Below are positions 1 to 64,000 of a DNA stretch of 64,000 nucleotides, piece by piece. The translations under genes and the position numbers were made by a program. The notes under the pieces were generated by a model. It did no database searches, had not been told where the DNA came from, and was given only the letters and a program-made list of their open reading frames with translations. This DNA is from Thermobaculum terrenum ATCC BAA-798 (GTDB taxonomy: Bacteria; Chloroflexota; Chloroflexia; Thermobaculales; Thermobaculaceae). Positions within the stretch are counted from its first letter, which is position 1. Every line of letters starts with the position of its first letter. The stretch lies in the NCBI RefSeq assembly GCF_000025005.1, contig NC_013525.1:124001-188000 (forward strand), written 5' to 3'.

Positions 1-29
1 TCCCCCTGATTATTTTCTGGAGGTAAAAG

Positions 30-833
30 TTGCCGTTTGCTTCCAATGGGGATCTTAAGATCTACTACGAGGAGGTAGGCAAAGGAGATCCTGTTGTATG
101 GATACAAGGGTTGGGGGCTAGCAACACTGCCTGGAACGTACAGAAGTTTCATTTCTCTCAACGCTTTCGGTGTATTTTCATTGACAATCGAGACGTAGGG
201 CAGTCATCCAGAGCTAATGCGGATTATACGACCAAAGATATGGCAGAGGATGTACTCTGCGTGCTGGAAAGTGCTAATGTTGATAGTGCTCATATCATAG
301 GGCTGTCTATGGGAGGAGCCATAGCACAAGAATTAGCACTAAATTCACCCAAGAAGGTAAAGTCGCTCGTACTAGTGTCAACATTTGCCACCCCGGATGC
401 TAGAATCCGTGCCGTTAACGCCGCATGGGGAGAGCTTTACGGGAAGGTCAACCGAGAGCTTTTCTATAAGCAGGTCGAACCCTGGTTATTCTCCCCCAGT
501 TATTTAGAAAAGCCGTCAAACATCAGAGCCTTCAGAAGATACATCCAGCATGAGCCCAATCCCCAGGAAACTGACGCTTATCAGCGTCAAGTGAGGGCAG
601 TACTAAGTCATAATACTGCGGACAGACTCGAGAAGATTAGTAACCCTACGCTCATAATAGCTGGCGAGCAAGATATACTGGTCTCCCCTCTTCATTCCAA
701 ACTTCTGGCTGAACTGATACCTAATGCGGAGTTGGAAATTATTCCAGGTGCAGCCCACTCGGTAAACCTTGAGAACCAAAAAGAGTTCAATAACAGAGTT
801 CGATCTTTCCTGGAAAGCTATTTAGAGACATAG
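30..833 (+). CDS. alpha/beta-fold hydrolase
   Basis: A 267-residue single-domain alpha/beta hydrolase of the 3-oxoadipate enol-lactonase/esterase type. The nucleophile elbow GLSMGG puts the catalytic Ser at residue 93; Asp215 (GEQD) and His243 (GAAHS) complete the triad, and an oxyanion-loop motif GLGAS lies near residue 28. There is no signal peptide, so it should be cytoplasmic. The start is a TTG five bases after a strong GGAGGT ribosome site. Family members hydrolyse esters, lactones or C-C bonds, and the natural substrate cannot be read from the sequence. It is followed by a GH84 gene after a 78-base gap, with no obvious functional link. Confidence 0.85.
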   Translation: MPFASNGDLKIYYEEVGKGDPVVWIQGLGASNTAWNVQKFHFSQRFRCIFIDNRDVGQSSRANADYTTKDMAEDVLCVLESANVDSAHIIGLSMGGAIAQELALNSPKKVKSLVLVSTFATPDARIRAVNAAWGELYGKVNRELFYKQVEPWLFSPSYLEKPSNIRAFRRYIQHEPNPQETDAYQRQVRAVLSHNTADRLEKISNPTLIIAGEQDILVSPLHSKLLAELIPNAELEIIPGAAHSVNLENQKEFNNRVRSFLESYLET

Positions 834-911
834 TAGTGTAGTAACTAAAAGTCTGTATTAAAATCAATCCGCAGCTAGCATCTGAACAATAAAGAACAAA
901 AGGTACAGGCT

Positions 912-2336
912 ATGGAGTACTTCAGATATAGGGGAATCATAGAAGGTTTCTACGGTAAACCGTGGGAGCATCAGGAAAGGCTCGATATGTTCGAGTTCAT
1001 GCAAGCTAATAACCTGAATGCCTACATATACGCCCCCAAACAAGACTTATACCATCGAGAGCTTTGGAGAGAACCGTATAAAGAAGAGCAGCTACAACTC
1101 TTCAAAGAGCTCATAGAGAAAGCCGGCAGCTGTGGCATAAACTTTACGTTTGCTATCAGCCCTGGACTCTCATTGGTGTACTCAAGCGAGGAAGAGCTTG
1201 AGACCCTGATCAGAAAAATAACTCCGTTCCTTGAGATGGGAGTACATAGCATAGGGATATTCTTTGATGATGTCCCCTTTGACCTCATTCACGAAGAAGA
1301 CAGAAATAGCTACTCTAACCTAGCAGAAGCTCAGGCAGACTTTCTTACGAGAGTTCTCCAAAGGTTGGAGAGCACTATAAGTACCCCTCAAATCATAATG
1401 TGCCCGACCTTCTACTGCAACGATCCCAACCTGGAATACCTTAGAATACTTGGGCAGAGGTTACCTAAGAACATCGACGTCTTCTGGACAGGGCCTAACG
1501 TTTGCTCCCATGAGATCACGACAAGTCATATGCAGGAGGTCCAAAAGTCTCTGCAGAGGCCAGCTACTCTTTGGGACAATTACCCAGTGAATGACGGCGG
1601 TATGATGCCTGAGCTGCATATAGGACCCTACGATCACAGGGATCCTGAGCTTCATACACACGTGGTAGGTATATACGCCAATCCTATGGCTCTACCAGAA
1701 GCTTCCAAGCTACCTCTTTATACCTTTGCTCAGTATCTAAATTCTCCAAGCCAGTACAACCCACAAGATTCCTGGCGGCAGGCTGTAAGCACCTTGCTTG
1801 GCGAAGACAACTTATCTGCCATGGAAAAGTTCTATCAAAGCAACACTATCAGCTGCTTAGAACCTGAGGAGCCTGCTTACCTAACAAACCTATTTAAGAA
1901 AGTACAAGAAGATTTTGCCTCCTTTAGATTCGAGCAAGGACTACGCACCCTTAGAGAAGAGATAATCAGCATGCAGACCACCTACTCAAGGCTTTCCACC
2001 CAGGACAGTAAGTTCTTTTGGGAAATAAGACCATGGTTAGAAGAGTATAAGTTGTGGACTGATTATCTTGATCAAGCCATGATTACTTTCAGCAACTTGT
2101 TTACAGGATTCTTTACAGCTGATGAAGAGCAAGCAAGAGAGTCTTTGCAGAAAGCTCTACAGGGGAGGACATATCTAAGAGAAGTCCTGAAGGACGCAGT
2201 TGATTTTCGTACCAGAGTATGCGGAGACGTAGTTCGTAACTTCCTTCAACAGGTACTGAGATCAACTGTATCTATTGAGCTACAAGCTGAAGGCAAAGAG
2301 TGGACAGCGCTACCACCTGGTATAGTTCGAGACTGA
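912..2336 (+). CDS. GH84 beta-N-acetylglucosaminidase (protein O-GlcNAcase-like)
   Basis: A 474-residue glycoside hydrolase of family GH84, which removes beta-linked N-acetylglucosamine by substrate-assisted catalysis. The family opening motif RGIIEGFYGKPW is at residues 7-18, APKQDLYHRELWREPY at about 41-56, and the catalytic Asp pair (GIFFDD) at 119-120. A helical C-terminal region of about 150 residues follows the barrel. There is no signal peptide and no carbohydrate-binding module, so it is a compact, probably cytoplasmic enzyme, unlike secreted hyaluronidase-type GH84 proteins. From memory, Thermobaculum terrenum is reported to have a cytoplasmic O-GlcNAcase with a matching O-GlcNAc transferase; no transferase of that kind is in this window. 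It ends only 8 bases from the convergent propeller gene. Confidence 0.93.
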   Translation: MEYFRYRGIIEGFYGKPWEHQERLDMFEFMQANNLNAYIYAPKQDLYHRELWREPYKEEQLQLFKELIEKAGSCGINFTFAISPGLSLVYSSEEELETLIRKITPFLEMGVHSIGIFFDDVPFDLIHEEDRNSYSNLAEAQADFLTRVLQRLESTISTPQIIMCPTFYCNDPNLEYLRILGQRLPKNIDVFWTGPNVCSHEITTSHMQEVQKSLQRPATLWDNYPVNDGGMMPELHIGPYDHRDPELHTHVVGIYANPMALPEASKLPLYTFAQYLNSPSQYNPQDSWRQAVSTLLGEDNLSAMEKFYQSNTISCLEPEEPAYLTNLFKKVQEDFASFRFEQGLRTLREEIISMQTTYSRLSTQDSKFFWEIRPWLEEYKLWTDYLDQAMITFSNLFTGFFTADEEQARESLQKALQGRTYLREVLKDAVDFRTRVCGDVVRNFLQQVLRSTVSIELQAEGKEWTALPPGIVRD

Positions 2337-2344
2337 AGCCCGCC

Positions 2345-5320
2345 TTATGCAGGGCATTTGTCTGGGGGAACCTCGTGGCAGGAATCCCAGTCAACATATC
2401 TTCTGAACTGTGGGTTAGGATCTCCACTTAGCCAAGTCAGCTCCCCTGCAGATGTAGCCTTGATCTGCAGGGGATACTGGTAGCCATTAGAAAGGTCCAG
2501 CATATATACCGAATCACGCAAACGAAGCGCTATCCAGCTTCCACCATCACTTATAGGTACAATCTGAACTAAGCTGGAATCATCCAGTTCAGAATAATCC
2601 ATGCCAAGCATAGATCCCCAAGTCACGAAATCCTTTTTACGCAAGTCATAAACTCTTAGGTCATCATCCATTGTCCATACAGCTATATATCCATCATCTA
2701 AGGGAGCATAAGCATTAACATAGCCGTTTATTTCATAGACGGTCTTACCTCTCGGTGTATAAATACTGATGTTGAGATTTTTGAGCTGTACCAAAACATC
2801 CTTGCCGTCAAGCACCATCCAGGAGTAACGATCTGCCCTGGGGAGAATCTTGATCCTCTTGAACTTATTATTGAAAAGATGCCATACGTTATTTCTGTCC
2901 TTTATTAGTATCCACCTACCAGATGGAGAGAAATCCAAGCTCAATGGTATAGTCCTAAGGTGTGCAATAGGTTTGGATCTCGCTAGATTGACCCTACTTC
3001 TTTGCGGAGTGATCTCCCAAATCGCTACACCTCTCCCCTCCCTGGTAGCATACGCGATCGTACTACCGGAAGAAGTCAACTCAACTGCAGTAATATCTTG
3101 CATCTTGGGAGGAATGTAAAGCTTGATAATACCTTCCTGAGTATAGAGCAGAGCGTTGCTTTTACTTGTTCTCACCATTAGTGCTTGATCACCAACCGTA
3201 TATGATAGCTTTGATGCGGCTGCAATCTGTCTAGTACTCCCTGTTCTAAGATCTAACGACACCAAAGAAACTTTGCTCCCGCTCTTCTTAGGGTAGATTA
3301 TCGTTCCTGAAAGAGTCTCGAACTCCCGATCATAAGACTGCCATCCCGACATCCATACCAACGGAGATATGACCTCCTTCGGTGGATAGTCGAGCCTCCA
3401 AACACTCTCCTGAAACTTAGCATCATATAGATGTAGCCCATCTTCGTCGTTATATAACAGGTACCTACCATCAGGAGATAGCAAGGCATTAGATTCAAAG
3501 TTGCCTTTGAATGCTACTTGTAGAACTTGATCTACCTCTCCTGAAGATAGATTCATACGGGATAGAACTATACGATCGCTATGGTTACTTACGCCCTGCA
3601 GAAAAACCACGTAGTTAGGATCATCTTCCCATCTAGCGTAGTCGCATGTGCCAAGCGTGCTAGACTTACCCGTCGAGGGATTAGTCACCCCGAATAATGA
3701 GCTGCCAGAAGCAGAGTCCGATGGTGATACCCAAAGCACCAACTTATCATCAGGCGACCATGTGGCAGTACCTCGACCAGGTAACTGCTTCAAATCCCAA
3801 AAACCAAACCTAGAAAAGCTTGCTAGCAATATTCTGCGATCGGTTCCTATAAGAAGCTGAGTACCATCCGCACTCCAATCTAGGCTTACGACATCCTCAA
3901 AAGATTGAAGCGTAACTATGGTACTGATCGTCTCCCCTCCCGAGTTACGAACTCTCACTAACTGCACCCTGGAATGTTCTAATCCTCGATAGTAGATAGG
4001 TTCGCTAGCCACCGCCAATATCTGTTCGTTAGGATGCCAAGCTAGAGCAGCCACACGAAAGCGATGGGGCGTACGATCCATCTCGTATCTCCATCTATCT
4101 GTATTCGGAGACTGCAAAGTTATTAGCCATCTGGGCGGGGATCTATCAATTATGTCCGATAACATTACCGCATCCTGCTTTCCATATGCCAAGTATCTTC
4201 CAGAGGGAGAAATAGCAAAGACAACATTGGGGCTGAGATCGGTGAAGACATCTCGGGCTATGTTACCTGTGTCGAAATCCACAACTCCCACACTATTACC
4301 ATCTGGACCATAGTGCAGGAGTACTAACCTACCAGAAAGATATCTATCCCTTACAAAGCCATTGATCCTGGCAGCTATATTGCTGGTAGAATCGTCGCTT
4401 CGGTTACTAACATTTTGATCACTTACCAGTCTCTCCGCGGTCTTAACTTGGGACGGCTTGGCGGAGGAATCAATCCCGAAAAAGTTAGCTCCCAAAACTG
4501 CAGCAAATAGCAAGACAATACAAGCTGCGACCGCCCATAGATACACTCGGATATTATCGTTACCCACCGCTAGCGGTGGTACGTACTGCTGGGGAAAATC
4601 AGCAGAGCAAGATTTCCAGAGACGAGCTTCCAAATTAGGAGGCATGGAGAATGTAGTATGTTTTACGGAAAGTGTATCAATTAATGATCTTATCCTAGGA
4701 TAAGATCCTGATATATTGCCTAGAAGTATTTCTCGAGTAATTAGATAAACATCATTTCTGTTCAGGCGACTCTCAGGCTCCTCCGGCCACAGGTCGATCA
4801 ATATTTGGAGAACAGTGGTAGATATAGAGGACTCAACTTTATGTGGAGAAATCCCAAGAACAGTACTTATTCTATGAATAGACCACCGCTCATGTACAAA
4901 AAGCCCTAATATAAATCGCTGAGTCTTGGCAAAATGAGAGATCTCAGAGGCTAAAAGCCTACCATACAGCCTACTTACTTTATCATTAGTGCGACCACTA
5001 TCATCCTGGACCAGAAAACCAAGACCACATTCACATAAAGGATCAGAATTGACGCGGTTCAATAGGACTCGAGTTGCTATAGACAGTAGCCAGTCAAGAA
5101 GACCCAATTCCTGATCAGACTTATAACAAGTCTTGAAAGCGAGCCATAAGGTCTGCTGGAGGACATCCTCTGCCTCTTGCCCATCTATAGTTCTTCTGGC
5201 AATAAAATCATATAGCTGAGGCAAGATTGGGTTCACCAACACCTGCAGAGCTTCTAGGCCCAAATGATCAGCCAAAGTAAAGTCAGCTACAGTCAGGCTG
5301 GCATGGCTATCGTCGGACAT
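2345..5320 (-). CDS. ECF sigma-like domain fused to a membrane segment and WD40/TolB-type beta-propeller
   Basis: A 991-residue multidomain protein. Residues about 30-90 resemble ECF sigma region 2, with AEDVLQQTLWLAFK followed by a DWLLSIATRVLLNRV helix. Residues about 131-175 resemble region 4, with a helix-turn-helix around ISTVLGISPHKVESS. A single hydrophobic helix (about 260-282) precedes a long C-terminal region rich in propeller-blade motifs such as SPDGRYLLY, SPSGRYLAY and WSPDDKLVLW. Predicted topology is a cytoplasmic sigma-like head, one membrane pass and an external propeller. I chose the ATG at 5320 because GGAGGG lies 7 bases upstream; an in-frame ATG at 5335 overlaps that ribosome site. 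The sigma part is divergent, so promoter recognition is unproven. It follows the threonine operon after an 83-base gap. Confidence 0.8.
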   Translation of the reverse strand: MSDDSHASLTVADFTLADHLGLEALQVLVNPILPQLYDFIARRTIDGQEAEDVLQQTLWLAFKTCYKSDQELGLLDWLLSIATRVLLNRVNSDPLCECGLGFLVQDDSGRTNDKVSRLYGRLLASEISHFAKTQRFILGLFVHERWSIHRISTVLGISPHKVESSISTTVLQILIDLWPEEPESRLNRNDVYLITREILLGNISGSYPRIRSLIDTLSVKHTTFSMPPNLEARLWKSCSADFPQQYVPPLAVGNDNIRVYLWAVAACIVLLFAAVLGANFFGIDSSAKPSQVKTAERLVSDQNVSNRSDDSTSNIAARINGFVRDRYLSGRLVLLHYGPDGNSVGVVDFDTGNIARDVFTDLSPNVVFAISPSGRYLAYGKQDAVMLSDIIDRSPPRWLITLQSPNTDRWRYEMDRTPHRFRVAALAWHPNEQILAVASEPIYYRGLEHSRVQLVRVRNSGGETISTIVTLQSFEDVVSLDWSADGTQLLIGTDRRILLASFSRFGFWDLKQLPGRGTATWSPDDKLVLWVSPSDSASGSSLFGVTNPSTGKSSTLGTCDYARWEDDPNYVVFLQGVSNHSDRIVLSRMNLSSGEVDQVLQVAFKGNFESNALLSPDGRYLLYNDEDGLHLYDAKFQESVWRLDYPPKEVISPLVWMSGWQSYDREFETLSGTIIYPKKSGSKVSLVSLDLRTGSTRQIAAASKLSYTVGDQALMVRTSKSNALLYTQEGIIKLYIPPKMQDITAVELTSSGSTIAYATREGRGVAIWEITPQRSRVNLARSKPIAHLRTIPLSLDFSPSGRWILIKDRNNVWHLFNNKFKRIKILPRADRYSWMVLDGKDVLVQLKNLNISIYTPRGKTVYEINGYVNAYAPLDDGYIAVWTMDDDLRVYDLRKKDFVTWGSMLGMDYSELDDSSLVQIVPISDGGSWIALRLRDSVYMLDLSNGYQYPLQIKATSAGELTWLSGDPNPQFRRYVDWDSCHEVPPDKCPA

Positions 5321-5403
5321 GACAACGCCCTCCATATTTGATGATACACTTAGTCCGACGACAGCTCAATATTTCTCAAATTGCTTATCTGCTAGGGGAG
5401 AAA

Positions 5404-6315
5404 TTATACCTCTACTTCCTCCGCCATCTTAGTGACCTGTGCCCCGCAAGTATCTATCTCTAGAGTCATAACCTTACCATCATTGTACTTACTGGCTATA
5501 TGCCACAAGGCGAGCTCAACTGCCTGCACATTATCTATACAGAGAGCGAGCACAGAAGGACCTGCACCAGATATCCATGTAGCCAAAGCGCCTGCTTCAA
5601 GTGCTGAGAGCATTGACTCTTGCAAACCCTTTACTAGGGAAGCCCTATATGGTTGATGTAATCTATCCTGAGTAGCCACCTGCAGGAGGTTGTACTCACC
5701 TCTCGCAAAAGAAGCTGCCATAAGAGCTGCTCTACTCAAGTTGAAGACAGCATCTTGCATACTTACCTGTTTGGGGAGGATAGATCTAGCATGTTTCGTA
5801 TAGACCTGAGAATCAGGCACCCATAAAACAGCCTTCATGGAAGGATCCGGATCTATACGCACGGTGTGTACTTTGCTTCCATCCCAAGCACTGATAGTTA
5901 TCCCTCCAAGCAAAGCCGCGGCCACGTTATCCGGATGTCCCTCGAGTTCGGTAGCCAGTTCCATTATCTGTTCTCTATCCTTTGGACAACCTAACAGCTC
6001 GTTGGCAAGCAATAAGCCAGCCAGAGCTGCTGCACCTGAGCTTGCCAACCCCCTTCCTATAGGAATCCTATTGATAAGCCTTAGGCCAAAGCTTGGTAGT
6101 TGGCAGTCAAGCCTGGAAGCTAATTCCATCATAGCCTTAAGGCAAGCATTACTTTCCTCCCTCGGGAGGAAGTCGGCTCCTTCGCCTTCTATAACCACAC
6201 CTTTGGCATCAGTATCTAAAATAGCCTCGTTGTACAACGCGAGAGCCATACCAGCACAATCGAAACCTGAGCCCAAATTACCACTTGCAGCTGGAACACG
6301 TACATGAATCCTCAT
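5404..6315 (-). CDS. thrB: homoserine kinase
   Basis: A 303-residue GHMP-family kinase that phosphorylates L-homoserine with ATP to O-phosphohomoserine, the substrate of threonine synthase. The N-terminal RVPAASGNLGSGFDCAG (residues 6-22) and the ATP-binding PIGRGLASSGAAALAG (85-100) are the diagnostic ThrB signatures. The length is normal for the family. Its ATG overlaps the thrC stop as ATGA, so the two are translationally coupled. It is the last gene of the thrS-GNAT-thrC-thrB unit and should fall under the upstream threonine T-box. Homoserine dehydrogenase is not in the window. Confidence 0.95.
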   Translation of the reverse strand: MRIHVRVPAASGNLGSGFDCAGMALALYNEAILDTDAKGVVIEGEGADFLPREESNACLKAMMELASRLDCQLPSFGLRLINRIPIGRGLASSGAAALAGLLLANELLGCPKDREQIMELATELEGHPDNVAAALLGGITISAWDGSKVHTVRIDPDPSMKAVLWVPDSQVYTKHARSILPKQVSMQDAVFNLSRAALMAASFARGEYNLLQVATQDRLHQPYRASLVKGLQESMLSALEAGALATWISGAGPSVLALCIDNVQAVELALWHIASKYNDGKVMTLEIDTCGAQVTKMAEEVEV

Positions 6316-7610
6316 AAACTTTCTACCACCGAGATAATAGATTTAGGATCAGCATCAACCTCAATTATCTTGTTAGAGAACCTATTGTCCGAAGTGTGAT
6401 ACATGAAAGTAGCATCAGGATCCTTGAGTATGTGTCCGGTGAGGACAGCCACAACCTTAGAATCGGGAGAGATTATTCTTTCGGACATTAACTTTCGTAT
6501 ACCAGCAACCGAGGCCGCGCTTGCAGGTTCACATCCCACCCCAGCACCATCCACCATAGCCTTGGCATCCAGAATTTCTCGATCACTGACAGATGTCACT
6601 AATCCATCAAGCTCTTGTACCACTCTCCTAGCCTTCTGATAATTTACAGGATCGCCTATACGTATAGCAGTGGCTACAGTCTCTGCTTTGACCGGAGAAT
6701 AGCTCTGCCATCCAGATTTATAAGCATGGGCAAAGGGAGCTGCACCTTCAGCTTGAACCACACCAATTCGAGGTAAACTATCTATCAACCCTAAGCTTCG
6801 CATTTCTAGAAGAGCTTTACCAAATGCTGAGGTATTCCCAAGATTACCACCTGGGAGAAATATCCAGTCGGGAACTTCCCATCTCAGAGACTCAAGCAAT
6901 TCGTACATAACAGTTTTCTGGCCCTCAAGCCTCCAAGGGTTTACAGAATTTAGTATGTATAGTCCTAACTGAGGAGCAGTAGACTGTAGAAGGCTCAAAG
7001 CCTTATCAAAATCTCCCCTGATGGCTATCGTCTTTGCGCCATAAGCTATAGACTGGGAGAGCTTTGCAGCTGAGACCTTGCCCGCCGGCAGCAGCACCAC
7101 GCAACGCATATCGGCTATAGCTGCGTAAGAAGCTAGAGAGGCACTGGTGTTGCCCGTGGAGGCACAGGCGACAATAGCTGCTCCACAGTGGCGAGCTACG
7201 CTCACCCCCACGGTCATTCCCCTGTCCTTGAAGGATCCGGTAGGGTTCTCTCCCTCATGCTTCAGATAAAGGGTATCGACACCCACCCAATCAGCGAGCT
7301 TAGGCACATTGTACAGTCCCGTATTCCCTTCACCCCGAGTAATGATAGCTTCACCATCGACTGGTGAGACTAGTTCCCGGAACCTCCATACGCCACTTCG
7401 ATCAATAGCCAATAGAGAACCCATTCTGCTTGCCCATGTATCCTTGAGCCAAGAAGCTTCATATTCGCCAAGAGGCCAAACAATCTCTAGCAACCCCCCA
7501 CACTCACAGGAAGAGACTGTAGTCCAGAGATTCTTCTCTGCACTACATTGTATGCACCTTACCTTAGGCTTTACTTTTAGGTCTCGATCTATAGCCATAG
7601 AACTGGACAT
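6312..7610 (-). CDS. thrC: threonine synthase
   Basis: A 432-residue PLP enzyme of fold type II converting O-phosphohomoserine to threonine. The PLP lysine is Lys128 in GSFKDRG. A small zinc-ribbon-like N-terminus carries Cys19, Cys22, Cys35 and Cys37 (CxxC and CxCGG), common in this ThrC subclass. The frame stays open to 7667, but the ATG at 7610 has GGAG five bases upstream and starts two bases beyond the stop of the preceding acetyltransferase gene, so I prefer it to starts that overlap that gene. It is coupled to thrB by ATGA. Confidence 0.94.
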   Translation of the reverse strand: MSSSMAIDRDLKVKPKVRCIQCSAEKNLWTTVSSCECGGLLEIVWPLGEYEASWLKDTWASRMGSLLAIDRSGVWRFRELVSPVDGEAIITRGEGNTGLYNVPKLADWVGVDTLYLKHEGENPTGSFKDRGMTVGVSVARHCGAAIVACASTGNTSASLASYAAIADMRCVVLLPAGKVSAAKLSQSIAYGAKTIAIRGDFDKALSLLQSTAPQLGLYILNSVNPWRLEGQKTVMYELLESLRWEVPDWIFLPGGNLGNTSAFGKALLEMRSLGLIDSLPRIGVVQAEGAAPFAHAYKSGWQSYSPVKAETVATAIRIGDPVNYQKARRVVQELDGLVTSVSDREILDAKAMVDGAGVGCEPASAASVAGIRKLMSERIISPDSKVVAVLTGHILKDPDATFMYHTSDNRFSNKIIEVDADPKSIISVVESL

Positions 7611-7612
7611 AC

Positions 7613-8158
7613 CTACTCCATACTCTGTATCTGCAGCCATTCTTCTCTTAAGATCTCGAAAAGCCATGAATCATACCAATGGCCATCTATAAAAGCCTCT
7701 CGACGAAAGGTACCACAAAGTCTATAGCCCGCCTTTTCTAACACCTTTCGGCTGGCAAGGTTGCCACTGAAGACCTGGCTCTTGAGCTTTTCTAATCCTA
7801 GTGACTCGAAAGCAAACCTGGTTCGTAAAGCTACAACCTCACTGGCATAGCCTTTGCCCCACTCAGATTTGTCGCCTATCAAATTACCAGTTATAGCGTG
7901 TCTGTTTCGCCAGTCTATCTGATGAATACCTGTGGTACCTATGAGCTTATCTTCCAAAGTCACGGCCCAGAGGACATCTTCATTACTACGAGATACTCTA
8001 TCGAACCATTCCTTCTCTGCGCTTAGCGAAGGAGGAAACCTGATATTCAAGAACTTTGTAACCTCAGTGTCAGCAAACCAGGAACAGAAAATGGGAATCA
8101 TATCCTCAGTAGGAGGAACAAGCCTCACTCTGTCACCTACAATAATTGGTCCCAACAT
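7613..8158 (-). CDS. GNAT-family N-acetyltransferase (RimJ/RimL type)
   Basis: An about 181-residue acetyl-CoA-dependent acetyltransferase of the RimJ/RimL-like group, with the typical opening GDRVRLVPPTEDM, the middle GDKSEWGKGYASE cofactor-binding loop and the FSGNLASRKVLEKAGYR motif. Members acetylate protein N-termini, ribosomal proteins or small amines, and the substrate here is unknown. A GTG at 8188 would overlap the thrS stop as GTGA, but the ATG at 8158 has GGAG and GAGG upstream and gives the usual family N-terminus. It sits between thrS and thrC, so it should share threonine T-box control. Confidence 0.87.
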   Translation of the reverse strand: MLGPIIVGDRVRLVPPTEDMIPIFCSWFADTEVTKFLNIRFPPSLSAEKEWFDRVSRSNEDVLWAVTLEDKLIGTTGIHQIDWRNRHAITGNLIGDKSEWGKGYASEVVALRTRFAFESLGLEKLKSQVFSGNLASRKVLEKAGYRLCGTFRREAFIDGHWYDSWLFEILREEWLQIQSME

Positions 8159-8184
8159 GATCCTCTTCTCCAATACCCGGAAAA

Positions 8185-9975
8185 TCACTTATACTCTCGA
8201 ATATCGTCAAGAACCATCTGTACAACGTCCTGTACAGGCTGCCCCTTTAGATCTTCTCCAGATCGCTTACGAACCGCAACTGTACCGGCTTGAGCCTCCC
8301 TGTCCCCAACTATCAACATATAGGGGATTTTCTGCATCTGAGCATCCCTGATCTTAGCATTCATCCTTTCATTGCGGGCATCCACATTCACGCGCACGTT
8401 ATGTCGGGAGAAAGCGCTTGCCACCTCCTCAGCGTAGGGTATATGTCTATCGGCTATAGGTATTACCACTACCTGTACTGGAGATAGCCAAACAGGGAAA
8501 GCACCAGCATGCTGTTCTGTCAGGAAAGCAAAGAAGCGCTCCATAGAACCTATGGGAGCTCGGTGGATCATAACTGGACGCCTGCGCTCGCCATCAGCAT
8601 CTATATACTCTAAATCAAACCTTTCTGGGAGATAAAAGTCCAGCTGGTTTGTGGAAGCAGCAAACTCACGACCCAAAACATCACGGACCATTACATCTAG
8701 TTTAGGACCGTAAAATGCAGCCTCGCCTTCAGCTTCCACATAGTCGGCCCCAAGTTCATCCAGAGCCTGCCGAATAGCGTTCTCTGCATTGTTCCACATC
8801 TCATCTCCCTCTACATACTTCTCTTTATCCGACGGATCTCGGAGGGAGAGTCTGTATACGTAGTCGTGGAAACCTACGGCTCTATACACTTCATGCATCA
8901 GCTGGATTACTCTTATAAACTCCTCCTTGAGCTGATCGGGACGACAGAAGATATGAGCATCGTTTATAGTGAACCCTCTAACCCTAGACATACCTGTGAG
9001 CTCACCCGATTTCTCATACCTGTAGACAGTTCCGAGCTCAGCTATCCTCAGTGGCAAATCTCGGTAAGACCTCAGTGAGTGCTTGTAGATCATGATGTGG
9101 TGAGGACATGTCATCGGTCGTAGCTCATACTCCTCGCCATCCTCAAGGACCATCGGGGGAAACATCGCGTCCCTATAGTGCTGCCAATGACCACTGGTCT
9201 TGTATAGGCCAAGCTTGGCAATGTGAGGCGTATACACGTGCTGATACCCTTCCCTTGCCTCGGCCTTGACTATAAAGTTCTCCAACTCGCGGCGAATTAT
9301 CGACCCATTGGGGAGCCATAGCACCAACCCAGGGCCAACTTCATCGCTTATCATAAACAGCTCTAGGTCCCTGCCTATCTTTCTGTGGTCTCGACGCTTG
9401 GCTTCTTCTAAGCGCCACAGGTAATCGTCAAGCTCCTCTTGTGTGGGAAAAGCTGTTCCATAGATTCTTTGTAGTTGCGGCCTCTTCTCATCTCCTCTCC
9501 AATAGGCGGAGGCAACGCTAAGCAGCTTGAAAGGACCTATTTTACCTGTTGACTCGACATGAGGGCCCCTACATAGATCAGTGAAATGCGCCATTTTATA
9601 AATACTAATAACGGCATCTTCTGGAAGATCATCTATGATCTCCAGCTTGTAGGGTTGATCCCTGAACATTTCCTTGGCTTGTTGACGAGAGATCTCCTCT
9701 CTTATAAAAGGATGATCCTCCTCTATTAGCTGGCGCATCCTTTCCTCTATTTCAGGGAAATCTTCTGGGGTTATCGGACGTGGTAACTCAAAATCATAAT
9801 AAAACCCATTCTCTATCGCGGGGCCGATACCAAACTTAGCGTCAGGAAACATCTGCAGCACCGCGGCTGCCATAACGTGGGCAGCGGAATGACGCATAGT
9901 CGAGAGCAAGGAGCCAGACTCCATCTCCGCTCCATGATAAGCCAGCTGTTCGGCATCTTTAGCCTTCGTGCTCAT
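8185..9975 (-). CDS. thrS: threonyl-tRNA synthetase, without TGS domain
   Basis: A 596-residue class II aminoacyl-tRNA synthetase charging tRNA-Thr. The protein starts almost directly in the editing domain (MRHSAAHVMA, His29/His33) and continues into the catalytic core with RPMTCPHHI, which carries a zinc-ligand Cys, and the C-terminal anticodon-binding domain. The N-terminal TGS domain of about 60 residues found in most bacterial ThrRS is absent. The ATG at 9975 has a perfect GGAGGT six bases upstream. Upstream in-frame codons fall in the T-box terminator and are not coding. It is the first gene of the threonine operon. Confidence 0.95.
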   Translation of the reverse strand: MSTKAKDAEQLAYHGAEMESGSLLSTMRHSAAHVMAAAVLQMFPDAKFGIGPAIENGFYYDFELPRPITPEDFPEIEERMRQLIEEDHPFIREEISRQQAKEMFRDQPYKLEIIDDLPEDAVISIYKMAHFTDLCRGPHVESTGKIGPFKLLSVASAYWRGDEKRPQLQRIYGTAFPTQEELDDYLWRLEEAKRRDHRKIGRDLELFMISDEVGPGLVLWLPNGSIIRRELENFIVKAEAREGYQHVYTPHIAKLGLYKTSGHWQHYRDAMFPPMVLEDGEEYELRPMTCPHHIMIYKHSLRSYRDLPLRIAELGTVYRYEKSGELTGMSRVRGFTINDAHIFCRPDQLKEEFIRVIQLMHEVYRAVGFHDYVYRLSLRDPSDKEKYVEGDEMWNNAENAIRQALDELGADYVEAEGEAAFYGPKLDVMVRDVLGREFAASTNQLDFYLPERFDLEYIDADGERRRPVMIHRAPIGSMERFFAFLTEQHAGAFPVWLSPVQVVVIPIADRHIPYAEEVASAFSRHNVRVNVDARNERMNAKIRDAQMQKIPYMLIVGDREAQAGTVAVRKRSGEDLKGQPVQDVVQMVLDDIREYK

Positions 9976-10271
9976 GGATCCACCTCCAGTACCTAAAATC
10001 AAAGGGTGCCCTTTGCCATCCCAAACGGGACGAAAGGGCACCCTTCCGTGGTTCCACCCGAATTCGGGAAAACAACAATTAGTTTTCCCCTCATTAGTTA
10101 TAACGGAAACTCCGGGACACCTTACTTGCCTGCCTTCGCTTTCGGGCGCCGGCTCACAGGTGGTTTTCCGCTTGGAGCCAACTAGAGGGCTTTCAGCCGT
10201 TGACCCTCACTCTCTGTCAGTTGCTTGACAAGCGTACTTGTCCTGCTCACAGCCTTTACGTTTTCACTTGT
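9976..10271 (-). ncRNA. threonine T-box riboswitch leader
   Basis: An approximately 296-base leader upstream of thrS. The conserved T-box GGGTGGAACCACGG lies at about 10046-10059 on the minus strand, and an AGAGAG-type element with a GGCTGAAAGCC-like hairpin lies further upstream. Stem I forms by pairing of CGCTTG with CAAGCG and GGCT with AGCC. The internal loop exposes ACC (10164-10162) followed by A, a threonine codon, on its 3' side. Uncharged tRNA-Thr should stabilise the antiterminator and switch on thrS-GNAT-thrC-thrB. The 5' end is estimated from the promoter. Confidence 0.9.
10001..10044 (-). terminator. T-box regulated terminator of thrS leader
   Basis: Long hairpin with arms AAGGGTGCCCTTT and AAAGGGCACCCTTT around an inner CGTCCC/GGGATGG region, followed by GATTTT. 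It overlaps the T-box sequence and can be replaced by the antiterminator when uncharged tRNA-Thr binds. Confidence 0.85.
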
Positions 10272-10277
10272 AAGCCA

Positions 10278-10305
10278 AGTATATCAATTACTACACAAAA
10301 GTCAA
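10278..10305 (-). promoter_or_regulatory. sigma-70 type promoter of the thrS T-box operon
   Basis: On the minus strand TTGACT (10305-10300), a 16-base spacer and TATACT (10283-10278), each one base from consensus. It places the transcript start near 10271, just upstream of the T-box stem I. It lies immediately after the OsmC stop codon. Confidence 0.75.
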
Positions 10306-10309
10306 CTAT

Positions 10310-10750
10310 CTAGGCTAATTGAGCGTTCAGTCTTATATCAACGTTATTGCGTAAAGCATTAGACACCGGACAGCCTTTTTCTGCCTCTTCAGCAATAGAT
10401 TTGAACTCTTCCTCACTCAAACCAGGCACTCTACCCGTCACATTTAGGTCTATACTAGTTATTCGAGCTCCACCTTCCCCGAACTCGAAGTTACAAGTTG
10501 CATCCACAGATAAGTTTTCCGGAGGTGACCCATGCTTAGCCAAGGTATTGGATAGCGCCATGGCATAGCACCCGGCATGTGCTGCAGCAATTAGCTCTTC
10601 GGGACTGGTACCACCACCTCCCCTTTCAGTACGCGTCCTCCAGCTTATTGGTAGTGGACCAAAAGAGCCACTTCCAACACTCACCTGCCCATTACCCTGC
10701 AGAAGATCCCCTGACCAATCAACATGAGCCTTACTTTGCGCAGTAGCCAT
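10310..10750 (-). CDS. OsmC-family peroxiredoxin
   Basis: A 146-residue OsmC/Ohr-like thiol peroxidase that reduces organic hydroperoxides in the cytoplasm. The two conserved cysteines are Cys61 (HAGCYAMALS) and Cys127 (GCPVSNAL), and the GGGGTSPEELIAAAHAGCY segment is the family signature. The length is normal. A GGAGGG site lies about 12 bases upstream of the ATG, a slightly long spacing. It reads in the same direction as the threonine operon, but that operon has its own promoter just downstream, so the two are probably independent. Confidence 0.93.
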   Translation of the reverse strand: MATAQSKAHVDWSGDLLQGNGQVSVGSGSFGPLPISWRTRTERGGGGTSPEELIAAAHAGCYAMALSNTLAKHGSPPENLSVDATCNFEFGEGGARITSIDLNVTGRVPGLSEEEFKSIAEEAEKGCPVSNALRNNVDIRLNAQLA

Positions 10751-10912
10751 TTTTATAAAACACCCTCCTAGAAAGTGGATATAAGCAAGGGTTTAGAAAT
10801 TTAACCCTTCATGCAAAGAGCACCTGCAAATTATATGCCAATTCTCCCTAAACACTTGGCATAGAATATGCGCCCTGTAAAATCGAAGTATATTTGCGAG
10901 GAGGATAGATGA

Positions 10913-11194
10913 ATGAGCTATGGAAGAAAGATTACGGGAACAAGAGATGAAGTCTATGATCTTATAAGCGTTCTCTATCACACACTGCAAGCAGCAGAGA
11001 CCTATGTCATATATAGCGAAGATGCTGACTTTAGTCAGGACAAAGAGCTTGTAAGCTTCTTCCAGGAGCTTCAAGAGGAAGACAAAAGGCGAGCTGAAAG
11101 AGCTAAGGAACTACTCCGCAAGAGACTACTAGCTGAGGCAGAACATGAGGACACCTCAACAGGAGAGCAAGAAGGGCCGACCGTAGGAATTTAG
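10913..11194 (+). CDS. small helical protein, possibly ferritin-like
   Basis: A 93-residue protein with GAGGAGG eight bases before its ATG. It reads as two amphipathic helices, DLISVLYHTLQAAETYVIYSED and KELVSFFQELQEEDKRRAERAKELL, with a charged, unstructured tail. The spacing of Glu, Tyr and His residues resembles half of a rubrerythrin/ferritin-like bundle, and similar small proteins occur in thermophilic Chloroflexota-type genomes (from memory). No full EXXH metal motif is visible, so metal binding is not claimed. It diverges from OsmC, which could hint at an oxidative-stress link. Confidence 0.7.
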   Translation: MSYGRKITGTRDEVYDLISVLYHTLQAAETYVIYSEDADFSQDKELVSFFQELQEEDKRRAERAKELLRKRLLAEAEHEDTSTGEQEGPTVGI

Positions 11195-11223
11195 TTCACA
11201 AGATTTGTAAAATTATATTCTTA

Positions 11224-12057
11224 TTATCCCTTCAGGCCAACAGAAGCTATGCCACCTATCAGTTTGTTCTGCGCCAAAAAGTAAACTATAAGCACAGGTA
11301 TTACGGCCACTAGGTTAGCTGCCATAACTTCATTCCATTCCGTCCCAACACGTCTTACCATAGTGGCCAGACCAAGGGCTAGCGTGAATTTGTCTGGATC
11401 ATCCAAATATATTAATGGACCGAAAAAATCATTCCATGTAGCAAGAAACTGAAAAACTGCTACCACAGTAAGCGCTGGTATAGATAAAGGTAATATTATT
11501 CTCCAATATATTCCCCAGTAACTAGCACCATCTATACGTGCAGCCTCATCAAGTTCTATAGGTAAGGTCTTCATATATTGTCTAAGCAGAAATATAAAAA
11601 AGGCATTTCCCGTAAACGCTGGCACAAACAATGGGAAGTACGTGTTATACCAACCTATCCTGTAGAACAAGAGAAATTGTGGGATTAACAATACAGGGCC
11701 GGGTAGCAACATCGTAGCTACAAGGATTGTAAATAACAAATTTTTGCCTCTAAACTTCAATCTTGCAAAGGCATAAGCAATCATTGAGCAAGAAAATAGT
11801 GCACCTACCACATTAAGCAGAACAAGGATAACTGTGTTACGAGTATAAATGAAGAAGTTCTCTTCAAATAAGGCATCCCGAAATGTCTTCCATTCCCAGT
11901 ACTTAGTAGGAAACCATTCCGGAGGATAAGTAAACACAGGCGCTGTAGAAGGCTTCAAAGCTGCTGTAAGCATCCAACCTATAGGCATTAAAATAAATAG
12001 ACTCAAAGCAATTAGCATAATGTATACGGATGTCGAATGTAAAATCCTACCAACCAT
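11224..12057 (-). CDS. carbohydrate ABC transporter permease, MalG type
   Basis: An about 277-residue inner-membrane permease with six predicted helices. The EAA loop EAARIDGASYWGIYWRIILP that docks onto the ATPase is present about 90 residues from the C-terminus, and the protein ends in the MalG-type GGIASVGLKG. A GTG at 12075 is possible, but the ATG at 12057 has AAAGG eight bases upstream. It is the third gene of a binding protein-permease-permease unit. No ATPase gene accompanies the unit, so a shared MsmX/UgpC-type ATPase elsewhere is likely. Confidence 0.92.
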   Translation of the reverse strand: MVGRILHSTSVYIMLIALSLFILMPIGWMLTAALKPSTAPVFTYPPEWFPTKYWEWKTFRDALFEENFFIYTRNTVILVLLNVVGALFSCSMIAYAFARLKFRGKNLLFTILVATMLLPGPVLLIPQFLLFYRIGWYNTYFPLFVPAFTGNAFFIFLLRQYMKTLPIELDEAARIDGASYWGIYWRIILPLSIPALTVVAVFQFLATWNDFFGPLIYLDDPDKFTLALGLATMVRRVGTEWNEVMAANLVAVIPVLIVYFLAQNKLIGGIASVGLKG

Positions 12058-12098
12058 AGTCAAAACCTTTGACACACTTCATTTATACTGTATACTGC

Positions 12099-13007
12099 TT
12101 ATTCTGCAGCTTCATAGAAAACAAACCTTCGCTCGAACCTGAACATCAAGAAAACTAATATTACGCCAAGAATAGTTAGTACCCATGCCAAAGCCGTAGC
12201 ATAACCCATTAGCCCCTGAATAAAAGCTCTTCTATAAAGATAAAGCATATAGAAAAGCAACGAATCCTCAGGCCCACCATCTCCACCCAAGACAAACACA
12301 GGTCCAAATATGAGTAACGAATCTATAATTGCATTCACCAACAAAAAGAAGATGGTAGGAGATAACATAGGCAATGTTATATAAAAGAACTTAGCAATAG
12401 AACCAGCACCGTCTATAGATGCCGCCTCATACAAATGAGGTGGTATATTTTGCAATCCTGCTAGATAAATAATAGCTGTTCCTCCCACGCCCCATAGTCC
12501 CATAATAATCACAGCTGGCATAGCCCATCTTGGATCTTGCAGCCAGTAAGGTGGATTATCTATGCCAATCCTGTACAACAAGTAATTTATTGCTCCCAGC
12601 TCAGGGTTAAAAAGCTGTAGCCACAACACGGCTACAGCCACTCCTGATAAAACCGCTGGGATATACAGAATAGTTCTAAATAAATGGATACCAGGTAGTT
12701 TCTGATTTAGAAGTAAAGAGATAAACAAACCAGCTAATAAGTAAAGAGGAGTCGTAAGTACTAACCACTTCAAGGTCACATAAAGTGAGTGGTAAAAATA
12801 TCCGTCCTGGGTAAACATGTACATATAGTTTTGAAGCCCTATAAAGTGCTCACCTCCTGCAGAAATCAACCTCTTATCAGTCATACTTATATACAAAGAC
12901 CAAACTAGAGGGACCGCAAGGAAGAAGATTAAACCTATAAACCAGGGCGTAAGGAACAAATACGCTGCTTTTTCTTCACGCGCAGACAGAGGGCTATGCT
13001 TACTCAT
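12099..13007 (-). CDS. carbohydrate ABC transporter permease, MalF type
   Basis: A 302-residue permease with six hydrophobic helices. The EAA loop is YEAASIDGAGSIAKFFYITLP, and the N-terminal KAAYLFLTPWFIGL is typical of the UgpA/MalF group. It pairs with the MalG-type permease 41 bases downstream and the lipoprotein binding protein upstream. No good ribosome site precedes the ATG. The substrate is a sugar or polyol, not identifiable from the sequence. Confidence 0.92.
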   Translation of the reverse strand: MSKHSPLSAREEKAAYLFLTPWFIGLIFFLAVPLVWSLYISMTDKRLISAGGEHFIGLQNYMYMFTQDGYFYHSLYVTLKWLVLTTPLYLLAGLFISLLLNQKLPGIHLFRTILYIPAVLSGVAVAVLWLQLFNPELGAINYLLYRIGIDNPPYWLQDPRWAMPAVIIMGLWGVGGTAIIYLAGLQNIPPHLYEAASIDGAGSIAKFFYITLPMLSPTIFFLLVNAIIDSLLIFGPVFVLGGDGGPEDSLLFYMLYLYRRAFIQGLMGYATALAWVLTILGVILVFLMFRFERRFVFYEAAE

Positions 13008-13073
13008 GTTTTTGTTTTCAGAACAATTCTAGCCAGTCTTGTGCTGGTATCCATGAAACATCCTGAAGAGGGA

Positions 13074-14507
13074 TTATCTCCCTATTTTTTCCCACTCTTG
13101 CCATGCTTTATCAAGCAAAGGTTGAGTTCTCTTGGCAGCATCGTCTAATAGTGGCTTGGCATCTTTTACTCCCTGAACAGTCATCTTGTTGTATATATCA
13201 TCTGGGTTATAACCTCCCTCAGGCAATGGAGGAACAAAAGGCTGTGCCTTCGCTGCAACTTTGAGCACTTGTAGGTACTGCTCTTTGAGGGGATCTCCTT
13301 GTCCCCACTTCATCTGCTCAGCTACCTTAAAAGATAGCGGGGGATCTGCAGAGACTGTTCCTCTGATCCGTTGAGCATCTGTGGCCATAAACTTGAGGAA
13401 CGTTAGCGCAGCATGCTGATGTTCTGACTCAGTAAAAGTCCCCCATGGAGCCGTCCATGTGTCGACAAAGGATTCGGAACCACGTATTACTGGCCACGGA
13501 GCTATTCCAAAGTCGATCCCCGCTGCCTTGTAATCCTTAACAAAGGTGAAATCCGTCCACGTCATAGCTATTCTCTTTTGTGTAAAGAGGTCTGGCTCCC
13601 CATTAGGCAAGGTCTGAAGAACATTACCACTAGGAGCATATTTCTCTCTAACTAACTCTGTACCCACATTCCAAGCTTCAATCATTTCTGGAGAATTCAT
13701 ATTTCCCAAAGCACGTTTACCATTAGGGCCAAATAGCCACTTTTGCCAAATACCAAATCCCCAAGGAGGAACTGAACATCCGTATATCCTTTTAGTTGGG
13801 TTAGGATCAGGCTTGGCAACTTTCTTACATATCTCGGCGTATTGTGGCCAAGTCAATGATTTATCAGCCGGAGGATAGGATACTCTCGCCTCATCGAACA
13901 TGTCCTTGTTGTAGACAATTATGTTGCCTCCCAAGAAATCTCCAACTCCAAAAATACCTTGGGATGGTCCCTTTTCAAGAGTAAATCTAGCAACACCACC
14001 CTGTGCAAAATCATTTACAAATATACCCCATTGCTTGTAATAGGGAGTTAGATCAACTACTTTACCAGCTTTCATCCAAGCTTTATTTTCCATTACAGCA
14101 ACATCCGGAGGTTTATGCGCCTGTAAAGCGGTATTGATTTTTGTTTGATAGTTATCTTCCGGGTAAACTACATACTTGATCTTGATGTTAGGGTGCTTTT
14201 CTTCAAAGGCGTCCTTATAAGCCTTCAAAGAGTCTTCATCCTGAGGATACATCCATACAGAGATTGTAACTGTTGGTCCATCATAATCCTTCCAAGCCCC
14301 TCTTACTATAGGAGTGGGTTTAGTCTCAGGTGTAACTTTGCTGATATCAAACCCCACTGGAGTCTGTTCCTGAGCAGGAACATTCGCTGTAGGTGTAGGT
14401 TGTTCCACCCCAGGAGGACCTGAACTTTCTCTGCCTGGGCCGCATGATATAGATAACATAAGCAGGATTATGATTGAAAAAATCTTCATTTTATTAATTC
14501 GAGACAT
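13074..14507 (-). CDS. extracellular solute-binding lipoprotein of a sugar ABC importer
   Basis: A 477-residue family 1 solute-binding protein. Signal peptide and lipobox LSISC put the lipidated Cys at residue 22, followed by a Pro/Thr-rich linker typical of this genome's lipoproteins. The mature part has the binding-protein signatures TVWSVWMYP-like beta strand (VTISVWMYPQDED), DVAVMENKAW and a C-terminal FLKFMATDAQR. I prefer the ATG at 14507, with GGGGGA seven bases upstream, to a GTG at 14525. It is first in the transporter unit and diverges from a zinc alcohol dehydrogenase gene that may act on the imported compound. Confidence 0.92.
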   Translation of the reverse strand: MSRINKMKIFSIIILLMLSISCGPGRESSGPPGVEQPTPTANVPAQEQTPVGFDISKVTPETKPTPIVRGAWKDYDGPTVTISVWMYPQDEDSLKAYKDAFEEKHPNIKIKYVVYPEDNYQTKINTALQAHKPPDVAVMENKAWMKAGKVVDLTPYYKQWGIFVNDFAQGGVARFTLEKGPSQGIFGVGDFLGGNIIVYNKDMFDEARVSYPPADKSLTWPQYAEICKKVAKPDPNPTKRIYGCSVPPWGFGIWQKWLFGPNGKRALGNMNSPEMIEAWNVGTELVREKYAPSGNVLQTLPNGEPDLFTQKRIAMTWTDFTFVKDYKAAGIDFGIAPWPVIRGSESFVDTWTAPWGTFTESEHQHAALTFLKFMATDAQRIRGTVSADPPLSFKVAEQMKWGQGDPLKEQYLQVLKVAAKAQPFVPPLPEGGYNPDDIYNKMTVQGVKDAKPLLDDAAKRTQPLLDKAWQEWEKIGR

Positions 14508-14634
14508 ACCCTCATCCCCCGCCACACTGATGCTATAAGTAAATCTATGTCGAATGATAGGCGAAGTATAAAACCTACATCCATCGAATACAATAGTAAA
14601 AAGTAAGTGGCCTAATGTTTATAGGAGGAATAAT

Positions 14635-15672
14635 ATGAGAGGGGTTGTTCTTCCAGGCAACAGAACCGTCGATCTAAGAGAATTCCCAACACCACAGCCA
14701 GGATATGGACAAGTGCTAGTAAGAATGAAGGCTTCGGGAATTTGTGGCAGCGATATTAGAGCTATCTACAGAGAATGGCTAGGCACAGGACCAGAAGCTT
14801 ATAAAGGCTGTATAGCAGGACATGAACCATGTGGTATCGTGGAGGAAGTAGGCCCTGGAGTAGAGCACTTTAGCCCAGGAGACAGAGTGGTTGTCTACCA
14901 CATCGTAGGTTGTGGAGTGTGCAAAGATTGCCGTGCAGGTTGGATGATAAACTGTAAAGCACCTTATCCCTACCGCGCAGCTTATGGATGGCAAAGAGAC
15001 GGAGGCCATGCTGACTTCCTGTTGGCCGAACAAAGAACCCTCATAAAGCTGCCTGATAATCTTACATTCGTTGATGGTGCGTTAGCAGCGTGTGGTCTTG
15101 GAACAGGTTATCAGGCTATACTCCGAGCAGGTGTGTCTGGTAGGGACAGAGTAGCAGTGGTAGGGCTAGGACCTGTGGGTTTGGGAATACTGATGCTCGC
15201 TAGAGCTTCAGGAGCGGAGGTTATAGGTATAGATGTGATCCCAGAACGCTTGGAGATGGCACAAAAAATAGGCGCAGAACACACATTCCTCTCAGGAGAT
15301 AACACTGCTGAGAGGATAATGGACCTCACCAAAGGGGAAGGGGTAGAGGTAGTAATAGATGCTTCCGGTAATCCACTTGGTAGGCATCTATGTCTTGAGA
15401 TAGCAGGAGAGTGGGGTAGGGTAGTGTTTGTAGGGGAAGGTAATACAGTGTCATTCGAACCCAGCCCATTGTTGATCCATAAGCAACTTACTCTTATGGG
15501 CTCTTGGGTGTGCGGCTTGGTCCAGATGGAAGAACTACTAGGATTCCTTTCCAGAAAAGAGCTTCATCCCGAGCAAATAGTAACCCATAAGTTCCCTCTG
15601 GAAGATGCTGACGAAGCTTACAGGCTGTTTGACTCGGGCAAGTCAGGCAAAGTAGTGATTACTTGGGATTAG
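14635..15672 (+). CDS. zinc-dependent alcohol/polyol dehydrogenase (MDR family)
   Basis: A 345-residue medium-chain dehydrogenase. The N-terminal catalytic domain has the zinc Cys in SGICGSD, GHEPCGIVEEVG, and the structural-zinc cluster GCGVCKDCRAGWMINC with four cysteines. The Rossmann motif VGLGPVGLG starts near residue 176 and indicates NAD(P) use. It resembles sorbitol/threonine/L-idonate-type dehydrogenases, so a polyol or sugar alcohol is the likeliest substrate. AGGAGG precedes the ATG. It diverges from the ABC importer, suggesting shared regulation in the 127-base gap. Confidence 0.9.
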   Translation: MRGVVLPGNRTVDLREFPTPQPGYGQVLVRMKASGICGSDIRAIYREWLGTGPEAYKGCIAGHEPCGIVEEVGPGVEHFSPGDRVVVYHIVGCGVCKDCRAGWMINCKAPYPYRAAYGWQRDGGHADFLLAEQRTLIKLPDNLTFVDGALAACGLGTGYQAILRAGVSGRDRVAVVGLGPVGLGILMLARASGAEVIGIDVIPERLEMAQKIGAEHTFLSGDNTAERIMDLTKGEGVEVVIDASGNPLGRHLCLEIAGEWGRVVFVGEGNTVSFEPSPLLIHKQLTLMGSWVCGLVQMEELLGFLSRKELHPEQIVTHKFPLEDADEAYRLFDSGKSGKVVITWD

Positions 15673-15744
15673 TACAGCTACATATTTAGGTGATTATATG
15701 ATAACCTTTGCTTGGCAAATTCAGGCAAAGTGGAGCTCCAAAGT

Positions 15745-16383
15745 ATGGTACTTGCTCGATTCCTACCAAATGATGAGAGGTTTTTTGAATACTTCCGAGA
15801 TGCTGCAACCAACGCCAGGGATTCAGCAGCTCTCCTGAGGGACATAGTAGAAACTAACGCAGATATAGAGAGAAAAGTCAGGAAGCTGCGCGATTTGGAG
15901 CATATTGGTGATGAGATTACCCACCAGGTGTTTAACGCCCTGAACAGTACTTTTGTAACGCCGATTGATAGAGAAGACATACAGAGACTAACCAGCGAAC
16001 TGGATGAGTTCGTGGACTACATTGAAGAGGCTGCCCGCCGGATGTATCTGTATAAAGTGGGAGCCCCTACGGAGATCTCTAAACTGTTGGTCAGGGTGAT
16101 AGATGAACAAGCAGAGATACTTGCTAATAGCATCCCACTTCTTGAAAGCGCTAAGAAGAGGGATACGTTACTTCGTAACACCGTAGAGATACACAGACTA
16201 GAAAACGAAGGCGACGACATATTGAACCAAGCAATGGCTCATATATACGATGATGTGCCAGATATACCTTCCTTGATAAAGGCCATACGATGGAGTGAGT
16301 TATACCAGCTGCTAGAGGATGCTACCGATAGGGCAGAAGACATAGCCAACGCTCTGGAGGGAATAGTACTAAAGAATGCCTGA
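15745..16383 (+). CDS. DUF47 family PhoU-like protein
   Basis: A 212-residue all-helical protein of the DUF47/PhoU-like group, which accompanies PiT phosphate transporters and is thought to regulate them. The N-terminal FLPNDERFFEYFRDAATNA and the mid-protein LRDLEHIGDEITHQVFNAL are characteristic, and acidic helices with E/DXXXD patterns suggest metal clusters. I chose the ATG at 15745, preceded by GGAG; a TTG at 15712 is in frame but poorly supported. It overlaps the following transporter gene by 8 bases, so the two are coupled. Confidence 0.9.
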   Translation: MVLARFLPNDERFFEYFRDAATNARDSAALLRDIVETNADIERKVRKLRDLEHIGDEITHQVFNALNSTFVTPIDREDIQRLTSELDEFVDYIEEAARRMYLYKVGAPTEISKLLVRVIDEQAEILANSIPLLESAKKRDTLLRNTVEIHRLENEGDDILNQAMAHIYDDVPDIPSLIKAIRWSELYQLLEDATDRAEDIANALEGIVLKNA

Positions 16384-17392
16384 TATAAACTCAGCTCTGA
16401 TCTTGCTCGGAGTTATCGTACTTCTTGGCTTGGCATTCGATTTCATAAATGGTTTTCACGACACCGCTAATGCCATTGCAACATCGGTTGCTACCAGAGT
16501 GCTTAGTCCCAGACAGGCTGTTATTATGGCAGGAGTCCTTAATTTCGTAGGAGCTCTTACTGGTACAGCTGTTGCTCAGACTGTTGGCAAAGGGATTATC
16601 AAGCCAGAACATTCCACCCAACTGCTAGTAATATCAGCGCTGATTTCGGCCATTATCTGGGATCTTATAACCTGGTGGTATGGCATACCGTCTAGCTCCA
16701 GCCACGCGTTGGTATTCTCAATAGTAGGTGCTGGTGTAGCCTCGCGCGGCTGGCAGGAGATACAGTTTGACGGCGTGAACAAGGTACTTACAGGCCTTGT
16801 AGCTTCTCCAGCTCTAGGTTTTGCGGTGGCGTTCATGGTGATGGCCATACTACTATGGCTGTTCGCCAGAGCCAAGCCCCAAGCCATAAGCCGTATATTC
16901 GGTAGGCTACAGGTACTTTCGGCAGCCTATATGGCTTACAGTCATGGAAGCAATGACGCACAGAAGACTATGGGCGTAATCACCATGGCCGTCGCCAGCT
17001 ATTATGGGTGGAGCGGGAGCGAATGGGCCGTACCTCTATGGGTTATCCTAGCTGCCGCTACTGCTATGGCCTTAGGTACTGCCGCTGGAGGTTGGCGTAT
17101 TATCAGAACCATGGGGCTAAAGGTGGTGGAACTAAGGCCCATTCACGGCTTCGCAGCGGAAACTACAGCAGCTACAGTAATCGAAGTCGCAAGCCGCCTG
17201 GGGATACCTGTATCAACTACCCACGTCATTTCTAGCTCCATACTTGGAGTGGGAGCCACAAGGAGATTATCCGCAGTTAAGTGGGGGATAGCTGGCAGAA
17301 TCGTGACAGCCTGGATAGTGACCATACCTGCCTGTATAGCAATTGGTTGGGCTGTATACGAAGTACTGCACCTTTTGACTGGAGCTTCGTAA
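16376..17392 (+). CDS. inorganic phosphate transporter, PiT family
   Basis: A 338-residue integral membrane protein with about ten hydrophobic helices that imports phosphate using an ion gradient. The duplicated PiT signatures are both present: GFHDTANAIATSVATRVLSP near the N-terminus and GSNDAQKTMGVI in the second half, with PVSTTHVISSSILGVG near the C-terminus. It is translated from an ATG inside the end of the DUF47 gene. A rho-independent terminator follows immediately. Confidence 0.95.
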   Translation: MPDINSALILLGVIVLLGLAFDFINGFHDTANAIATSVATRVLSPRQAVIMAGVLNFVGALTGTAVAQTVGKGIIKPEHSTQLLVISALISAIIWDLITWWYGIPSSSSHALVFSIVGAGVASRGWQEIQFDGVNKVLTGLVASPALGFAVAFMVMAILLWLFARAKPQAISRIFGRLQVLSAAYMAYSHGSNDAQKTMGVITMAVASYYGWSGSEWAVPLWVILAAATAMALGTAAGGWRIIRTMGLKVVELRPIHGFAAETTAATVIEVASRLGIPVSTTHVISSSILGVGATRRLSAVKWGIAGRIVTAWIVTIPACIAIGWAVYEVLHLLTGAS

Positions 17393-17395
17393 CCT

Positions 17396-17449
17396 AAACC
17401 GCATTCCAAGTTATCTCCTAATAAGAGGATTCTAACTAGTGCGGTTTTT
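17396..17449 (+). terminator. terminator after PiT gene
   Basis: Outer stem AAACCGCA/TGCGGTTT encloses an inner CTCCTAATAAGAGG hairpin and is followed by TTTTT. It closes the DUF47-PiT unit. Confidence 0.75.
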
Positions 17450-17553
17450 ATGCAATTTCTAGGATAGCACCTTGTTACGAAATCCCCATCCCTCTACTCT
17501 GAAATCTGAAACATGTTTGAAAGCTTTGAGGAAGGATAATACGGAGTACGTCT

Positions 17554-18675
17554 ATGATGAAAACGCATAATCTGATTTATACTACGTTGGTCCTTTTGCT
17601 GATAGCATTTATCACTGCCTGTGGTAGTGGTTCCAGTGCTAATGAAAATTCGCCAACACCCACTACACCTGAAAGTAGTACCCTACAATCACCTTCTCCA
17701 GAGCCAACACCCACTCAGGTTGCGAGCACTCCTCCTACACAGATGCCGTCACCACAACCCACGTCTACTCCAGAGCATAAAGAAAAAAGAACTGATAAGA
17801 ACCTGCTAAGCCCTAGGAAGAGACCCATCGCGATAATGGTTGAGAACCATCCGGACGCAAGGCCCCAGTCGGGGCTCATAAATGCAGATGTCATATATGA
17901 AGCCCCTGCAGAATTTGGTATACCCAGATTCATGGCCATCTTCGTAAACAAGGAATCCAAGATAGTAGGGCCGATAAGATCGGCACGCACCTATTATGTC
18001 TCCTGGGCATCTGAATATAACCCTGTCTACGTACATGCGGGCGGAAGCCCACAAGGCATTAGGCTAATAGACCAACTGGGACTACAGCATATAGATGCTC
18101 TCAGATACTATGCGCCCCAGGCATTCTGGAGAAGCACCGATAGAGATGCACCTCATAATCTGTATGGAAGTACTACAGAGATACGCAAGCTAATAGCCAA
18201 AGACAAAAACCTACAAGGCAAGAAGGGCACTTGGGGGCCAATCCACTGGTCAAACAATCCAACCATAGGCAGCGAGAGTGGTAAAGAAGTCTCAGTGACT
18301 TACGCTGAGGGATACCAGGCTTCGTTTAAATATGATCCACAGACCGGTCTATATAACCGTTACATGGTAGGGAAGCCACATCTAGATCGTGAGACCAAGA
18401 GACAGATAGCTGCATCTGCAGTTATCGTGCAGACGGTCGATATGTGGCAAATAAAGGGCGACGCCTATGGTAGAAGGGAAGTTGATCTCACTAACGCCTC
18501 GGGCCCAATACTAGTATTCCAGAATGGGAAAGTCCTCAAGGGCAAGTGGGAAAAAGAGGATGTAGATACGATTACTAAATATGAAACCAATGATGGTAAG
18601 CCTATAGAGCTCAAGCCAGGACAGGTCTGGATAGAGATAGTCCCCAAGGAAGGGAGCAAGATCGATTATAGGTAA
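17554..18675 (+). CDS. DUF3048 domain lipoprotein (YerB-like)
   Basis: A 373-residue lipoprotein: signal peptide, lipobox ITAC with lipidated Cys23, then a Pro/Thr/Ser linker to about residue 80. The DUF3048 N-terminal domain follows (RPIAIMVENHPDARPQSGL, GPIRSARTYYVSWASEY, YVHAGGSPQG), and then the C-terminal DUF3048 part. The family is common in Firmicutes and Chloroflexota; its biochemical role is not established, though it is an exported envelope protein. The tandem ATG at 17554/17557 has GGAG seven bases upstream. It stands alone between terminators. Confidence 0.9.
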   Translation: MMKTHNLIYTTLVLLLIAFITACGSGSSANENSPTPTTPESSTLQSPSPEPTPTQVASTPPTQMPSPQPTSTPEHKEKRTDKNLLSPRKRPIAIMVENHPDARPQSGLINADVIYEAPAEFGIPRFMAIFVNKESKIVGPIRSARTYYVSWASEYNPVYVHAGGSPQGIRLIDQLGLQHIDALRYYAPQAFWRSTDRDAPHNLYGSTTEIRKLIAKDKNLQGKKGTWGPIHWSNNPTIGSESGKEVSVTYAEGYQASFKYDPQTGLYNRYMVGKPHLDRETKRQIAASAVIVQTVDMWQIKGDAYGRREVDLTNASGPILVFQNGKVLKGKWEKEDVDTITKYETNDGKPIELKPGQVWIEIVPKEGSKIDYR

Positions 18676-18723
18676 GAACTGAGTTCACTACTCTCGGGAA
18701 AATTCATCATCTGCATGTATACC

Positions 18724-18759
18724 AGCTCATGAGGGAGAGTATACTCTCCCTCATGAGCT
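18724..18759. terminator. perfect 36-base palindrome between convergent genes
   Basis: An 18+18 base perfect palindrome with no loop, arms beginning AGCTCATGAGGGAGAG. It sits between the DUF3048 gene and the moaE stop codon, which it touches, and is most simply a bidirectional terminator even though its T-run is only three bases. Confidence 0.6.
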
Positions 18760-19176
18760 TTAAGACGGAGAAGGATCGCCTATCCAGACCTCGCCACCCT
18801 CAAAGATCTCCTTCTTCCAGATAGGAGACTCTTCTTTTATAGAGTCGATAACGAACCTGGCAGCGGCAAAAGCTTCCTGCCTGTGTGGGGCACTGGCCAC
18901 TACCGCAACACTAATATCACCTATGTTCAATTTCCCAACTCTATGTACGGCGGATATTCTCACCCCCGGCCATTTATCCTTGGCAAAGCCACAGATCTTC
19001 TGCATACTTGCCTTTGCTGCAGGTTCATAGGATTCATACTCTAGATACCTTACCTTACGCCCTTCGTTATTATCTCTAACCACTCCCAGAAAAATAACGA
19101 TAGCCCCAGCACCAGGGTGAGATACAGAGCTTATAAGCTCATCAATGGATATGGGATCTTGAGTCACTGCTATCAT
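18760..19176 (-). CDS. moaE: molybdopterin synthase catalytic subunit
   Basis: A 138-residue MoaE, which with MoaD-thiocarboxylate inserts two sulfurs into precursor Z (cPMP) to make molybdopterin. Diagnostic segments are GAIVIFLGVVRD, SAPHR at 96-99 and PIWKKE with the catalytic lysines at 121-122. The ATG at 19176 lies five bases after GGAGG, and that GGAGG is also the Gly-Gly codon pair of the overlapping moaD. A TTG at 19191 is in frame but would include the ribosome site. It is last in the gcvPA-moaD-moaE unit. Confidence 0.94.
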   Translation of the reverse strand: MIAVTQDPISIDELISSVSHPGAGAIVIFLGVVRDNNEGRKVRYLEYESYEPAAKASMQKICGFAKDKWPGVRISAVHRVGKLNIGDISVAVVASAPHRQEAFAAARFVIDSIKEESPIWKKEIFEGGEVWIGDPSPS

Positions 19177-19444
19177 CTCTGCCTCCAGCAACTGGTGGAA
19201 TAAAAGCCAAAGTATCGCCAGGGGAGAGTTTATAATCTCCAGGCACGAACTCCTCGTTAACTATAAACTTGGTTACAGATTCCAGCCTCGCCAAATCAGG
19301 ATACTCCCCTATAAGAGACCGGAGCACGCTAGCGGGAGTAGAGCCAATTGTCACTTTATAAAGGAGCTCTTTTTGGCCAATCACCTCACGAAACTGAGCA
19401 AAAAGAAGCAGCTTTATCTCAAAGCTGCCTCCTGCAATATTCAT
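19142..19444 (-). CDS. moaD: molybdopterin synthase sulfur-carrier subunit, with a tail past Gly-Gly
   Basis: A 100-residue ubiquitin-fold MoaD. The core is normal: LLLFAQFREVIG, then GDTLAFIPPVAGG ending at Gly87-Gly88. MoaD normally ends at that Gly-Gly, which is adenylylated by MoeB and turned into a thiocarboxylate. Here the frame runs 12 residues further, RDDSSDSRSHIH, to a TGA inside moaE. Either the tail is cut off by a peptidase or the frame differs in vivo. GGAGAG lies five bases before the ATG, which directly follows the gcvPA stop codon. Confidence 0.88.
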   Translation of the reverse strand: MNIAGGSFEIKLLLFAQFREVIGQKELLYKVTIGSTPASVLRSLIGEYPDLARLESVTKFIVNEEFVPGDYKLSPGDTLAFIPPVAGGRDDSSDSRSHIH

Positions 19445-20812
19445 CTATACTCTCTCCAACTCCTTAACAGCCTTCACATTAGATATCAAGCTGGCATATC
19501 TATCCATCTCTTCCTTGGTGTTCATTTCAGTGGCACATACTAATAGATACTCACTTAGCTTGGAATCAAACCTTCCTAGATCTATCCCTGCCAGTATCCC
19601 TTCGTCAATAAGAGCAGATACCACTTGCGAAGCTGGTACTGGACACTTGAGAACAAACTCATTGAAGAAGGGCTCTGCGCTTACAACCTCCCATCCCGGC
19701 ACAGCGCTCAGCACACCGGCCAAATAGTGGGCGTTGTTAACGCATAGCTGGGCCACCTTTGCAAGCCCCTGTTTCCCCATCAGAGAAAGGTATACTGTGG
19801 AAGCCAAAGCATTCAAAGCTTCATTAGTACATATATTACTTGTAGCCTTCTCTCTCCTTATGTGTTGCTCTCTAGTCTGCAGGGTAAGAACATAACCTCT
19901 CTTACCGTCCACATCCTTAGTAGCTCCCACTAACCTACCTGGCATGTACCGAATAAAATCCTTACGTGTCGCAAAGAGGCCAAGATATGGACCGCCGAAG
20001 TTAAGCTCATTACCAAGAGATTGTCCCTCCCCCACAGCTATATCTGCCCCAAGCTCCCCTGGAGGCTTGAGTAACCCGAGTGCTATAGGATAGGCAGCGA
20101 CCACAAGGAGAGCTCCAACAGAGTGAGCAAGATCAGCATACCCTTTTATATCCTCTATACTTCCGAAGAAGTTGGGATACTGTACCAGTACACAAGCAGT
20201 TCGCTCATCTACGTAAGTAGCAATATCCCGAGGCGTAGACTTGAAGTTATCGGGCAGTTCTCCAGCGACCACTATCTCTAGCTCTACGCCAGAAGTAAAA
20301 GTTCTTATAACTTCCACCCACTCCGGATGGAATGTTGGGACTATAACTATCTTAGGCCGTCGGGTATAGTGCACTGCCATAAGAGCGCCCTCAGCAGCAG
20401 CAGTGGCCCCATCATACATGGAGGCATTAGCCACGTCCATTCCCATAAGTGCCGCGATCATGGTCTGAAATTCATATATGCTCTGGAGAGTTCCCTGGCT
20501 CACTTCTGCCTGATAAGGAGTATACGAAGTATAGAATTCATTTCGAGAAGTAACACTCTTTACGGCAGCTGGGATGAAATGATTATATGCCCCCCCACCT
20601 GCGAAACAGGCTACATGGTCCACATCAAGATTCCGCTCAGATAGAGCATTTACCTTCTTGGCCACCTCTGCTTCTGATAGTCCAGGGCCAATCCTTAGTT
20701 GAGGATACTTATATCTCTCAGGTATGGCCGTTAGGAGCTCGTCAATCGAATTGACTCCTATACGGCTCAGCATCTCTTGCCTTTCTTTGTCTGTATGAGG
20801 TATATAGGGCAC
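19445..20812 (-). CDS. gcvPA: glycine dehydrogenase (decarboxylating) subunit 1
   Basis: A 455-residue N-terminal half of the split P-protein of the glycine cleavage system, which decarboxylates glycine and passes aminomethyl to the H-protein. The opening YIPHTDKERQEMLSRIG and the segments YTPYQAEVSQGTLQ and ANASMYDGATAAAEG are typical of GcvPA. The PLP lysine is in subunit 2 (GcvPB), which is not in this window, nor are gcvT or gcvH. I chose GTG at 20812, with AGGAG nine bases upstream and the family's usual N-terminus; a TTG at 20830 is in frame without a ribosome site. Confidence 0.93.
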   Translation of the reverse strand: MPYIPHTDKERQEMLSRIGVNSIDELLTAIPERYKYPQLRIGPGLSEAEVAKKVNALSERNLDVDHVACFAGGGAYNHFIPAAVKSVTSRNEFYTSYTPYQAEVSQGTLQSIYEFQTMIAALMGMDVANASMYDGATAAAEGALMAVHYTRRPKIVIVPTFHPEWVEVIRTFTSGVELEIVVAGELPDNFKSTPRDIATYVDERTACVLVQYPNFFGSIEDIKGYADLAHSVGALLVVAAYPIALGLLKPPGELGADIAVGEGQSLGNELNFGGPYLGLFATRKDFIRYMPGRLVGATKDVDGKRGYVLTLQTREQHIRREKATSNICTNEALNALASTVYLSLMGKQGLAKVAQLCVNNAHYLAGVLSAVPGWEVVSAEPFFNEFVLKCPVPASQVVSALIDEGILAGIDLGRFDSKLSEYLLVCATEMNTKEEMDRYASLISNVKAVKELERV

Positions 20813-20936
20813 TTTAGCTTTCTCCTGCAAAACTTACAGAACTTTTAGTTTCGCTACTGAGGTGAACGCTACAGCAGAATGTTATCATTCCTAGGTCAAT
20901 ACATAATACACCCAGTCAATAGAGGTACCAAGTAAA

Positions 20937-21479
20937 GTGTACAACATAATCAAGAACTTCATATTCATCCTCATAGGGATAGTTCTTGGAGCAATCATCA
21001 CTCTAGTATTCATAGTTACTAGGCCACAACCGGAAATAACACCAAGTGCTAGTAATAGTGGTCAAAGTCCAGATATGAGGTTATCCATATCTCAAGAGAT
21101 CTTTGTGCAACAAGCTAATTCAGAGGCTAAGGACATCCTTAGCAAGTACGGGCTAAGCAATCCCAAATGGTACCTACAGCCCGATAACCAGGTAACTATG
21201 GATGCCCAAACCAGAATTCCGATTATTGATCTCCCAGTACAAGTGAGAATACGAGGAAGCTTGTACACAAACTCCGGTCGGGTTCATGCCACAATAGAAA
21301 GTGTGGATTATGGGGGGCTTAGGCTACCTGTTGAGCTATTCGACAATCTTTCTAGAGAGCTAAATCGAGAGCTTGAGAGCAGTCAAGATACATCCAAGTA
21401 CTGGATAGAGTCCGTGGACACGAACCAAGGAAGGCTAAACCTTGATATAGACCTAAGAGGCAACTGGTTATCGAGATAA
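20937..21479 (+). CDS. membrane-anchored protein of unknown function
   Basis: A 180-residue protein starting with GTG. An uncleaved N-terminal membrane helix (residues about 8-28) is followed by a Ser/Pro linker and an external domain with beta strands and a VHATIESVDYGGLRLPVELFD segment. The layout resembles DUF2140/YpmS-like anchored proteins, in which an inner constant strand is followed by a VDYGGLxLP-type motif, but I do not recognise it firmly. It is convergent with the PhnP-like gene three bases away and diverges from gcvPA. Confidence 0.7.
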   Translation: MYNIIKNFIFILIGIVLGAIITLVFIVTRPQPEITPSASNSGQSPDMRLSISQEIFVQQANSEAKDILSKYGLSNPKWYLQPDNQVTMDAQTRIPIIDLPVQVRIRGSLYTNSGRVHATIESVDYGGLRLPVELFDNLSRELNRELESSQDTSKYWIESVDTNQGRLNLDIDLRGNWLSR

Positions 21480-21482
21480 GCT

Positions 21483-22241
21483 TTAGACCTCAATCTGTAG
21501 GCCATCGTAAGCCAGTTGTACTCCATCAGGAAGCATTGAGCTAACCTCGTCATAGTCTAGGTCGTGCCCTAGATGCACCAGGTAAGTACGTTCAGCTCCA
21601 ACAGTCTTAGCTAAATCTACCGCCTGCCACAGGCCAAGATGCATAGCATGAGGTTCAAACCTCAAAGCATTCAATACAAGCACATCTACACTTTTTATCC
21701 TTTGGAGAGTAACCTCTGGGATCTCGCTCGCATCAGTTATGTAAGCTATGCCTTCGAACATATAGGCGGTTATACAATCCAAACCATGCCTTATAGGCAA
21801 AGGGACAAACTCCAAACCGCTAACTCGAAAGTTGTTTTTTATAGAATGAAGCCTTAACTTCGGCCTCGAACCAAGGTGAGGTGTCGGACTAAATATATAA
21901 TCAAAACGTCGCCTTATCGCTTCTACAGTACTCTCATCCCCATAGCAGGTTATAGGCTCTCTAAGGCTAAAGGCCCTAAGATCATCTATGCCAAAAGTGT
22001 GGTCTGCGTGGGAGTGCGTGAACAAAACTGCATCTAAAGAGTCCACATTATTAATTAGAGCTTGGCATCTAAAATCAGGCGAGGCATCTATAAGTATGTT
22101 ATGCCCGTCAAAGCTTATCAGCGCTGACGTTCTAGTACGCTTATTCCTGGGGTTATTTGATCTACAGACACGGCACTTGCACCCCAGCATAGGGACGCCA
22201 AAGCTAGCGCCCGTACCTAAAAAAGTAAGCTTCACAGACAT
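21483..22241 (-). CDS. PhnP-like metallo-beta-lactamase-fold hydrolase
   Basis: A 252-residue MBL-fold hydrolase. The metal-binding HSHADH motif is near residue 95, FLGTGASFGVPMLGCKCRVCRS at the N-terminus carries the extra cysteines of the PhnP group, and ITDAS and LVHLGHD supply further ligands. PhnP acts on phosphoribosyl 1,2-cyclic phosphate, but the wider group has other phosphodiester substrates and no phn genes lie nearby. GAGG lies seven bases before the ATG. It begins nine bases after the stop of the propeller gene and may share its transcript. Confidence 0.87.
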   Translation of the reverse strand: MSVKLTFLGTGASFGVPMLGCKCRVCRSNNPRNKRTRTSALISFDGHNILIDASPDFRCQALINNVDSLDAVLFTHSHADHTFGIDDLRAFSLREPITCYGDESTVEAIRRRFDYIFSPTPHLGSRPKLRLHSIKNNFRVSGLEFVPLPIRHGLDCITAYMFEGIAYITDASEIPEVTLQRIKSVDVLVLNALRFEPHAMHLGLWQAVDLAKTVGAERTYLVHLGHDLDYDEVSSMLPDGVQLAYDGLQIEV

Positions 22242-22250
22242 ACTCCTACC

Positions 22251-23510
22251 TCATGGAGACCAACAAGGCTCAAAATCATCCCCAATGGTGTTGGTAAGCC
22301 TCTTTACCTCAGACCCATCCGGACGCATTATGTAGATTTCCCAATTATTATCCAGGCGATTTGAGTTGAATACTATATACCTGCCGTCAGGAGATGGAAA
22401 AGGTCTACCGTTCTCCCCCTCTGTTGACATAGTAATCTGCTTAACATTAGTTCCATCCGCATTCATTATAAATATCTGACCTATAACATGTTCACTCTTA
22501 CGAGTGTTATATACTATGCGCTTACCATCAGGCATCCATCTTGGGAACCTATGGTCTGTAGGATCATGAGTAATCTGGCGAAGGCCAGAGCCATCCGCAT
22601 TCATCACAAACACCTGCCAATATTTACCAGGCTTGCCCATGAAAGTGATCTTGCTGCCATCTGGGGACCAGGCGGGAGCAGATTGAGGATAGCTCAAATC
22701 GGTCAAAACTATAGGTTTACCTCCCTTTGCTGGGATCTTAGCTATCCCAGTATCCCGTCCTAGAGTGTAAGCTATGTACTTGCCATCCGGAGACCAATCT
22801 GGATCTTGAGCTATTATCTTCCCGTAGGTCAGCTGATAAGGATTACTCCCATCAGAATTCATAATCCATATTTGTAGAGAACCGGTACGATCCGAAACAA
22901 AAGCTATTTGTTCCCCAGTTGGAGCCCAGCTCGGCATACCATCGAAGGAGGACTCGCCTGTGAGTCTGACGAGACCGGTTCCATCCGCTCTTATAGAATA
23001 TATATCCCTGTTCTTTCTTATATTGTTTCTTCCCGGCACTGGCCTATCTGAACTGAACGCTATACGGCCAGAAGGAGCTACGATTACATCATCAGAAGCT
23101 GGCATAGTGGGTTCTGGAGTCGGAACCAAAGTAGGAGTTGGAACGGGCGGTGTGAACGTAGGCTCAGCTGTAGGTACTGGTAAGACTGACGTTGGAACGG
23201 CAGTTGCGGGTACTGTTGCACTTGCAGCTGGCTCAGAAGGAATAGTAGGAGTAGGGCCAGAAACATTAGCTATAGACTGATTATCTATATGACTAACAGC
23301 CCATGCAATAGAGGCTAACAAGACTAACAAAAAGACTGTCAGGATGTATCTTCCCAGATATCGTCTAGCAACGCCGGATCCAGCTGTCCGCCCATATTCC
23401 ACATCAGCAGAAATGCTTTCTTCTGCAGGTAGGGTAAGTTTAGCGTTGCACACTCGGCAGCGCTCGCTGTGCTCATCATTTAGAGCACCGCACTCGCCGC
23501 AATAAATCAA
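22251..23510 (-). CDS. zinc-ribbon, membrane-anchored TolB-type propeller protein
   Basis: A 419-residue protein: an N-terminal zinc ribbon with Cys4, Cys7, Cys18 and Cys21; a membrane helix at about 53-73; a Pro/Thr/Val-rich linker; then about six TolB/WD40-type blades with repeated SPDG motifs (WSPDGKYIAY, SPDGRYIVFNS) and D/NADGTN-like loops. Predicted topology is ribbon inside, propeller outside. A TTG start has GGAGGA five bases upstream. It may report envelope state to the cytoplasm or be a structural scaffold; the function is not known. Confidence 0.85.
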   Translation of the reverse strand: MIYCGECGALNDEHSERCRVCNAKLTLPAEESISADVEYGRTAGSGVARRYLGRYILTVFLLVLLASIAWAVSHIDNQSIANVSGPTPTIPSEPAASATVPATAVPTSVLPVPTAEPTFTPPVPTPTLVPTPEPTMPASDDVIVAPSGRIAFSSDRPVPGRNNIRKNRDIYSIRADGTGLVRLTGESSFDGMPSWAPTGEQIAFVSDRTGSLQIWIMNSDGSNPYQLTYGKIIAQDPDWSPDGKYIAYTLGRDTGIAKIPAKGGKPIVLTDLSYPQSAPAWSPDGSKITFMGKPGKYWQVFVMNADGSGLRQITHDPTDHRFPRWMPDGKRIVYNTRKSEHVIGQIFIMNADGTNVKQITMSTEGENGRPFPSPDGRYIVFNSNRLDNNWEIYIMRPDGSEVKRLTNTIGDDFEPCWSP

Positions 23511-23833
23511 CCTGCTCCTCCAATCACATGGTCATCTCTGTATTGAAGATCAAACTATCCTCTATTGTAAAGCCTTAATAGCTTGCAAATAGCAAACACC
23601 TCCAAAACCGTAGACCTCTAAAGGTGCAGACACGGCAGAGGTATTATATGTTACAAGTTGCAAGTTATTACTATAAGCAACTAGACGCGTAAAACAACAA
23701 ACTACAGGCAAGCATCTAATTATATAAACCGATACAGCTAATACTTAGTTTCCAGTATTTTTACTCACTATTTACACCTCAAATCTGGTACCCTATCGCA
23801 CAGAAAGAAACGTTTTTCTGAAAGGGGCCAAGT
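23511..23833. other. divergent intergenic region
   Basis: About 320 bases between the zinc-ribbon propeller gene and the GH4 operon. AT-rich, with no supported gene. A short hairpin with arms CAGAAA/TTTCTG lies at about 23800-23819, just upstream of the GH4 ribosome site, and could be an operator or mRNA structure. Both flanking units must have their promoters here. Confidence 0.5.
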
Positions 23834-25153
23834 ATGCCAAAGATCACATTTATCGGAGCTGGGAGTACCGTCTTTGCCAAAAATCTCATAGGAGATATCC
23901 TCTCTTTTCCAGAGCTACAGGACTCAACTATATGTCTATTTGATATAGACCCAGATCGGCTCTCGACATCAGAGATAGTAGCTAACAAGATAAAGCAAGC
24001 CCTCAATGCACCTGCCAAGATAGAGGCTACTACTGATCGCAGGAAGGCACTGTATGGAGCTGACTATGCCCTATGCATGATCCAGGTGGCTGGATACAAG
24101 CCAGGAACAGTTATAGACTTCGAGATCCCCAAGAAGTACGGTCTAAGGCAGACCATAGCTGATACCTTAGGTATTGGCGGCATAATGAGGGCCCTCAGGA
24201 CCATACCTGTGCTCCTAGATATGTGCAAGGACATGGAGGAGCTATGTCCAGATGTGTACTTCCTTAACTATGTAAATCCCATGGCGATGAATTGCTGGGC
24301 GATAAGCCGTGCTAGCAAGATAAAGACTGTTGGCCTATGCCACAGCGTCCAGGGAACGGCATGGGAGCTATCGAAAGACATAGGAGTGCCCCTTGAAGAG
24401 ATCAACTTCGTGTGTGCCGGCATAAACCATATGGCGTTCTATCTTAAGTTCGAGAGGAACGGAGAAGATCTATATCCGCTAATAAGAAAGGTCATAGAAG
24501 AAGGAAGAGTACCGGAACATAATCGCGTGAGATATGACGTGTTCAAGAGATTTGGATACTTTGTGACGGAATCAAGCGAGCACTTCAGCGAATACGTTCC
24601 CTGGTATATAAAGAGAGACAGACCAGACCTAATAGAGAAATACAACATACCTCTCGACGAATATATAAGAAGATGCGAGGCACAAATCGCTGGCTGGGAA
24701 GAGCTACGCAAGCGTTACGAGAGCGATGAGCCCATACAAGTCGAAAGGACACACGAGTTCGCCTCTTACATCATACATAGCATAGAGACAGGTATTCCCA
24801 AACTGGATGAAAAGGGTAACACCCGTGTAATCTATGGTAACGTACCTAACAACGGCTTGATCGACAACCTTCCTCAGGGATGCTGCGTCGAAGTTCCATG
24901 CCTCGTAGATAGAAATGGCATCCAGCCAATCAAGATAGGTTCTCTGCCAATCCAGCTGGCAGCACTAATGCAGACCAACATCAATGTGCAAGCCCTCACT
25001 GTAGAGGCAGCACTAACCAGGAAGAAAGAGTATATCTATCAGGCGGCGATGCTCGACCCACATACTGCAGCTGAACTTGATCCGGATCAGATATATTCTC
25101 TGGTAGATGAACTCATAGCTGCCCATGGCGACTGGCTGCCAGAATATCACTAA
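23834..25153 (+). CDS. GH4 glycosidase (alpha-galactosidase-like)
   Basis: A 439-residue family GH4 enzyme, which hydrolyses glycosides by an NAD- and Mn-dependent oxidation-elimination mechanism. The NAD site [16 protein letters not shown] is at residues 6-21, [11 protein letters not shown] at 145-155, the metal ligand Cys169 in CHSV, and His199 in GINHM. In GH4 the CHSV tetrapeptide marks alpha-galactosidases, while phosphoglycosidases have CN(V/I)P or CDMP, so a non-phosphorylated alpha-galactoside or uronide is more likely. It opens a four-gene sugar unit with two PfkB kinases and a SIS isomerase, though a terminator-like palindrome separates it from the next gene. Confidence 0.92.
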
Positions 25154-25173
25154 TAAACTAGGATCACTTTTCT

Positions 25174-25199
25174 AAGGGGAAGGGGTACCCCTTCCCCTT
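25174..25199 (+). terminator. perfect 26-base palindrome after GH4 gene
   Basis: 13+13 base perfect palindrome with purine-rich left arm AAGGGGAAGGGGT and no loop or T-run. It may attenuate transcription from the GH4 gene into the kinase-isomerase-kinase genes rather than end it. Confidence 0.55.
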
Positions 25200-25219
25200 A
25201 TCTAAAGATAAAGACGATT

Positions 25220-26176
25220 ATGAAAGCTCTGACTGTAACACTTAATGCAGCCATAGATATAACTTATGCTCTGCCTTACCTACAGCCAGGCGAGTCATTG
25301 CGCGTACACGAGAAGATCTACTCCCCTGGTGGTAAAGGCAACAATGTGGCCAAGATCCTAAATATTCTTGGTGATGATGTAATAGCCACAGGATTTGTAG
25401 GGGGATATACGGGTCAGTTCATAGAAGAGTCTTTGCAATCTATAGGCATAGTGCCCAAGTTTGTAAAAACCAGAGATGCTTCCAGACTGTGCATAGCAGT
25501 AATCGAGGAAGCAAACGGCCGGGTATCAGAGCTGCTGGAGCCAGGAGCAAATATTACCAGGGACGAATCTGACAAGCTCTTAGAGCTGGTTAAGCAACTG
25601 GCAACAGAGGTGGATACAGTAGTATTCTCGGGTAGCTTGCCCAAGGGAGTTCCAGACGACTACTACAGGATCCTGTTATCACAGCTCAAGGGCTTGAATG
25701 TGCAGACGGTTCTAGATACCAGTGGAGAATCCCTACGGTTGGGTATAAGAGGGAAGCCTAACATCATAAAGCCCAATAGAAAAGAGATACAAGATCTGAT
25801 GGGTAGAGATGCCCCAGTAAAAGAGATAATAGCTTTCTGCAGGCAAGAATTGCTAGCTAAGTACCTATCCACAGATGCAATAGTATTGCTAACGCTAGGG
25901 AAGGACGGTGCCATATTGCTAACAAAAGAGCTTGTGCTGCAAGCAATACCTCCTGATATAAAGGTAGTAAACCCAGTCGGGGCAGGTGACGCACTGCTAG
26001 CAGGTTTTTTGCATGCTCAGTCTGTATGGAAAGACCCTGATCTGATGCTAAAGTATGCTGTAGCGGTAGGGACAGCCTCAGCTCTACAAAAGACCGCAGG
26101 AAGTGTAAACCCGCAAGATATAGACCTAATAATGTCTCAGGTAAATGTTAGAACACTTTTATTAGGAGCAGAATAA
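25220..26176 (+). CDS. PfkB-family sugar-phosphate kinase (1-phosphofructokinase/tagatose-6-phosphate kinase type)
   Basis: A 318-residue kinase of the FruK/LacC/PfkB subgroup. The N-terminal TLNAAIDITYAL, PGGKGNNVAKIL near residue 38 and NPVGAGDALLAGF with the catalytic Asp in the C-terminal third are diagnostic. Members phosphorylate fructose-1-phosphate, tagatose-6-phosphate or fructose-6-phosphate; the sequence does not separate these. Its stop is followed directly by the GTG of the SIS gene. With a GH4 alpha-galactosidase-like enzyme and a SIS isomerase nearby, a tagatose-type route is a fair guess. Confidence 0.88.
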   Translation: MKALTVTLNAAIDITYALPYLQPGESLRVHEKIYSPGGKGNNVAKILNILGDDVIATGFVGGYTGQFIEESLQSIGIVPKFVKTRDASRLCIAVIEEANGRVSELLEPGANITRDESDKLLELVKQLATEVDTVVFSGSLPKGVPDDYYRILLSQLKGLNVQTVLDTSGESLRLGIRGKPNIIKPNRKEIQDLMGRDAPVKEIIAFCRQELLAKYLSTDAIVLLTLGKDGAILLTKELVLQAIPPDIKVVNPVGAGDALLAGFLHAQSVWKDPDLMLKYAVAVGTASALQKTAGSVNPQDIDLIMSQVNVRTLLLGAE

Positions 26177-27241
26177 GTGTTAGAAACAAGCACAGCACAC
26201 TCTCATACCTATAACGAGATCACTAATCAGCCCGTCTCCTGGAAGACAACCGTTGACGCAATATCTTCACAATGGGCCGAGTTGCAGCCTCAGCTGACGA
26301 TAACCCCGGATACTCATTATGTATTCGTAGGATGTGGCACATCTCTGTATATAGCTCAGAGTGCAGCTCAGTGTTTTCAGGAGATAACTGGCTATACATC
26401 ATTAGCTGTGCCCGGCTCCGAAGTGTTCCTGTCCGCCAAATCTACTGTACCTTCCAGATATCCGGTAATAGCTTTCATAATCTCTCGTTCTGGTACAACC
26501 ACCGAAGCATTACTTGCGGCTGACTATCTGGCTGCTAACAGATCAAACGTAACTACAATTGGGATAACCTGCAACAGTGATACTGAGCTTACCAAGAGGA
26601 CTAGATTTAGCATTCAACTTCCTCATGCACACGAGGAATCAGTAGTTATGACTCAATCATTCACCTCGATGCTGATAGCTTTGCAGTACGTAGCTGCATC
26701 CCTAGCAGGAGATCAGATGGTCATAGACCAGATCTCCTCCTTGAGCACCTACCTACAGAGAGACATCAGGAGTTTTGAATCCAAAGCACAGGAGCTAGGG
26801 GAGAATTTAAACCTAGATCATTTTGTGTATCTAGGGCTCGGCCCCAACTATGGCCTCGCTCAGGAGGGCAACCTAAAGCTTAAGGAGATGACCCAGGTCC
26901 ACTGCGAGGCTTACAATCCGCTGGAGTTCAGGCATGGTCCAATATCAACAGTAAGAGAAGGCTCTGCAATAATCCTGCTTGCCGGCAACAGAGAAAGAGA
27001 TTACGTACCGTCATTAGTAACTGATCTTAAGGAAGTAGGTGCTTTCGTCGCATCTTGCTCTCCTTATCCCATCGATGGATCTGATATGCACCTGCTCGTG
27101 GGGAAGGAGCTAACAGATGTACCCAGATGTGCGCTCTACATGCCATTCCTGCAATACCTGGCTTACTACAGGGCAGTTTCATTGGGATTAAATCCAGATC
27201 AGCCGAGAAACCTTTCGCAGGTAGTAAAACTGGATGAATAG
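26177..27241 (+). CDS. double-SIS sugar isomerase (AgaS/GlmS-isomerase type)
   Basis: A 354-residue protein with two SIS domains, like the isomerase half of GlmS but without the glutamine amidotransferase domain. VGCGTSLYIAQSAAQCF and SRSGTTTEALLA form the first phosphosugar site, and EFRHGPISTVREG is the characteristic loop of the second. Relatives deaminate or isomerise amino-sugar phosphates (AgaS, FrlB). GTG start directly after the preceding stop, with AGGAG eight bases upstream; it overlaps the next gene by 8 bases. An amino-sugar or galactosamine-like substrate is possible. Confidence 0.88.
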   Translation: MLETSTAHSHTYNEITNQPVSWKTTVDAISSQWAELQPQLTITPDTHYVFVGCGTSLYIAQSAAQCFQEITGYTSLAVPGSEVFLSAKSTVPSRYPVIAFIISRSGTTTEALLAADYLAANRSNVTTIGITCNSDTELTKRTRFSIQLPHAHEESVVMTQSFTSMLIALQYVAASLAGDQMVIDQISSLSTYLQRDIRSFESKAQELGENLNLDHFVYLGLGPNYGLAQEGNLKLKEMTQVHCEAYNPLEFRHGPISTVREGSAIILLAGNRERDYVPSLVTDLKEVGAFVASCSPYPIDGSDMHLLVGKELTDVPRCALYMPFLQYLAYYRAVSLGLNPDQPRNLSQVVKLDE

Positions 27242-28214
27242 TAAGCTCTCAAGGCCATTAGCAATAGTTGGTAATCTGAACGTCGATCTTTGGGTAAGAA
27301 CGGTTAGCCGTTTCCCTAGATGGGACGAAGAGCTCGTAGTTGATTCCGCCCAAATGGTTCTTGCAGGTACCGCCGGCTATATCATGCTCGCGGCAAAGGG
27401 GCTAGGAATCCCTACATTTACCATATCTACCATAGGAAATGACGCATTTGGGCGTTTTCTATTAGAAGAGATGAAGAATCACGGGCTATCCTGCGAAGGT
27501 GTGATCGTAATGGAAGGGGAAGAAACTTCCCTAGGGATCATATTCGTCGGGGACAAAGGGCAGAGGGGAATACTATCCACACTGGGAGCCCACAGCAAGA
27601 TGGACCTAACCTTAGTTAGAAGTCGTGACTCTCTTATATCTTCTTGTGAAGAGATCTTCCTCTGTGGTAACTATCTGTTACCTCTGATGTCCCCTTCGCA
27701 CATTCAAGATTTCGCTAAGGAGTTGCAAGAGCGAGGACAAATTGTATTCTTTGATCCTAGCTGGGATCCTAGTGGGTGGACAGATGTTACAAGGAAAAGT
27801 ACTTACTCCCTCTTACAACACGTAGATGTTTATTTACCCAACCAGGAGGAACTCCTACACCTTACAGCTAAGAATAGTTTAGATGAGGCATTACAAGAAA
27901 TACGACCCAGGATCGCAGGCGAAGCCGTTATCAAGATGGGAGAAAGAGGAGCTCTATATATAAACAAGAGCGAAGAGATCTATTTTGAAGGCTTTAGAGT
28001 TGAAGCTGTAAACACGGTGGGGGCAGGGGATGTTTTTGATCTAGGATACTTGTATGCTCGAAGGTGTGGTTGGCCGCCTTACCAAAGGTTACAGTTCGCG
28101 TGCGCTCTTGCCGCAATGGTCATATCACAACATAGAGACCGCCAATACCCGAAGCTATCAGAGGTGCTCAACTTTCTTCAAAAGAAAACTCATGATAACT
28201 TCTGGGACTTTTAG
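27234..28214 (+). CDS. PfkB-family carbohydrate kinase
   Basis: A 326-residue ribokinase-like kinase. It has VGNLNVDLWV at the N-terminus, GTAGYIMLAAKGLG in the sugar lid region, and NTVGAGDVFDLGYLYA with the catalytic Asp near residue 270. It differs from the first PfkB protein of the unit, so the two probably act on different intermediates, or one on the free sugar and one on the phosphate. The substrate is unknown. It is last in the unit, with the convergent HIT gene six bases away. Confidence 0.87.
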   Translation: MNSKLSRPLAIVGNLNVDLWVRTVSRFPRWDEELVVDSAQMVLAGTAGYIMLAAKGLGIPTFTISTIGNDAFGRFLLEEMKNHGLSCEGVIVMEGEETSLGIIFVGDKGQRGILSTLGAHSKMDLTLVRSRDSLISSCEEIFLCGNYLLPLMSPSHIQDFAKELQERGQIVFFDPSWDPSGWTDVTRKSTYSLLQHVDVYLPNQEELLHLTAKNSLDEALQEIRPRIAGEAVIKMGERGALYINKSEEIYFEGFRVEAVNTVGAGDVFDLGYLYARRCGWPPYQRLQFACALAAMVISQHRDRQYPKLSEVLNFLQKKTHDNFWDF

Positions 28215-28220
28215 GGAGTT

Positions 28221-28655
28221 TCAGTTTACAATCGCGTCTACCGCTTCCCTTATCTTCCTGGCTACTTCTTCCATAGCTGCTTCGTTCGGATACTTTTGCC
28301 TGGGCCAGAAGAAGCCTCTAAGCCCATCTCCTCTCCTTCTAGGAACGACGTGTACGTGCAGATGTGGAACGCTCTGGCTAATTTTGTTGTTTATTCCCAC
28401 GAAGGTCCCCTCAGCCTCCATCGCCTTAGGTATAGCCTCAGAAAGGGTTCTCACGGCTTTGAATAAAGGTAATACAAGATCGTTAGGCAGATCTGGCAGA
28501 GTAACATAATGCTTTCTAGGAATGACTAATACGTGCCCTGGGAAAACAGGCCTTATATCAAGAAATCCAAGGCAGAAATCATTAGCATACACTATCTTAG
28601 CATTGGATTCGCCACTGCTTATAAGACAGAATTTGCATTTGGTTTCTGTTCCCAT
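28221..28655 (-). CDS. HIT-family nucleotide hydrolase
   Basis: A 144-residue histidine-triad protein with HLHVHVVPRR near the C-terminus carrying the catalytic triad and an N-terminal CKFC pair typical of bacterial zinc-binding HIT proteins. HIT proteins of this branch hydrolyse nucleoside phosphoramidates or dinucleoside polyphosphates. The ATG at 28655 has GGAAG five bases upstream; a TTG at 28667 is in frame but overlaps the preceding gene. It is probably cotranscribed with the small helical protein upstream. Confidence 0.9.
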   Translation of the reverse strand: MGTETKCKFCLISSGESNAKIVYANDFCLGFLDIRPVFPGHVLVIPRKHYVTLPDLPNDLVLPLFKAVRTLSEAIPKAMEAEGTFVGINNKISQSVPHLHVHVVPRRRGDGLRGFFWPRQKYPNEAAMEEVARKIREAVDAIVN

Positions 28656-28657
28656 AA

Positions 28658-28885
28658 CTACTTCCAATTCTCGATAGTCTCTATCGCTTTGCGTGCAGTC
28701 TCTTTACAGTCCTCTGCATACTCTTCAGCATCATGTAACCTTTCTTGCAAGGCATCAAGATCAGTAAAGGACATCTCCCTACGCTGCCCTTCCTCAAGCT
28801 TCAGAAACACTGATTCCAAAATCCTAAAGGCTTCCATCAGTAGATCATGGGATCTTTCTACGCTTGCTATCAATTCTTCTGCCAT
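28658..28885 (-). CDS. small helical protein of unknown function
   Basis: A 75-residue acidic protein predicted to be two or three helices, with heptad-like spacing in AFRILESVFLKLEEGQRREM and LDALQERLHDAEEYAEDCKETARKAIETI. GGAGGT lies seven bases before the ATG at 28885; the longer TTG start at 28900 overlaps it. It lies two bases upstream of the HIT gene. I do not recognise a family; it could be a coiled-coil adaptor. Confidence 0.65.
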   Translation of the reverse strand: MAEELIASVERSHDLLMEAFRILESVFLKLEEGQRREMSFTDLDALQERLHDAEEYAEDCKETARKAIETIENWK

Positions 28886-29036
28886 TACATACACCTCCAA
28901 AATGCAGCAAATTTAGCAGTAACAGTACCACTGTAACAGGAGAAGTGGCAAATATCTTGCTTCTTCTAGGGTCACGAATAACTTGCGATCTGGAACTAGA
29001 AATGATTAGGGATGTAGCTTTAAGGGATAAGAAGCC

Positions 29037-30203
29037 ATGGGGATGGAACAAGACTACTTTCGAGAGGTGGCAAATACCGTAGTCAAAAAGATTGGTAGTC
29101 TGCTAGATCAACAAGTTATAGTGGCAGATGATCGGGGCTGGGTAATAGCTAGTACGGACAGAAGATTTATGGGGAAGAATCTCGATACTAGTCCCAGCCG
29201 CCGTATGCTTCACCAACTTAGAGTGCCGATAAAAATAAGAGATAAGTGCGGGCAGTTGATGATTATCGAGTCCAACAAGCCTTCTGTGCCTCCAAGGATG
29301 GCGGAGGCTCTCGTGGAGATGGTGATCAATCAGATAATGCTGGTTGAAAGCCTTCCAAACCAATCCGATCTGAAGAACAAGCTGATATATGATCTTCTGC
29401 ATGGTAATTCTAGCGATGAGACCTCAATAATCAGGCAGGCTCAAATCTTGGGAATGGACTTAAACTTGCCACGAGCTGTGCTGCTGATAGATGCTTCCAA
29501 ATACATCCTGGGGGGAGATGATAGACAATTACAGCAAAAGGTGAACACTATAATAAGGAGCATTGTAGACTTCTTTATGTTGCCCTCGGATACGATATGC
29601 GGCTATATAGGCGAGGGGGAAGTCGTAGTGCTCAAAGCCAGTAGCTCAAGGGACCTTGCCAACTGGTTGCGACCGAAAGAGAAACTAGATACTAGTCCTT
29701 CTTCATGGGCAAATTTGGCGGCCTTAAAGAGGGCGGCTAACGCATTATTGTCTAAGTTACGATCTGAGACAAAGCAACCCATTACTATAGGGATCGGAAG
29801 ATACCATCCTGGTATACTGGGGCTCACTGCTTCCTATCAGGATGCTCGCGCAGCGCTCTCGCTTGGGCTTAAGTTCTATGGTCCTAACAAGGTCCACTGT
29901 CTGGACAGCCTTGGCATACCAGCATTTGTCGGCATATCAGATGAACGCACAAAGAATGATTTGGCTACACATCTACTTAAGCCTCTTGAGAAATACCCAG
30001 AGCTGATGCAAACTCTCGAGGTATTCTTTGATGAGAATTGTTGTCCCACAAGTGCATCTAAAAAACTCTGCATACACAGAAATACCTTAACTTATCGCCT
30101 CGATAAGATAGCCTCCTTGACAGGGCTTGACCCTCGTGACTTTGATAGCGCTGTCCAGCTGAGGCTTGCACTCACCCTCAAGGCTTCCAGCAGAAACGAA
30201 TAG
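29037..30203 (+). CDS. PucR/CdaR-type transcriptional regulator
   Basis: A 388-residue regulator of the sugar-diacid CdaR/PucR group. The N-terminal domain (residues about 1-110) contains QQVIVADDRGWVIAS, a putative diacid-recognition sensor. A middle GGDEF-like region follows, and the C-terminal helix-turn-helix lies within ASKKLCIHRNTLTYRLDKI near residues 341-359. Such regulators usually activate uptake or use of sugar acids, glycerate or purines. An ATG at 29043 is equally possible. It lies just upstream of the heptose cluster, and may control it or the adjacent sugar unit. Confidence 0.88.
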   Translation: MGMEQDYFREVANTVVKKIGSLLDQQVIVADDRGWVIASTDRRFMGKNLDTSPSRRMLHQLRVPIKIRDKCGQLMIIESNKPSVPPRMAEALVEMVINQIMLVESLPNQSDLKNKLIYDLLHGNSSDETSIIRQAQILGMDLNLPRAVLLIDASKYILGGDDRQLQQKVNTIIRSIVDFFMLPSDTICGYIGEGEVVVLKASSSRDLANWLRPKEKLDTSPSSWANLAALKRAANALLSKLRSETKQPITIGIGRYHPGILGLTASYQDARAALSLGLKFYGPNKVHCLDSLGIPAFVGISDERTKNDLATHLLKPLEKYPELMQTLEVFFDENCCPTSASKKLCIHRNTLTYRLDKIASLTGLDPRDFDSAVQLRLALTLKASSRNE

Positions 30204-30255
30204 AAGCACCATTATGCATTCGCACAAAGCATTCTAATATGCATCTTGATACTCT

Positions 30256-30267
30256 GTGCATATGCAC
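30256..30267. promoter_or_regulatory. putative operator upstream of heptose cluster
   Basis: GTGCATATGCAC palindrome in the 113-base gap between the PucR-type regulator and gmhA. GCATTC and ATGCAT elements recur at 30214-30245. It is a candidate binding site for the adjacent regulator; binding is inferred only from position and symmetry. Confidence 0.35.
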
Positions 30268-30316
30268 GATGCAGTAATACATCTGTACCTACTAGGATTA
30301 TCAGCAGGAGACAGGA

Positions 30317-30913
30317 ATGACCATAAGTATCAATAACTTACTCCAGAAAAGACAGGAAAAACTAAATGTGGCCATAAACCAGCTCATTAGAGATTCAGAG
30401 TTGCTAGAGAGCGTGGCCAACACACTAATCCAAAGCTTGTGTTCGAATAAGAAGATCCTGATATGTGGGAATGGTGGAAGCGCCGCGCAAGCACAGCACA
30501 TGGCAGGAGAGCTGATCGGGCGTTTCAAGAAGAACAGGGCTCCTATAGCAGCCTTAGCCTTGGGCACTGATATGGCTACGACTACGGCTATAGCTAATGA
30601 CTTTGGATATGAAGAAGTATTCCTGCGACAGGTCGATGCTTTAGGCAATGATGGAGATGTGCTGTTGATCCTTAGCACCAGTGGAAATTCGCCTAATGTG
30701 CTTGCAGCTGTTAATACGGCCCGCAGGAAAGGGCTCAAAACAGTGGCATTTACAGGCAAGAAGCCTAGCAAGGTAGAGGATCTGGCAGACATTGTAGTAC
30801 GCTTCCCAGCCGAAGAGACAGACGTCATACAGGAACTACACTTACTAGCCATACACATTCTATGCGAGGTTGTAGAAGAGCACTTATCCAAAGAGGTGGT
30901 TGATGGGCAATAA
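30317..30913 (+). CDS. gmhA: phosphoheptose isomerase, copy 1
   Basis: A 198-residue single-SIS enzyme converting sedoheptulose-7-phosphate to D-glycero-D-manno-heptose-7-phosphate. GNGGSAAQAQHMAGELIGRF near residue 52 and STSGNSPNVLAA near 118 form the phosphate and sugar site, and the helix with ELHLLAIH supplies catalytic and zinc-site residues. It is the first gene of the heptose cluster and overlaps gmhB by 11 bases. A second gmhA-like gene closes the cluster. Confidence 0.92.
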   Translation: MTISINNLLQKRQEKLNVAINQLIRDSELLESVANTLIQSLCSNKKILICGNGGSAAQAQHMAGELIGRFKKNRAPIAALALGTDMATTTAIANDFGYEEVFLRQVDALGNDGDVLLILSTSGNSPNVLAAVNTARRKGLKTVAFTGKKPSKVEDLADIVVRFPAEETDVIQELHLLAIHILCEVVEEHLSKEVVDGQ

Positions 30914-31517
30914 AGCAGTATTTCTAGACCGTGATGGCACGCTAGTACATCCAAGACATTATCCTTCCAGAGCAGAGGACCTAGTACTCTACCGAGGCTT
31001 GCCGGAAGAGATGCGAATCCTACAGCAAATGGGATTCAAACTAGTTGTAATCACCAACCAAGGAGGCATAGCTCATGGCTACTTCACGGAGCGGGACCTA
31101 GAACTCATGCACACTAGCCTCCAAGATCAGCTCTCTGAGTTTGGAGTGCGTATAGATGCTTTCTACTACTGTCCGCACCATCCAGAGGGAAACTTAGCCC
31201 ATCTGGCTTGTGAATGCGAATGCAGGAAACCAAAACCAGGAATGATATTGCAGGCCGCCAAAGATATGAATTTGGACCTGTCGTCGTCATGGATGGTAGG
31301 CGACATACTCAACGATGTAGAGGCGGGCAGAAAAGCTGGCTGCAAGACTATCTTGGTAGACCTCGGTACTGAGTCTAAGCCTAGCAGTCCGGATAGAACT
31401 CCTGATTATGTCGCAAGAACCACAAAGCATGCCCTCCAGATCATCCAAAGCCTGGAGGGGCAAAGAAAAGACGTCGATCTTGACTACATTCCTTCTTCCT
31501 GGAAGGCAGCTGTGTAG
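30903..31517 (+). CDS. gmhB: D-glycero-D-manno-heptose-1,7-bisphosphate 7-phosphatase
   Basis: A 204-residue HAD-superfamily phosphatase. The nucleophile motif FLDRDGTL is near residue 7 and TNQGGIAHGYF near 50. The zinc site CPHHPEGNLAHLACECECRKP is the specific GmhB feature, and GDILNDVEAG gives the C-terminal acid motif. It removes the C7 phosphate from the heptose bisphosphate made by HldE-type or HddA-type kinases. The ATG at 30903 follows GAGGTGG and overlaps gmhA. Confidence 0.93.
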   Translation: MGNKAVFLDRDGTLVHPRHYPSRAEDLVLYRGLPEEMRILQQMGFKLVVITNQGGIAHGYFTERDLELMHTSLQDQLSEFGVRIDAFYYCPHHPEGNLAHLACECECRKPKPGMILQAAKDMNLDLSSSWMVGDILNDVEAGRKAGCKTILVDLGTESKPSSPDRTPDYVARTTKHALQIIQSLEGQRKDVDLDYIPSSWKAAV

Positions 31518-31544
31518 CCCGAGAGTCCAGCAAGGAGCTCCAAG

Positions 31545-33032
31545 ATGCTGAAAGTAGACATTGTAAACAACTTCCATAAAGTTAGGGCGCTGGTAATTGG
31601 AGACGCGATGCTCGACAGCTACCTAGAGGGCACAGCAAGCAGGCTATGTTCCGAGGGCCCAGTGCCGGTAGTAACTAAAAGTGGAGAGGAAAGGGTCCCT
31701 GGGGGAGCTGCCAATACTGCTTCAAACCTCAGAGCTCTTGGAGCGCAGGTTATGTTTCTAGGATTTGTGGGCAGAGACGCAAATGCTGCCTACCTCAGGA
31801 CTGCCCTTAGAAGATACGACATCGACGATGGGTGGCTGGTAGAGGACCCTAATATTTCCACCATACACAAGATGAGGATATTAGCAGACGAGCAGTACGT
31901 GGTCAGGTTCGACGAGGGCGACACGACCAATTACTCGAAATCCTCCAGGGAGGAGCTACTATACAAGTTGGAGCAAGCACTAACGAAGTGCGACGTAATT
32001 GTAGTATCAGACTACAGCTATGGAGCTGTATCTGAAGATGTAACATCAGTAATAAAGGACTTTCGCAGGACCCAAGATATACCCCTCCTGGTCGATTCCA
32101 AGAACATTATTTCATACGGCAAGGCTAGCGCGACCTTGATAACGCCCAACCATCATGAAGCTCGAGCTGCTGTTGGTCGACCAGCAAGTATCAAGCCTCC
32201 TGATATTGAGGAAATGATGGGTATAGGCAAACAACTCCTTGACTGCATGGATTGTCAATTTATAGCCATCACAATGGCCAGCGAGGGAGTACTACTGTTG
32301 GGGCAAAAAGCCGAACCTCTCCATATACCGGCCTACCCTATTCCCAAAGCCAGCGTTGCTGGTGCAGGGGATTCTTTCCTGGCAGCAACAGCTTTGTCGC
32401 TTGCTGTAGGGGCTGATATTGCAGAGGCTACTCGCATAGGGGTCGAGAACGCTAGGCTGGCTGTGCTCAAGCGGAGGACTGCCGTAGTAGAACATAGAGA
32501 ACTCCTCCTTAGGATGAGCACTCTAGATAGACAAAGCGACCAGCCATATGAATCTCTTATCGCAGAGCTGGAGGCAGCACGTAGAGAAGGCAAAGTCATA
32601 GTTATGGTCAATGGGGTTTTCGACCTGCTCCACGCTGGACATGTAAACCTGCTTAGGAAAGCCAAAGAGCTTGGTGATCTATTGGTAGTAGCCATCAACT
32701 CCGATAAAAGCGCTCGCAGACTCAAAGGTCCTAACAGGCCAATAAACGATGAAAGACACCGGCTGGAGCTTGTAGCTTCGCTAGAGCCAGTAGACCATGT
32801 AGTGCTCTTCGACGAGGACACCCCTATACAACTGATCAAGACGATTAGGCCTCATGTGCTTGTCAAAGGGGCGGACTACGAGGGACAGGAGATTCCAGAA
32901 GCTCCAATACTTCAGGATATAGGTACTAAGCTTGTTTTAGTTCCTCTCACGGAAAATTACAGTACATCCAGCTTGATAGAAAGAATCCTCAGTTCTGCTC
33001 CCAATCAACAACTAACAAGCGAGGTCATGTAG
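31545..33032 (+). CDS. hldE: bifunctional heptose-7-phosphate kinase / heptose-1-phosphate adenylyltransferase
   Basis: A 495-residue fusion enzyme. The N-terminal ribokinase-like domain (about 1-325) has VIGDAMLDSYLEG, VPGGAANTASNLRALG and VAGAGDSFLAATA. The C-terminal nucleotidyltransferase domain (about 350-490) has the HxGH-type NGVFDLLHAGHVNLL and the NSDKSARRLKG loop. It makes ADP-D-glycero-beta-D-manno-heptose together with GmhA and GmhB. The epimerase HldD that gives ADP-L-glycero-heptose is not in the window. The three following GT9 genes are the obvious users. Confidence 0.95.
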   Translation: MLKVDIVNNFHKVRALVIGDAMLDSYLEGTASRLCSEGPVPVVTKSGEERVPGGAANTASNLRALGAQVMFLGFVGRDANAAYLRTALRRYDIDDGWLVEDPNISTIHKMRILADEQYVVRFDEGDTTNYSKSSREELLYKLEQALTKCDVIVVSDYSYGAVSEDVTSVIKDFRRTQDIPLLVDSKNIISYGKASATLITPNHHEARAAVGRPASIKPPDIEEMMGIGKQLLDCMDCQFIAITMASEGVLLLGQKAEPLHIPAYPIPKASVAGAGDSFLAATALSLAVGADIAEATRIGVENARLAVLKRRTAVVEHRELLLRMSTLDRQSDQPYESLIAELEAARREGKVIVMVNGVFDLLHAGHVNLLRKAKELGDLLVVAINSDKSARRLKGPNRPINDERHRLELVASLEPVDHVVLFDEDTPIQLIKTIRPHVLVKGADYEGQEIPEAPILQDIGTKLVLVPLTENYSTSSLIERILSSAPNQQLTSEVM

Positions 33033-33034
33033 AC

Positions 33035-34120
33035 GTGAGTATAGATTGGCTTCAAGCCAAGAGAATACTAATCGTGAGGCTGGATAACCTTGGAGATGTG
33101 GTCCTGGCCACTCCTGCGATAAGAGCGATCAAGGAAACTTTACCTGAATGTCAAATTACTCTCCTGGCCAGCCCAGTAGGAGCACAGGTAGCCGAAGTCA
33201 ACCCAGATATAGATTCCGTGATCATCTATAGCGCACCATGGATGGACCCCTGGCAGAGACTACCTCAAGACAGTGCACGAGAGATGAAGATAATAGAGCA
33301 GATAAGAAACCACAAGTTCGATGGAGCGATAATCTTCACCTCTTATCATCAAAGCCCTTTGCCTGCTGCCTACTTGTGCTACCTGGCAGATGTACCCCTC
33401 AGGCTCGGATCCACTAGCGACGGGGCAGGGTCCCTGCTCACTACCAGGCATAAGCCACCAACAACGCTTATACACGAGGTGGAGAGAGGACTCGAGCTTG
33501 TATCAGCCGTAGGATTTTCGGGCACCCAAGATGATCTGGTAATAGAAGTTCCCTCTGCATTTAGACGTGCAGTCCGTGGATGGCTTGAAGATATGTCGAT
33601 AAAGTCTCCAGAATCACCACTCGTAGTGATTCATCCAGGCTGCAGTATGCCTGCACGCACGTACCCATGGCAGTCCTATGCGCAAGTAGCTGATCTCATC
33701 AAGATTGAGATGGGAGCAGAAGTTGTCTTTACTGGAGCAGAAACAGAGCTGGACTTGCTTACACATATCAAGAGCCGCATGGCAACAGAACCTAAGCTCT
33801 TCTATGGCAGAAGTCTGCCTGAACTTTGTGCATTGATCGAACATGCAGATCTGGTCATTACCAACAATACTGGACCGATGCACTTAGCAGCGGCTCTAAA
33901 GACACCTGTAGTAGCCCTATTCGCATTGACCAACCCTCCAGAGCAGTGGCGTCCTTGGAAAGTTCCTCATAAGCTTCTATTCCACGAGGTTGACTGTCGC
34001 ATCTGCTACTCTCGCATATGTCCCTTTGAGCATGAGTGTCTCGCCCCGGTGTCGCCTCAAGAAGTACTACAGGCTTCGATAGATCTGCTACAAGGGTCAG
34101 CCCAAAGGAGGATCGCATGA
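33035..34120 (+). CDS. GT9 family glycosyltransferase (heptosyltransferase-like), copy 1
   Basis: A 361-residue GT-B fold transferase of family 9, the ADP-heptose:LPS heptosyltransferase family. RLDNLGDVVLATPAIRAIK is the N-terminal signature and NNTGPMHLAAALKTPVVALF the nucleotide-sugar site. Four cysteines near the C-terminus (CRICYSRICPFEHECL) recur in the next gene. GTG start two bases after hldE, with GAGGT upstream; its stop overlaps the next start as ATGA. The acceptor is unknown, and a lipid A core is unlikely if the organism lacks an outer membrane. Confidence 0.9.
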   Translation: MSIDWLQAKRILIVRLDNLGDVVLATPAIRAIKETLPECQITLLASPVGAQVAEVNPDIDSVIIYSAPWMDPWQRLPQDSAREMKIIEQIRNHKFDGAIIFTSYHQSPLPAAYLCYLADVPLRLGSTSDGAGSLLTTRHKPPTTLIHEVERGLELVSAVGFSGTQDDLVIEVPSAFRRAVRGWLEDMSIKSPESPLVVIHPGCSMPARTYPWQSYAQVADLIKIEMGAEVVFTGAETELDLLTHIKSRMATEPKLFYGRSLPELCALIEHADLVITNNTGPMHLAAALKTPVVALFALTNPPEQWRPWKVPHKLLFHEVDCRICYSRICPFEHECLAPVSPQEVLQASIDLLQGSAQRRIA

Positions 34121-35163
34121 GCAAGTGGCTAAATGTCAAAAACCTCCTAGCTGTTCGATTGGATAACATAGGCGACGTCGTAATGACGGGACCAGCGCTA
34201 CGTGCGATAAAAGAAAACCTGCCCGAGACGAAGATCACCATGCTGCTCTCTCCCGGAGGAGCTAGTGCCGCCCCATTACTACCTTGGATCGATGAAGTTA
34301 TAGCGTGGAAATCTCTTTGGCAAGATCTAGGAGATCTGCCTTTTGATCCCGCTAGAGAGCTTGAATTAGTAGAAAAGCTTCGAGAACATGCCTTCGATGG
34401 AGCGATAATCTTCACCTCCTTCAGCCAGGATCCGCATGTTCCTGGTTATGTTTGCTACCTGGCTGGAATCCCACTGCGTGCAGGTGAATCCAAGGAATTC
34501 GGAGGGAGCGTGCTCACACATGAACTAAAGAGCGTCCCCGACAACGTCCATCAAGTCGAGAGAAATCTCAGGCTAATAGAGTCTCTAGGGTTCAAAGTAA
34601 GAGATCGCAGTCTAAAGATATTCATCGATGAAGAAGCATCTCTATCTGCCCATGAAAAGCTAGGATCAATGGGCATCAGAGTCGATGAAGGGTATGTGGT
34701 TATCCATCCTGGTGCAAGTGCAAGTGCTCGCAGATATCCCGTGGACAGATTCGCCGTGATAGCTCAGGAACTAACCAGGAAAGGCATACATGTGGTTGTA
34801 ACTGGTAGTGATAGGGAGCGTCTTTTGGTAGAGGAGATCGCAAATGCCGCACCGGAAGTCAAAACCCTGGTAGGGGTCACCTCACTATCTGAATATGCAG
34901 CAGTATTGAAGATGGCTAAGGCCGTGATATGCAATAACACCCTCCCGATGCATCTCTCAGATGCGCTAAGAGTGCCAGTTGTAGTTCTTTTCTCAGGCAC
35001 AGATGAGGAGAGTGCCTGGGGACCAAGAGATACCAGAGCCCTACTAATGAGGAAGCCTACTCCTTGCCACCCCTGTTATCTATTCAAATGCCCTATAGGC
35101 CAGCCCTGCTTAGACATACCAGCTCACGAGGTCTCCAAGGCCGTATTGAGGATCATCTCGTAA
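34117..35163 (+). CDS. GT9 family glycosyltransferase, copy 2
   Basis: A 348-residue GT9 transferase closely related to the preceding gene. It shares RLDNIGDVVMTGPALRAIKEN, the FDGAIIFTSF segment, NNTLPMHLSDALRVPVVVLF and the C-terminal four-cysteine motif CHPCYLFKCPIGQPCL. I set the start at the ATG at 34117 with AGGAGG five bases upstream; the frame is open further upstream but that part overlaps copy 1. The pair looks like a tandem duplication. Confidence 0.9.
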   Translation: MSKWLNVKNLLAVRLDNIGDVVMTGPALRAIKENLPETKITMLLSPGGASAAPLLPWIDEVIAWKSLWQDLGDLPFDPARELELVEKLREHAFDGAIIFTSFSQDPHVPGYVCYLAGIPLRAGESKEFGGSVLTHELKSVPDNVHQVERNLRLIESLGFKVRDRSLKIFIDEEASLSAHEKLGSMGIRVDEGYVVIHPGASASARRYPVDRFAVIAQELTRKGIHVVVTGSDRERLLVEEIANAAPEVKTLVGVTSLSEYAAVLKMAKAVICNNTLPMHLSDALRVPVVVLFSGTDEESAWGPRDTRALLMRKPTPCHPCYLFKCPIGQPCLDIPAHEVSKAVLRIIS

Positions 35164-35181
35164 TTCAAAACGGAGATCAAC

Positions 35182-36240
35182 ATGAATCATCCAGTTGCAC
35201 TCGACAACATAGAGAAAATAGCGATATTCAGAGCGTTGTTTCTAGGCGATCTGTTCTTTACTTTACCTGCATTCCGAGCACTAAGGGAGAGGTTCCCAAA
35301 CGCTGAAATAACCCTTATAGGATTGCCCTGGGCAAAAGAGTTCGTATCTAGATTCAGACATTATCTGGACCGGTTCCTCGAGTTCCCAGGATATCCAGGC
35401 ATCATTGAGGTGGATGTTAATCCCACCAGAACTCAAGAATTTCTTATACAGGCCAGAGACTACGGCTACGACCTGGCTATCCAGATGCAAGGCAATGGAA
35501 CAACCAGCAACGGTTTCGTTGCCGAATTAGGTGCCAGAATAAGCCTAGGACATGCCGTCAATGGAGACGACAGACTGACGATAAGTATCCCTTTTACCGA
35601 GAGACCAATCAAAAATGAGATATTGCGATGGCTAGATCTCGTAAGCCTGCTAGGTGCACACAGCACGCCAGACCTGGAGTTCCCTATATATCCACACGAA
35701 AGAGCTCGAGCCGAAGAGCTAATCCGGCCCGCCCTGTATAACAACGGTCCCATAGTCGGCATGCACATGGGTGCTAAAGAAGACATCAGGAGGTGGCCGG
35801 CACAGAGGTTTGGAGAGTTGGCAAAGATCCTAGTCAAGCTTTTTGATGCCACCATAGTACTTACTGGAACTTCCCAGGAAATAGGGCTTTCAAAGGAAGT
35901 AGAAGCAGCTGTTGGAAGCAACGTAGTCAATCTTATAGGCAAAACAGATTTAGGGACTTTCGCAGCGGTAGTATCCTCGATGGATCTTCTAGTTACCAAC
36001 GACACAGGAGCCTCACATATAGCAGCAGCCACTAGCACACCCAGCGTAGTCCTATTTGGGCCCACCACACCTGAGCAATTCGGGCCCATAAACCAGGATC
36101 TACATAAGGCAGTGAAAGCTTATGAGCACGTGCAATCCTACAGTGGTAGTCCTCTATGGGAGCTACCGGTTGAACCAGTGCTGGATGCATGTATCTACAT
36201 GCTCCAGAACTACTACGTAAAACCATCTACAGCATTTTGA
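35182..36240 (+). CDS. GT9 family glycosyltransferase, copy 3
   Basis: A 352-residue GT9 protein, more distant from copies 1 and 2. It has IFRALFLGDLFFTLPAFRALRE at the N-terminus and VTNDTGASHIAAATSTPSVVLFGPT in the C-terminal nucleotide-sugar site, and lacks the four-cysteine motif. GGAG lies six bases before the ATG. Three GT9 proteins in a row suggest sequential addition of heptose or related sugars to one glycan. Confidence 0.88.
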   Translation: MNHPVALDNIEKIAIFRALFLGDLFFTLPAFRALRERFPNAEITLIGLPWAKEFVSRFRHYLDRFLEFPGYPGIIEVDVNPTRTQEFLIQARDYGYDLAIQMQGNGTTSNGFVAELGARISLGHAVNGDDRLTISIPFTERPIKNEILRWLDLVSLLGAHSTPDLEFPIYPHERARAEELIRPALYNNGPIVGMHMGAKEDIRRWPAQRFGELAKILVKLFDATIVLTGTSQEIGLSKEVEAAVGSNVVNLIGKTDLGTFAAVVSSMDLLVTNDTGASHIAAATSTPSVVLFGPTTPEQFGPINQDLHKAVKAYEHVQSYSGSPLWELPVEPVLDACIYMLQNYYVKPSTAF

Positions 36241-36253
36241 GGTGTTTCTAGCG

Positions 36254-37198
36254 ATGCGTAGATACAAAATACTTTGTTGGCACATACATGGTAGCTATCT
36301 GGACGCTTTGGCACAAATAGACCAAGATTGGTACCTTCCAGTAACACCTGACAGAGGTGAAGGCTATGGTGGTAGACGTCCAGGAATGCCTCCATATGTA
36401 CGCGAGGTACCAGCAGAAGAAGTTAGGAACCTGGACTTGGACATAATAATATGCCAGACTCCCAAAAACTTTTACGAAGATATCCCTGCGATACTTAGCC
36501 CCGAACAACAAAAGTTACCTAAGATCTACCTAGAACACAACTGTCCGCGCCAGCATCCCACTGATACGAAGCATCCCATAGACGACCCTAATGTCCTTTT
36601 GGTACATGTAACCCACTTCAACAACCTTATGTGGGATAGCGGTAGAACGCCCACTATGGTTATTGAGCACAGCGTGGCTATCGACCCCTCCATAGAGTAT
36701 GTTGGCGACCGAGATAAAGGTATAACCGTAATCAACGAGATGAAACGCCGTGGACGTATCTCGGGCTACGACATCTTCTGCAAGGCTCGTGAAAGCGTTC
36801 CTTTGGACACTTGTGGCATAAAGAGCGAGGAGATAGGCGGACTAGGGGACATCAAGTACCGAGATCTGCATCGCTTGATGGCAAGATATCGCTTTCTGTT
36901 CAGTCCCATGAGGTACACCAGCTTGCCACTGGCGGTAATAGAAGCCATGACCATAGGTATGCCTGTGATAGCACTGGCCACCACGGAACTACCTACTATG
37001 ATACAGAACGACTACAACGGCTACGTATCTTGTGACGTCGAGTTCCTTATAGACAGAATGCTATTCCTTTTGAACAATCCCAAAGAGGCAAAAAGACTGG
37101 GGCAGAATGCAAAGTGCACTGCACAGGAGAGATTCAACTTAGATAGGTTCAGGAGGGATTGGAATAAAGCCTTCGATCTGGTAGCTGGAGGTCTATGA
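36254..37198 (+). CDS. glycosyltransferase, GT4-like
   Basis: A 314-residue GT-B type protein. The C-terminal half has SPMRYTSLPLAVIEAMTIGMPVIALATTELP, the nucleotide-sugar binding and conserved Glu region of group 1 transferases, followed by a GYVSCDVEFLIDRMLFLLNNP helix region. The N-terminal half, with HIHGSYLDALAQI and YGGRRPGMPPYV, is less typical. I chose the ATG at 36254, with AGGTG upstream; a GTG at 36242 is also in frame. It couples to the next transferase through ATGA. Donor and acceptor are unknown. Confidence 0.8.
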   Translation: MRRYKILCWHIHGSYLDALAQIDQDWYLPVTPDRGEGYGGRRPGMPPYVREVPAEEVRNLDLDIIICQTPKNFYEDIPAILSPEQQKLPKIYLEHNCPRQHPTDTKHPIDDPNVLLVHVTHFNNLMWDSGRTPTMVIEHSVAIDPSIEYVGDRDKGITVINEMKRRGRISGYDIFCKARESVPLDTCGIKSEEIGGLGDIKYRDLHRLMARYRFLFSPMRYTSLPLAVIEAMTIGMPVIALATTELPTMIQNDYNGYVSCDVEFLIDRMLFLLNNPKEAKRLGQNAKCTAQERFNLDRFRRDWNKAFDLVAGGL

Positions 37199-38502
37199 TG
37201 CACTTAGCTGAGCGACCAAAGGTTGCATTTATCAGTGAGCACGCAAGTCCAGCGGCCCTCCTTGGAGGTGTAGATGCAGGTGGGCAAAACGTGTACGTGG
37301 ATGAAATAAGTCGTAATCTAGGAGCAATGGGCATCAGTGTAGATATCTTTACTCGTCTGGACTCTCCAGAATCTCCAGGGGTGCGGAACTGGAGTAAAGG
37401 CGTAAGAATTATAAACGTGCCAGCGGGACCAAAACAGCACGTATTCAGAGACGATCTATGGACTCTTATGCCAGAGTTCACCCGAAACATGCTGGATTTT
37501 ATCAAGCGCAATAACATTCGATATGACCTAATTCATAGTAACTTCTGGATGTCTGGCTGGGCAGCTACCAAGCTGAAACATCGGGCTAACATCCCAATGA
37601 TCCATATATTTCACGCTATGGGTAAGACTAAGCGCAAACACCAGGGAGATATGGACACTAGTCCTACAGAGAGGATTACTATCGAGCAACTCGTAGCTTC
37701 GGAGGCGGACTACCTGATAGCCCAGTGCCCCAGCGAAAAGCTGGAACTAACCGAAGATTATGGAGTGGATCCTGCAAAGGTAGTAATAATCCCTTCAGCA
37801 GTCAACATAGAGAGGTTCCGCCCAATAGGTAAAGAAGCTGCGAGAACACTCATAGGACTAGATTGGCGAGGCCCTGTAATTGGGTATGTGGGACGCATCA
37901 TACCCAGGAAGGATGTTAGAAACATCGTACTGGCACTTCATAAGGTCATCACAAACAAACCAGATCTCAATCCATTGCTAATGTTAGTAGGTGGCGAGAC
38001 TAGAGAGCCCGACCCTAAGGCAACCCCTGAGATCGGAGTTCTCCAATCTATGATCTTGGAGCTGGGGTTGCAGGATAGGGTTATATTCATAGGCAAGAGA
38101 CAACCTGATGAGCTCTATGCCTACTATTCAGCCGCTGACTTAATAGTTACAACTCCTTGGTATGAGCCATTTGGATTAACACCACTTGAGGCTATGGCCT
38201 GCGGTAGGCCGGTAATAGGCTCTAATGTGGGAGGAATAGCTTTTACCGTATCAGATGGTGAGACTGGCTATCTTGTGCCTCCTAAGTCACCGGAGACGCT
38301 TGCCGCTCGCATCATAGAGCTCCTCGATAAAGATGATCTCAGGGAACGTATGGGCTCTAACGCCAGACATCGGGTGGTGAAGTTGTTTACCTGGGAAAGA
38401 GCAGCGGAGCTGACGGCCCAGTTGTACGTAAAAGCACTAAGCAAGAAACTTCACATCGCGAACACGGACTACAGAAAGGAGTCAGATTATGAATACAGAT
38501 AG
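37195..38502 (+). CDS. GT4 family glycosyltransferase
   Basis: A 435-residue retaining glycosyltransferase of family 4. The N-terminal GGVDAGGQNVYVDEISRNL resembles sucrose-phosphate-synthase or MshA-like enzymes. VIIPSAVNIERFRP and GYVGRIIPRKDVRNI open the second domain, and PWYEPFGLTPLEAMACGRPVIG is the EX7E donor site. The start overlaps the preceding stop as ATGA, and the 3' end overlaps the SDR gene by 14 bases. The donor sugar is unknown. Confidence 0.9.
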   Translation: MMHLAERPKVAFISEHASPAALLGGVDAGGQNVYVDEISRNLGAMGISVDIFTRLDSPESPGVRNWSKGVRIINVPAGPKQHVFRDDLWTLMPEFTRNMLDFIKRNNIRYDLIHSNFWMSGWAATKLKHRANIPMIHIFHAMGKTKRKHQGDMDTSPTERITIEQLVASEADYLIAQCPSEKLELTEDYGVDPAKVVIIPSAVNIERFRPIGKEAARTLIGLDWRGPVIGYVGRIIPRKDVRNIVLALHKVITNKPDLNPLLMLVGGETREPDPKATPEIGVLQSMILELGLQDRVIFIGKRQPDELYAYYSAADLIVTTPWYEPFGLTPLEAMACGRPVIGSNVGGIAFTVSDGETGYLVPPKSPETLAARIIELLDKDDLRERMGSNARHRVVKLFTWERAAELTAQLYVKALSKKLHIANTDYRKESDYEYR

Positions 38503-39232
38503 AACTCATATCCGCACGGTTATTATTACAGGAGCTGGAAGCGGCCTAGGTGAAGCCACAGCCTGCACCTTTGCTCAAGATGGGTTCAACGTTGCATGCC
38601 TAGATATCAATGAGCAAGCAGCTCAAAACGTCGCCAACAGACTGAATGAGAATGGAGCAAAGGCCATTGCTATCCGATGTGATGTATCAAAAGAAGATGA
38701 CGTATTCAGTGCAGTCCAAAAAACTTTCGATACCTTCCAGAGGATAGATGTTGTGGTCAACTGTGCAGCTGTGGACCATACACTCTCTGTCAGCGACATG
38801 ACTATAGCACAATGGGACCAGGTCATATCAGTGAACCTTAGGGGTCCTTTTTTGATAGCTAAGGCAGTGCTCCCAATTATGAAGAGTCAAAAATACGGAC
38901 ACATCGTCAACATAGCATCTACTGCAGCCACCAGGGCTTGGGCAAACGCCGCCGCTTATCATGCATCCAAATGGGGACTCAGAGGTTTCAGCAGAGCTCT
39001 AGGCGTAGAGGGACGTCCAGACAACATAAGGGTTACGAACGTTATTCCAGGAGGCATGAAGACTCACTTCTTCGATAGATTCGTTGAGCAAGGAATCCCT
39101 ATGCCAGATCCTGCCAACCTGCAGGACCCAGCAAATGTGGCCAAAGTCATACTCTTTGCGGTCAACATGCCTGAAGAGTCCTGCATGCAAGAGGTCATAG
39201 TTACACCACTTACCGAGACAAGCTGGCCCTAA
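38489..39232 (+). CDS. short-chain dehydrogenase/reductase
   Basis: A 247-residue classical SDR. The NAD(P) motif TGAGSGLGEA is near residue 14, NCAAV near 90, the catalytic Ser in NIASTAATRA, and YHASK carries the catalytic Tyr and Lys. It is FabG-like and too short to be the extended-SDR epimerase HldD. AGGAG lies seven bases before the ATG. Its place between glycosyltransferases and a heptose kinase suggests a sugar oxidoreductase acting on a nucleotide- or phospho-sugar, but this is inference. Confidence 0.88.
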   Translation: MNTDRTHIRTVIITGAGSGLGEATACTFAQDGFNVACLDINEQAAQNVANRLNENGAKAIAIRCDVSKEDDVFSAVQKTFDTFQRIDVVVNCAAVDHTLSVSDMTIAQWDQVISVNLRGPFLIAKAVLPIMKSQKYGHIVNIASTAATRAWANAAAYHASKWGLRGFSRALGVEGRPDNIRVTNVIPGGMKTHFFDRFVEQGIPMPDPANLQDPANVAKVILFAVNMPEESCMQEVIVTPLTETSWP

Positions 39233-39261
39233 TCCTTATAGCTTACGAGACCTTAGGTTTT

Positions 39262-40305
39262 ATGCAAGAGACTATATTTTCAAGAGCACCATTTAGAATA
39301 AGCTTTGCTGGCGGAGGTACAGATCTACCGGAATACTACGAAAAGTACGAAGGGGTCGTACTTAGCACTGCCATTGACAAGTATTGCTACACGATCCTGC
39401 GACAAAGCTTGGATGACAGCTTCCACTTGAAGTCTGCTATCGATGGGATAGTGTGGGAGTGTTTCCAAGGCATACCTAAAATATACACTGAAGATAGGCT
39501 GGCCATACAGAAGTCAGCCATTGCAACGTGCTACGAAGGCAAGCAAGCATTAGATATCTTCACAACCTCTGAGATACCTAGTGGCACTGGGCTGGGATCT
39601 TCAAGCGCACTGGCCGTATCCGTGCTGCAAGCGCTACTTACATCATCCAATGTGCCCTACAGTAAGTATGATTTAGCCGAAGCAGCATGTAGACTTGAGA
39701 TCGATGTGCTTAGATCCCCTATAGGCAAGCAGGACCAGTATGCATCGGCCTTTGGGGGACTAAATCTTATCTGGTTCTATAGGAATGAGACTCTGGTTGA
39801 GCCCATGCAAATAGCCCCTGAAAGGCTACGTTTGCTCGAAGATAATCTTCTCCTGTTCTATGTCGGAGGTACACGTAAAGCCTCTGAGATTCTAAGAGAG
39901 CAGAAACAAGCGACGCAATCAAACATGCAGACGCTAGACCACCTGCACCAGTTAAAACAATTGGCTCTAGATATGGCAAATAGCCTGCGTAGAGGCCAAA
40001 TGAACGAATTTGGTTCAATGTTGCACCATGCATGGGAGCTTAAGAAGGGCTTATCTGACAAGATCTCTAACCCACACATAGATGAGATCTATCAGCTCAC
40101 ACTCAAACTAGGAGCTCTGGGAGGAAAGCTAGCAGGGGCTGGTGGTGCTGGCTTCCTAATGCTCTACGTGCCGCAGACTAGCCAACCCAAGATAAAGGAC
40201 AAACTAGAAGCCTTCGGCGTTCGCGAGATGCCCTTTAGTTTCGACTTCGAAGGAGCTTGCTTACTTAAGTCAGGCTGGTTCATCGTAAGGAGCAATCAAA
40301 GATGA
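39262..40305 (+). CDS. hddA: GHMP kinase, D-glycero-alpha-D-manno-heptose-7-phosphate kinase-like
   Basis: A 347-residue GHMP kinase. RAPFRISFAGGGTDLPEYY at the N-terminus is the hallmark of HddA and related fucokinase-like enzymes, SGTGLGSSSALAVSVLQAL is the ATP loop near residue 111, and KLAGAGGAGFLMLYV is the C-terminal GHMP motif. HddA phosphorylates the alpha anomeric position of heptose-7-phosphate on the way to GDP-heptose. The guanylyltransferase HddC is not present. It overlaps the second gmhA as ATGA. L-fucose or a related sugar kinase role cannot be excluded. Confidence 0.85.
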   Translation: MQETIFSRAPFRISFAGGGTDLPEYYEKYEGVVLSTAIDKYCYTILRQSLDDSFHLKSAIDGIVWECFQGIPKIYTEDRLAIQKSAIATCYEGKQALDIFTTSEIPSGTGLGSSSALAVSVLQALLTSSNVPYSKYDLAEAACRLEIDVLRSPIGKQDQYASAFGGLNLIWFYRNETLVEPMQIAPERLRLLEDNLLLFYVGGTRKASEILREQKQATQSNMQTLDHLHQLKQLALDMANSLRRGQMNEFGSMLHHAWELKKGLSDKISNPHIDEIYQLTLKLGALGGKLAGAGGAGFLMLYVPQTSQPKIKDKLEAFGVREMPFSFDFEGACLLKSGWFIVRSNQR

Positions 40306-40919
40306 TTGATACGATCAAGGATTACTGGAACGGTATAACTGGATCAATACGAAAAGTTGATCTCAAGGCTATCGAAGCAGCGGCCTGGGAGATAATCTCA
40401 TGTCATAACAGCGGCAACAACATATACATCGTAGGTAATGGCGGGAGCGCTGCTACGGCTTCGCACTTTGCATGTGACCTGTCCAAAGGAGCAAGAGTTC
40501 CAGGACAAACTCCTTTCAGAGTATTATCACTTACAGATAATATGTCCTTGGTTACTGCCTGGGCTAATGATTCGTCCTTTGAACACGTATTTGCTGAACA
40601 ATTAAGACCAATGATCAGGCAAGGGGATCTATTGATAGTTATCAGCGCAAGCGGCAATTCTCCTAACGTAGTCTTTGCTGCCCAGGTAGCAAGGGATTTG
40701 GGAGCAAGGGTATTAGGACTTACAGGCAAAGATGGGGGCAAGCTGCGGAACATAGCAAATCTGACAATTACAGTGCCTACCGAGCATATTGAGCAGGTGG
40801 AAGATGCACATCTAGTCATGGCTCATTGTATATGCTTCTCAATTAGGGAATATCTTACTAACAAAACTATCAAAATAGAGGATAGCGCTTTGCAACAGGT
40901 ATTTCAGGCCAACATCTGA
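40302..40919 (+). CDS. gmhA: phosphoheptose isomerase-like SIS protein, copy 2
   Basis: A 205-residue single-SIS protein with GNGGSAATASHFACDLSKG near residue 46 and SASGNSPNVVFAAQVA near 110, and the EDAHLVMAHC helix. It is clearly different from copy 1 and resembles the GmhA partner of HddA in GDP-heptose loci. It ends the cluster; its stop codon lies inside a short palindrome, TGATCCCCGGGATCA. Confidence 0.88.
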   Translation: MIDTIKDYWNGITGSIRKVDLKAIEAAAWEIISCHNSGNNIYIVGNGGSAATASHFACDLSKGARVPGQTPFRVLSLTDNMSLVTAWANDSSFEHVFAEQLRPMIRQGDLLIVISASGNSPNVVFAAQVARDLGARVLGLTGKDGGKLRNIANLTITVPTEHIEQVEDAHLVMAHCICFSIREYLTNKTIKIEDSALQQVFQANI

Positions 40920-41026
40920 TCCCCGGGATCACCCCCAATAGACACAAAGCTCCATGGGTGGGCTTTAAAGTCCCACTTTATAAAAGGGGCTAGCCAAAAA
41001 CAGCAAAATTTCTTAGAATGCGGCTT

Positions 41027-41055
41027 GCAAGGGAAAAAGTCCTGCTTGCCTTTTT
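41027..41055 (+). terminator. terminator in the gap after the heptose cluster
   Basis: Stem GCAAG-GG/CC-CTTGC with a two-base bulge followed by C and TTTTT. An additional weak hairpin GTGGG/CCCAC followed by TTTA lies near 40957-40979. The 177-base gap shows no coding frame and should contain the promoter of the next operon. Confidence 0.55.
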
Positions 41056-41096
41056 ACCCGCAATGGGGCAAACATCAAACATGAAAGGAGGAGGCT

Positions 41097-42095
41097 ATGG
41101 GTAGACCAGTAACTCTCTTCACTGGCCAGTGGGCGGACCTTCCCCTGGAAGAGCTGGCTAAAAAGGTAAGTCAATGGGGATACGATGGGTTAGAGTTAGC
41201 CTGCTGGGGAGATCACTTCGAGGTCCAGAGAGCCCTCAAGGAGCCTGATTACGTACAGTCTAGATGGGAAATACTGAATCACTATGGTCTCAAATGCTTT
41301 GCGATAAGCAATCACTTGGTAGGGCAGGCAGTTTGTGATCCCATAGATTCCAGGCACAAGGCTATTTTGCCTCCACATGTGTGGGGTGATGGAGACCCAG
41401 AAGGCGTCAGACAGAGAGCTGCACAAGAAATGATGGATACAGCTCGTGCAGCTGCCAAGTTCGGAGTTACCCAGGTAAATGGCTTCACAGGTTCACCCAT
41501 CTGGCATTTACTCTACTCCTTCCCACCCAACGATTTCAATGAGATTGAAAAGGGTTATCAGGAATTCGCCGAGCGCTGGGGACCCATTATAGATGTATTT
41601 GAACAGGAAGGTGTAAAGTTCGGACTTGAGGTACACCCTACCGAGATAGCTTATGACTTCGTAACCACCAGGAAGGCTCTAGACGCGATAGGCAATAGGG
41701 AAGGGTTCGGGATAAACTTCGACCCCAGCCATTTTGCCCATCAGTTTCTCAATCCTGTGGACTTCATAGAGGAGTTCGCTGACCGCATCTACCACGTGCA
41801 CATCAAGGATTCCAAGAAATTCCTAGATGGCAGGAAGAGCATACTGGGATCGCATCTAAACTTCGGTGACAGGCGAAGAGGCTGGGACTTTGTCTCTCCT
41901 GGACATGGAGATGTTGATTTTGAGGCTATGATAAGAGCGCTGAACCGCATAGGCTACAACGGACCGCTTTCCGTAGAATGGGAAGACTCAGGCATGGACC
42001 GTGAGTGGGGTGCTCAGGACGCACTAGCCTTCGTGCGCAAGGTAGACTTCCCAGCTTCTGCTGTGGCTTTTGATGCAGCTTTCGCTCGAGAATAA
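41097..42095 (+). CDS. sugar phosphate isomerase/epimerase (xylose isomerase-like TIM barrel)
   Basis: A 332-residue TIM-barrel protein of the IolE/YcjR-like group. Metal ligands lie in [34 protein letters not shown] and [11 protein letters not shown]. Such enzymes isomerise or epimerise keto-sugars or inosose intermediates. AAAGGAGG lies just before the ATG. It leads a unit with a Gfo/Idh/MocA dehydrogenase and an SDR, the usual set for 3-keto-sugar or inositol-like catabolism. The substrate is unknown. Confidence 0.9.
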
Positions 42096-42130
42096 ATTAC
42101 ACCTAACCAAAAACTCTAGGGAGTGCGAAC

Positions 42131-43321
42131 ATGTCTGAACAAGTAGGCTTCGTGACCATGGCTGGCCAAAGAGCTACCTCCAAGGCGCCAGAAGTAGGTG
42201 TAGGTATGCTCGGCTATGCATTTATGGGCAAGGCCCACACTAATGCTTTCAAGAAGCTGCCATACATAGTCTATCCACCACCAGCCATTCCCAGACTAGT
42301 GGCTATAGCTGGTCGAAATGAGGAGGCAGTCAAAGAGGCCGCTTCCAGGTACGGCTACGAAGGTTACTATACTGACTGGCGTCAGATGCTTGACGACGAT
42401 CGTATCCAGCTATTCGATAACGGAGGCCCGAACTATGCCCATGCCGAGCCTTGTATAGCGGCAGCACAGAAGGGCAAGCATATCCTGTGCGAAAAGCCTC
42501 TGGCACGAAACGCCCAAGAAGCTAAGGCGATGCTGGATGCGGTCAATCAAGCAGGCGTCAAGGCGATGGTGGGCTTTAACTATAGATTCGTGCCAGCAGT
42601 ACGCCTGGCTTATGAAATGATTAAGAACGGCGAGCTAGGAGAGATCTATCACTTCAGGGCAGTGTACCTCCAGGAGTGGATCACAGATCCAGAATTCCCG
42701 TACATATGGAGACTAGATAAGGAACTTGCAGGCAGCGGTGCGCTGGGAGACCTTGGCGCACATATAATCGACCTTGGCCGTCATCTGATCGGCGAGGTTA
42801 AGTCCGTGATGGCCATGACCAGAACCTTCATTCCAGAGCGCAACGACCCCGAGACAGGTCAGCGGCGTAAGGTAGAGGTGGATGATGCGTTCGAGGCCGT
42901 AGTAGAGTTTGAGAACGGAGCTGTTGGCACCCTGGAGGCTTCCAGGTTTGCTACAGGTAGAAAGAACCACCAAGTGTTCGAGATAAATGGCTCCAAGGGA
43001 TCTATAAGGTTCAACTTGGAGAGATTGAACGAACTGGAAGTATACCGGACCGATGCTCCTAAGCATACTCAAGGCTTCACGGATGTACTCGTTACAGAGA
43101 GCTATCATCCCTTCTGGTCCAACTGGTGGCCTCACGGCCACATAATCGGTTGGGAGCATACCTTTGTACATGAGATAGCTCACCTCCTAGATTGTATAGT
43201 GAACGATAAGGACATAGCTCCTTACGGGGCCACCTTCGAAGATGGTTACCGCAATGCAGTGATATGCGATGCAATTCTTCAATCCGCTGAGGAGGGCAAG
43301 AGGGTAGAAGTAACCTTCTAG
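42131..43321 (+). CDS. Gfo/Idh/MocA family oxidoreductase
   Basis: A 396-residue NAD(P)-dependent sugar dehydrogenase. A Rossmann N-terminus (VGVGMLGYAFMGKAHTNAF), the EKPLARN motif with the catalytic Lys near residue 120, and the GDLGAHIIDLGRHLIG segment of the C-terminal domain are present. AGGGAG lies seven bases before the ATG. It is the second gene of the isomerase-dehydrogenase-SDR unit; members oxidise C3 of sugars or inositols. Confidence 0.92.
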   Translation: MSEQVGFVTMAGQRATSKAPEVGVGMLGYAFMGKAHTNAFKKLPYIVYPPPAIPRLVAIAGRNEEAVKEAASRYGYEGYYTDWRQMLDDDRIQLFDNGGPNYAHAEPCIAAAQKGKHILCEKPLARNAQEAKAMLDAVNQAGVKAMVGFNYRFVPAVRLAYEMIKNGELGEIYHFRAVYLQEWITDPEFPYIWRLDKELAGSGALGDLGAHIIDLGRHLIGEVKSVMAMTRTFIPERNDPETGQRRKVEVDDAFEAVVEFENGAVGTLEASRFATGRKNHQVFEINGSKGSIRFNLERLNELEVYRTDAPKHTQGFTDVLVTESYHPFWSNWWPHGHIIGWEHTFVHEIAHLLDCIVNDKDIAPYGATFEDGYRNAVICDAILQSAEEGKRVEVTF

Positions 43322-43351
43322 ATCATTGCAGCACAAAGCATATAGGAGTAG

Positions 43352-43379
43352 AGGGGATGGCGAGGTCTCGCCATCCCCT
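43352..43379 (+). terminator. near-perfect palindrome between MocA-type and SDR genes
   Basis: 13-base arms AGGGGATGGCGAG and CTCGCCATCCCCT around a two-base loop, with no T-run. It may act as a weak terminator or as an mRNA-stabilising hairpin between the second and third genes of the unit. Confidence 0.5.
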
Positions 43380-43413
43380 TATGGTAACTAGAACTTTATT
43401 GTGGAGGGCCTAT

Positions 43414-44220
43414 ATGTTCGACCTATCAGGCAAGGTAGCTTTAGTTACAGGTGCAAGCAAGGGCATTGGGCAGGAATTGGCAATCGCACTGGGCAAAGCT
43501 GGTGCTGCCGTGGTAGCTAATTACCATACAGATCGCAGAGGAGCGGAGATCGCTGTTGAGAAGGTACTGGAGGCGGGAGGCAATGCCGTAGCTGTACAGG
43601 GAGATATCTCTTCTGTAGATCAATGCCGAATGCTGGTCAGCAAGACCGTAGAAACTTTCGGGAGGATAGATATAGCCTGTTGCCATGCAGGAATAACGAG
43701 CTGGGGCAAATTCCTCGACTATACCGAGGAAGCGTTTGATGCTGTGGTAAACACCAACCTTAAAGGAACTTACTTCACCGCTCAAGCTGCCGCCCGAGAG
43801 ATGATCAAACAGGGAGGTGGTGGGAGGATAATCATCACGTCCTCCGTTACGGGCAACCAGGCGGTGCACTACCTCTCAGCTTATGCGATGACCAAAGGGG
43901 GACTGCAGATGCTCACCCGTAACCTCGTGTTAGAGCTATCTCCTTACGGGATCACCATAAACGCTGTAGCACCGGGGCCTATAGTCAACGAGCGTAACCT
44001 GCACGACGACCCTGAATACGAAACTAAATGGGCCAAAGTTGTACCTATGGGGAGAGCTGGTTATCCTAAAGATGTAGCCTCTGCTGTACTGTTCTTTGCA
44101 TCAGATGAGGCCGAATGGATTACAGGTACAGTGCTGCTCGTAGATGGAGGATGGACTTGTTACAGTCCAACACCCGACTTCGAATTCGTCGAGCGAGAGG
44201 GAAGAATAGGAACAGGATAA
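43414..44220 (+). CDS. short-chain dehydrogenase/reductase (FabG-like)
   Basis: A 268-residue classical SDR with TGASKGIGQE near residue 13, the catalytic Ser in ITSSVTGNQ, YAMTKGG with the catalytic Tyr and Lys, and NAVAPGPI. The frame is open upstream, but the ATG at 43414 has GGAGGG five bases before it and starts the normal SDR N-terminus MFDLSGKVAL. It probably reduces or oxidises a sugar intermediate made by the two upstream enzymes. Confidence 0.9.
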   Translation: MFDLSGKVALVTGASKGIGQELAIALGKAGAAVVANYHTDRRGAEIAVEKVLEAGGNAVAVQGDISSVDQCRMLVSKTVETFGRIDIACCHAGITSWGKFLDYTEEAFDAVVNTNLKGTYFTAQAAAREMIKQGGGGRIIITSSVTGNQAVHYLSAYAMTKGGLQMLTRNLVLELSPYGITINAVAPGPIVNERNLHDDPEYETKWAKVVPMGRAGYPKDVASAVLFFASDEAEWITGTVLLVDGGWTCYSPTPDFEFVEREGRIGTG

Positions 44221-44247
44221 TAGGAAGCCTTAAGAAAGGATCACTAA

Positions 44248-45600
44248 ATGGTTGCACAAAAAATAACCTTTACTTTGGCGCTGATTCTGGTGCTGCTAGT
44301 AACTGCATGTGGTGGCGAGCAGCAATCGCCAACTTCCACTCAAACTGTAATCTCTCCTTCTCCATCAGTTGCTCCCACTTCCCCAAGCGCTAACAATCCC
44401 TCATCCACCCCAACTCCAATAGCAGCTTCACAGAGTCCCCCAACACCGGTAGCTACGGAGGAAACGACCAAACCTAGCCAAGAACCCGCCAAGGAAACTA
44501 CTCCAAATCCGATCCCTTCAGCCACCCAAGAACGCGAAGTCAATCGCAACGTACGAGTAGGTATTAGACAGATCGCATCAGGATTCGACCAACCTCTATT
44601 CGTCACCTACGCCAACGATAACAGCAACCGTCTCTTCGTGGTTGAGAAGGGCGGGAAAATAAAATTCCTGGATGGTCGGGTTTTCTTGGATATTACTAAT
44701 AGGGTAGGTTCTGGTGGATCCGAGCAGGGGTTGCTGGGCTTAGCTTTCCACCCGAACTATAGGGTGAACAGGAGGTTCTTCGTAAATTACACCGACCTTA
44801 ACGGCAACACGGTAGTTGCAGAGTTCAGAGCCATAGACAATGGTAGAAGAGCAGACCCCAACTCTGAAAAAGTCATACTAAGACAAGAACAACCAGCTGC
44901 CAATCATAACGGGGGCATGTTAGCCTTTGGGCCCGACGGCTATCTATACATAGCACTAGGAGATGGAGGGGGTGCTAACGACACCTATGGCAACGGGCAA
45001 AATCTGAATACCCTCCTTGCAAAGATCCTCAGGATAGATGTAGATCGAGGTAATCCATACTCGATTCCTAAGGATAATCCTTTTGTTGGTCGCGACAATG
45101 CCAGACCTGAAACCTGGGCATGGGGGCTTAGAAATCCCTGGAGGTTTAGCTTCGATCGGCAGACAGGAGATCTCTACATCGCGGACGTGGGGCAAAACCA
45201 GTGGGAGGAAATCAACTATCAGAGAGCTGGATCGAAAGGAGGTCAAAACTACGGTTGGCCAATTATGGAGGGCAGGCACTGTCTATCCTCCAGCCAATGT
45301 AATCAGGAAGGGCTTACACTGCCAGTTGCTGAGTATAGCCACGAACTAGGATGTTCGGTTACAGGCGGGTACGTCTATAGAGGAAAGAGATTTCCTGCTC
45401 TTAGAGGAAAGTACTTCTTTGGTGACTACTGCACAGGCAGAATCTGGAGCTTGCAAAGAGCAGAAAACAGCAACTGGGTTATGAAGGAAGAAACTGATAC
45501 GGACCTAAGTATCAGCTCATTTGGTGAGGACAAAAACGGAGAAATATATATCACCGACCTAGCTGGTGGTGGCATATATATGTTAGTAGCCTCAAGCTAG
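44248..45600 (+). CDS. PQQ-type soluble sugar dehydrogenase lipoprotein (GdhB/Hhip-like propeller)
   Basis: A 450-residue exported lipoprotein: signal peptide, lipobox VTAC with lipidated Cys21, a Pro/Thr/Ser linker to about residue 95, then a six-bladed sugar dehydrogenase propeller. SEQGLLGLAFHPNY, NHNGGMLAFGPDGYLYIALGDGG and WAWGLRNPWRFSFD are typical of YliI/Asd-type soluble aldose dehydrogenases, which use PQQ. Whether PQQ is bound or made here is not known; no pqq genes are in the window. It follows the SDR by 27 bases and may oxidise sugars outside the membrane for the same pathway. Confidence 0.88.
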   Translation: MVAQKITFTLALILVLLVTACGGEQQSPTSTQTVISPSPSVAPTSPSANNPSSTPTPIAASQSPPTPVATEETTKPSQEPAKETTPNPIPSATQEREVNRNVRVGIRQIASGFDQPLFVTYANDNSNRLFVVEKGGKIKFLDGRVFLDITNRVGSGGSEQGLLGLAFHPNYRVNRRFFVNYTDLNGNTVVAEFRAIDNGRRADPNSEKVILRQEQPAANHNGGMLAFGPDGYLYIALGDGGGANDTYGNGQNLNTLLAKILRIDVDRGNPYSIPKDNPFVGRDNARPETWAWGLRNPWRFSFDRQTGDLYIADVGQNQWEEINYQRAGSKGGQNYGWPIMEGRHCLSSSQCNQEGLTLPVAEYSHELGCSVTGGYVYRGKRFPALRGKYFFGDYCTGRIWSLQRAENSNWVMKEETDTDLSISSFGEDKNGEIYITDLAGGGIYMLVASS

Positions 45601-45610
45601 AGGTTTACAA

Positions 45611-45638
45611 GATTGGGGGAGGTGTACCTCCCCCAATC
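45611..45638. terminator. palindromic terminator between convergent genes
   Basis: 13-base arms GATTGGGGGAGGT and ACCTCCCCCAATC around a two-base loop, between the sugar dehydrogenase and the convergent zinc-ribbon gene. Probably bidirectional; no long T-run. Confidence 0.65.
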
Positions 45639-45652
45639 CCAACCAATTCCTC

Positions 45653-45973
45653 TTAGTAACCGTAGCCTGAAGAACGGGACTCTCTCTGTTGCCTGTAGCA
45701 ATCAGAGCAGTACACAGGGCGATTACCCTTGGGCTGGAAAGGAACTCTAGCGACTCGGCCGCAAGAATCGCAGGTTACCTCATACATCTCGCGTGGCCCA
45801 CTGTTGGAGTAGCTGGAGCCGTTCTGAGCAGCCCTTCTAGCTCTCCTACAATCGGGACACCTGCTGGGCTCATTCATTAGCCCTTTACTAGCGTAGAACT
45901 CTTGCTCTCCTTGAGTGAAAACAAAGGTTGCACCACAGTCTTTACATGTTAGAGTTTTATCCGCGTATACCAA
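45653..45973 (-). CDS. small four-CxxC zinc-ribbon protein
   Basis: A 106-residue protein with four CxxC pairs at Cys10/13, Cys39/42, Cys68/71 and Cys89/92, arranged as two zinc ribbons. The N-terminal half (KTLTCKDCGATFVFTQGEQEFYASKG) is the common CxxC probable zinc-binding domain found in many bacteria, often with Pro-rich or Gly/Ser tails. The function is not established; nucleic-acid or RNA-polymerase association is a guess. Monocistronic, convergent with the sugar dehydrogenase. Confidence 0.88.
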   Translation of the reverse strand: MVYADKTLTCKDCGATFVFTQGEQEFYASKGLMNEPSRCPDCRRARRAAQNGSSYSNSGPREMYEVTCDSCGRVARVPFQPKGNRPVYCSDCYRQQRESRSSGYGY

Positions 45974-46125
45974 GGTCTATTTCTCCTCCGAAAATGGAAA
46001 CCAGTTATTTCTTCTTACCACGCCTCAACACGATCTTCCCATAAGTGCCAACCAGCGATGCGGCCTAATTCTCTGCGGGAAACACAGGAGAATTTCGAGG
46101 TTGGAGCTTATGAAGAATTTTCATA

Positions 46126-46154
46126 TTGTTGCGTAGCATTAGTGCTAGTATACA
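46126..46154 (+). promoter_or_regulatory. candidate promoter of the glycolate oxidase operon
   Basis: TTGTTG (46126-46131), a 17-base spacer and TATACA (46149-46154), about 96 bases upstream of the glcD start. The rest of the 277-base gap shows no supported gene. Confidence 0.5.
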
Positions 46155-46250
46155 TCAGTCGAACGGAAATAGCGATAATTTTAGGGAAAATTACAGAAAT
46201 TGCACTACAATTAGCCTAGCTCTTGCCTACCCAAACACGGAGTACAGTCC

Positions 46251-47702
46251 ATGAATAGAGAGCAGCTAATAAAAAAATTGGTCACGATCGTTGGACCTCA
46301 AGGAGTAGTACACGATAGAGAACAGCTTAGGACTTATGAGTGTGATGGCTTAGCTAACTATAGAGCTATACCTACAGCTGTAGTTCTGCCAGAAACTACT
46401 GAGCAGGTACAAGCTATAGTCAAGTTATGTCACCGCCATAAGATTCCATTTGTAGCTAGAGGCTCAGGTACAGGACTTTCAGGTGGAGCCATGCCTGTCG
46501 AAGAGGGGATACTTATCTCCCTCTCCAGAATGAGGAGAATTTTGGAAGTCGACATTCCCAACCAAAGAGTAGTAGTCGAGCCTGGAGTTATAAATCTATG
46601 GGTCACCCAGGCAGTATCACAGTACGGTTACTACTACGCACCCGACCCTTCTAGCCAGTTGATCTGCTCGATAGGGGGAAATGTAGCTGAAAACTCAGGA
46701 GGAGCTCATTGTCTGAAGTATGGCTTCACCACTAATCATGTAACTGGTCTGGAGGTCGTGCTACCAGATGGCGAGATTATACACATCGGAGGAAAAGCTT
46801 TAGACACACCAGGATACGACCTTGTGGGAACTGTTGTAGGATCCGAAGGCACATTAGGGGTAGTCACAAAGATAACGCTTCGCATAGTTCGCAAGCCGGA
46901 GATGGTAAGCACACTTCTAGCCGCTTTTGCCACTATAGAGCAAGCTGGGGCAGCAGTATCGCAGATCATAGCGTCGGGCATAGTGCCTGCAGCAGTCGAA
47001 ATGATGGATCCACTTTCAATTGAGGCCGTAGAGGCGGCGGTACATGCTGGCTATCCCAAGGCTGGAGCAGTGCTGATAGTAGAACTGGATGGACCACTCC
47101 TAGAAGTTGAGGATCAGTTCAATAAAGTAAAGGATATTTGTCTACACAATGGCTCTACAGAGATACGAATTGCACGTAATGAAGAGGAAAGAGTATTGAT
47201 CTGGAAGGGACGCAAATCAGCCTTTGCTGCAGTCGGCAGGATAAGTCCTAACTTCTATGTACAGGATGGCGTTATCCCTAGAACGGCACTGCCAGACGTG
47301 CTGCGAGAGATAGAAGAAATAAGTGCCCAAAGCGGCATAAGAGTAGCCAACGTTTTTCATGCCGGCGATGGCAACCTGCATCCATTAGTGCTATACGACG
47401 CCAGCATACCTGGTCAGGAAGAGAAAGCGGAGCAGGTAGCAGGAGAGATCTTATCAATCTGTCTCAGGTATGGAGGATCCATTACTGGTGAGCATGGGGT
47501 AGGAGTAGATAAGAAGAAGTATATGCCCAAGATGTTCTCAGAAGAAGATATGAATGCTATGCACATGTTGCGATGTGCTTTCGACCCTGAAGGCATATGT
47601 AACCCTGGCAAAGTCTTTCCTACACCACGTCTGTGTGGTGAGAGACCAGGCCCAGGTAAAATACACCCACTGCAGGAAGCAGGTTTGGCAGAGATCTTCT
47701 GA
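46251..47702 (+). CDS. glcD: glycolate oxidase subunit GlcD
   Basis: A 483-residue FAD-linked oxidase (PCMH-type FAD fold plus C-terminal cap). PFVARGSGTGLSGGAMP near residue 69 and NVAENSGGAHCLKYG near 143 bind FAD, and the C-terminal NVFHAGDGNLHPLVLYD and GSITGEHGVGVDKK are diagnostic of GlcD and D-lactate dehydrogenases. With GlcE and GlcF it oxidises glycolate to glyoxylate and passes electrons to the membrane quinone pool. GGAG lies eight bases before the ATG; the stop overlaps the glcE start by one base. Confidence 0.94.
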   Translation: MNREQLIKKLVTIVGPQGVVHDREQLRTYECDGLANYRAIPTAVVLPETTEQVQAIVKLCHRHKIPFVARGSGTGLSGGAMPVEEGILISLSRMRRILEVDIPNQRVVVEPGVINLWVTQAVSQYGYYYAPDPSSQLICSIGGNVAENSGGAHCLKYGFTTNHVTGLEVVLPDGEIIHIGGKALDTPGYDLVGTVVGSEGTLGVVTKITLRIVRKPEMVSTLLAAFATIEQAGAAVSQIIASGIVPAAVEMMDPLSIEAVEAAVHAGYPKAGAVLIVELDGPLLEVEDQFNKVKDICLHNGSTEIRIARNEEERVLIWKGRKSAFAAVGRISPNFYVQDGVIPRTALPDVLREIEEISAQSGIRVANVFHAGDGNLHPLVLYDASIPGQEEKAEQVAGEILSICLRYGGSITGEHGVGVDKKKYMPKMFSEEDMNAMHMLRCAFDPEGICNPGKVFPTPRLCGERPGPGKIHPLQEAGLAEIF

Positions 47703-48967
47703 TGGCAATACTCGATATAACAGACAAACTACCCAATATAGAGATCGAAAACACACCAACCAATATAGATGGGGTGCAACCAGAGTATATAGCTAAACCA
47801 GAATCCCCCACGGATACTGTAGAGATACTCAAGTATGCACATCAGAAAGGAATCGGTGTTATACCCTTCGGCTCTGGGACAAAGTTAGGGTGGGGTAATC
47901 CTCCCCAGAGATGCGACCTGCTGATCAACACCGCAAAACTTGACAAGATCATTGAGTACAGCCCAGACGACCTCATAGTCAAGGTGCAGGCAGGTATAAA
48001 GCTGGAAGAGCTGCAACAAGAGCTGCGAAAACACAATCAGATGCTTGCCCTAGATCCCCCAGAAAAGTCCGCTACTATAGGGGGGATAATAGCTGCAAAC
48101 GCCTCTGGTCCTAGAAGGCTCAGGTATGGTACTACCAGGGATCTACTTATAGGAATAACCGTAGCTCTAACTAATGGCGATCTTGTGCACGGCGGAGGCA
48201 AAGTCGTCAAGAACGTGGCTGGTTATGATCTTTGTAAGTTGTTCACAGGCTCCTTAGGGACGCTAGGAGTAATCGTAGAGGCAGTATTTAGGTTGCATCC
48301 CTTACCTACCAAGTCCTTTATATTGAAAGTGAACCTCAAAGATCTTGATCAAGCGGAACAATGTATACAACAAGTTCTAAACTCATATCTAGTGATATCA
48401 GCTCTTGAAGCTCATTGTAGCAGTACAGGCGAGGTCTCTTTATGGTGTATGGTAGAGGGCTCTTCAGAGAATATAGCACGCTCAGCAGCTGGAGCCCTAC
48501 GGCAAATACTGAGTAACTATGGGGATTGTCAGGTTTTTGATCTCGAAGAAGACCCAGCAGTCTATAATAATCTCAGGCAGTATCCATGGGAAGCAGATGA
48601 TCTCGGCATAAAGTTCTCCTCTACCATCTCCAGACTCAAACCCATAGCAATGCTGGCCAGGTCGACATCTCAACGACATGGTTGCGAGTTTGAGCTTAGG
48701 AGCCATGCAGGATCAGGCATAACTTATCTAGCCGTAAAGGGAGGCAAAAACCTACCTGTAGATGCTCAGGTATCATTGATTCAATCAATAAGGGAAGCTT
48801 TGACATCCGAAGACTCTGCTATGGTCCTGGAGGCAAGCTTACCCCTCAAGCAGAGGATAGATGTATGGGGATATGCTGGAGATGCACTGCCCCTTATGAA
48901 GAGGATCAAGGATCAGTTCGATCCTGCAAAGATACTCAGCCCAGGCAGGTTCGTGGGAGGAATATAA
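47702..48967 (+). CDS. glcE: glycolate oxidase FAD-binding subunit GlcE
   Basis: A 421-residue FAD-binding protein, shorter in its cap than GlcD. VIPFGSGTKLGWGNPP, ATIGGIIAANASGPRRLRYG and GGGKVVKNVAGYDLCKLFTGS are the GlcE signatures, and the C-terminus KDQFDPAKILSPGRFVGG is typical. It partners GlcD. The ATG overlaps the glcD stop (TGATG), so the two are coupled. Confidence 0.93.
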   Translation: MAILDITDKLPNIEIENTPTNIDGVQPEYIAKPESPTDTVEILKYAHQKGIGVIPFGSGTKLGWGNPPQRCDLLINTAKLDKIIEYSPDDLIVKVQAGIKLEELQQELRKHNQMLALDPPEKSATIGGIIAANASGPRRLRYGTTRDLLIGITVALTNGDLVHGGGKVVKNVAGYDLCKLFTGSLGTLGVIVEAVFRLHPLPTKSFILKVNLKDLDQAEQCIQQVLNSYLVISALEAHCSSTGEVSLWCMVEGSSENIARSAAGALRQILSNYGDCQVFDLEEDPAVYNNLRQYPWEADDLGIKFSSTISRLKPIAMLARSTSQRHGCEFELRSHAGSGITYLAVKGGKNLPVDAQVSLIQSIREALTSEDSAMVLEASLPLKQRIDVWGYAGDALPLMKRIKDQFDPAKILSPGRFVGGI

Positions 48968-50311
48968 ATGATTAGAATCACCGATAGATCCAAAGGTAAC
49001 CTTGGAAACACAACCATTAAGCCGGCATTCGACTCCCATGAGCCGCCATCTAGAGAACTGATAGACGACTGCATACACTGTGGTTTCTGCTTACCTACTT
49101 GCCCAACATATTTACTCTGGGGAGAGGAGATGGACTCCCCTCGAGGCAGGATCTATCTTATGAAAGCCGCTCTAAACGGTGATCCACTCACAGATAGCAT
49201 GGTCCTCCACTGGGATCTCTGCTTAGGGTGTATGGCATGCGTTACAGCTTGCCCGAGCGGCGTCAAGTACGACAGGCTTATAGAGGATACGAGGTATCAA
49301 GTAGAAAGGCGTTATCCCCGGGCCCTTGCCGACAGGGCCTTCAGAAAGCTAATATTCGAAATCTTCCCACATCCCAACAGGCTTAGAGCTATTCTGCCAC
49401 TTTTACTCTTTTACAGACACAGTCCATTGTCTAAAGTGTTGGAGTCGCGCCTCCTCAGCAAACTAATTCCATCCAGGTTGAGGAATCTTCTCGAGCTTGC
49501 CCCAGAGGTTGATCCATCGCAATTCTCATATAAATACCCAGAGAAGATACCTGCTAAAGGCAAACGAAGAGCTAAAGTAGGGCTTATCACGGGGTGCGTA
49601 CAGAGGATATTCTTCAGCCATGTAAATAGAGCTACTATCAATGTGTTATCAGCAGAGGGATGCGAGGTCTACATACCTAGGTCTCAGGGATGCTGTGGAG
49701 CCCTTGCACTACATTCAGGAAATAAGGACGCTGCAAGAGATTTTGCTAGATCTCTCATCAATGCCTTCGAAGGCCTGGATCTCGACTATATAGTGATCAA
49801 CGCCGCCGGATGCGGATCGACGCTCAAGGAATATGCCCTACTACTCCAGAAAGATGCTATCTATAGGGATCGAGCCAAAGAATTCGCAGGCAAGATTGTC
49901 GATGTGTCGGAACTCCTAGTCAAATTAGGTCCAGTGGCTAAGCGTCACCCGCTAAGAATCAGGGTAGCCTACCACGACGCCTGTCATCTTAGGCATGCCC
50001 AAGGTATAAGGAAGGAACCCAGAGAGCTGCTCACGAGTATACCTGAGCTCGAACTTGTAGAGCCCCCCGAGGCAGACATATGTTGTGGAAGTGCTGGCAT
50101 ATATAACCTTCTCAATCCCGAGGCTGCTCGAGAATTAGGCGAGCGCAAACTAAAGAATATAAGCTCTACTGGAGCAAAGTATGTAGCAAGTGCTAATCCT
50201 GGATGCACATTACAAATAAGCTCAATCGCACAGCTACATAATCAGTCCTTTCACATAGCACACCCAGTTGAATACCTGGAGGCTTCAATATTGGGCAAAG
50301 GAATACCATAA
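48968..50311 (+). CDS. glcF: glycolate oxidase iron-sulfur subunit GlcF
   Basis: A 447-residue protein with two N-terminal 4Fe-4S ferredoxin motifs, CIHCGFCLPTCP and CLGCMACVTACP, followed by two CCG domains (GCCGALALHSG and ICCGSAGIYNLLNPE). It passes electrons from GlcD/GlcE to the membrane. GGGAGGA precedes its ATG, which directly follows the glcE stop. The full glcDEF set is present in order. Confidence 0.95.
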   Translation: MIRITDRSKGNLGNTTIKPAFDSHEPPSRELIDDCIHCGFCLPTCPTYLLWGEEMDSPRGRIYLMKAALNGDPLTDSMVLHWDLCLGCMACVTACPSGVKYDRLIEDTRYQVERRYPRALADRAFRKLIFEIFPHPNRLRAILPLLLFYRHSPLSKVLESRLLSKLIPSRLRNLLELAPEVDPSQFSYKYPEKIPAKGKRRAKVGLITGCVQRIFFSHVNRATINVLSAEGCEVYIPRSQGCCGALALHSGNKDAARDFARSLINAFEGLDLDYIVINAAGCGSTLKEYALLLQKDAIYRDRAKEFAGKIVDVSELLVKLGPVAKRHPLRIRVAYHDACHLRHAQGIRKEPRELLTSIPELELVEPPEADICCGSAGIYNLLNPEAARELGERKLKNISSTGAKYVASANPGCTLQISSIAQLHNQSFHIAHPVEYLEASILGKGIP

Positions 50312-50339
50312 GCTTGTAGACTTCTTGGAGGTAGAAATC

Positions 50340-51530
50340 ATGACAGTTGGGATTCAGCCAAGGACGATCACAGTACCCAAGCGATTACTTCTTGGGCCAG
50401 GACCTAGTGAGCTTGATCCCGAGGTTGCGAGAGCATTATCTCTTCCCTCTCTAGGGCATCTCGATCCAGCAATGGTGGAGATAATGCAGGATATCAAGCG
50501 GCTCCTGCAATACACATTCGTGACCAGGAATGAGGCTACTCTAGCTGTTTCTGGTACGGGCACATCTGCCATGGAAACAGCTTTAGCTAATGTGATTGAG
50601 CCCGGCGATAAGGTGCTCGTAGGTATAATGGGCTATTTTGGTGATCGCCTGGCTCAAATAACTGCCAAGCTGGGAGGCCAAGTAATCAGAGTTGAAGCAG
50701 AGTGGGGGAAAGCTATTGACCCGGATATGATAATTGCTCGCATAAAAGAGGTAACTCCCCAAGTGGTCTGTCTTGTACATGCGGAGACATCTACCGGGGT
50801 CGTCCAGCCAGAAATAGAACACATCTCCTCTGCGGCCCATGAAGTTGGGGCCGTGTTAGTAGTTGATACTGTGACATCGCTAGGTGGACAGCCCGTGAAG
50901 GTAGACGATTGGGGAATAGATGTATGTTACAGCGCAGGACAGAAGTGCATTGGGGCTCCTTCTGGGCTCTCACCAATTACCTTTGGGGAGCTAGCCTTAG
51001 ATAAGATCAACAAACGCACAACCCCTGTCTCAAGTTTTTATCTGGATTTGAACCTGTTGCGCAATTACTGGGATAGCCAGCAATATCATCACACTATATC
51101 CGCACCGCTCGTCTATGCCCTGCACACAGCTCTCGACAAAATACAGCAAGAGGGACTAGAAAACAGGTGGAAAAGACATGAGATAAACCAGCGAGCATTC
51201 CTGGCTGGAGTAGAAGCCCTAAGCTTGGACCTTCTAGCTGAGAAAGATCATAGACTCAATACGCTGATTACTATAAAGACCACGGAAGACATCGCAGAGA
51301 GAACCATAAGACAGGAACTGCTCAACGACTATTCAATAGAGGTAGGAGGTGGTATAGGACCGTTCCAAGGCAAACTGCTGAGGATTGGTTTAATGGGCTA
51401 CGGATCAAGAAGAGAGTTTATCATCCAGTTGCTTGCAGCCTTAGAATCAATATTGCGCAAGCACGGAAGACCCGTACCAGAAGGGTGTTCAGTAGCAGCA
51501 GCAATGAAAGTCTATGAAACAGCTCTGTAG
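50340..51530 (+). CDS. alanine/serine-glyoxylate aminotransferase family protein
   Basis: A 396-residue class V PLP aminotransferase. LLLGPGPSELDPEV opens the protein, SGTGTSAMETALANVIEPGDKVLV binds the cofactor phosphate, and the PLP lysine lies in SAGQKCIGAPSG. Enzymes of this group move the amino group of serine or alanine to glyoxylate, giving glycine. I set the start at the ATG at 50340 with GGAGGT seven bases upstream; the open frame upstream overlaps glcF. Directly after glcF, it removes the glyoxylate made by glycolate oxidation. Confidence 0.93.
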   Translation: MTVGIQPRTITVPKRLLLGPGPSELDPEVARALSLPSLGHLDPAMVEIMQDIKRLLQYTFVTRNEATLAVSGTGTSAMETALANVIEPGDKVLVGIMGYFGDRLAQITAKLGGQVIRVEAEWGKAIDPDMIIARIKEVTPQVVCLVHAETSTGVVQPEIEHISSAAHEVGAVLVVDTVTSLGGQPVKVDDWGIDVCYSAGQKCIGAPSGLSPITFGELALDKINKRTTPVSSFYLDLNLLRNYWDSQQYHHTISAPLVYALHTALDKIQQEGLENRWKRHEINQRAFLAGVEALSLDLLAEKDHRLNTLITIKTTEDIAERTIRQELLNDYSIEVGGGIGPFQGKLLRIGLMGYGSRREFIIQLLAALESILRKHGRPVPEGCSVAAAMKVYETAL

Positions 51531-51545
51531 GAGGGAAAGAAAGTA

Positions 51546-52451
51546 TTGAGCTCGAACAACCAAGTCTATGGGGGAATAGAAGCAGGTGGTACCAAGTTTG
51601 TATGCGCTGTAGGTACTGGACCGGATGATATTAGGTCATCTATTACTTTTCCGACCACCTATCCAGAAGAAACTCTGGAAAAAGCGGTAAGCTTCTTCAG
51701 GCAGGCTACTAAAGGTTTGACGCTAGTAGCCATAGGAATTGCATCCTTTGGACCAGTAGATCCTAATCCCTTATCTCCGACTTACGGGTACATCACATCT
51801 ACACCTAAGCCAGGATGGGCCAACACCAACTTTGCAGGATATATCAGAGAATCCCTTGGAGTTCCAGTAGGATTTGATACAGATACTAATGTTGCAGCGC
51901 TGGGAGAGCACAGATGGGGAGCAGCAGTGGGACTTGAAACCTTTATCTATCTGACTGTGGGCACGGGGATAGGTGGAGGAGGACTAGTCAACGGCAAGCT
52001 TATTCATGGGATGCTTCATCCCGAGATGGGGCATCTTGCTATTCCCCACGACAAAGAGGAAGACCCTTTTGAAGGCTGGTGCAAGTTCCATAAGGATTGT
52101 CTTGAGGGATTAGCTTCAGGACCAGCTATCGAATCCAGGTGGGGAGTAAGAGGCGAGAACCTCCCTGCGGATCATCCAGCATGGCAGCTGGAGGCTAAGT
52201 ACCTGGCTTTTGGCCTAGTAAACTATATCTACACACTGTCCCCCCAGCGCATCATCATGGGAGGCGGAGTAATGCAACAATCTCATCTGTTCCCTCTTAT
52301 TCGCCAGCGAGTTCAGCATTTGCTTAATGGATATATACAAGCAGATGACGTTCTACAGCGAATTGATCAATATATAGTCCCACCTAAACTAGGAACCAGG
52401 GCAGGCGTGCTCGGAGCGATTGCACTAGCGCAGGATACTGTCGGGGACTAA
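51546..52451 (+). CDS. ROK-family sugar kinase (fructokinase, YdhR/GmuE-like)
   Basis: A 301-residue ROK kinase. [15 protein letters not shown] is the N-terminal ATP-binding strand, [20 protein letters not shown] the sugar site, and [26 protein letters not shown] the zinc-binding segment with His and Cys ligands arranged as in the B. subtilis-type fructokinases. It should phosphorylate fructose, possibly mannose, at C6. TTG start ten bases after GGAGGG. It follows the aminotransferase by 15 bases but is functionally separate. Confidence 0.9.
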
Positions 52452-52459
52452 CAGAGAGG

Positions 52460-52533
52460 TGGGGGCGGTGGGATTCGAACCCACACTGACACCATTTTAA
52501 GTGGTGTGTCTCTGCCAATTGGACTACGCCCCC
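52460..52533 (-). tRNA. class-I-shaped tRNA with UAA anticodon (nominally tRNA-Leu)
   Basis: A 74-base cloverleaf: acceptor GGGGGCG/CGCCCCC, anticodon stem CACCA/TGGTG, seven-base loop CTTAAAA, T-arm GTGGG-TTCGAAT-CCCAC, and discriminator A. Anticodon positions read UAA, decoding UUA (Leu). The variable loop is only five bases (TCAGT), whereas bacterial tRNA-Leu normally has a long variable arm. The D-stem is weak, with about three good pairs. CCA is not encoded (CCT follows). The amino acid identity is therefore uncertain. Confidence 0.75.
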
Positions 52534-52575
52534 TCGCTTACAATTATACTAATTAGGGTTCGATACTCGCCATAT

Positions 52576-53094
52576 ATGCAAAACGTGAATTCAAAACATA
52601 TCGTGCTCATAGGACTAAGCGGTAGTGGCAAAAGTACCGTGGGGTGTCTTTTGGCCTCCAAGATGGGGCTACCTTATATAGATACCGACCGGGAAATTGA
52701 AAAGCACACAGGCATGCCGATAGAGGAGATCTTCTCTAAGTTTGGAGAAGGGAAGTTTCGGCAATTGGAAAGTGATCAAATAAATAGAGCCCTGAAGGGT
52801 AAAAGGGCCGTGGTTTCGCTTGGGGGTGGAGCTGTCCTGCTGGAAGAGAACCGCAAGCTGATATGGGATTTATCCACGGTTATCTGGCTGCAGGCAAGCA
52901 TAGAAACTATAGCCAACAGGCTGAAACATACTAAAGAGATAAGGCCACTGCTTGCAGGTGACGACTTGATGCGTAGACTGGAGAATATGCTCCAGAATAG
53001 AGAGAGGTATTACTCTCAGGCACACTTATGCATAGTGACAGATAACAAATCGCCCTACACTATAGTGGAAGAAATACTCTCTTTTGTGCGTTGA
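52576..53094 (+). CDS. aroK: shikimate kinase
   Basis: A 172-residue P-loop kinase phosphorylating shikimate at O3 in aromatic amino acid synthesis. Walker A GLSGSGKST is at 13-21, DTDREIEKHTG at 36-46 binds magnesium and shikimate, and VVSLGGGAVL is the shikimate site. The frame runs back into the tRNA, so the ATG at 52576 is the first reasonable start; no strong ribosome site is visible. It is a lone aro gene here. Confidence 0.92.
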   Translation: MQNVNSKHIVLIGLSGSGKSTVGCLLASKMGLPYIDTDREIEKHTGMPIEEIFSKFGEGKFRQLESDQINRALKGKRAVVSLGGGAVLLEENRKLIWDLSTVIWLQASIETIANRLKHTKEIRPLLAGDDLMRRLENMLQNRERYYSQAHLCIVTDNKSPYTIVEEILSFVR

Positions 53095-53167
53095 CTGTCA
53101 GCTTGCTGGATGGCAACGCCTTTGATACCCTGAAGATTGATTAACTAGCTTCTTGGTGGTGATATAG

Positions 53168-53686
53168 ATGCCCGAGATAGTTGCTAGCGATGTGGTGGAT
53201 GTATATCCATTTTGTATATCAGAAAATAGAGCTTACTACCTGACCTTGCTAAGGACTCCAGGGCTTGAACTTGGTAACACTTGGCAAGCCGTACATGGTC
53301 GTATAAAGAAGAAAGAATCTGCTGTCCAGGCTGCAACGAGAGAGCTTCAAGAGCAGACAGGGCTTAATCCTACAGCTGTCTGGAACATTGATTTTGTCAA
53401 CACGTTTTACTCTCCTGAAGAGGATACAATTTACTTGGTACCTTGCTTTGGAGTACACGTATCAGAAAGCGCTCAGATTGAACTTACGCCCATGCATGTA
53501 AACTGGGAGTGGGTACCCCCAGAGGTTGCAGTAAGAAGGTTCGTATGGATTGGTCAGAGACTAGCATTACAGACCCTGCATGACGAGATAGCAGGACCTA
53601 TAGCAGCCGGACTCGATCCCAATCCATATTTGCAGATACCTCCATCGTTATATCTGCACGGGAAAAAGAGAGGACTAATAAAATGA
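53168..53686 (+). CDS. Nudix hydrolase with a variant Nudix box
   Basis: A 172-residue Nudix protein. The box is GRIKKKESAVQAATRELQEQTGL (residues about 38-60 as read in segments), matching the pattern except that the second Glu of the REUXEE core is Gln. Nudix enzymes hydrolyse nucleoside diphosphates linked to another moiety; this variant may have changed metal binding or specificity. It overlaps the DUF1992 gene as ATGA. Confidence 0.88.
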   Translation: MPEIVASDVVDVYPFCISENRAYYLTLLRTPGLELGNTWQAVHGRIKKKESAVQAATRELQEQTGLNPTAVWNIDFVNTFYSPEEDTIYLVPCFGVHVSESAQIELTPMHVNWEWVPPEVAVRRFVWIGQRLALQTLHDEIAGPIAAGLDPNPYLQIPPSLYLHGKKRGLIK

Positions 53687-54183
53687 ACTTTGGCGATCTG
53701 GTTGAGAGGCGTATAAGGGAAGCTCAGGTAGAGGGTAAGTTCAAAAACATCAAAGGCGAGGGTGCGCCAATTGATCTACAAGAGAACCCTTTCGAAGATC
53801 CTGAGATGCGCCTTGCCTATAAGATGCTCAAGAACGCCGGCTTTTGTCCAGAGTGGATCGAGCTTATGAAACAGATAGACGAAGAGATCTCTCAGGCGGA
53901 AAGAGTCTGGGAAAATTATAGGTTCAATCGCCAACGGCAGATTAAAAGCGCTCAGAACGTTAAGGTAGTCAAGTTTGCAGAGACCATAAGAGAAATAGAC
54001 AGGTCAAGGAACACCACTCTTCAGCGACTAGAGACCAGATGGCGAGAGATCAACAGCAAGATAACCTACTTCAACGCCATAGTGCCAGTAGATAGCCTAA
54101 AGAAGCCTCTTATAAGCATAGACAAAATGAGAGAAAGCTTCTCAAGGGAGTTCCCGCTGTTATCGAGATATCTGGAAAGATAA
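53683..54183 (+). CDS. DUF1992 (DnaJ-homologue C28-like) protein
   Basis: A 166-residue protein of the DUF1992 family, whose core is LVERRIREAQVEGKFKNIKGEGAPIDL followed by NPFEDPEMRLAYKMLKNAGFCPEWIEL. In eukaryotes the domain occurs in DNAJC28; bacterial members lack a J domain and their role is not known. The remainder is helical. It overlaps the Nudix gene as ATGA, so the two are coupled. Confidence 0.9.
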   Translation: MNFGDLVERRIREAQVEGKFKNIKGEGAPIDLQENPFEDPEMRLAYKMLKNAGFCPEWIELMKQIDEEISQAERVWENYRFNRQRQIKSAQNVKVVKFAETIREIDRSRNTTLQRLETRWREINSKITYFNAIVPVDSLKKPLISIDKMRESFSREFPLLSRYLER

Positions 54184-54189
54184 AGATCT

Positions 54190-54354
54190 CTATAGCCTTC
54201 TTACCTCACTGGCTTTTCGAAAAGATCTTCTCAGCTCCCCTTCCGCAAGATAATAGTGGGCAGTCACTATAAGCATGAACAGTATCGGAACACACAAAAA
54301 GACAAAGCCTATGATCAATAAAGTCCCTATCCAGTAAAGCAGATCCGCTATCAT
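54190..54354 (-). CDS. small two-helix membrane protein, antisense between DUF1992 and UbiA genes
   Basis: A 54-residue protein found by reading the gap on the minus strand. The ATG at 54354 has GGAG five bases upstream. The first 33 residues are strongly hydrophobic and could form one long or two short membrane helices (LLYWIGTLLIIGFVFLCVPI, then LFMLIVTAHYYLA), followed by a basic tail GELRRSFRKASEVRRL that should lie in the cytoplasm. No family is recognised. It fills the only sizeable gap here and ends six bases from the DUF1992 stop. Confidence 0.6.
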   Translation of the reverse strand: MIADLLYWIGTLLIIGFVFLCVPILFMLIVTAHYYLAEGELRRSFRKASEVRRL

Positions 54355-54416
54355 AACCACTCCGAGTAAGGATAATATTAGAGCTCTTGCCTTATCAATG
54401 GCATAATAACTTTGTC

Positions 54417-55346
54417 ATGAAACAGTCGAAAATTCAGACAACAAACAGATATATAAACAGCGCTTTGTTCAAACACCTCTACACAATTATAGTAGAACTT
54501 CGCCCTAAGCAGTGGACCAAGAACTTGCTAGTGTTTGCAGGATTAGTCTTCAGCCACAACATGCTTAGTCTACCTGCTTTGCTAAGATCATCTGCTGCAT
54601 TCGTAATTTTCTGTGCAGTATCATCTGCAGCCTATATCATCAACGATCTTGCGGACGTGGAGAGAGATCGTTTACATCCCGTTAAGAGGTTACGGCCTAT
54701 AGCATCGGGCTTGATCAGCGAGCCCACGGCTATATCAATAGCATCTTTGCTGCTGATATGCAGCTTGATAGCCTCATTCCTTCTTTCATGGTCTTTTGCA
54801 CTAGTGACTGTACTCTACTTCTTGATCGTGGTTCTATATAGTTTCTATTTGAAGAACGTAGTACTTCTCGATGTGTTTTCGGTAGCATCAGGATTTGTGT
54901 TGAGGGCAGTTGCAGGGACTCTTGTAATAAATGTCACATTGTCCTCATGGCTGATACTGTGCACGCTGTTGCTCTCGCTTTTCTTGGCACTAGCCAAGAG
55001 ACGCCACGAACTATTACTGCTTGAAGAGAAAGCTTCAGTACACAGACAGATACTCAACGAGTACTCAAGGGTTTTTCTGGATCAGCTCATGGCTGTGGTC
55101 ACCAGCTCCACCATCATAGCCTACTCCCTATACACTTTTTCTGCTGCCAGCCTACCTAACGATAGGTCTATGATGCTCACAATCCCTTTCGTTATCTACG
55201 CTATCTTTAGATACCTATATCTCATATACCAACAAAATGAGGGAGGTAATCCTGAGACTCTTCTTCTACAAGATAAGCCACTGCTCATATCAATAGTACT
55301 ATGGGGTATTGCTGTAGTTCTGATACTTTATAGACCATGGGCATGA
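54417..55346 (+). CDS. UbiA-family prenyltransferase (decaprenyl-phosphate phosphoribosyltransferase-like)
   Basis: A 309-residue integral membrane protein with eight or nine hydrophobic helices. ELRPKQWTKNLLVFAGLVFS, the aspartate-rich NDLADVERDR and HPVKRLRPIASG match the branch that transfers phosphoribose to polyprenyl phosphate, as in DPPR synthase. That branch supplies arabinose-type donors for envelope glycans in actinobacteria; here it could serve another glycan. The start is uncertain: ATG at 54417 or TTG at 54387, neither with a clear ribosome site. The stop overlaps the next gene. Confidence 0.87.
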   Translation: MKQSKIQTTNRYINSALFKHLYTIIVELRPKQWTKNLLVFAGLVFSHNMLSLPALLRSSAAFVIFCAVSSAAYIINDLADVERDRLHPVKRLRPIASGLISEPTAISIASLLLICSLIASFLLSWSFALVTVLYFLIVVLYSFYLKNVVLLDVFSVASGFVLRAVAGTLVINVTLSSWLILCTLLLSLFLALAKRRHELLLLEEKASVHRQILNEYSRVFLDQLMAVVTSSTIIAYSLYTFSAASLPNDRSMMLTIPFVIYAIFRYLYLIYQQNEGGNPETLLLQDKPLLISIVLWGIAVVLILYRPWA

Positions 55347-56560
55347 CTAGGAATAGCGTTGGAAAAATGATGGGGATTAACGACTCTCCAGCAACCAGTA
55401 TAGATCAGACAGTTGACTTGGAGCTTCATGATATGGCTCACGGTGGTAGAGCCTTGGGTAGGCACGAAGGCATGGTTGTCTTCGTGCCATTTGGCATACC
55501 TGGGGAAAGAGTACTAGCGCGTATATATCACAAGCACAAGAGATATGCAGAAGCTGAGATAATAGACATTATCACCCCATCGCAGGACAGGGTAATACCC
55601 AAGTGTCCATATTTCGGAGTATGCGGTGGATGCCATTACCAACATATAAGATATGACAGGCAGCTTGAGATCAAACGTCACATAGTAGAATCCCTACTGT
55701 CCAGAATTGGAGGCTTCAGAGATATAAAAGTACTCCCCACCATTCCTTCTCCAAGAGAGTACTATTACCGCAATAGCGCAAGATTTCTCTGTGGCCAGCA
55801 AGGGGACCTAGGGTTTACTGACTGGCGAAGCAACAGTTTCATAAAAGTAGATACTTGCCCAATAATGGATGAAAAGATTAACGAAGTGCTCCAGCACATA
55901 CAGGGACATGGCCTACCTGGAGAAAACGTAAGGGTAAGATACAGCAGACAAAAAGATGAATTAGTAATATGGCCCAAGCTATCCGTAGACCTAGAAACTG
56001 GGCAGCAGTTCCATACTCAGGTCCTACTAGGAAGGGAGTTCAGAGTATCCGCAACATCCTTCTTTCAGGTAAATACGCTGCAGGCTGAAAATCTTATAAG
56101 AATAGCGCTAGATGAACTTGAACCCTTGGAAGGCAAAACGGTCGTTGATGCCTATTGTGGAGTGGGAACTTTCACTCGTTTTATAGCGGAGAGAGCCGAA
56201 CTTACGATAGGGATAGAAGAATCCCCTTCAGCTACTGCCGACTTTAGATACAACATGCAAGGGCTCAAGGCAAAGTTAATAGAGGGAAGAGCTGAGAAGG
56301 AGCTGGGTAGATTGCCAAATAACATAGATAGATTATTACTGGATCCACCTAGAACTGGCTGTGAACCCGAAGCTCTGGAAACCATATTAGAGCTTGCTCC
56401 TGAGAAGATAGTCTACGTGAGCTGCGACCCGGCAACTCTGGCAAGAGATCTAAAGGTCCTATGCTCAACTGGAGCATACAGACTTAAGAAAGTACAACCC
56501 GTGGACATGTTCCCACAGACCTTCCACATAGAAACTATAGCTTCGCTGGAGCTGCTATAA
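55343..56560 (+). CDS. 23S rRNA (uracil-5-)-methyltransferase RlmD/TrmA family
   Basis: A 405-residue SAM-dependent RNA uracil-C5 methyltransferase. An N-terminal TRAM domain (DLELHDMAHGGRALGRHEGM) is followed by the iron-sulfur cysteines CPYFGVCGGCHYQH, then the catalytic domain with DAYCGVGTF, LLLDPPRTGC and the catalytic Cys in YVSCDPATLARDL. RlmD or RlmCD specificity cannot be assigned. Starts at 55337, 55343 (ATGA overlap with the preceding stop) or near 55367 are possible. Confidence 0.93.
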   Translation: MTRNSVGKMMGINDSPATSIDQTVDLELHDMAHGGRALGRHEGMVVFVPFGIPGERVLARIYHKHKRYAEAEIIDIITPSQDRVIPKCPYFGVCGGCHYQHIRYDRQLEIKRHIVESLLSRIGGFRDIKVLPTIPSPREYYYRNSARFLCGQQGDLGFTDWRSNSFIKVDTCPIMDEKINEVLQHIQGHGLPGENVRVRYSRQKDELVIWPKLSVDLETGQQFHTQVLLGREFRVSATSFFQVNTLQAENLIRIALDELEPLEGKTVVDAYCGVGTFTRFIAERAELTIGIEESPSATADFRYNMQGLKAKLIEGRAEKELGRLPNNIDRLLLDPPRTGCEPEALETILELAPEKIVYVSCDPATLARDLKVLCSTGAYRLKKVQPVDMFPQTFHIETIASLELL

Positions 56561-56576
56561 GAGAGGGAAAATGAAG

Positions 56577-56650
56577 TGCCCCCAGCGGGATTCGAACCCG
56601 CGATCTTCACCTTGAAAGGGTGACGTCCTAGGCCACTAGACTATGGGGGC
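56577..56650 (-). tRNA. tRNA-Glu (TTC)
   Basis: Cloverleaf with acceptor GCCCCCA/TGGGGGC, anticodon stem TCACC/GGTGA with loop CTTTCAA (anticodon TTC, reading GAA), T-arm GCGGGTTCGAATCCCGC and discriminator A. It follows the second tRNA-Glu on the same strand. Confidence 0.95.
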
Positions 56651-56662
56651 TTGAATTATAAA

Positions 56663-56685
56663 GCGGGGCGATTATGCTGCCCCGC
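56663..56685 (-). terminator. hairpin between the two tRNA-Glu genes
   Basis: 7-base GCGGGGC/GCCCCGC stem with a nine-base loop, followed on the minus strand by TTTATAATT. It is either a terminator after the CTC tRNA or a processing hairpin between the two tRNAs. Confidence 0.5.
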
Positions 56686-56695
56686 AGATCTTTGG

Positions 56696-56769
56696 TAGCG
56701 CATGCGGGATTCGAACCCGCGATCTCCACCTTGAGAGGGTGGTGTCCTAGGCCACTAGACGAATGCGCC
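56696..56769 (-). tRNA. tRNA-Glu (CTC)
   Basis: Cloverleaf with acceptor GGCGCAT paired to ATGCGCT (one G-U), anticodon stem CCACC/GGTGG with loop CTCTCAA (anticodon CTC, reading GAG), and a T-arm identical in loop to the neighbouring tRNA-Glu. The D-arm matches the other gene closely, indicating duplication and anticodon change. Confidence 0.94.
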
Positions 56770-56825
56770 ATGCGTGTGACGCGCATATTCTAGCGAACTA
56801 ATTAGCCAGACGTCAAGTTCTACCC

Positions 56826-57566
56826 TTAGGCCAATGTGTTCTTTTCACAATGTATCTGGGGCTTTCTATCTAACCTTGGATCACCACAGAGGTGCTGAAC
56901 TATAGAGTAGATCTCCGAGGATTTGGGTGTATAAGCAGCAACAGAGTTGTAGCTTTGGGATTGCAAGCATTGCACTACTAAATCCATATGCTTTCTCTGC
57001 TCCATAAGCGCTTTATCTATAAGAAGAATAGATACGCTTGAGTCTTCGGCAGCTATATCAAGCCCCAAAAACAGATGAAGAAGACACAAGCCATGAGACT
57101 TCATATAAGCTTCTTCAAACGACTCATCTTCGAACCCTTGAAGAAGAGCGCTCAGGTATTTATGTTCCTCCTCTTGTTGAAAGTCACAAACCGGACATAC
57201 CGGCTTGCTTTTGATGAGCCTCCTTATGTTCTCCAAGCTGCTCCTCAACCTACGATTCCATCCTCTCGAAGATCTCTTCTCAAACAACTCTCTTCTTTTG
57301 AGGTGAAGATGATAGCCTAGGTAGGCAACCACATCCCGGTAGAGAATGCATGTCGCTAGAAGTCTTGGTCTTTCAAACCATTGCTCAGCATGGTCCTTGC
57401 AGAACCCAAAGGAGACAACTAAATCCTTCCTAACCTTGGCATCATTTATAAATTCATAATCTAGGCTATCCAAGTACGAATCTACCGCTAAACGGACAAG
57501 ACGACATATTGGACAGCCTTCTAGGCGAAAAGCTGTAAGAAGGTCATAGTAGGTGTTGACGTGCAT
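56826..57566 (-). CDS. DUF6062 family protein
   Basis: An approximately 246-residue protein of the DUF6062 family seen in Chloroflexota and Firmicutes (assignment from memory). The motif EGCPICRLVRLAVDSYLDSLDYE (read in parts) with Cys18/21 is followed by FCKDHAEQWF (Cys56, His59), a second CPVCDFQ pair and GLCLLHL. The alternating Cys/His pairs suggest metal or iron-sulfur binding. The function is unknown. I chose ATG at 57566; a TTG at 57626 in frame is possible. It diverges from ftsH. Confidence 0.8.
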   Translation of the reverse strand: MHVNTYYDLLTAFRLEGCPICRLVRLAVDSYLDSLDYEFINDAKVRKDLVVSFGFCKDHAEQWFERPRLLATCILYRDVVAYLGYHLHLKRRELFEKRSSRGWNRRLRSSLENIRRLIKSKPVCPVCDFQQEEEHKYLSALLQGFEDESFEEAYMKSHGLCLLHLFLGLDIAAEDSSVSILLIDKALMEQRKHMDLVVQCLQSQSYNSVAAYTPKSSEIYSIVQHLCGDPRLDRKPQIHCEKNTLA

Positions 57567-57627
57567 AGCAGACACCCGCGAATAATATGTCAAATTAGAT
57601 TCTACCCCTATTCCTGCTTTAGTCAAA

Positions 57628-57656
57628 TTACGGTTTGTATAGGATTCAGGTACAAT
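57628..57656 (+). promoter_or_regulatory. candidate ftsH promoter
   Basis: TTACGG (57628-57633), a 17-base spacer and TACAAT (57651-57656), about 35 bases before the ftsH start. The -10 box is close to consensus; the -35 box is weak. Confidence 0.35.
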
Positions 57657-57691
57657 CTTGTTGAGAATATTCTCTGGTAGGTGTTACAGCT

Positions 57692-59632
57692 TTGACCAAC
57701 AATCAGACGGATAGACCTAGACCACCTGGACCCGAATCTAGAAGGTTCGATAACAACGACAAGAACAACAGAAACAGATGGGGGCCTATACCCAGTTGGG
57801 CATGGATAGTTCTAATTGTAGCATTGCTACTCAACTGGCTAGTAGCTCCTATTTTATTCCCCGAGGGCAAGGGAGCGGTATCCATCCCATATACCAGCTT
57901 CAAGCAACAACTTGAGAACAACAACGTCGCAGAGGTCACTACCCAAGCGGATAAGATAACTGGTGAGTTTAAGCAGGCTGTCAAGGTACCAGGAGTTGAT
58001 CAACCAGTCAAGAGATTTGTAACCCATATACCAGCCTTCGGCGATGATCAGCTGATGAGCCAGCTTGATCAGAAAGGCGTCATAGTAAATGTACAGCCAG
58101 AAAGCAGTACACGTTCCCTGCTGCTAAGCATTTTGATCAGCTTTGGGCCCACGATACTCTTCTTCTTACTATTCCTCTGGCTTATCTCCAAAGCACAGTC
58201 TTCTCAACAAGGGCTTTTTGGTCTCGGAAAGAGCAGAGCTAAGAGATACAACGCTACAGAATCTACAAGGGTTACTTTTGATGACGTAGCTGGCATCGAA
58301 GAGGCCAAGCAGGAACTTGCAGAGATCGTGGATTTCCTCAAGAACCCACAGAAGTACCAAAGATTAGGCGGTACTATACCGAAAGGTGTTCTATTGATAG
58401 GCCCTCCAGGTACTGGCAAAACTCTCTTGGCCCGAGCGGTAGCTGGAGAGGCTGGTGTGCCTTTCTTCAGTATGTCTGGTTCCGAGTTCGTAGAGATGAT
58501 CGTGGGTGTGGGAGCTGCAAGAGTACGAGAGCTATTCCAGCAGGCTAAGAAGGAAGCCCCCTGCATCATCTTTGTGGACGAGCTAGATGCCATAGGCAGA
58601 AGAAGAGGTAGTAGCATCAACGTTGGAGGACATGACGAGAGAGAGCAAACTCTCAACCAGCTTTTGGTAGAGATGGACGGCTTTGACTCAAGGCAAGGAG
58701 TAATCGTCCTTGCAGCTACTAACCGCCCAGACGTCCTGGATCCAGCATTACTGCGCCCTGGGAGGTTTGACCGCAGGGTGGTAGTGCAACGCCCAGATAA
58801 GGTAGGCAGGCTCAAGATACTACAAGTGCATACTAGAAACGTACCTCTTGATCCAAATCTAGACCTTTCGGAGATAGCTGCAGCCACTCCTGGACTGGTC
58901 GGTGCTGATCTGAGGAACCTCGTCAACGAGGCGGCATTGCTGGCGGCAAGACGCGGTAAGAATTACGTCGACAGAGAAGATTTCTTTGACGCACTGGAGA
59001 AGATAACACTTGGTGCTGAGCGTAAGCTCCTTATCAGTGAAGAAGATCGCAGGCGCGTGGCCTACCATGAATCTGGACACGCTTTGTTAGGGCTGTTACT
59101 ACCCGAGGCTGATCCCGTACACAAGGTAACTATTATCCCCAGAGGGCAAGCCCTAGGTGTTACATACCAAACTCCTGAGGACGATAGATATAACTATACC
59201 GAGAGATATCTACGGAGCAGGATAACCGCCGCCTTGGGAGGCAGAGCTGCGGAAGAACTAGTTTTTGGAACTGTAACTACAGGTGCAGAGAATGATCTCA
59301 AGCAGGTGACTGAGATAGCTAGGCAGATGGTCACAAGATGGGGCATGAGCAAGGAGGTGGGACTTGTATATCTATCACCAGATGGTCAGGAAGATTTCCT
59401 GGGCCCCAATCCAATAACCTCAAGGGAATACAGTGAGTCACTAGCAACTGTGATCGATAGAGAGACGAGAAGAATAATCGATGAGTGTTATGCAGAAGCT
59501 TTGTCTCTCTTGAACAGGGAGAGACAAAGGCTGGATAACTTAGCGGAGGCTCTACTTAGAGAAGAATCCTTAGACGAGCAGCAGATACGAGAGATCGTAG
59601 GGCTTGGAGAAAAGCAACCAGAACCTGCCTAG
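57692..59632 (+). CDS. ftsH: ATP-dependent zinc metalloprotease FtsH
   Basis: A 646-residue membrane AAA protease that degrades misfolded membrane and regulatory proteins. Membrane helices lie at about 36-54 and 145-166. Walker A GPPGTGKT is at 237-244, Walker [10 protein letters not shown] at about 292-300, the second region of homology around [20 protein letters not shown], and the zinc motif HESGH at 459-463. A charged, Asn-rich N-terminal tail precedes the first helix. TTG start; TAGGTG lies eight bases upstream. The length is normal. Confidence 0.97.
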
Positions 59633-59643
59633 GATTATCCAGA

Positions 59644-60003
59644 TTATTGGTCTAGAAATTTGTGAACCGCTTCCACTATGGCAACTATGTCAAAAGGCTT
59701 GTGGATAAGGCCATCGGCTGGACAATCACCCTTATCCAGCCGATGTATAGCGCTCATGAGTATAACTTTGGTATCGGAGATTGATGGATCTGACTTGACC
59801 ATCTTACAAAGCTCTCTGCCATCCAGCCTAGGCATCATCACGTCTGTAAGCACAACATCGGGTCTCTGCTCCTTGATGATACGCATTGCCTGCTCACCAT
59901 CATAGGCTGTGAGCAGTTGAACTTGGCCATCATCAAGGACCATCACAATTAGCTCAACTATCTCAGCTTCATCATCAACTATAAGCACTTTTTTCATAAG
60001 CAT
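59644..60003 (-). CDS. CheY-like response regulator receiver
   Basis: A 119-residue single receiver domain with no output domain. The acidic pair is at Asp10/Asp11, the phosphoacceptor Asp54 in VLTDVMMP, and the conserved Ser and Lys in ILMSA and HKPFD. It lies 30 bases downstream of the KaiC-like ATPase on the same strand, so the two probably form one unit. No histidine kinase gene is in the window. It could read out or feed the ATPase. Confidence 0.93.
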   Translation of the reverse strand: MLMKKVLIVDDEAEIVELIVMVLDDGQVQLLTAYDGEQAMRIIKEQRPDVVLTDVMMPRLDGRELCKMVKSDPSISDTKVILMSAIHRLDKGDCPADGLIHKPFDIVAIVEAVHKFLDQ

Positions 60004-60033
60004 TATTGCTCTACTCAGAGAAGTTGGAGTGCG

Positions 60034-61419
60034 CTAGCGACCAATCTCCTCAACCTTATCTTTTATCTCTATACCGGTTGGCGTAATTGTAAACTCGTAT
60101 ACCGTGTTATCATGCTCAATGCCACGCATTTTCACGATGGTCAGTACTCTCCTCAACTCCCCACTCAAATTTATCCTGTCCATGGTCAGGACGTTATCCA
60201 TTGGTGCCCACTCAGGAGAGGCAGCCCACAGCGACATGCTTTTATCACCGCATGTGATAAGAGTAGTCACATTGCGTGAACGCATTATCTGGGCCAAGGC
60301 ACCAACGAAAGGCATAAATCGCCCATCTCTATCCAGCTCTTCCCTTACAACCTCAAAGCCGTCAATCACGAGTCGAGATGAGGAAGACTCTGGTAACTGA
60401 GAGATAATCTGATGTACTAGCTTGTCTGCACTTATATCAGAGAAGGGGAACTGAATGGCGATGACATTACCTTTATTCAAAGCATCTTCTAGATCTACTC
60501 CCACACTGGATAGACGTCTAGATAAATCTTCAAGAGTATCGTAGAAAGTTGCGAATAAGACCCTCTGGCCTTCCCTTATACCTGCTGCTAGAAACTGCAA
60601 AGACAACAAGCTCTTCCCAACTCCAAGAGGGCCTAGTACCAGATTAGATGAGCAAACAGGGACACCTCCCGTTATCTCGTCTAATCCAGCAACCCCCCAG
60701 CTCACCCTTTTATTCGTATCACAAGGCCAAACTTTGCTAGCTAAGGATTCTATCCTTGGATATATTGCAATACCAGAGGGTGTGATCTCAAAGTAATGCT
60801 TGCCGGGGATAGGATCACCTCCCCTCATCTTGAGTACCTCTATCTTCCTAGTAGCACTACTGTTCAGGCTTGACAAGCTAAGATGAATGATGGTGTCGCT
60901 TATTGCCTGTTCCGGATGAATGAAGCCATCCATCCTGTATTGATCTTCAACCATCAGGGTGGTGCATCCAAGCATGAATAGCGCCGAACTCAGATTGAAA
61001 ATAAAGTTTTGTACGGCAGCTGCATCTCCAGTGAGGGTGAAAAGACTTCTAAATGAGTCTATTACTAGAAGTTCTACTCCCTGTTCGATCACTGTGCTCC
61101 TTATCTCGGCAAGAGTCTTATCTAAGCCCTCTTCTTGCAGCAGCTTTTGTATATTCAGAATCTGAAGGGTATTACCGAGCAAGGCATCATCAAAAAAGGC
61201 CAGGGTACTAAGATGTGCTATAAGCTTAGCGTTAGTCTCAGTAAGGGCAGTAAGCATAACTACTTTCTTGCCCTGAGATGCATGGTGAAAGGCCATCTGG
61301 GTAACCAATATAGTCTTGCCAACGCCTGGAGGACCTCCAACCAGCACAAATGAACCCTTAGGTATACCCCCACCAAGGAGCACATCAAAGCCAGGAATAC
61401 CCGTACTTATCTTGTCCAC
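60034..61419 (-). CDS. KaiC-like tandem RecA-fold ATPase
   Basis: An about 461-residue protein with two RecA/KaiC domains. Domain 1 has ISTGIPGFDVLLGGGIPKGS, Walker A GGPPGVGKT and Walker B LLVIDSF. Domain 2 has Walker A GPLGVGKS and RLVIDGFEV, and ends with a KMRG-type C-terminal strand. KaiC-like proteins outside cyanobacteria are common in archaea and some bacteria, where their output is mostly unknown. I chose GTG at 61419 with AGGGTAGGG just upstream, giving the usual opening; a TTG at 61458 is in frame. It pairs with a CheY-like receiver. Confidence 0.88.
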   Translation of the reverse strand: MDKISTGIPGFDVLLGGGIPKGSFVLVGGPPGVGKTILVTQMAFHHASQGKKVVMLTALTETNAKLIAHLSTLAFFDDALLGNTLQILNIQKLLQEEGLDKTLAEIRSTVIEQGVELLVIDSFRSLFTLTGDAAAVQNFIFNLSSALFMLGCTTLMVEDQYRMDGFIHPEQAISDTIIHLSLSSLNSSATRKIEVLKMRGGDPIPGKHYFEITPSGIAIYPRIESLASKVWPCDTNKRVSWGVAGLDEITGGVPVCSSNLVLGPLGVGKSLLSLQFLAAGIREGQRVLFATFYDTLEDLSRRLSSVGVDLEDALNKGNVIAIQFPFSDISADKLVHQIISQLPESSSSRLVIDGFEVVREELDRDGRFMPFVGALAQIMRSRNVTTLITCGDKSMSLWAASPEWAPMDNVLTMDRINLSGELRRVLTIVKMRGIEHDNTVYEFTITPTGIEIKDKVEEIGR

Positions 61420-61539
61420 CCCTACCCTACCTTGTAAATTAGGCTTGCAGTGTCGCAAACATTATAAACACGTAGCAAGGGTACAGATCTAGATCCAAAG
61501 CATAAACTAAAAGCCAGTTGCCGCAGTTAGGAAAAGTAA

Positions 61540-61565
61540 GGGGCATGGGAAAGACCCCACGCCCC
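61540..61565 (-). terminator. terminator after PfpI gene
   Basis: Minus-strand stem GGGGCGTGGG/CCCATGCCCC with a six-base loop followed by TTACTTTT, seven bases after the PfpI stop. Confidence 0.8.
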
Positions 61566-61571
61566 GGAGGA

Positions 61572-62165
61572 TTACATCTGAGGAGTAGTGAACTCGCCAG
61601 CTGACTGTGCTCTAGCCTCGTGTATACCTTCCTGCACTTCTTCTATGAGCTTGGCGCAGAAGGCCGGTAGGTCATTAGGATTCCGGCTGGTAATAATACC
61701 CTGATCGACAACCACTTCTTGGTCAACCCAATTACCACCAGCGTTCTTTATATCGGTCTTCAAGCTAGGATAAGACGTGAGCGTCCTTCCACGAACTACA
61801 TCGGCCTCAACTAGGGTCCAAGGACCATGGCATATAGCTGCTACAGGCTTTCCGGATTCTACGAACTCCCGCACAAGCCTTACAGCATCCTGGTTCATGC
61901 GAAGTTTATCGGGATTTGCCACCCCACCCGGCAGCACGAGAGCATCGTATTCGCTAGCTGAGACCTGATCCACAGTTTTATCTACCTTGAATGTATCGGC
62001 CTTATCCATACCGTTGACACCCTGGATTTCGCCCGACTTGATAGATATAAGATGAGCCTCTGCGCCCTCTTGGGTAACAGCCTTCCAGGGTTCAGTCAGC
62101 TCTACTTGCTCGACACCATCAGTAGCAAGAAATGCAATCTTCTTCCCTTCGAGTTTGCCAGCCAT
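61572..62165 (-). CDS. DJ-1/PfpI family protein
   Basis: A 197-residue class I glutamine-amidotransferase-like protein of the PfpI/YfkM type. The nucleophile elbow AAICHGPWTLVEA holds the reactive Cys and the adjacent His, and ITSRNPNDLPAFCAKLIEE is the typical C-terminal segment. Members have been described as deglycases, proteases or stress proteins, and the activity of this one is not established. GGAGGT lies six bases before the ATG. It is monocistronic, with a terminator. Confidence 0.93.
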   Translation of the reverse strand: MAGKLEGKKIAFLATDGVEQVELTEPWKAVTQEGAEAHLISIKSGEIQGVNGMDKADTFKVDKTVDQVSASEYDALVLPGGVANPDKLRMNQDAVRLVREFVESGKPVAAICHGPWTLVEADVVRGRTLTSYPSLKTDIKNAGGNWVDQEVVVDQGIITSRNPNDLPAFCAKLIEEVQEGIHEARAQSAGEFTTPQM

Positions 62166-62230
62166 TCAGAAACCTCCTTCCAAACTGCAACCTTGACGCT
62201 AGCTAAGCTCGCAACTCTTATGCCAGCAGT

Positions 62231-63817
62231 CTAGGAAATCTCTGAAGTAGTCAATTCAACTCTCGGGAATATGGGCTTGGGCTCTCCAACAAGAGTACCG
62301 GGTTGCAGTCCTCCCCAGGCAGCTACATCAGGCCACTTAGTTTGAGAATCTGCCCCGATGCCTAGCTGCTCAAGGATCTTACTTGAAGTCAAAGGTAGAA
62401 ACGGAGACAGATGCACAGCTATCACTCTCAAGCTTTCAGCCAAAGAATAGAGCACAGTATCTAGACGCGATGAAGCCGCACCGTCACCATTCTTCTCCTG
62501 CCGAGCAAGTAGCCAGGGCGCGCTCTCCTCTACATACCTATTAGCTCTAGTCACCAAGTCCCATATGGCAGTTATGGCTGCCCTTAGGTCAAATTCGTCC
62601 AGATACTTATAAATCTTTTCAGGGATGCCCTCAGCTATCTGCCTGAGATCTTGCTCTAGATCGGTGCTGTCGGATGGAGATGGCACCTTACCCTCCCTAT
62701 ATCGCCTGATCATGCTAACTGTTCTGTTAAGGAGGTTGCCTAGGTCATTAGCTAAATCGGCGTTATAACGCGTTACTAGTCGATCCCAAGTGAAATCCGT
62801 GTCTTCCGTTCGAGACACTTCCCTCACGAACCAATAGCGCAGAGCATCGGTACCGAATCTTTCAACGATACTAATAGGATCTATGACGTTTCCAAGAGAT
62901 TTGCTAATCTTCTGACCGTTAATGGTGAGATATTCATGCACATAGATCGTAGTGGGCAGGGGTTCACCCGCCGAGAGCAGCATAGCAGGCCAATAGACAG
63001 CGTGGAATCGAAGTATGCCCTTGCCTATCACATGAGTTCTATGTGGATTCTCGAGCCAGTATCTCCGATAAAGCTCTCCATCGTAGGCATAATCTAGTGC
63101 GGTGATATAGTTGCCAAGAGCATCGAACCAGACATACATTACCTGATCTGGATCATCCGGCACCGGTATACCCCACCCTCTGGCTCTGCTACTAGCTCTA
63201 GATATACTGAAGTCCTCGAGCCCGCGTCTAATAAAGCTAAGCACCTCATTACGTCTCGTCTCGGGCAGAATACGCAATTCGCCAGACTCAATTATTGATA
63301 TAAGGCGATCGGTGTATTTTGAAAGACGGAAGAAATAGTTCTCTTCCTCAACCAGTTCTGGACGCGTGAGGTGTTCCGGGCACAAGCCGTTGACCAGCTC
63401 CTCTTCCGAGTAGAACTGCTCACAACCAACACAATATAGTCCTTTATAAACCCTCTTGTATATATCCCCTGATCGCTGACACGCACGCCACAGCTTCTGC
63501 ACTCCATCTATATGTCTCTTTTCACCAGACGTCCTTATGAAGTCATCGAAGGACACAGCCAGGGGTTCTCTTAGCGCCTTAAACAACTCCGCATTGCGGT
63601 CAACTAACTCCTTAGTAGAAATCCCCTCTGCCTCCGCAGCCTGTACATTCTTGAGGGCGTTGTCATCAGTACCTGTAAGAAAGCGCGTGTCATCCCCTAT
63701 CAACCTGTGGTATCTAGCAAGAACGTCGGTCTGTACCAGTTCAAGAGCAAATCCGATATGAGGCTTGGCGTTTACGTACGGTATAGCCGTTGTAATGTAA
63801 TACCGAGAACCGCTCAC
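62231..63817 (-). CDS. metG: methionyl-tRNA synthetase
   Basis: A 528-residue class I synthetase. YVNAKPHIGFALE carries the HIGH-type motif, GQKISKSLGN the KMSKS loop, and a CVGCEQFY knuckle with a following CPEH a zinc site. There is no C-terminal dimerisation domain, as in compact MetRS. I chose the GTG at 63817, six bases after GGAGGT; the ATG at 63835 overlaps that site. The gene is preceded by a T-box leader that controls it. Confidence 0.95.
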   Translation of the reverse strand: MSGSRYYITTAIPYVNAKPHIGFALELVQTDVLARYHRLIGDDTRFLTGTDDNALKNVQAAEAEGISTKELVDRNAELFKALREPLAVSFDDFIRTSGEKRHIDGVQKLWRACQRSGDIYKRVYKGLYCVGCEQFYSEEELVNGLCPEHLTRPELVEEENYFFRLSKYTDRLISIIESGELRILPETRRNEVLSFIRRGLEDFSISRASSRARGWGIPVPDDPDQVMYVWFDALGNYITALDYAYDGELYRRYWLENPHRTHVIGKGILRFHAVYWPAMLLSAGEPLPTTIYVHEYLTINGQKISKSLGNVIDPISIVERFGTDALRYWFVREVSRTEDTDFTWDRLVTRYNADLANDLGNLLNRTVSMIRRYREGKVPSPSDSTDLEQDLRQIAEGIPEKIYKYLDEFDLRAAITAIWDLVTRANRYVEESAPWLLARQEKNGDGAASSRLDTVLYSLAESLRVIAVHLSPFLPLTSSKILEQLGIGADSQTKWPDVAAWGGLQPGTLVGEPKPIFPRVELTTSEIS

Positions 63818-64000
63818 CTCAACACCTCCATCCATTACTCCATTACTAAAATCAAAATGGCCCTCGCCCTAGGGACGAGGACCACTCGTGGTACCACCCT
63901 GGTTCTCCTGCAGCTTACACTGCAGGACTCTGAGGCCATCTAACTGGCCTACAACCCTATAACGCGGGCGAGACGTCAGCACCTACTCATAGCTGTCAAA
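63818..64000 (-). ncRNA. metG T-box leader (5' part beyond the window)
   Basis: The T-box AGGGTGGTACCACG lies at 63887-63900 on the minus strand, and a terminator hairpin lies at 63858-63884 (13-base stem with two G-U pairs, then TTTTGATTTT). A perfect 8-base TCCTGCAG/CTGCAGGA hairpin lies at 63907-63928, upstream of the T-box. The leader runs off the right edge, so stem I and the Met specifier cannot be confirmed. Confidence 0.88.

Follow-up and report, generated by a model that had tools for sequence, protein, structure and literature searches.

A predicted LPS-independent heptose glycoside gene cluster in Thermobaculum terrenum has relatives in several bacterial phyla

Introduction

The E. 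coli pathway for the LPS inner core comprises GmhA, HldE, GmhB and HldD, together with WaaC/WaaF. GDP-heptose systems, including that of the kinase WcbL in the B. pseudomallei capsule and those of Gram-positive S-layer glycans, pair an HddA-like kinase with a neighbouring GmhA-family protein. Heptose nucleotides also have uses outside of LPS. Streptomyces septacidin and related natural product clusters, cited in PMC10948575 and PMC11573728, use ADP-heptose. The individual enzyme families considered here, and non-LPS uses of ADP-heptose such as septacidin and protein heptosylation, are already known. Across kingdoms, STTR5 NDP-heptose synthases belong to the nucleotidyltransferase family of HldE, and the arginine of the STTR5 motif has been tied to CDP/UDP promiscuity (Tang et al. 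2024, as reported in PMC11461863). Commentary on this cross-kingdom work notes that heptoses may serve their producers in more roles than are known (PMC11573728), and ADP-heptose in general is a potent immune signal in animals (PMC11461863).

Thermobaculum terrenum is a Gram-positive thermophile and soil bacterium. Strain YNP1 has thick murein and stains Gram-positive, and a biochemical search for LPS detected none (PMC3035366). Here, we analyze a gene cluster within a 64,000-nucleotide window of its genome (NC_013525.1, positions 124,001 to 188,000). The cluster shares the GmhA, HldE and GmhB families and GT9 proteins with the LPS inner core pathway, whereas T. terrenum has no HldD, lipid A genes or Omp85, and two GT4 proteins and a short-chain oxidoreductase (SDR) stand in place of the LPS core genes. 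As in GDP-heptose systems, an HddA-like kinase lies beside a GmhA-family protein (GmhA2), but HddC is missing, the GmhA2 site is altered, and the cluster carries no export genes. Like the septacidin-type clusters, it belongs to an LPS-free bacterium and would put ADP-heptose into a non-LPS product; in contrast to them, it has several GT9 and GT4 genes and the SDR, and no nucleoside antibiotic genes were seen in it. With respect to the STTR5 synthases, HldE in the window carries the motif ENYSTSS and lacks the arginine, whereas a separate HldC of T. terrenum shares STTR. In the open-access literature searched, we found no published account of a cluster of such composition. PMC3966863, on expression in Burkholderia thailandensis, was considered as a prior description and set aside, since the passages retrieved from it deal with other genes.

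Results

Organization of the cluster

The cluster occupies positions 30317-40919 of the window, with all genes on the + strand and many of them overlapping or only a few bases apart. At its 5′ end lie the predicted sedoheptulose 7-phosphate isomerase gene gmhA1 (30317-30913; TIGR00441, 195.6 bits, cut-off 209.5) and the predicted heptose 1,7-bisphosphate 7-phosphatase gene gmhB (30903-31517), which begins with the ATG at 30903, or possibly with a TTG at 30900, and whose product passes TIGR00213 (155.4 bits, cut-off 149.6). The third gene, hldE (31545-33032), would encode a bifunctional heptose 7-phosphate kinase/heptose 1-phosphate adenylyltransferase. It scores 383.8 bits over its full length against NF008454 (cut-off 521), and its second domain passes TIGR02199 (184.6 bits, cut-off 181.5).

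Three GT9 genes follow: GT9 a (33035-34120; PF01075, 103.9 bits; TIGR02195, 107 bits; GDV and TGPMH motifs), GT9 b (34117-35163; TIGR02195, 105 bits), for which ATG 34117 is the likely start although the longest ORF opens at 34036, and GT9 c (35182-36240; PF01075, 105.1 bits). The three proteins score 86-107 bits against TIGR02195, all under its cut-off of 134.6 bits. The family is named for heptosyltransferases, and heptose as the donor here is a prediction from that kinship. Next come the GT-B glycosyltransferase GT4a (36242-37198; Pfam Glycos_transf_1), the MshA-like glycosyltransferase GT4b (37195-38502; TIGR03449, 307 bits, under the cut-off of 462.5) and a classical SDR oxidoreductase (38489-39232; PF00106) with the motifs TGAGSGLG and YHASK and a terminal SWP. 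The last two genes encode an HddA-like GHMP sugar kinase (39262-40305; NF049969, 204.6 bits, cut-off 600) and GmhA2, a divergent SIS-domain protein (40302-40919; TIGR00441, 121 bits). Upstream of gmhA1 lies a gene for a PucR/CdaR-type transcriptional regulator (29037-30203, + strand) with HTH_30 and GGDEF-like domains (PF13556, PF17853), which probably regulates the cluster.

An earlier note, made from the sequence alone, had listed most of these genes. Family scans recovered every gene that it named at 30317-40919 on the + strand, and added the SDR and the regulator, both of which it had overlooked. The second of its "two GmhA" proteins proved to be a paralogue that has diverged and whose active site is altered.

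A predicted pathway to ADP-heptose without HldD

Catalytic motifs are intact in GmhA1, GmhB, HldE and the SDR. GmhA1 has all of its metal-site residues (H61, E65, Q172 and H180); in the numbering of B. pseudomallei GmhA, it keeps H64, E68, Q175 and H183 and has Q at position 61. GmhB contains DxDGT and the zinc loop CxH...CxC, and HldE contains the GAGD and HAGH motifs. Because several members of the cluster score under curated equivalog cut-offs, family membership is firm while exact substrates are predicted; for GmhA1 and full-length HldE, which are among these, the substrate could differ. As far as sequence can tell, GmhA, GmhB and HldE are a complete gene set for ADP-heptose synthesis.

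The T. terrenum genome comprises 3,101,581 bp on two chromosomes (2,026,947 and 1,074,634 bases). In a genome-wide search for HldD, the top match reached 122 bits, whereas the cut-off, which two of the control genomes pass, is 274.6. The possibility that HldD is concealed among the 28 epimerase-family genes of T. terrenum was rejected, as none of the 28 exceeds the cut-off. Family-model searches of the whole genome gave no match to LpxC and none to Omp85, and on these grounds LPS encoded elsewhere in the genome was rejected. For HddC, the top genome-wide match reaches 60 bits, where the cut-off is 300; this negative is weaker than that for HldD, because none of 14 control genomes passes the HddC cut-off either. 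These results agree with the earlier view of T. terrenum as an LPS-free bacterium, as do the murein, staining and biochemical data cited above. That view could have been overturned by hldD or lpx genes elsewhere, and the search for them returned none above cut-off. A complete ADP-heptose pathway that lacks HldD points to a D-glycero heptose, as the same note had reasoned.

HldD is likewise absent above cut-off from all 301 Chloroflexota genomes searched, and LpxC passes in one of them. That lone LpxC (G181:C28:3673-4476) comes from a draft genome that is 86% complete, and it is possibly a contamination.

T. terrenum also has a second, split HldA/HldC pair far from the cluster (L065:9552-11055, in the C1:1517569 region), of which the separate HldC reads EGFSTTR, with the STTR5 motif. 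A gene near this pair is, as we take it by eye, WecG/TagA-like. Stand-alone HldC proteins like that of the split pair are common in Chloroflexota.

Conservation of the cluster across phyla

We compared 20 stretches from T. terrenum and other Chloroflexota genomes and saw a core of GmhA, GmhB, HldE, one to three GT9, GT4a, GT4b and the SDR in most of them. GT4a, with relatives in several phyla, is the most conserved marker of the cluster, and its alignment was used for locus searches. Of the 301 Chloroflexota genomes, 35 encode it; a fused HldE was listed for 26 genomes, and 24 of these have GT4a as well (Fisher p 6.5e-25, a value that is indicative only, as the genomes are related). The model of GT4a (mean pLDDT 88.6) is a GT-B protein whose fold is nearest to those of TarM, BshA, PimB' and MshA, at 11-18% identity. 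The predicted fold fits a retaining glycosyltransferase but leaves the choice of donor undecided.

A scan of GTDB species yielded at least 580 confirmed GT4a relatives. The best 80 of these at least 580 loci, many of them cut by contig ends, come from Chloroflexota, Thermomicrobiales, Cyanobacteriota, Bacteroidota, Acidobacteriota, Actinomycetota, Patescibacteria and proteobacterial bins. Among these best 80, the SDR is found in 62 loci, GT4b in 62, HldE in 54, GmhB in 46, GT2 in 43, GmhA in 38, the kinase in 14, GmhA2 in 12 and a carbamoyltransferase in 7, and a homologue of the regulator adjoins the cluster in 24. The kinase and GmhA2 lie downstream of the SDR, and this pair is accessory to the cluster. 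Gene order is conserved among the Chloroflexota loci and among loci of several phyla within the same best 80. In all 16 cyanobacterial loci of this set, and in some from Chloroflexota, GT4b is fused to a GmhA domain, which ties GT4b directly to the heptose pathway. The GT2 homologue of T. terrenum lies outside of the cluster (C1:495546, 42% identity). In the GT4a tree, Cyanobacteriota form one clade, whereas Chloroflexota and Bacteroidota are split; transfer inferences from this tree are unsafe because of the bins and paralogues.

Homologous clusters also occur in the LPS-bearing Burkholderia and Paraburkholderia, where those retrieved lack HldE, as would be expected if the LPS pathway supplies the ADP-heptose. 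The Streptomyces linear plasmid p65_CHABEC (L166) carries a complete GmhA/GmhB/HldE/GT9/GT4 cluster. A carbamoyltransferase accompanies the clusters of B. multivorans, Paraburkholderia and this plasmid, which is predicted to be mobilizable and has stress and regulator genes flanking its cluster. Stress-associated neighbours (DUF892, BON, DUF4142, CsbD and manganese catalase) accompany the clusters of Burkholderia, Paraburkholderia and Streptomyces and those at a few further loci; the T. terrenum cluster has no such neighbours.

The SDR has a characteristic C-terminus. All 72 complete copies end in E-x-S-W-P, a count in which some loci appear twice, and the B. multivorans homologue ends with the same tail. 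A plasmid search with the SDR at 1e-50 returned nothing, even though a direct check found that homologue. Full conservation of the tail across phyla suggests that the SDR may have one common substrate. Among proteins of solved structure, those closest to the SDR are hydroxyacyl or ketone oxidoreductases.

GmhA2 and the HddA-like kinase

The active site of B. pseudomallei GmhA consists of D61, H64, E68, Q175 and H183; replacement of D61 by alanine leaves 6% activity, and the Q175E variant was crystallised holding unreacted substrate (PMC5705639). By comparison with this reference, GmhA2 has replaced three of the five catalytic or metal-site residues, those at the canonical positions D(E/Q)61, E68 and Q175. 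It reads T61/H64/D68/E175/H183, and the 14 related rows that group with GmhA2 all agree; about 12 of these are independent, as two loci are counted twice. Given these substitutions and the effects of the B. pseudomallei mutations, it is unlikely that GmhA2 serves as another sedoheptulose isomerase of the ordinary kind. The kinase has as its nearest solved relatives PDB 3k85 (183 bits) and B. pseudomallei WcbL (4usk/4usm, 178-181 bits). A ManC-like guanylyltransferase is encoded elsewhere in the genome (L072).

No export genes in the cluster

Capsule and S-layer glycan clusters usually carry a flippase, a polymerase or an ABC exporter. We examined 68 homologous loci that each retain four or more cluster genes. 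Inside these clusters, no ORF has three or more predicted membrane spans, and hence there is no Wzx/Wzy or ABC exporter among them. Spans were predicted by a crude hydropathy count, which does recognise the ABC permeases of the window. With no multi-spanning membrane protein in the clusters, no dedicated route of S-layer or capsule export is encoded there, but export could instead depend on genes located elsewhere. The earlier proposal of a D-glycero heptose in a surface glycan, S-layer glycan or polysaccharide stands as to the sugar, and its surface placement is weakly supported.

Discussion

On balance, we think it probable that this locus is the Thermobaculum copy of a widespread, LPS-independent cluster for a heptose glycoside or glycolipid assembled in the cytoplasm. 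What we observed is the gene content, its conserved order, the lack of HldD, HddC, LpxC and Omp85 by family models, the lack of membrane proteins in the clusters, the altered GmhA2 site and the SDR tail; the enzyme activities, the product and its cell location are all inferred. With HldD absent, the heptose would remain in the D,D form and would be transferred by one to three GT9 enzymes. GT4a, GT4b and GT2 (in T. terrenum, the homologue outside of the cluster) would add other sugars, and the SDR may oxidise or reduce a hydroxyl or keto group of the product or donor. As a lineage-specific addition, the kinase and GmhA2 would activate a different sugar phosphate. Built in the cytoplasm, the product would be a soluble oligosaccharide or a glycolipid.

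How far should the family names be trusted? The heptose-family enzymes might all work on a different sugar phosphate, such that no heptose is made. GmhA1, full-length HldE, all three GT9 proteins and the HddA-like kinase score below cut-off, which would be compatible with this. It nevertheless seems unlikely: isomerase, kinase, phosphatase and nucleotidyltransferase are all present and retain their metal and catalytic motifs, GT9 genes co-occur with them, and GmhB and the second HldE domain exceed their cut-offs. It is extremely improbable that the cluster is a functionless remnant, left by a diderm ancestor, of an LPS inner-core pathway: its ORFs are intact, its order and catalytic motifs are conserved in many lineages, its transferases are not WaaC/WaaF equivalogs, and it is also found in LPS-bearing bacteria, even if its enzyme families are those of the inner core and Chloroflexota, one genome of 301 aside, are without LpxC.

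Other alternatives concern the route to the sugar nucleotide. The earlier note had proposed two heptose-nucleotide routes side by side, and both an ADP-beta and a GDP-alpha route might be complete and supply a surface, S-layer or capsule glycan. The kinase does resemble the heptose kinases 3k85 and WcbL, and the ManC-like guanylyltransferase might replace HddC. Nonetheless, we regard this as quite improbable. HddC is absent above cut-off genome-wide and GmhA2 is altered at D61, E68 and Q175, whereas the GmhA partner of WcbL in B. pseudomallei keeps the canonical set, so a GDP-heptose route is not supported; moreover, most loci are without the kinase/GmhA2 pair (kinase in 14 and GmhA2 in 12 of the best 80 of at least 580), and the clusters hold no exporter or flippase. 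The idea that the conserved SDR stands in for HldD, epimerising C6'' to give an L-glycero heptose, draws on its place in the core, its intact active-site motifs and the lack of any HldD above cut-off in 301 Chloroflexota genomes. This too is highly doubtful, since the SDR is of the classical rather than the extended type, its closest solved relatives act on hydroxyacyl or ketone substrates, and a homologue with the same tail is kept in the B. multivorans cluster. Burkholderia makes LPS and is expected to have its own HldD.

Returning to the cytoplasmic heptose glycoside that we favour, such a product is possibly linked to stress. More tentatively, and with less conviction, we suggest that the clusters define a class of cytoplasmic, sometimes carbamoylated D-glycero-D-manno-heptose oligosaccharides or glycolipids, made in several phyla with or without LPS for use under stress (heat, drying, stationary phase), with GT4a and the SWP-tailed SDR as signature genes. 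In practical terms, GT4a and this SDR are diagnostic genes for locating the cluster, and the cluster itself points to a specific use of ADP-heptose, independent of LPS, for which culturable bacteria offer a test. It also follows that finding GmhA and HldE in a genome is not evidence of LPS, and that the label 'lipopolysaccharide heptosyltransferase' is misleading for the GT9 proteins of the cluster.

Finally, two other features of the window may be mentioned. A sugar catabolism operon adjoins the heptose cluster upstream (23834-28214, + strand) and encodes a GH4 glycosidase, two PfkB kinases and an AgaS-like SIS protein. At 912-2336 (+ strand), a protein beginning MEYFRYRGIIEGFYGKPWEHQERL resembles, by eye, the T. 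terrenum GH84 O-GlcNAc hydrolase (PMC4683255).
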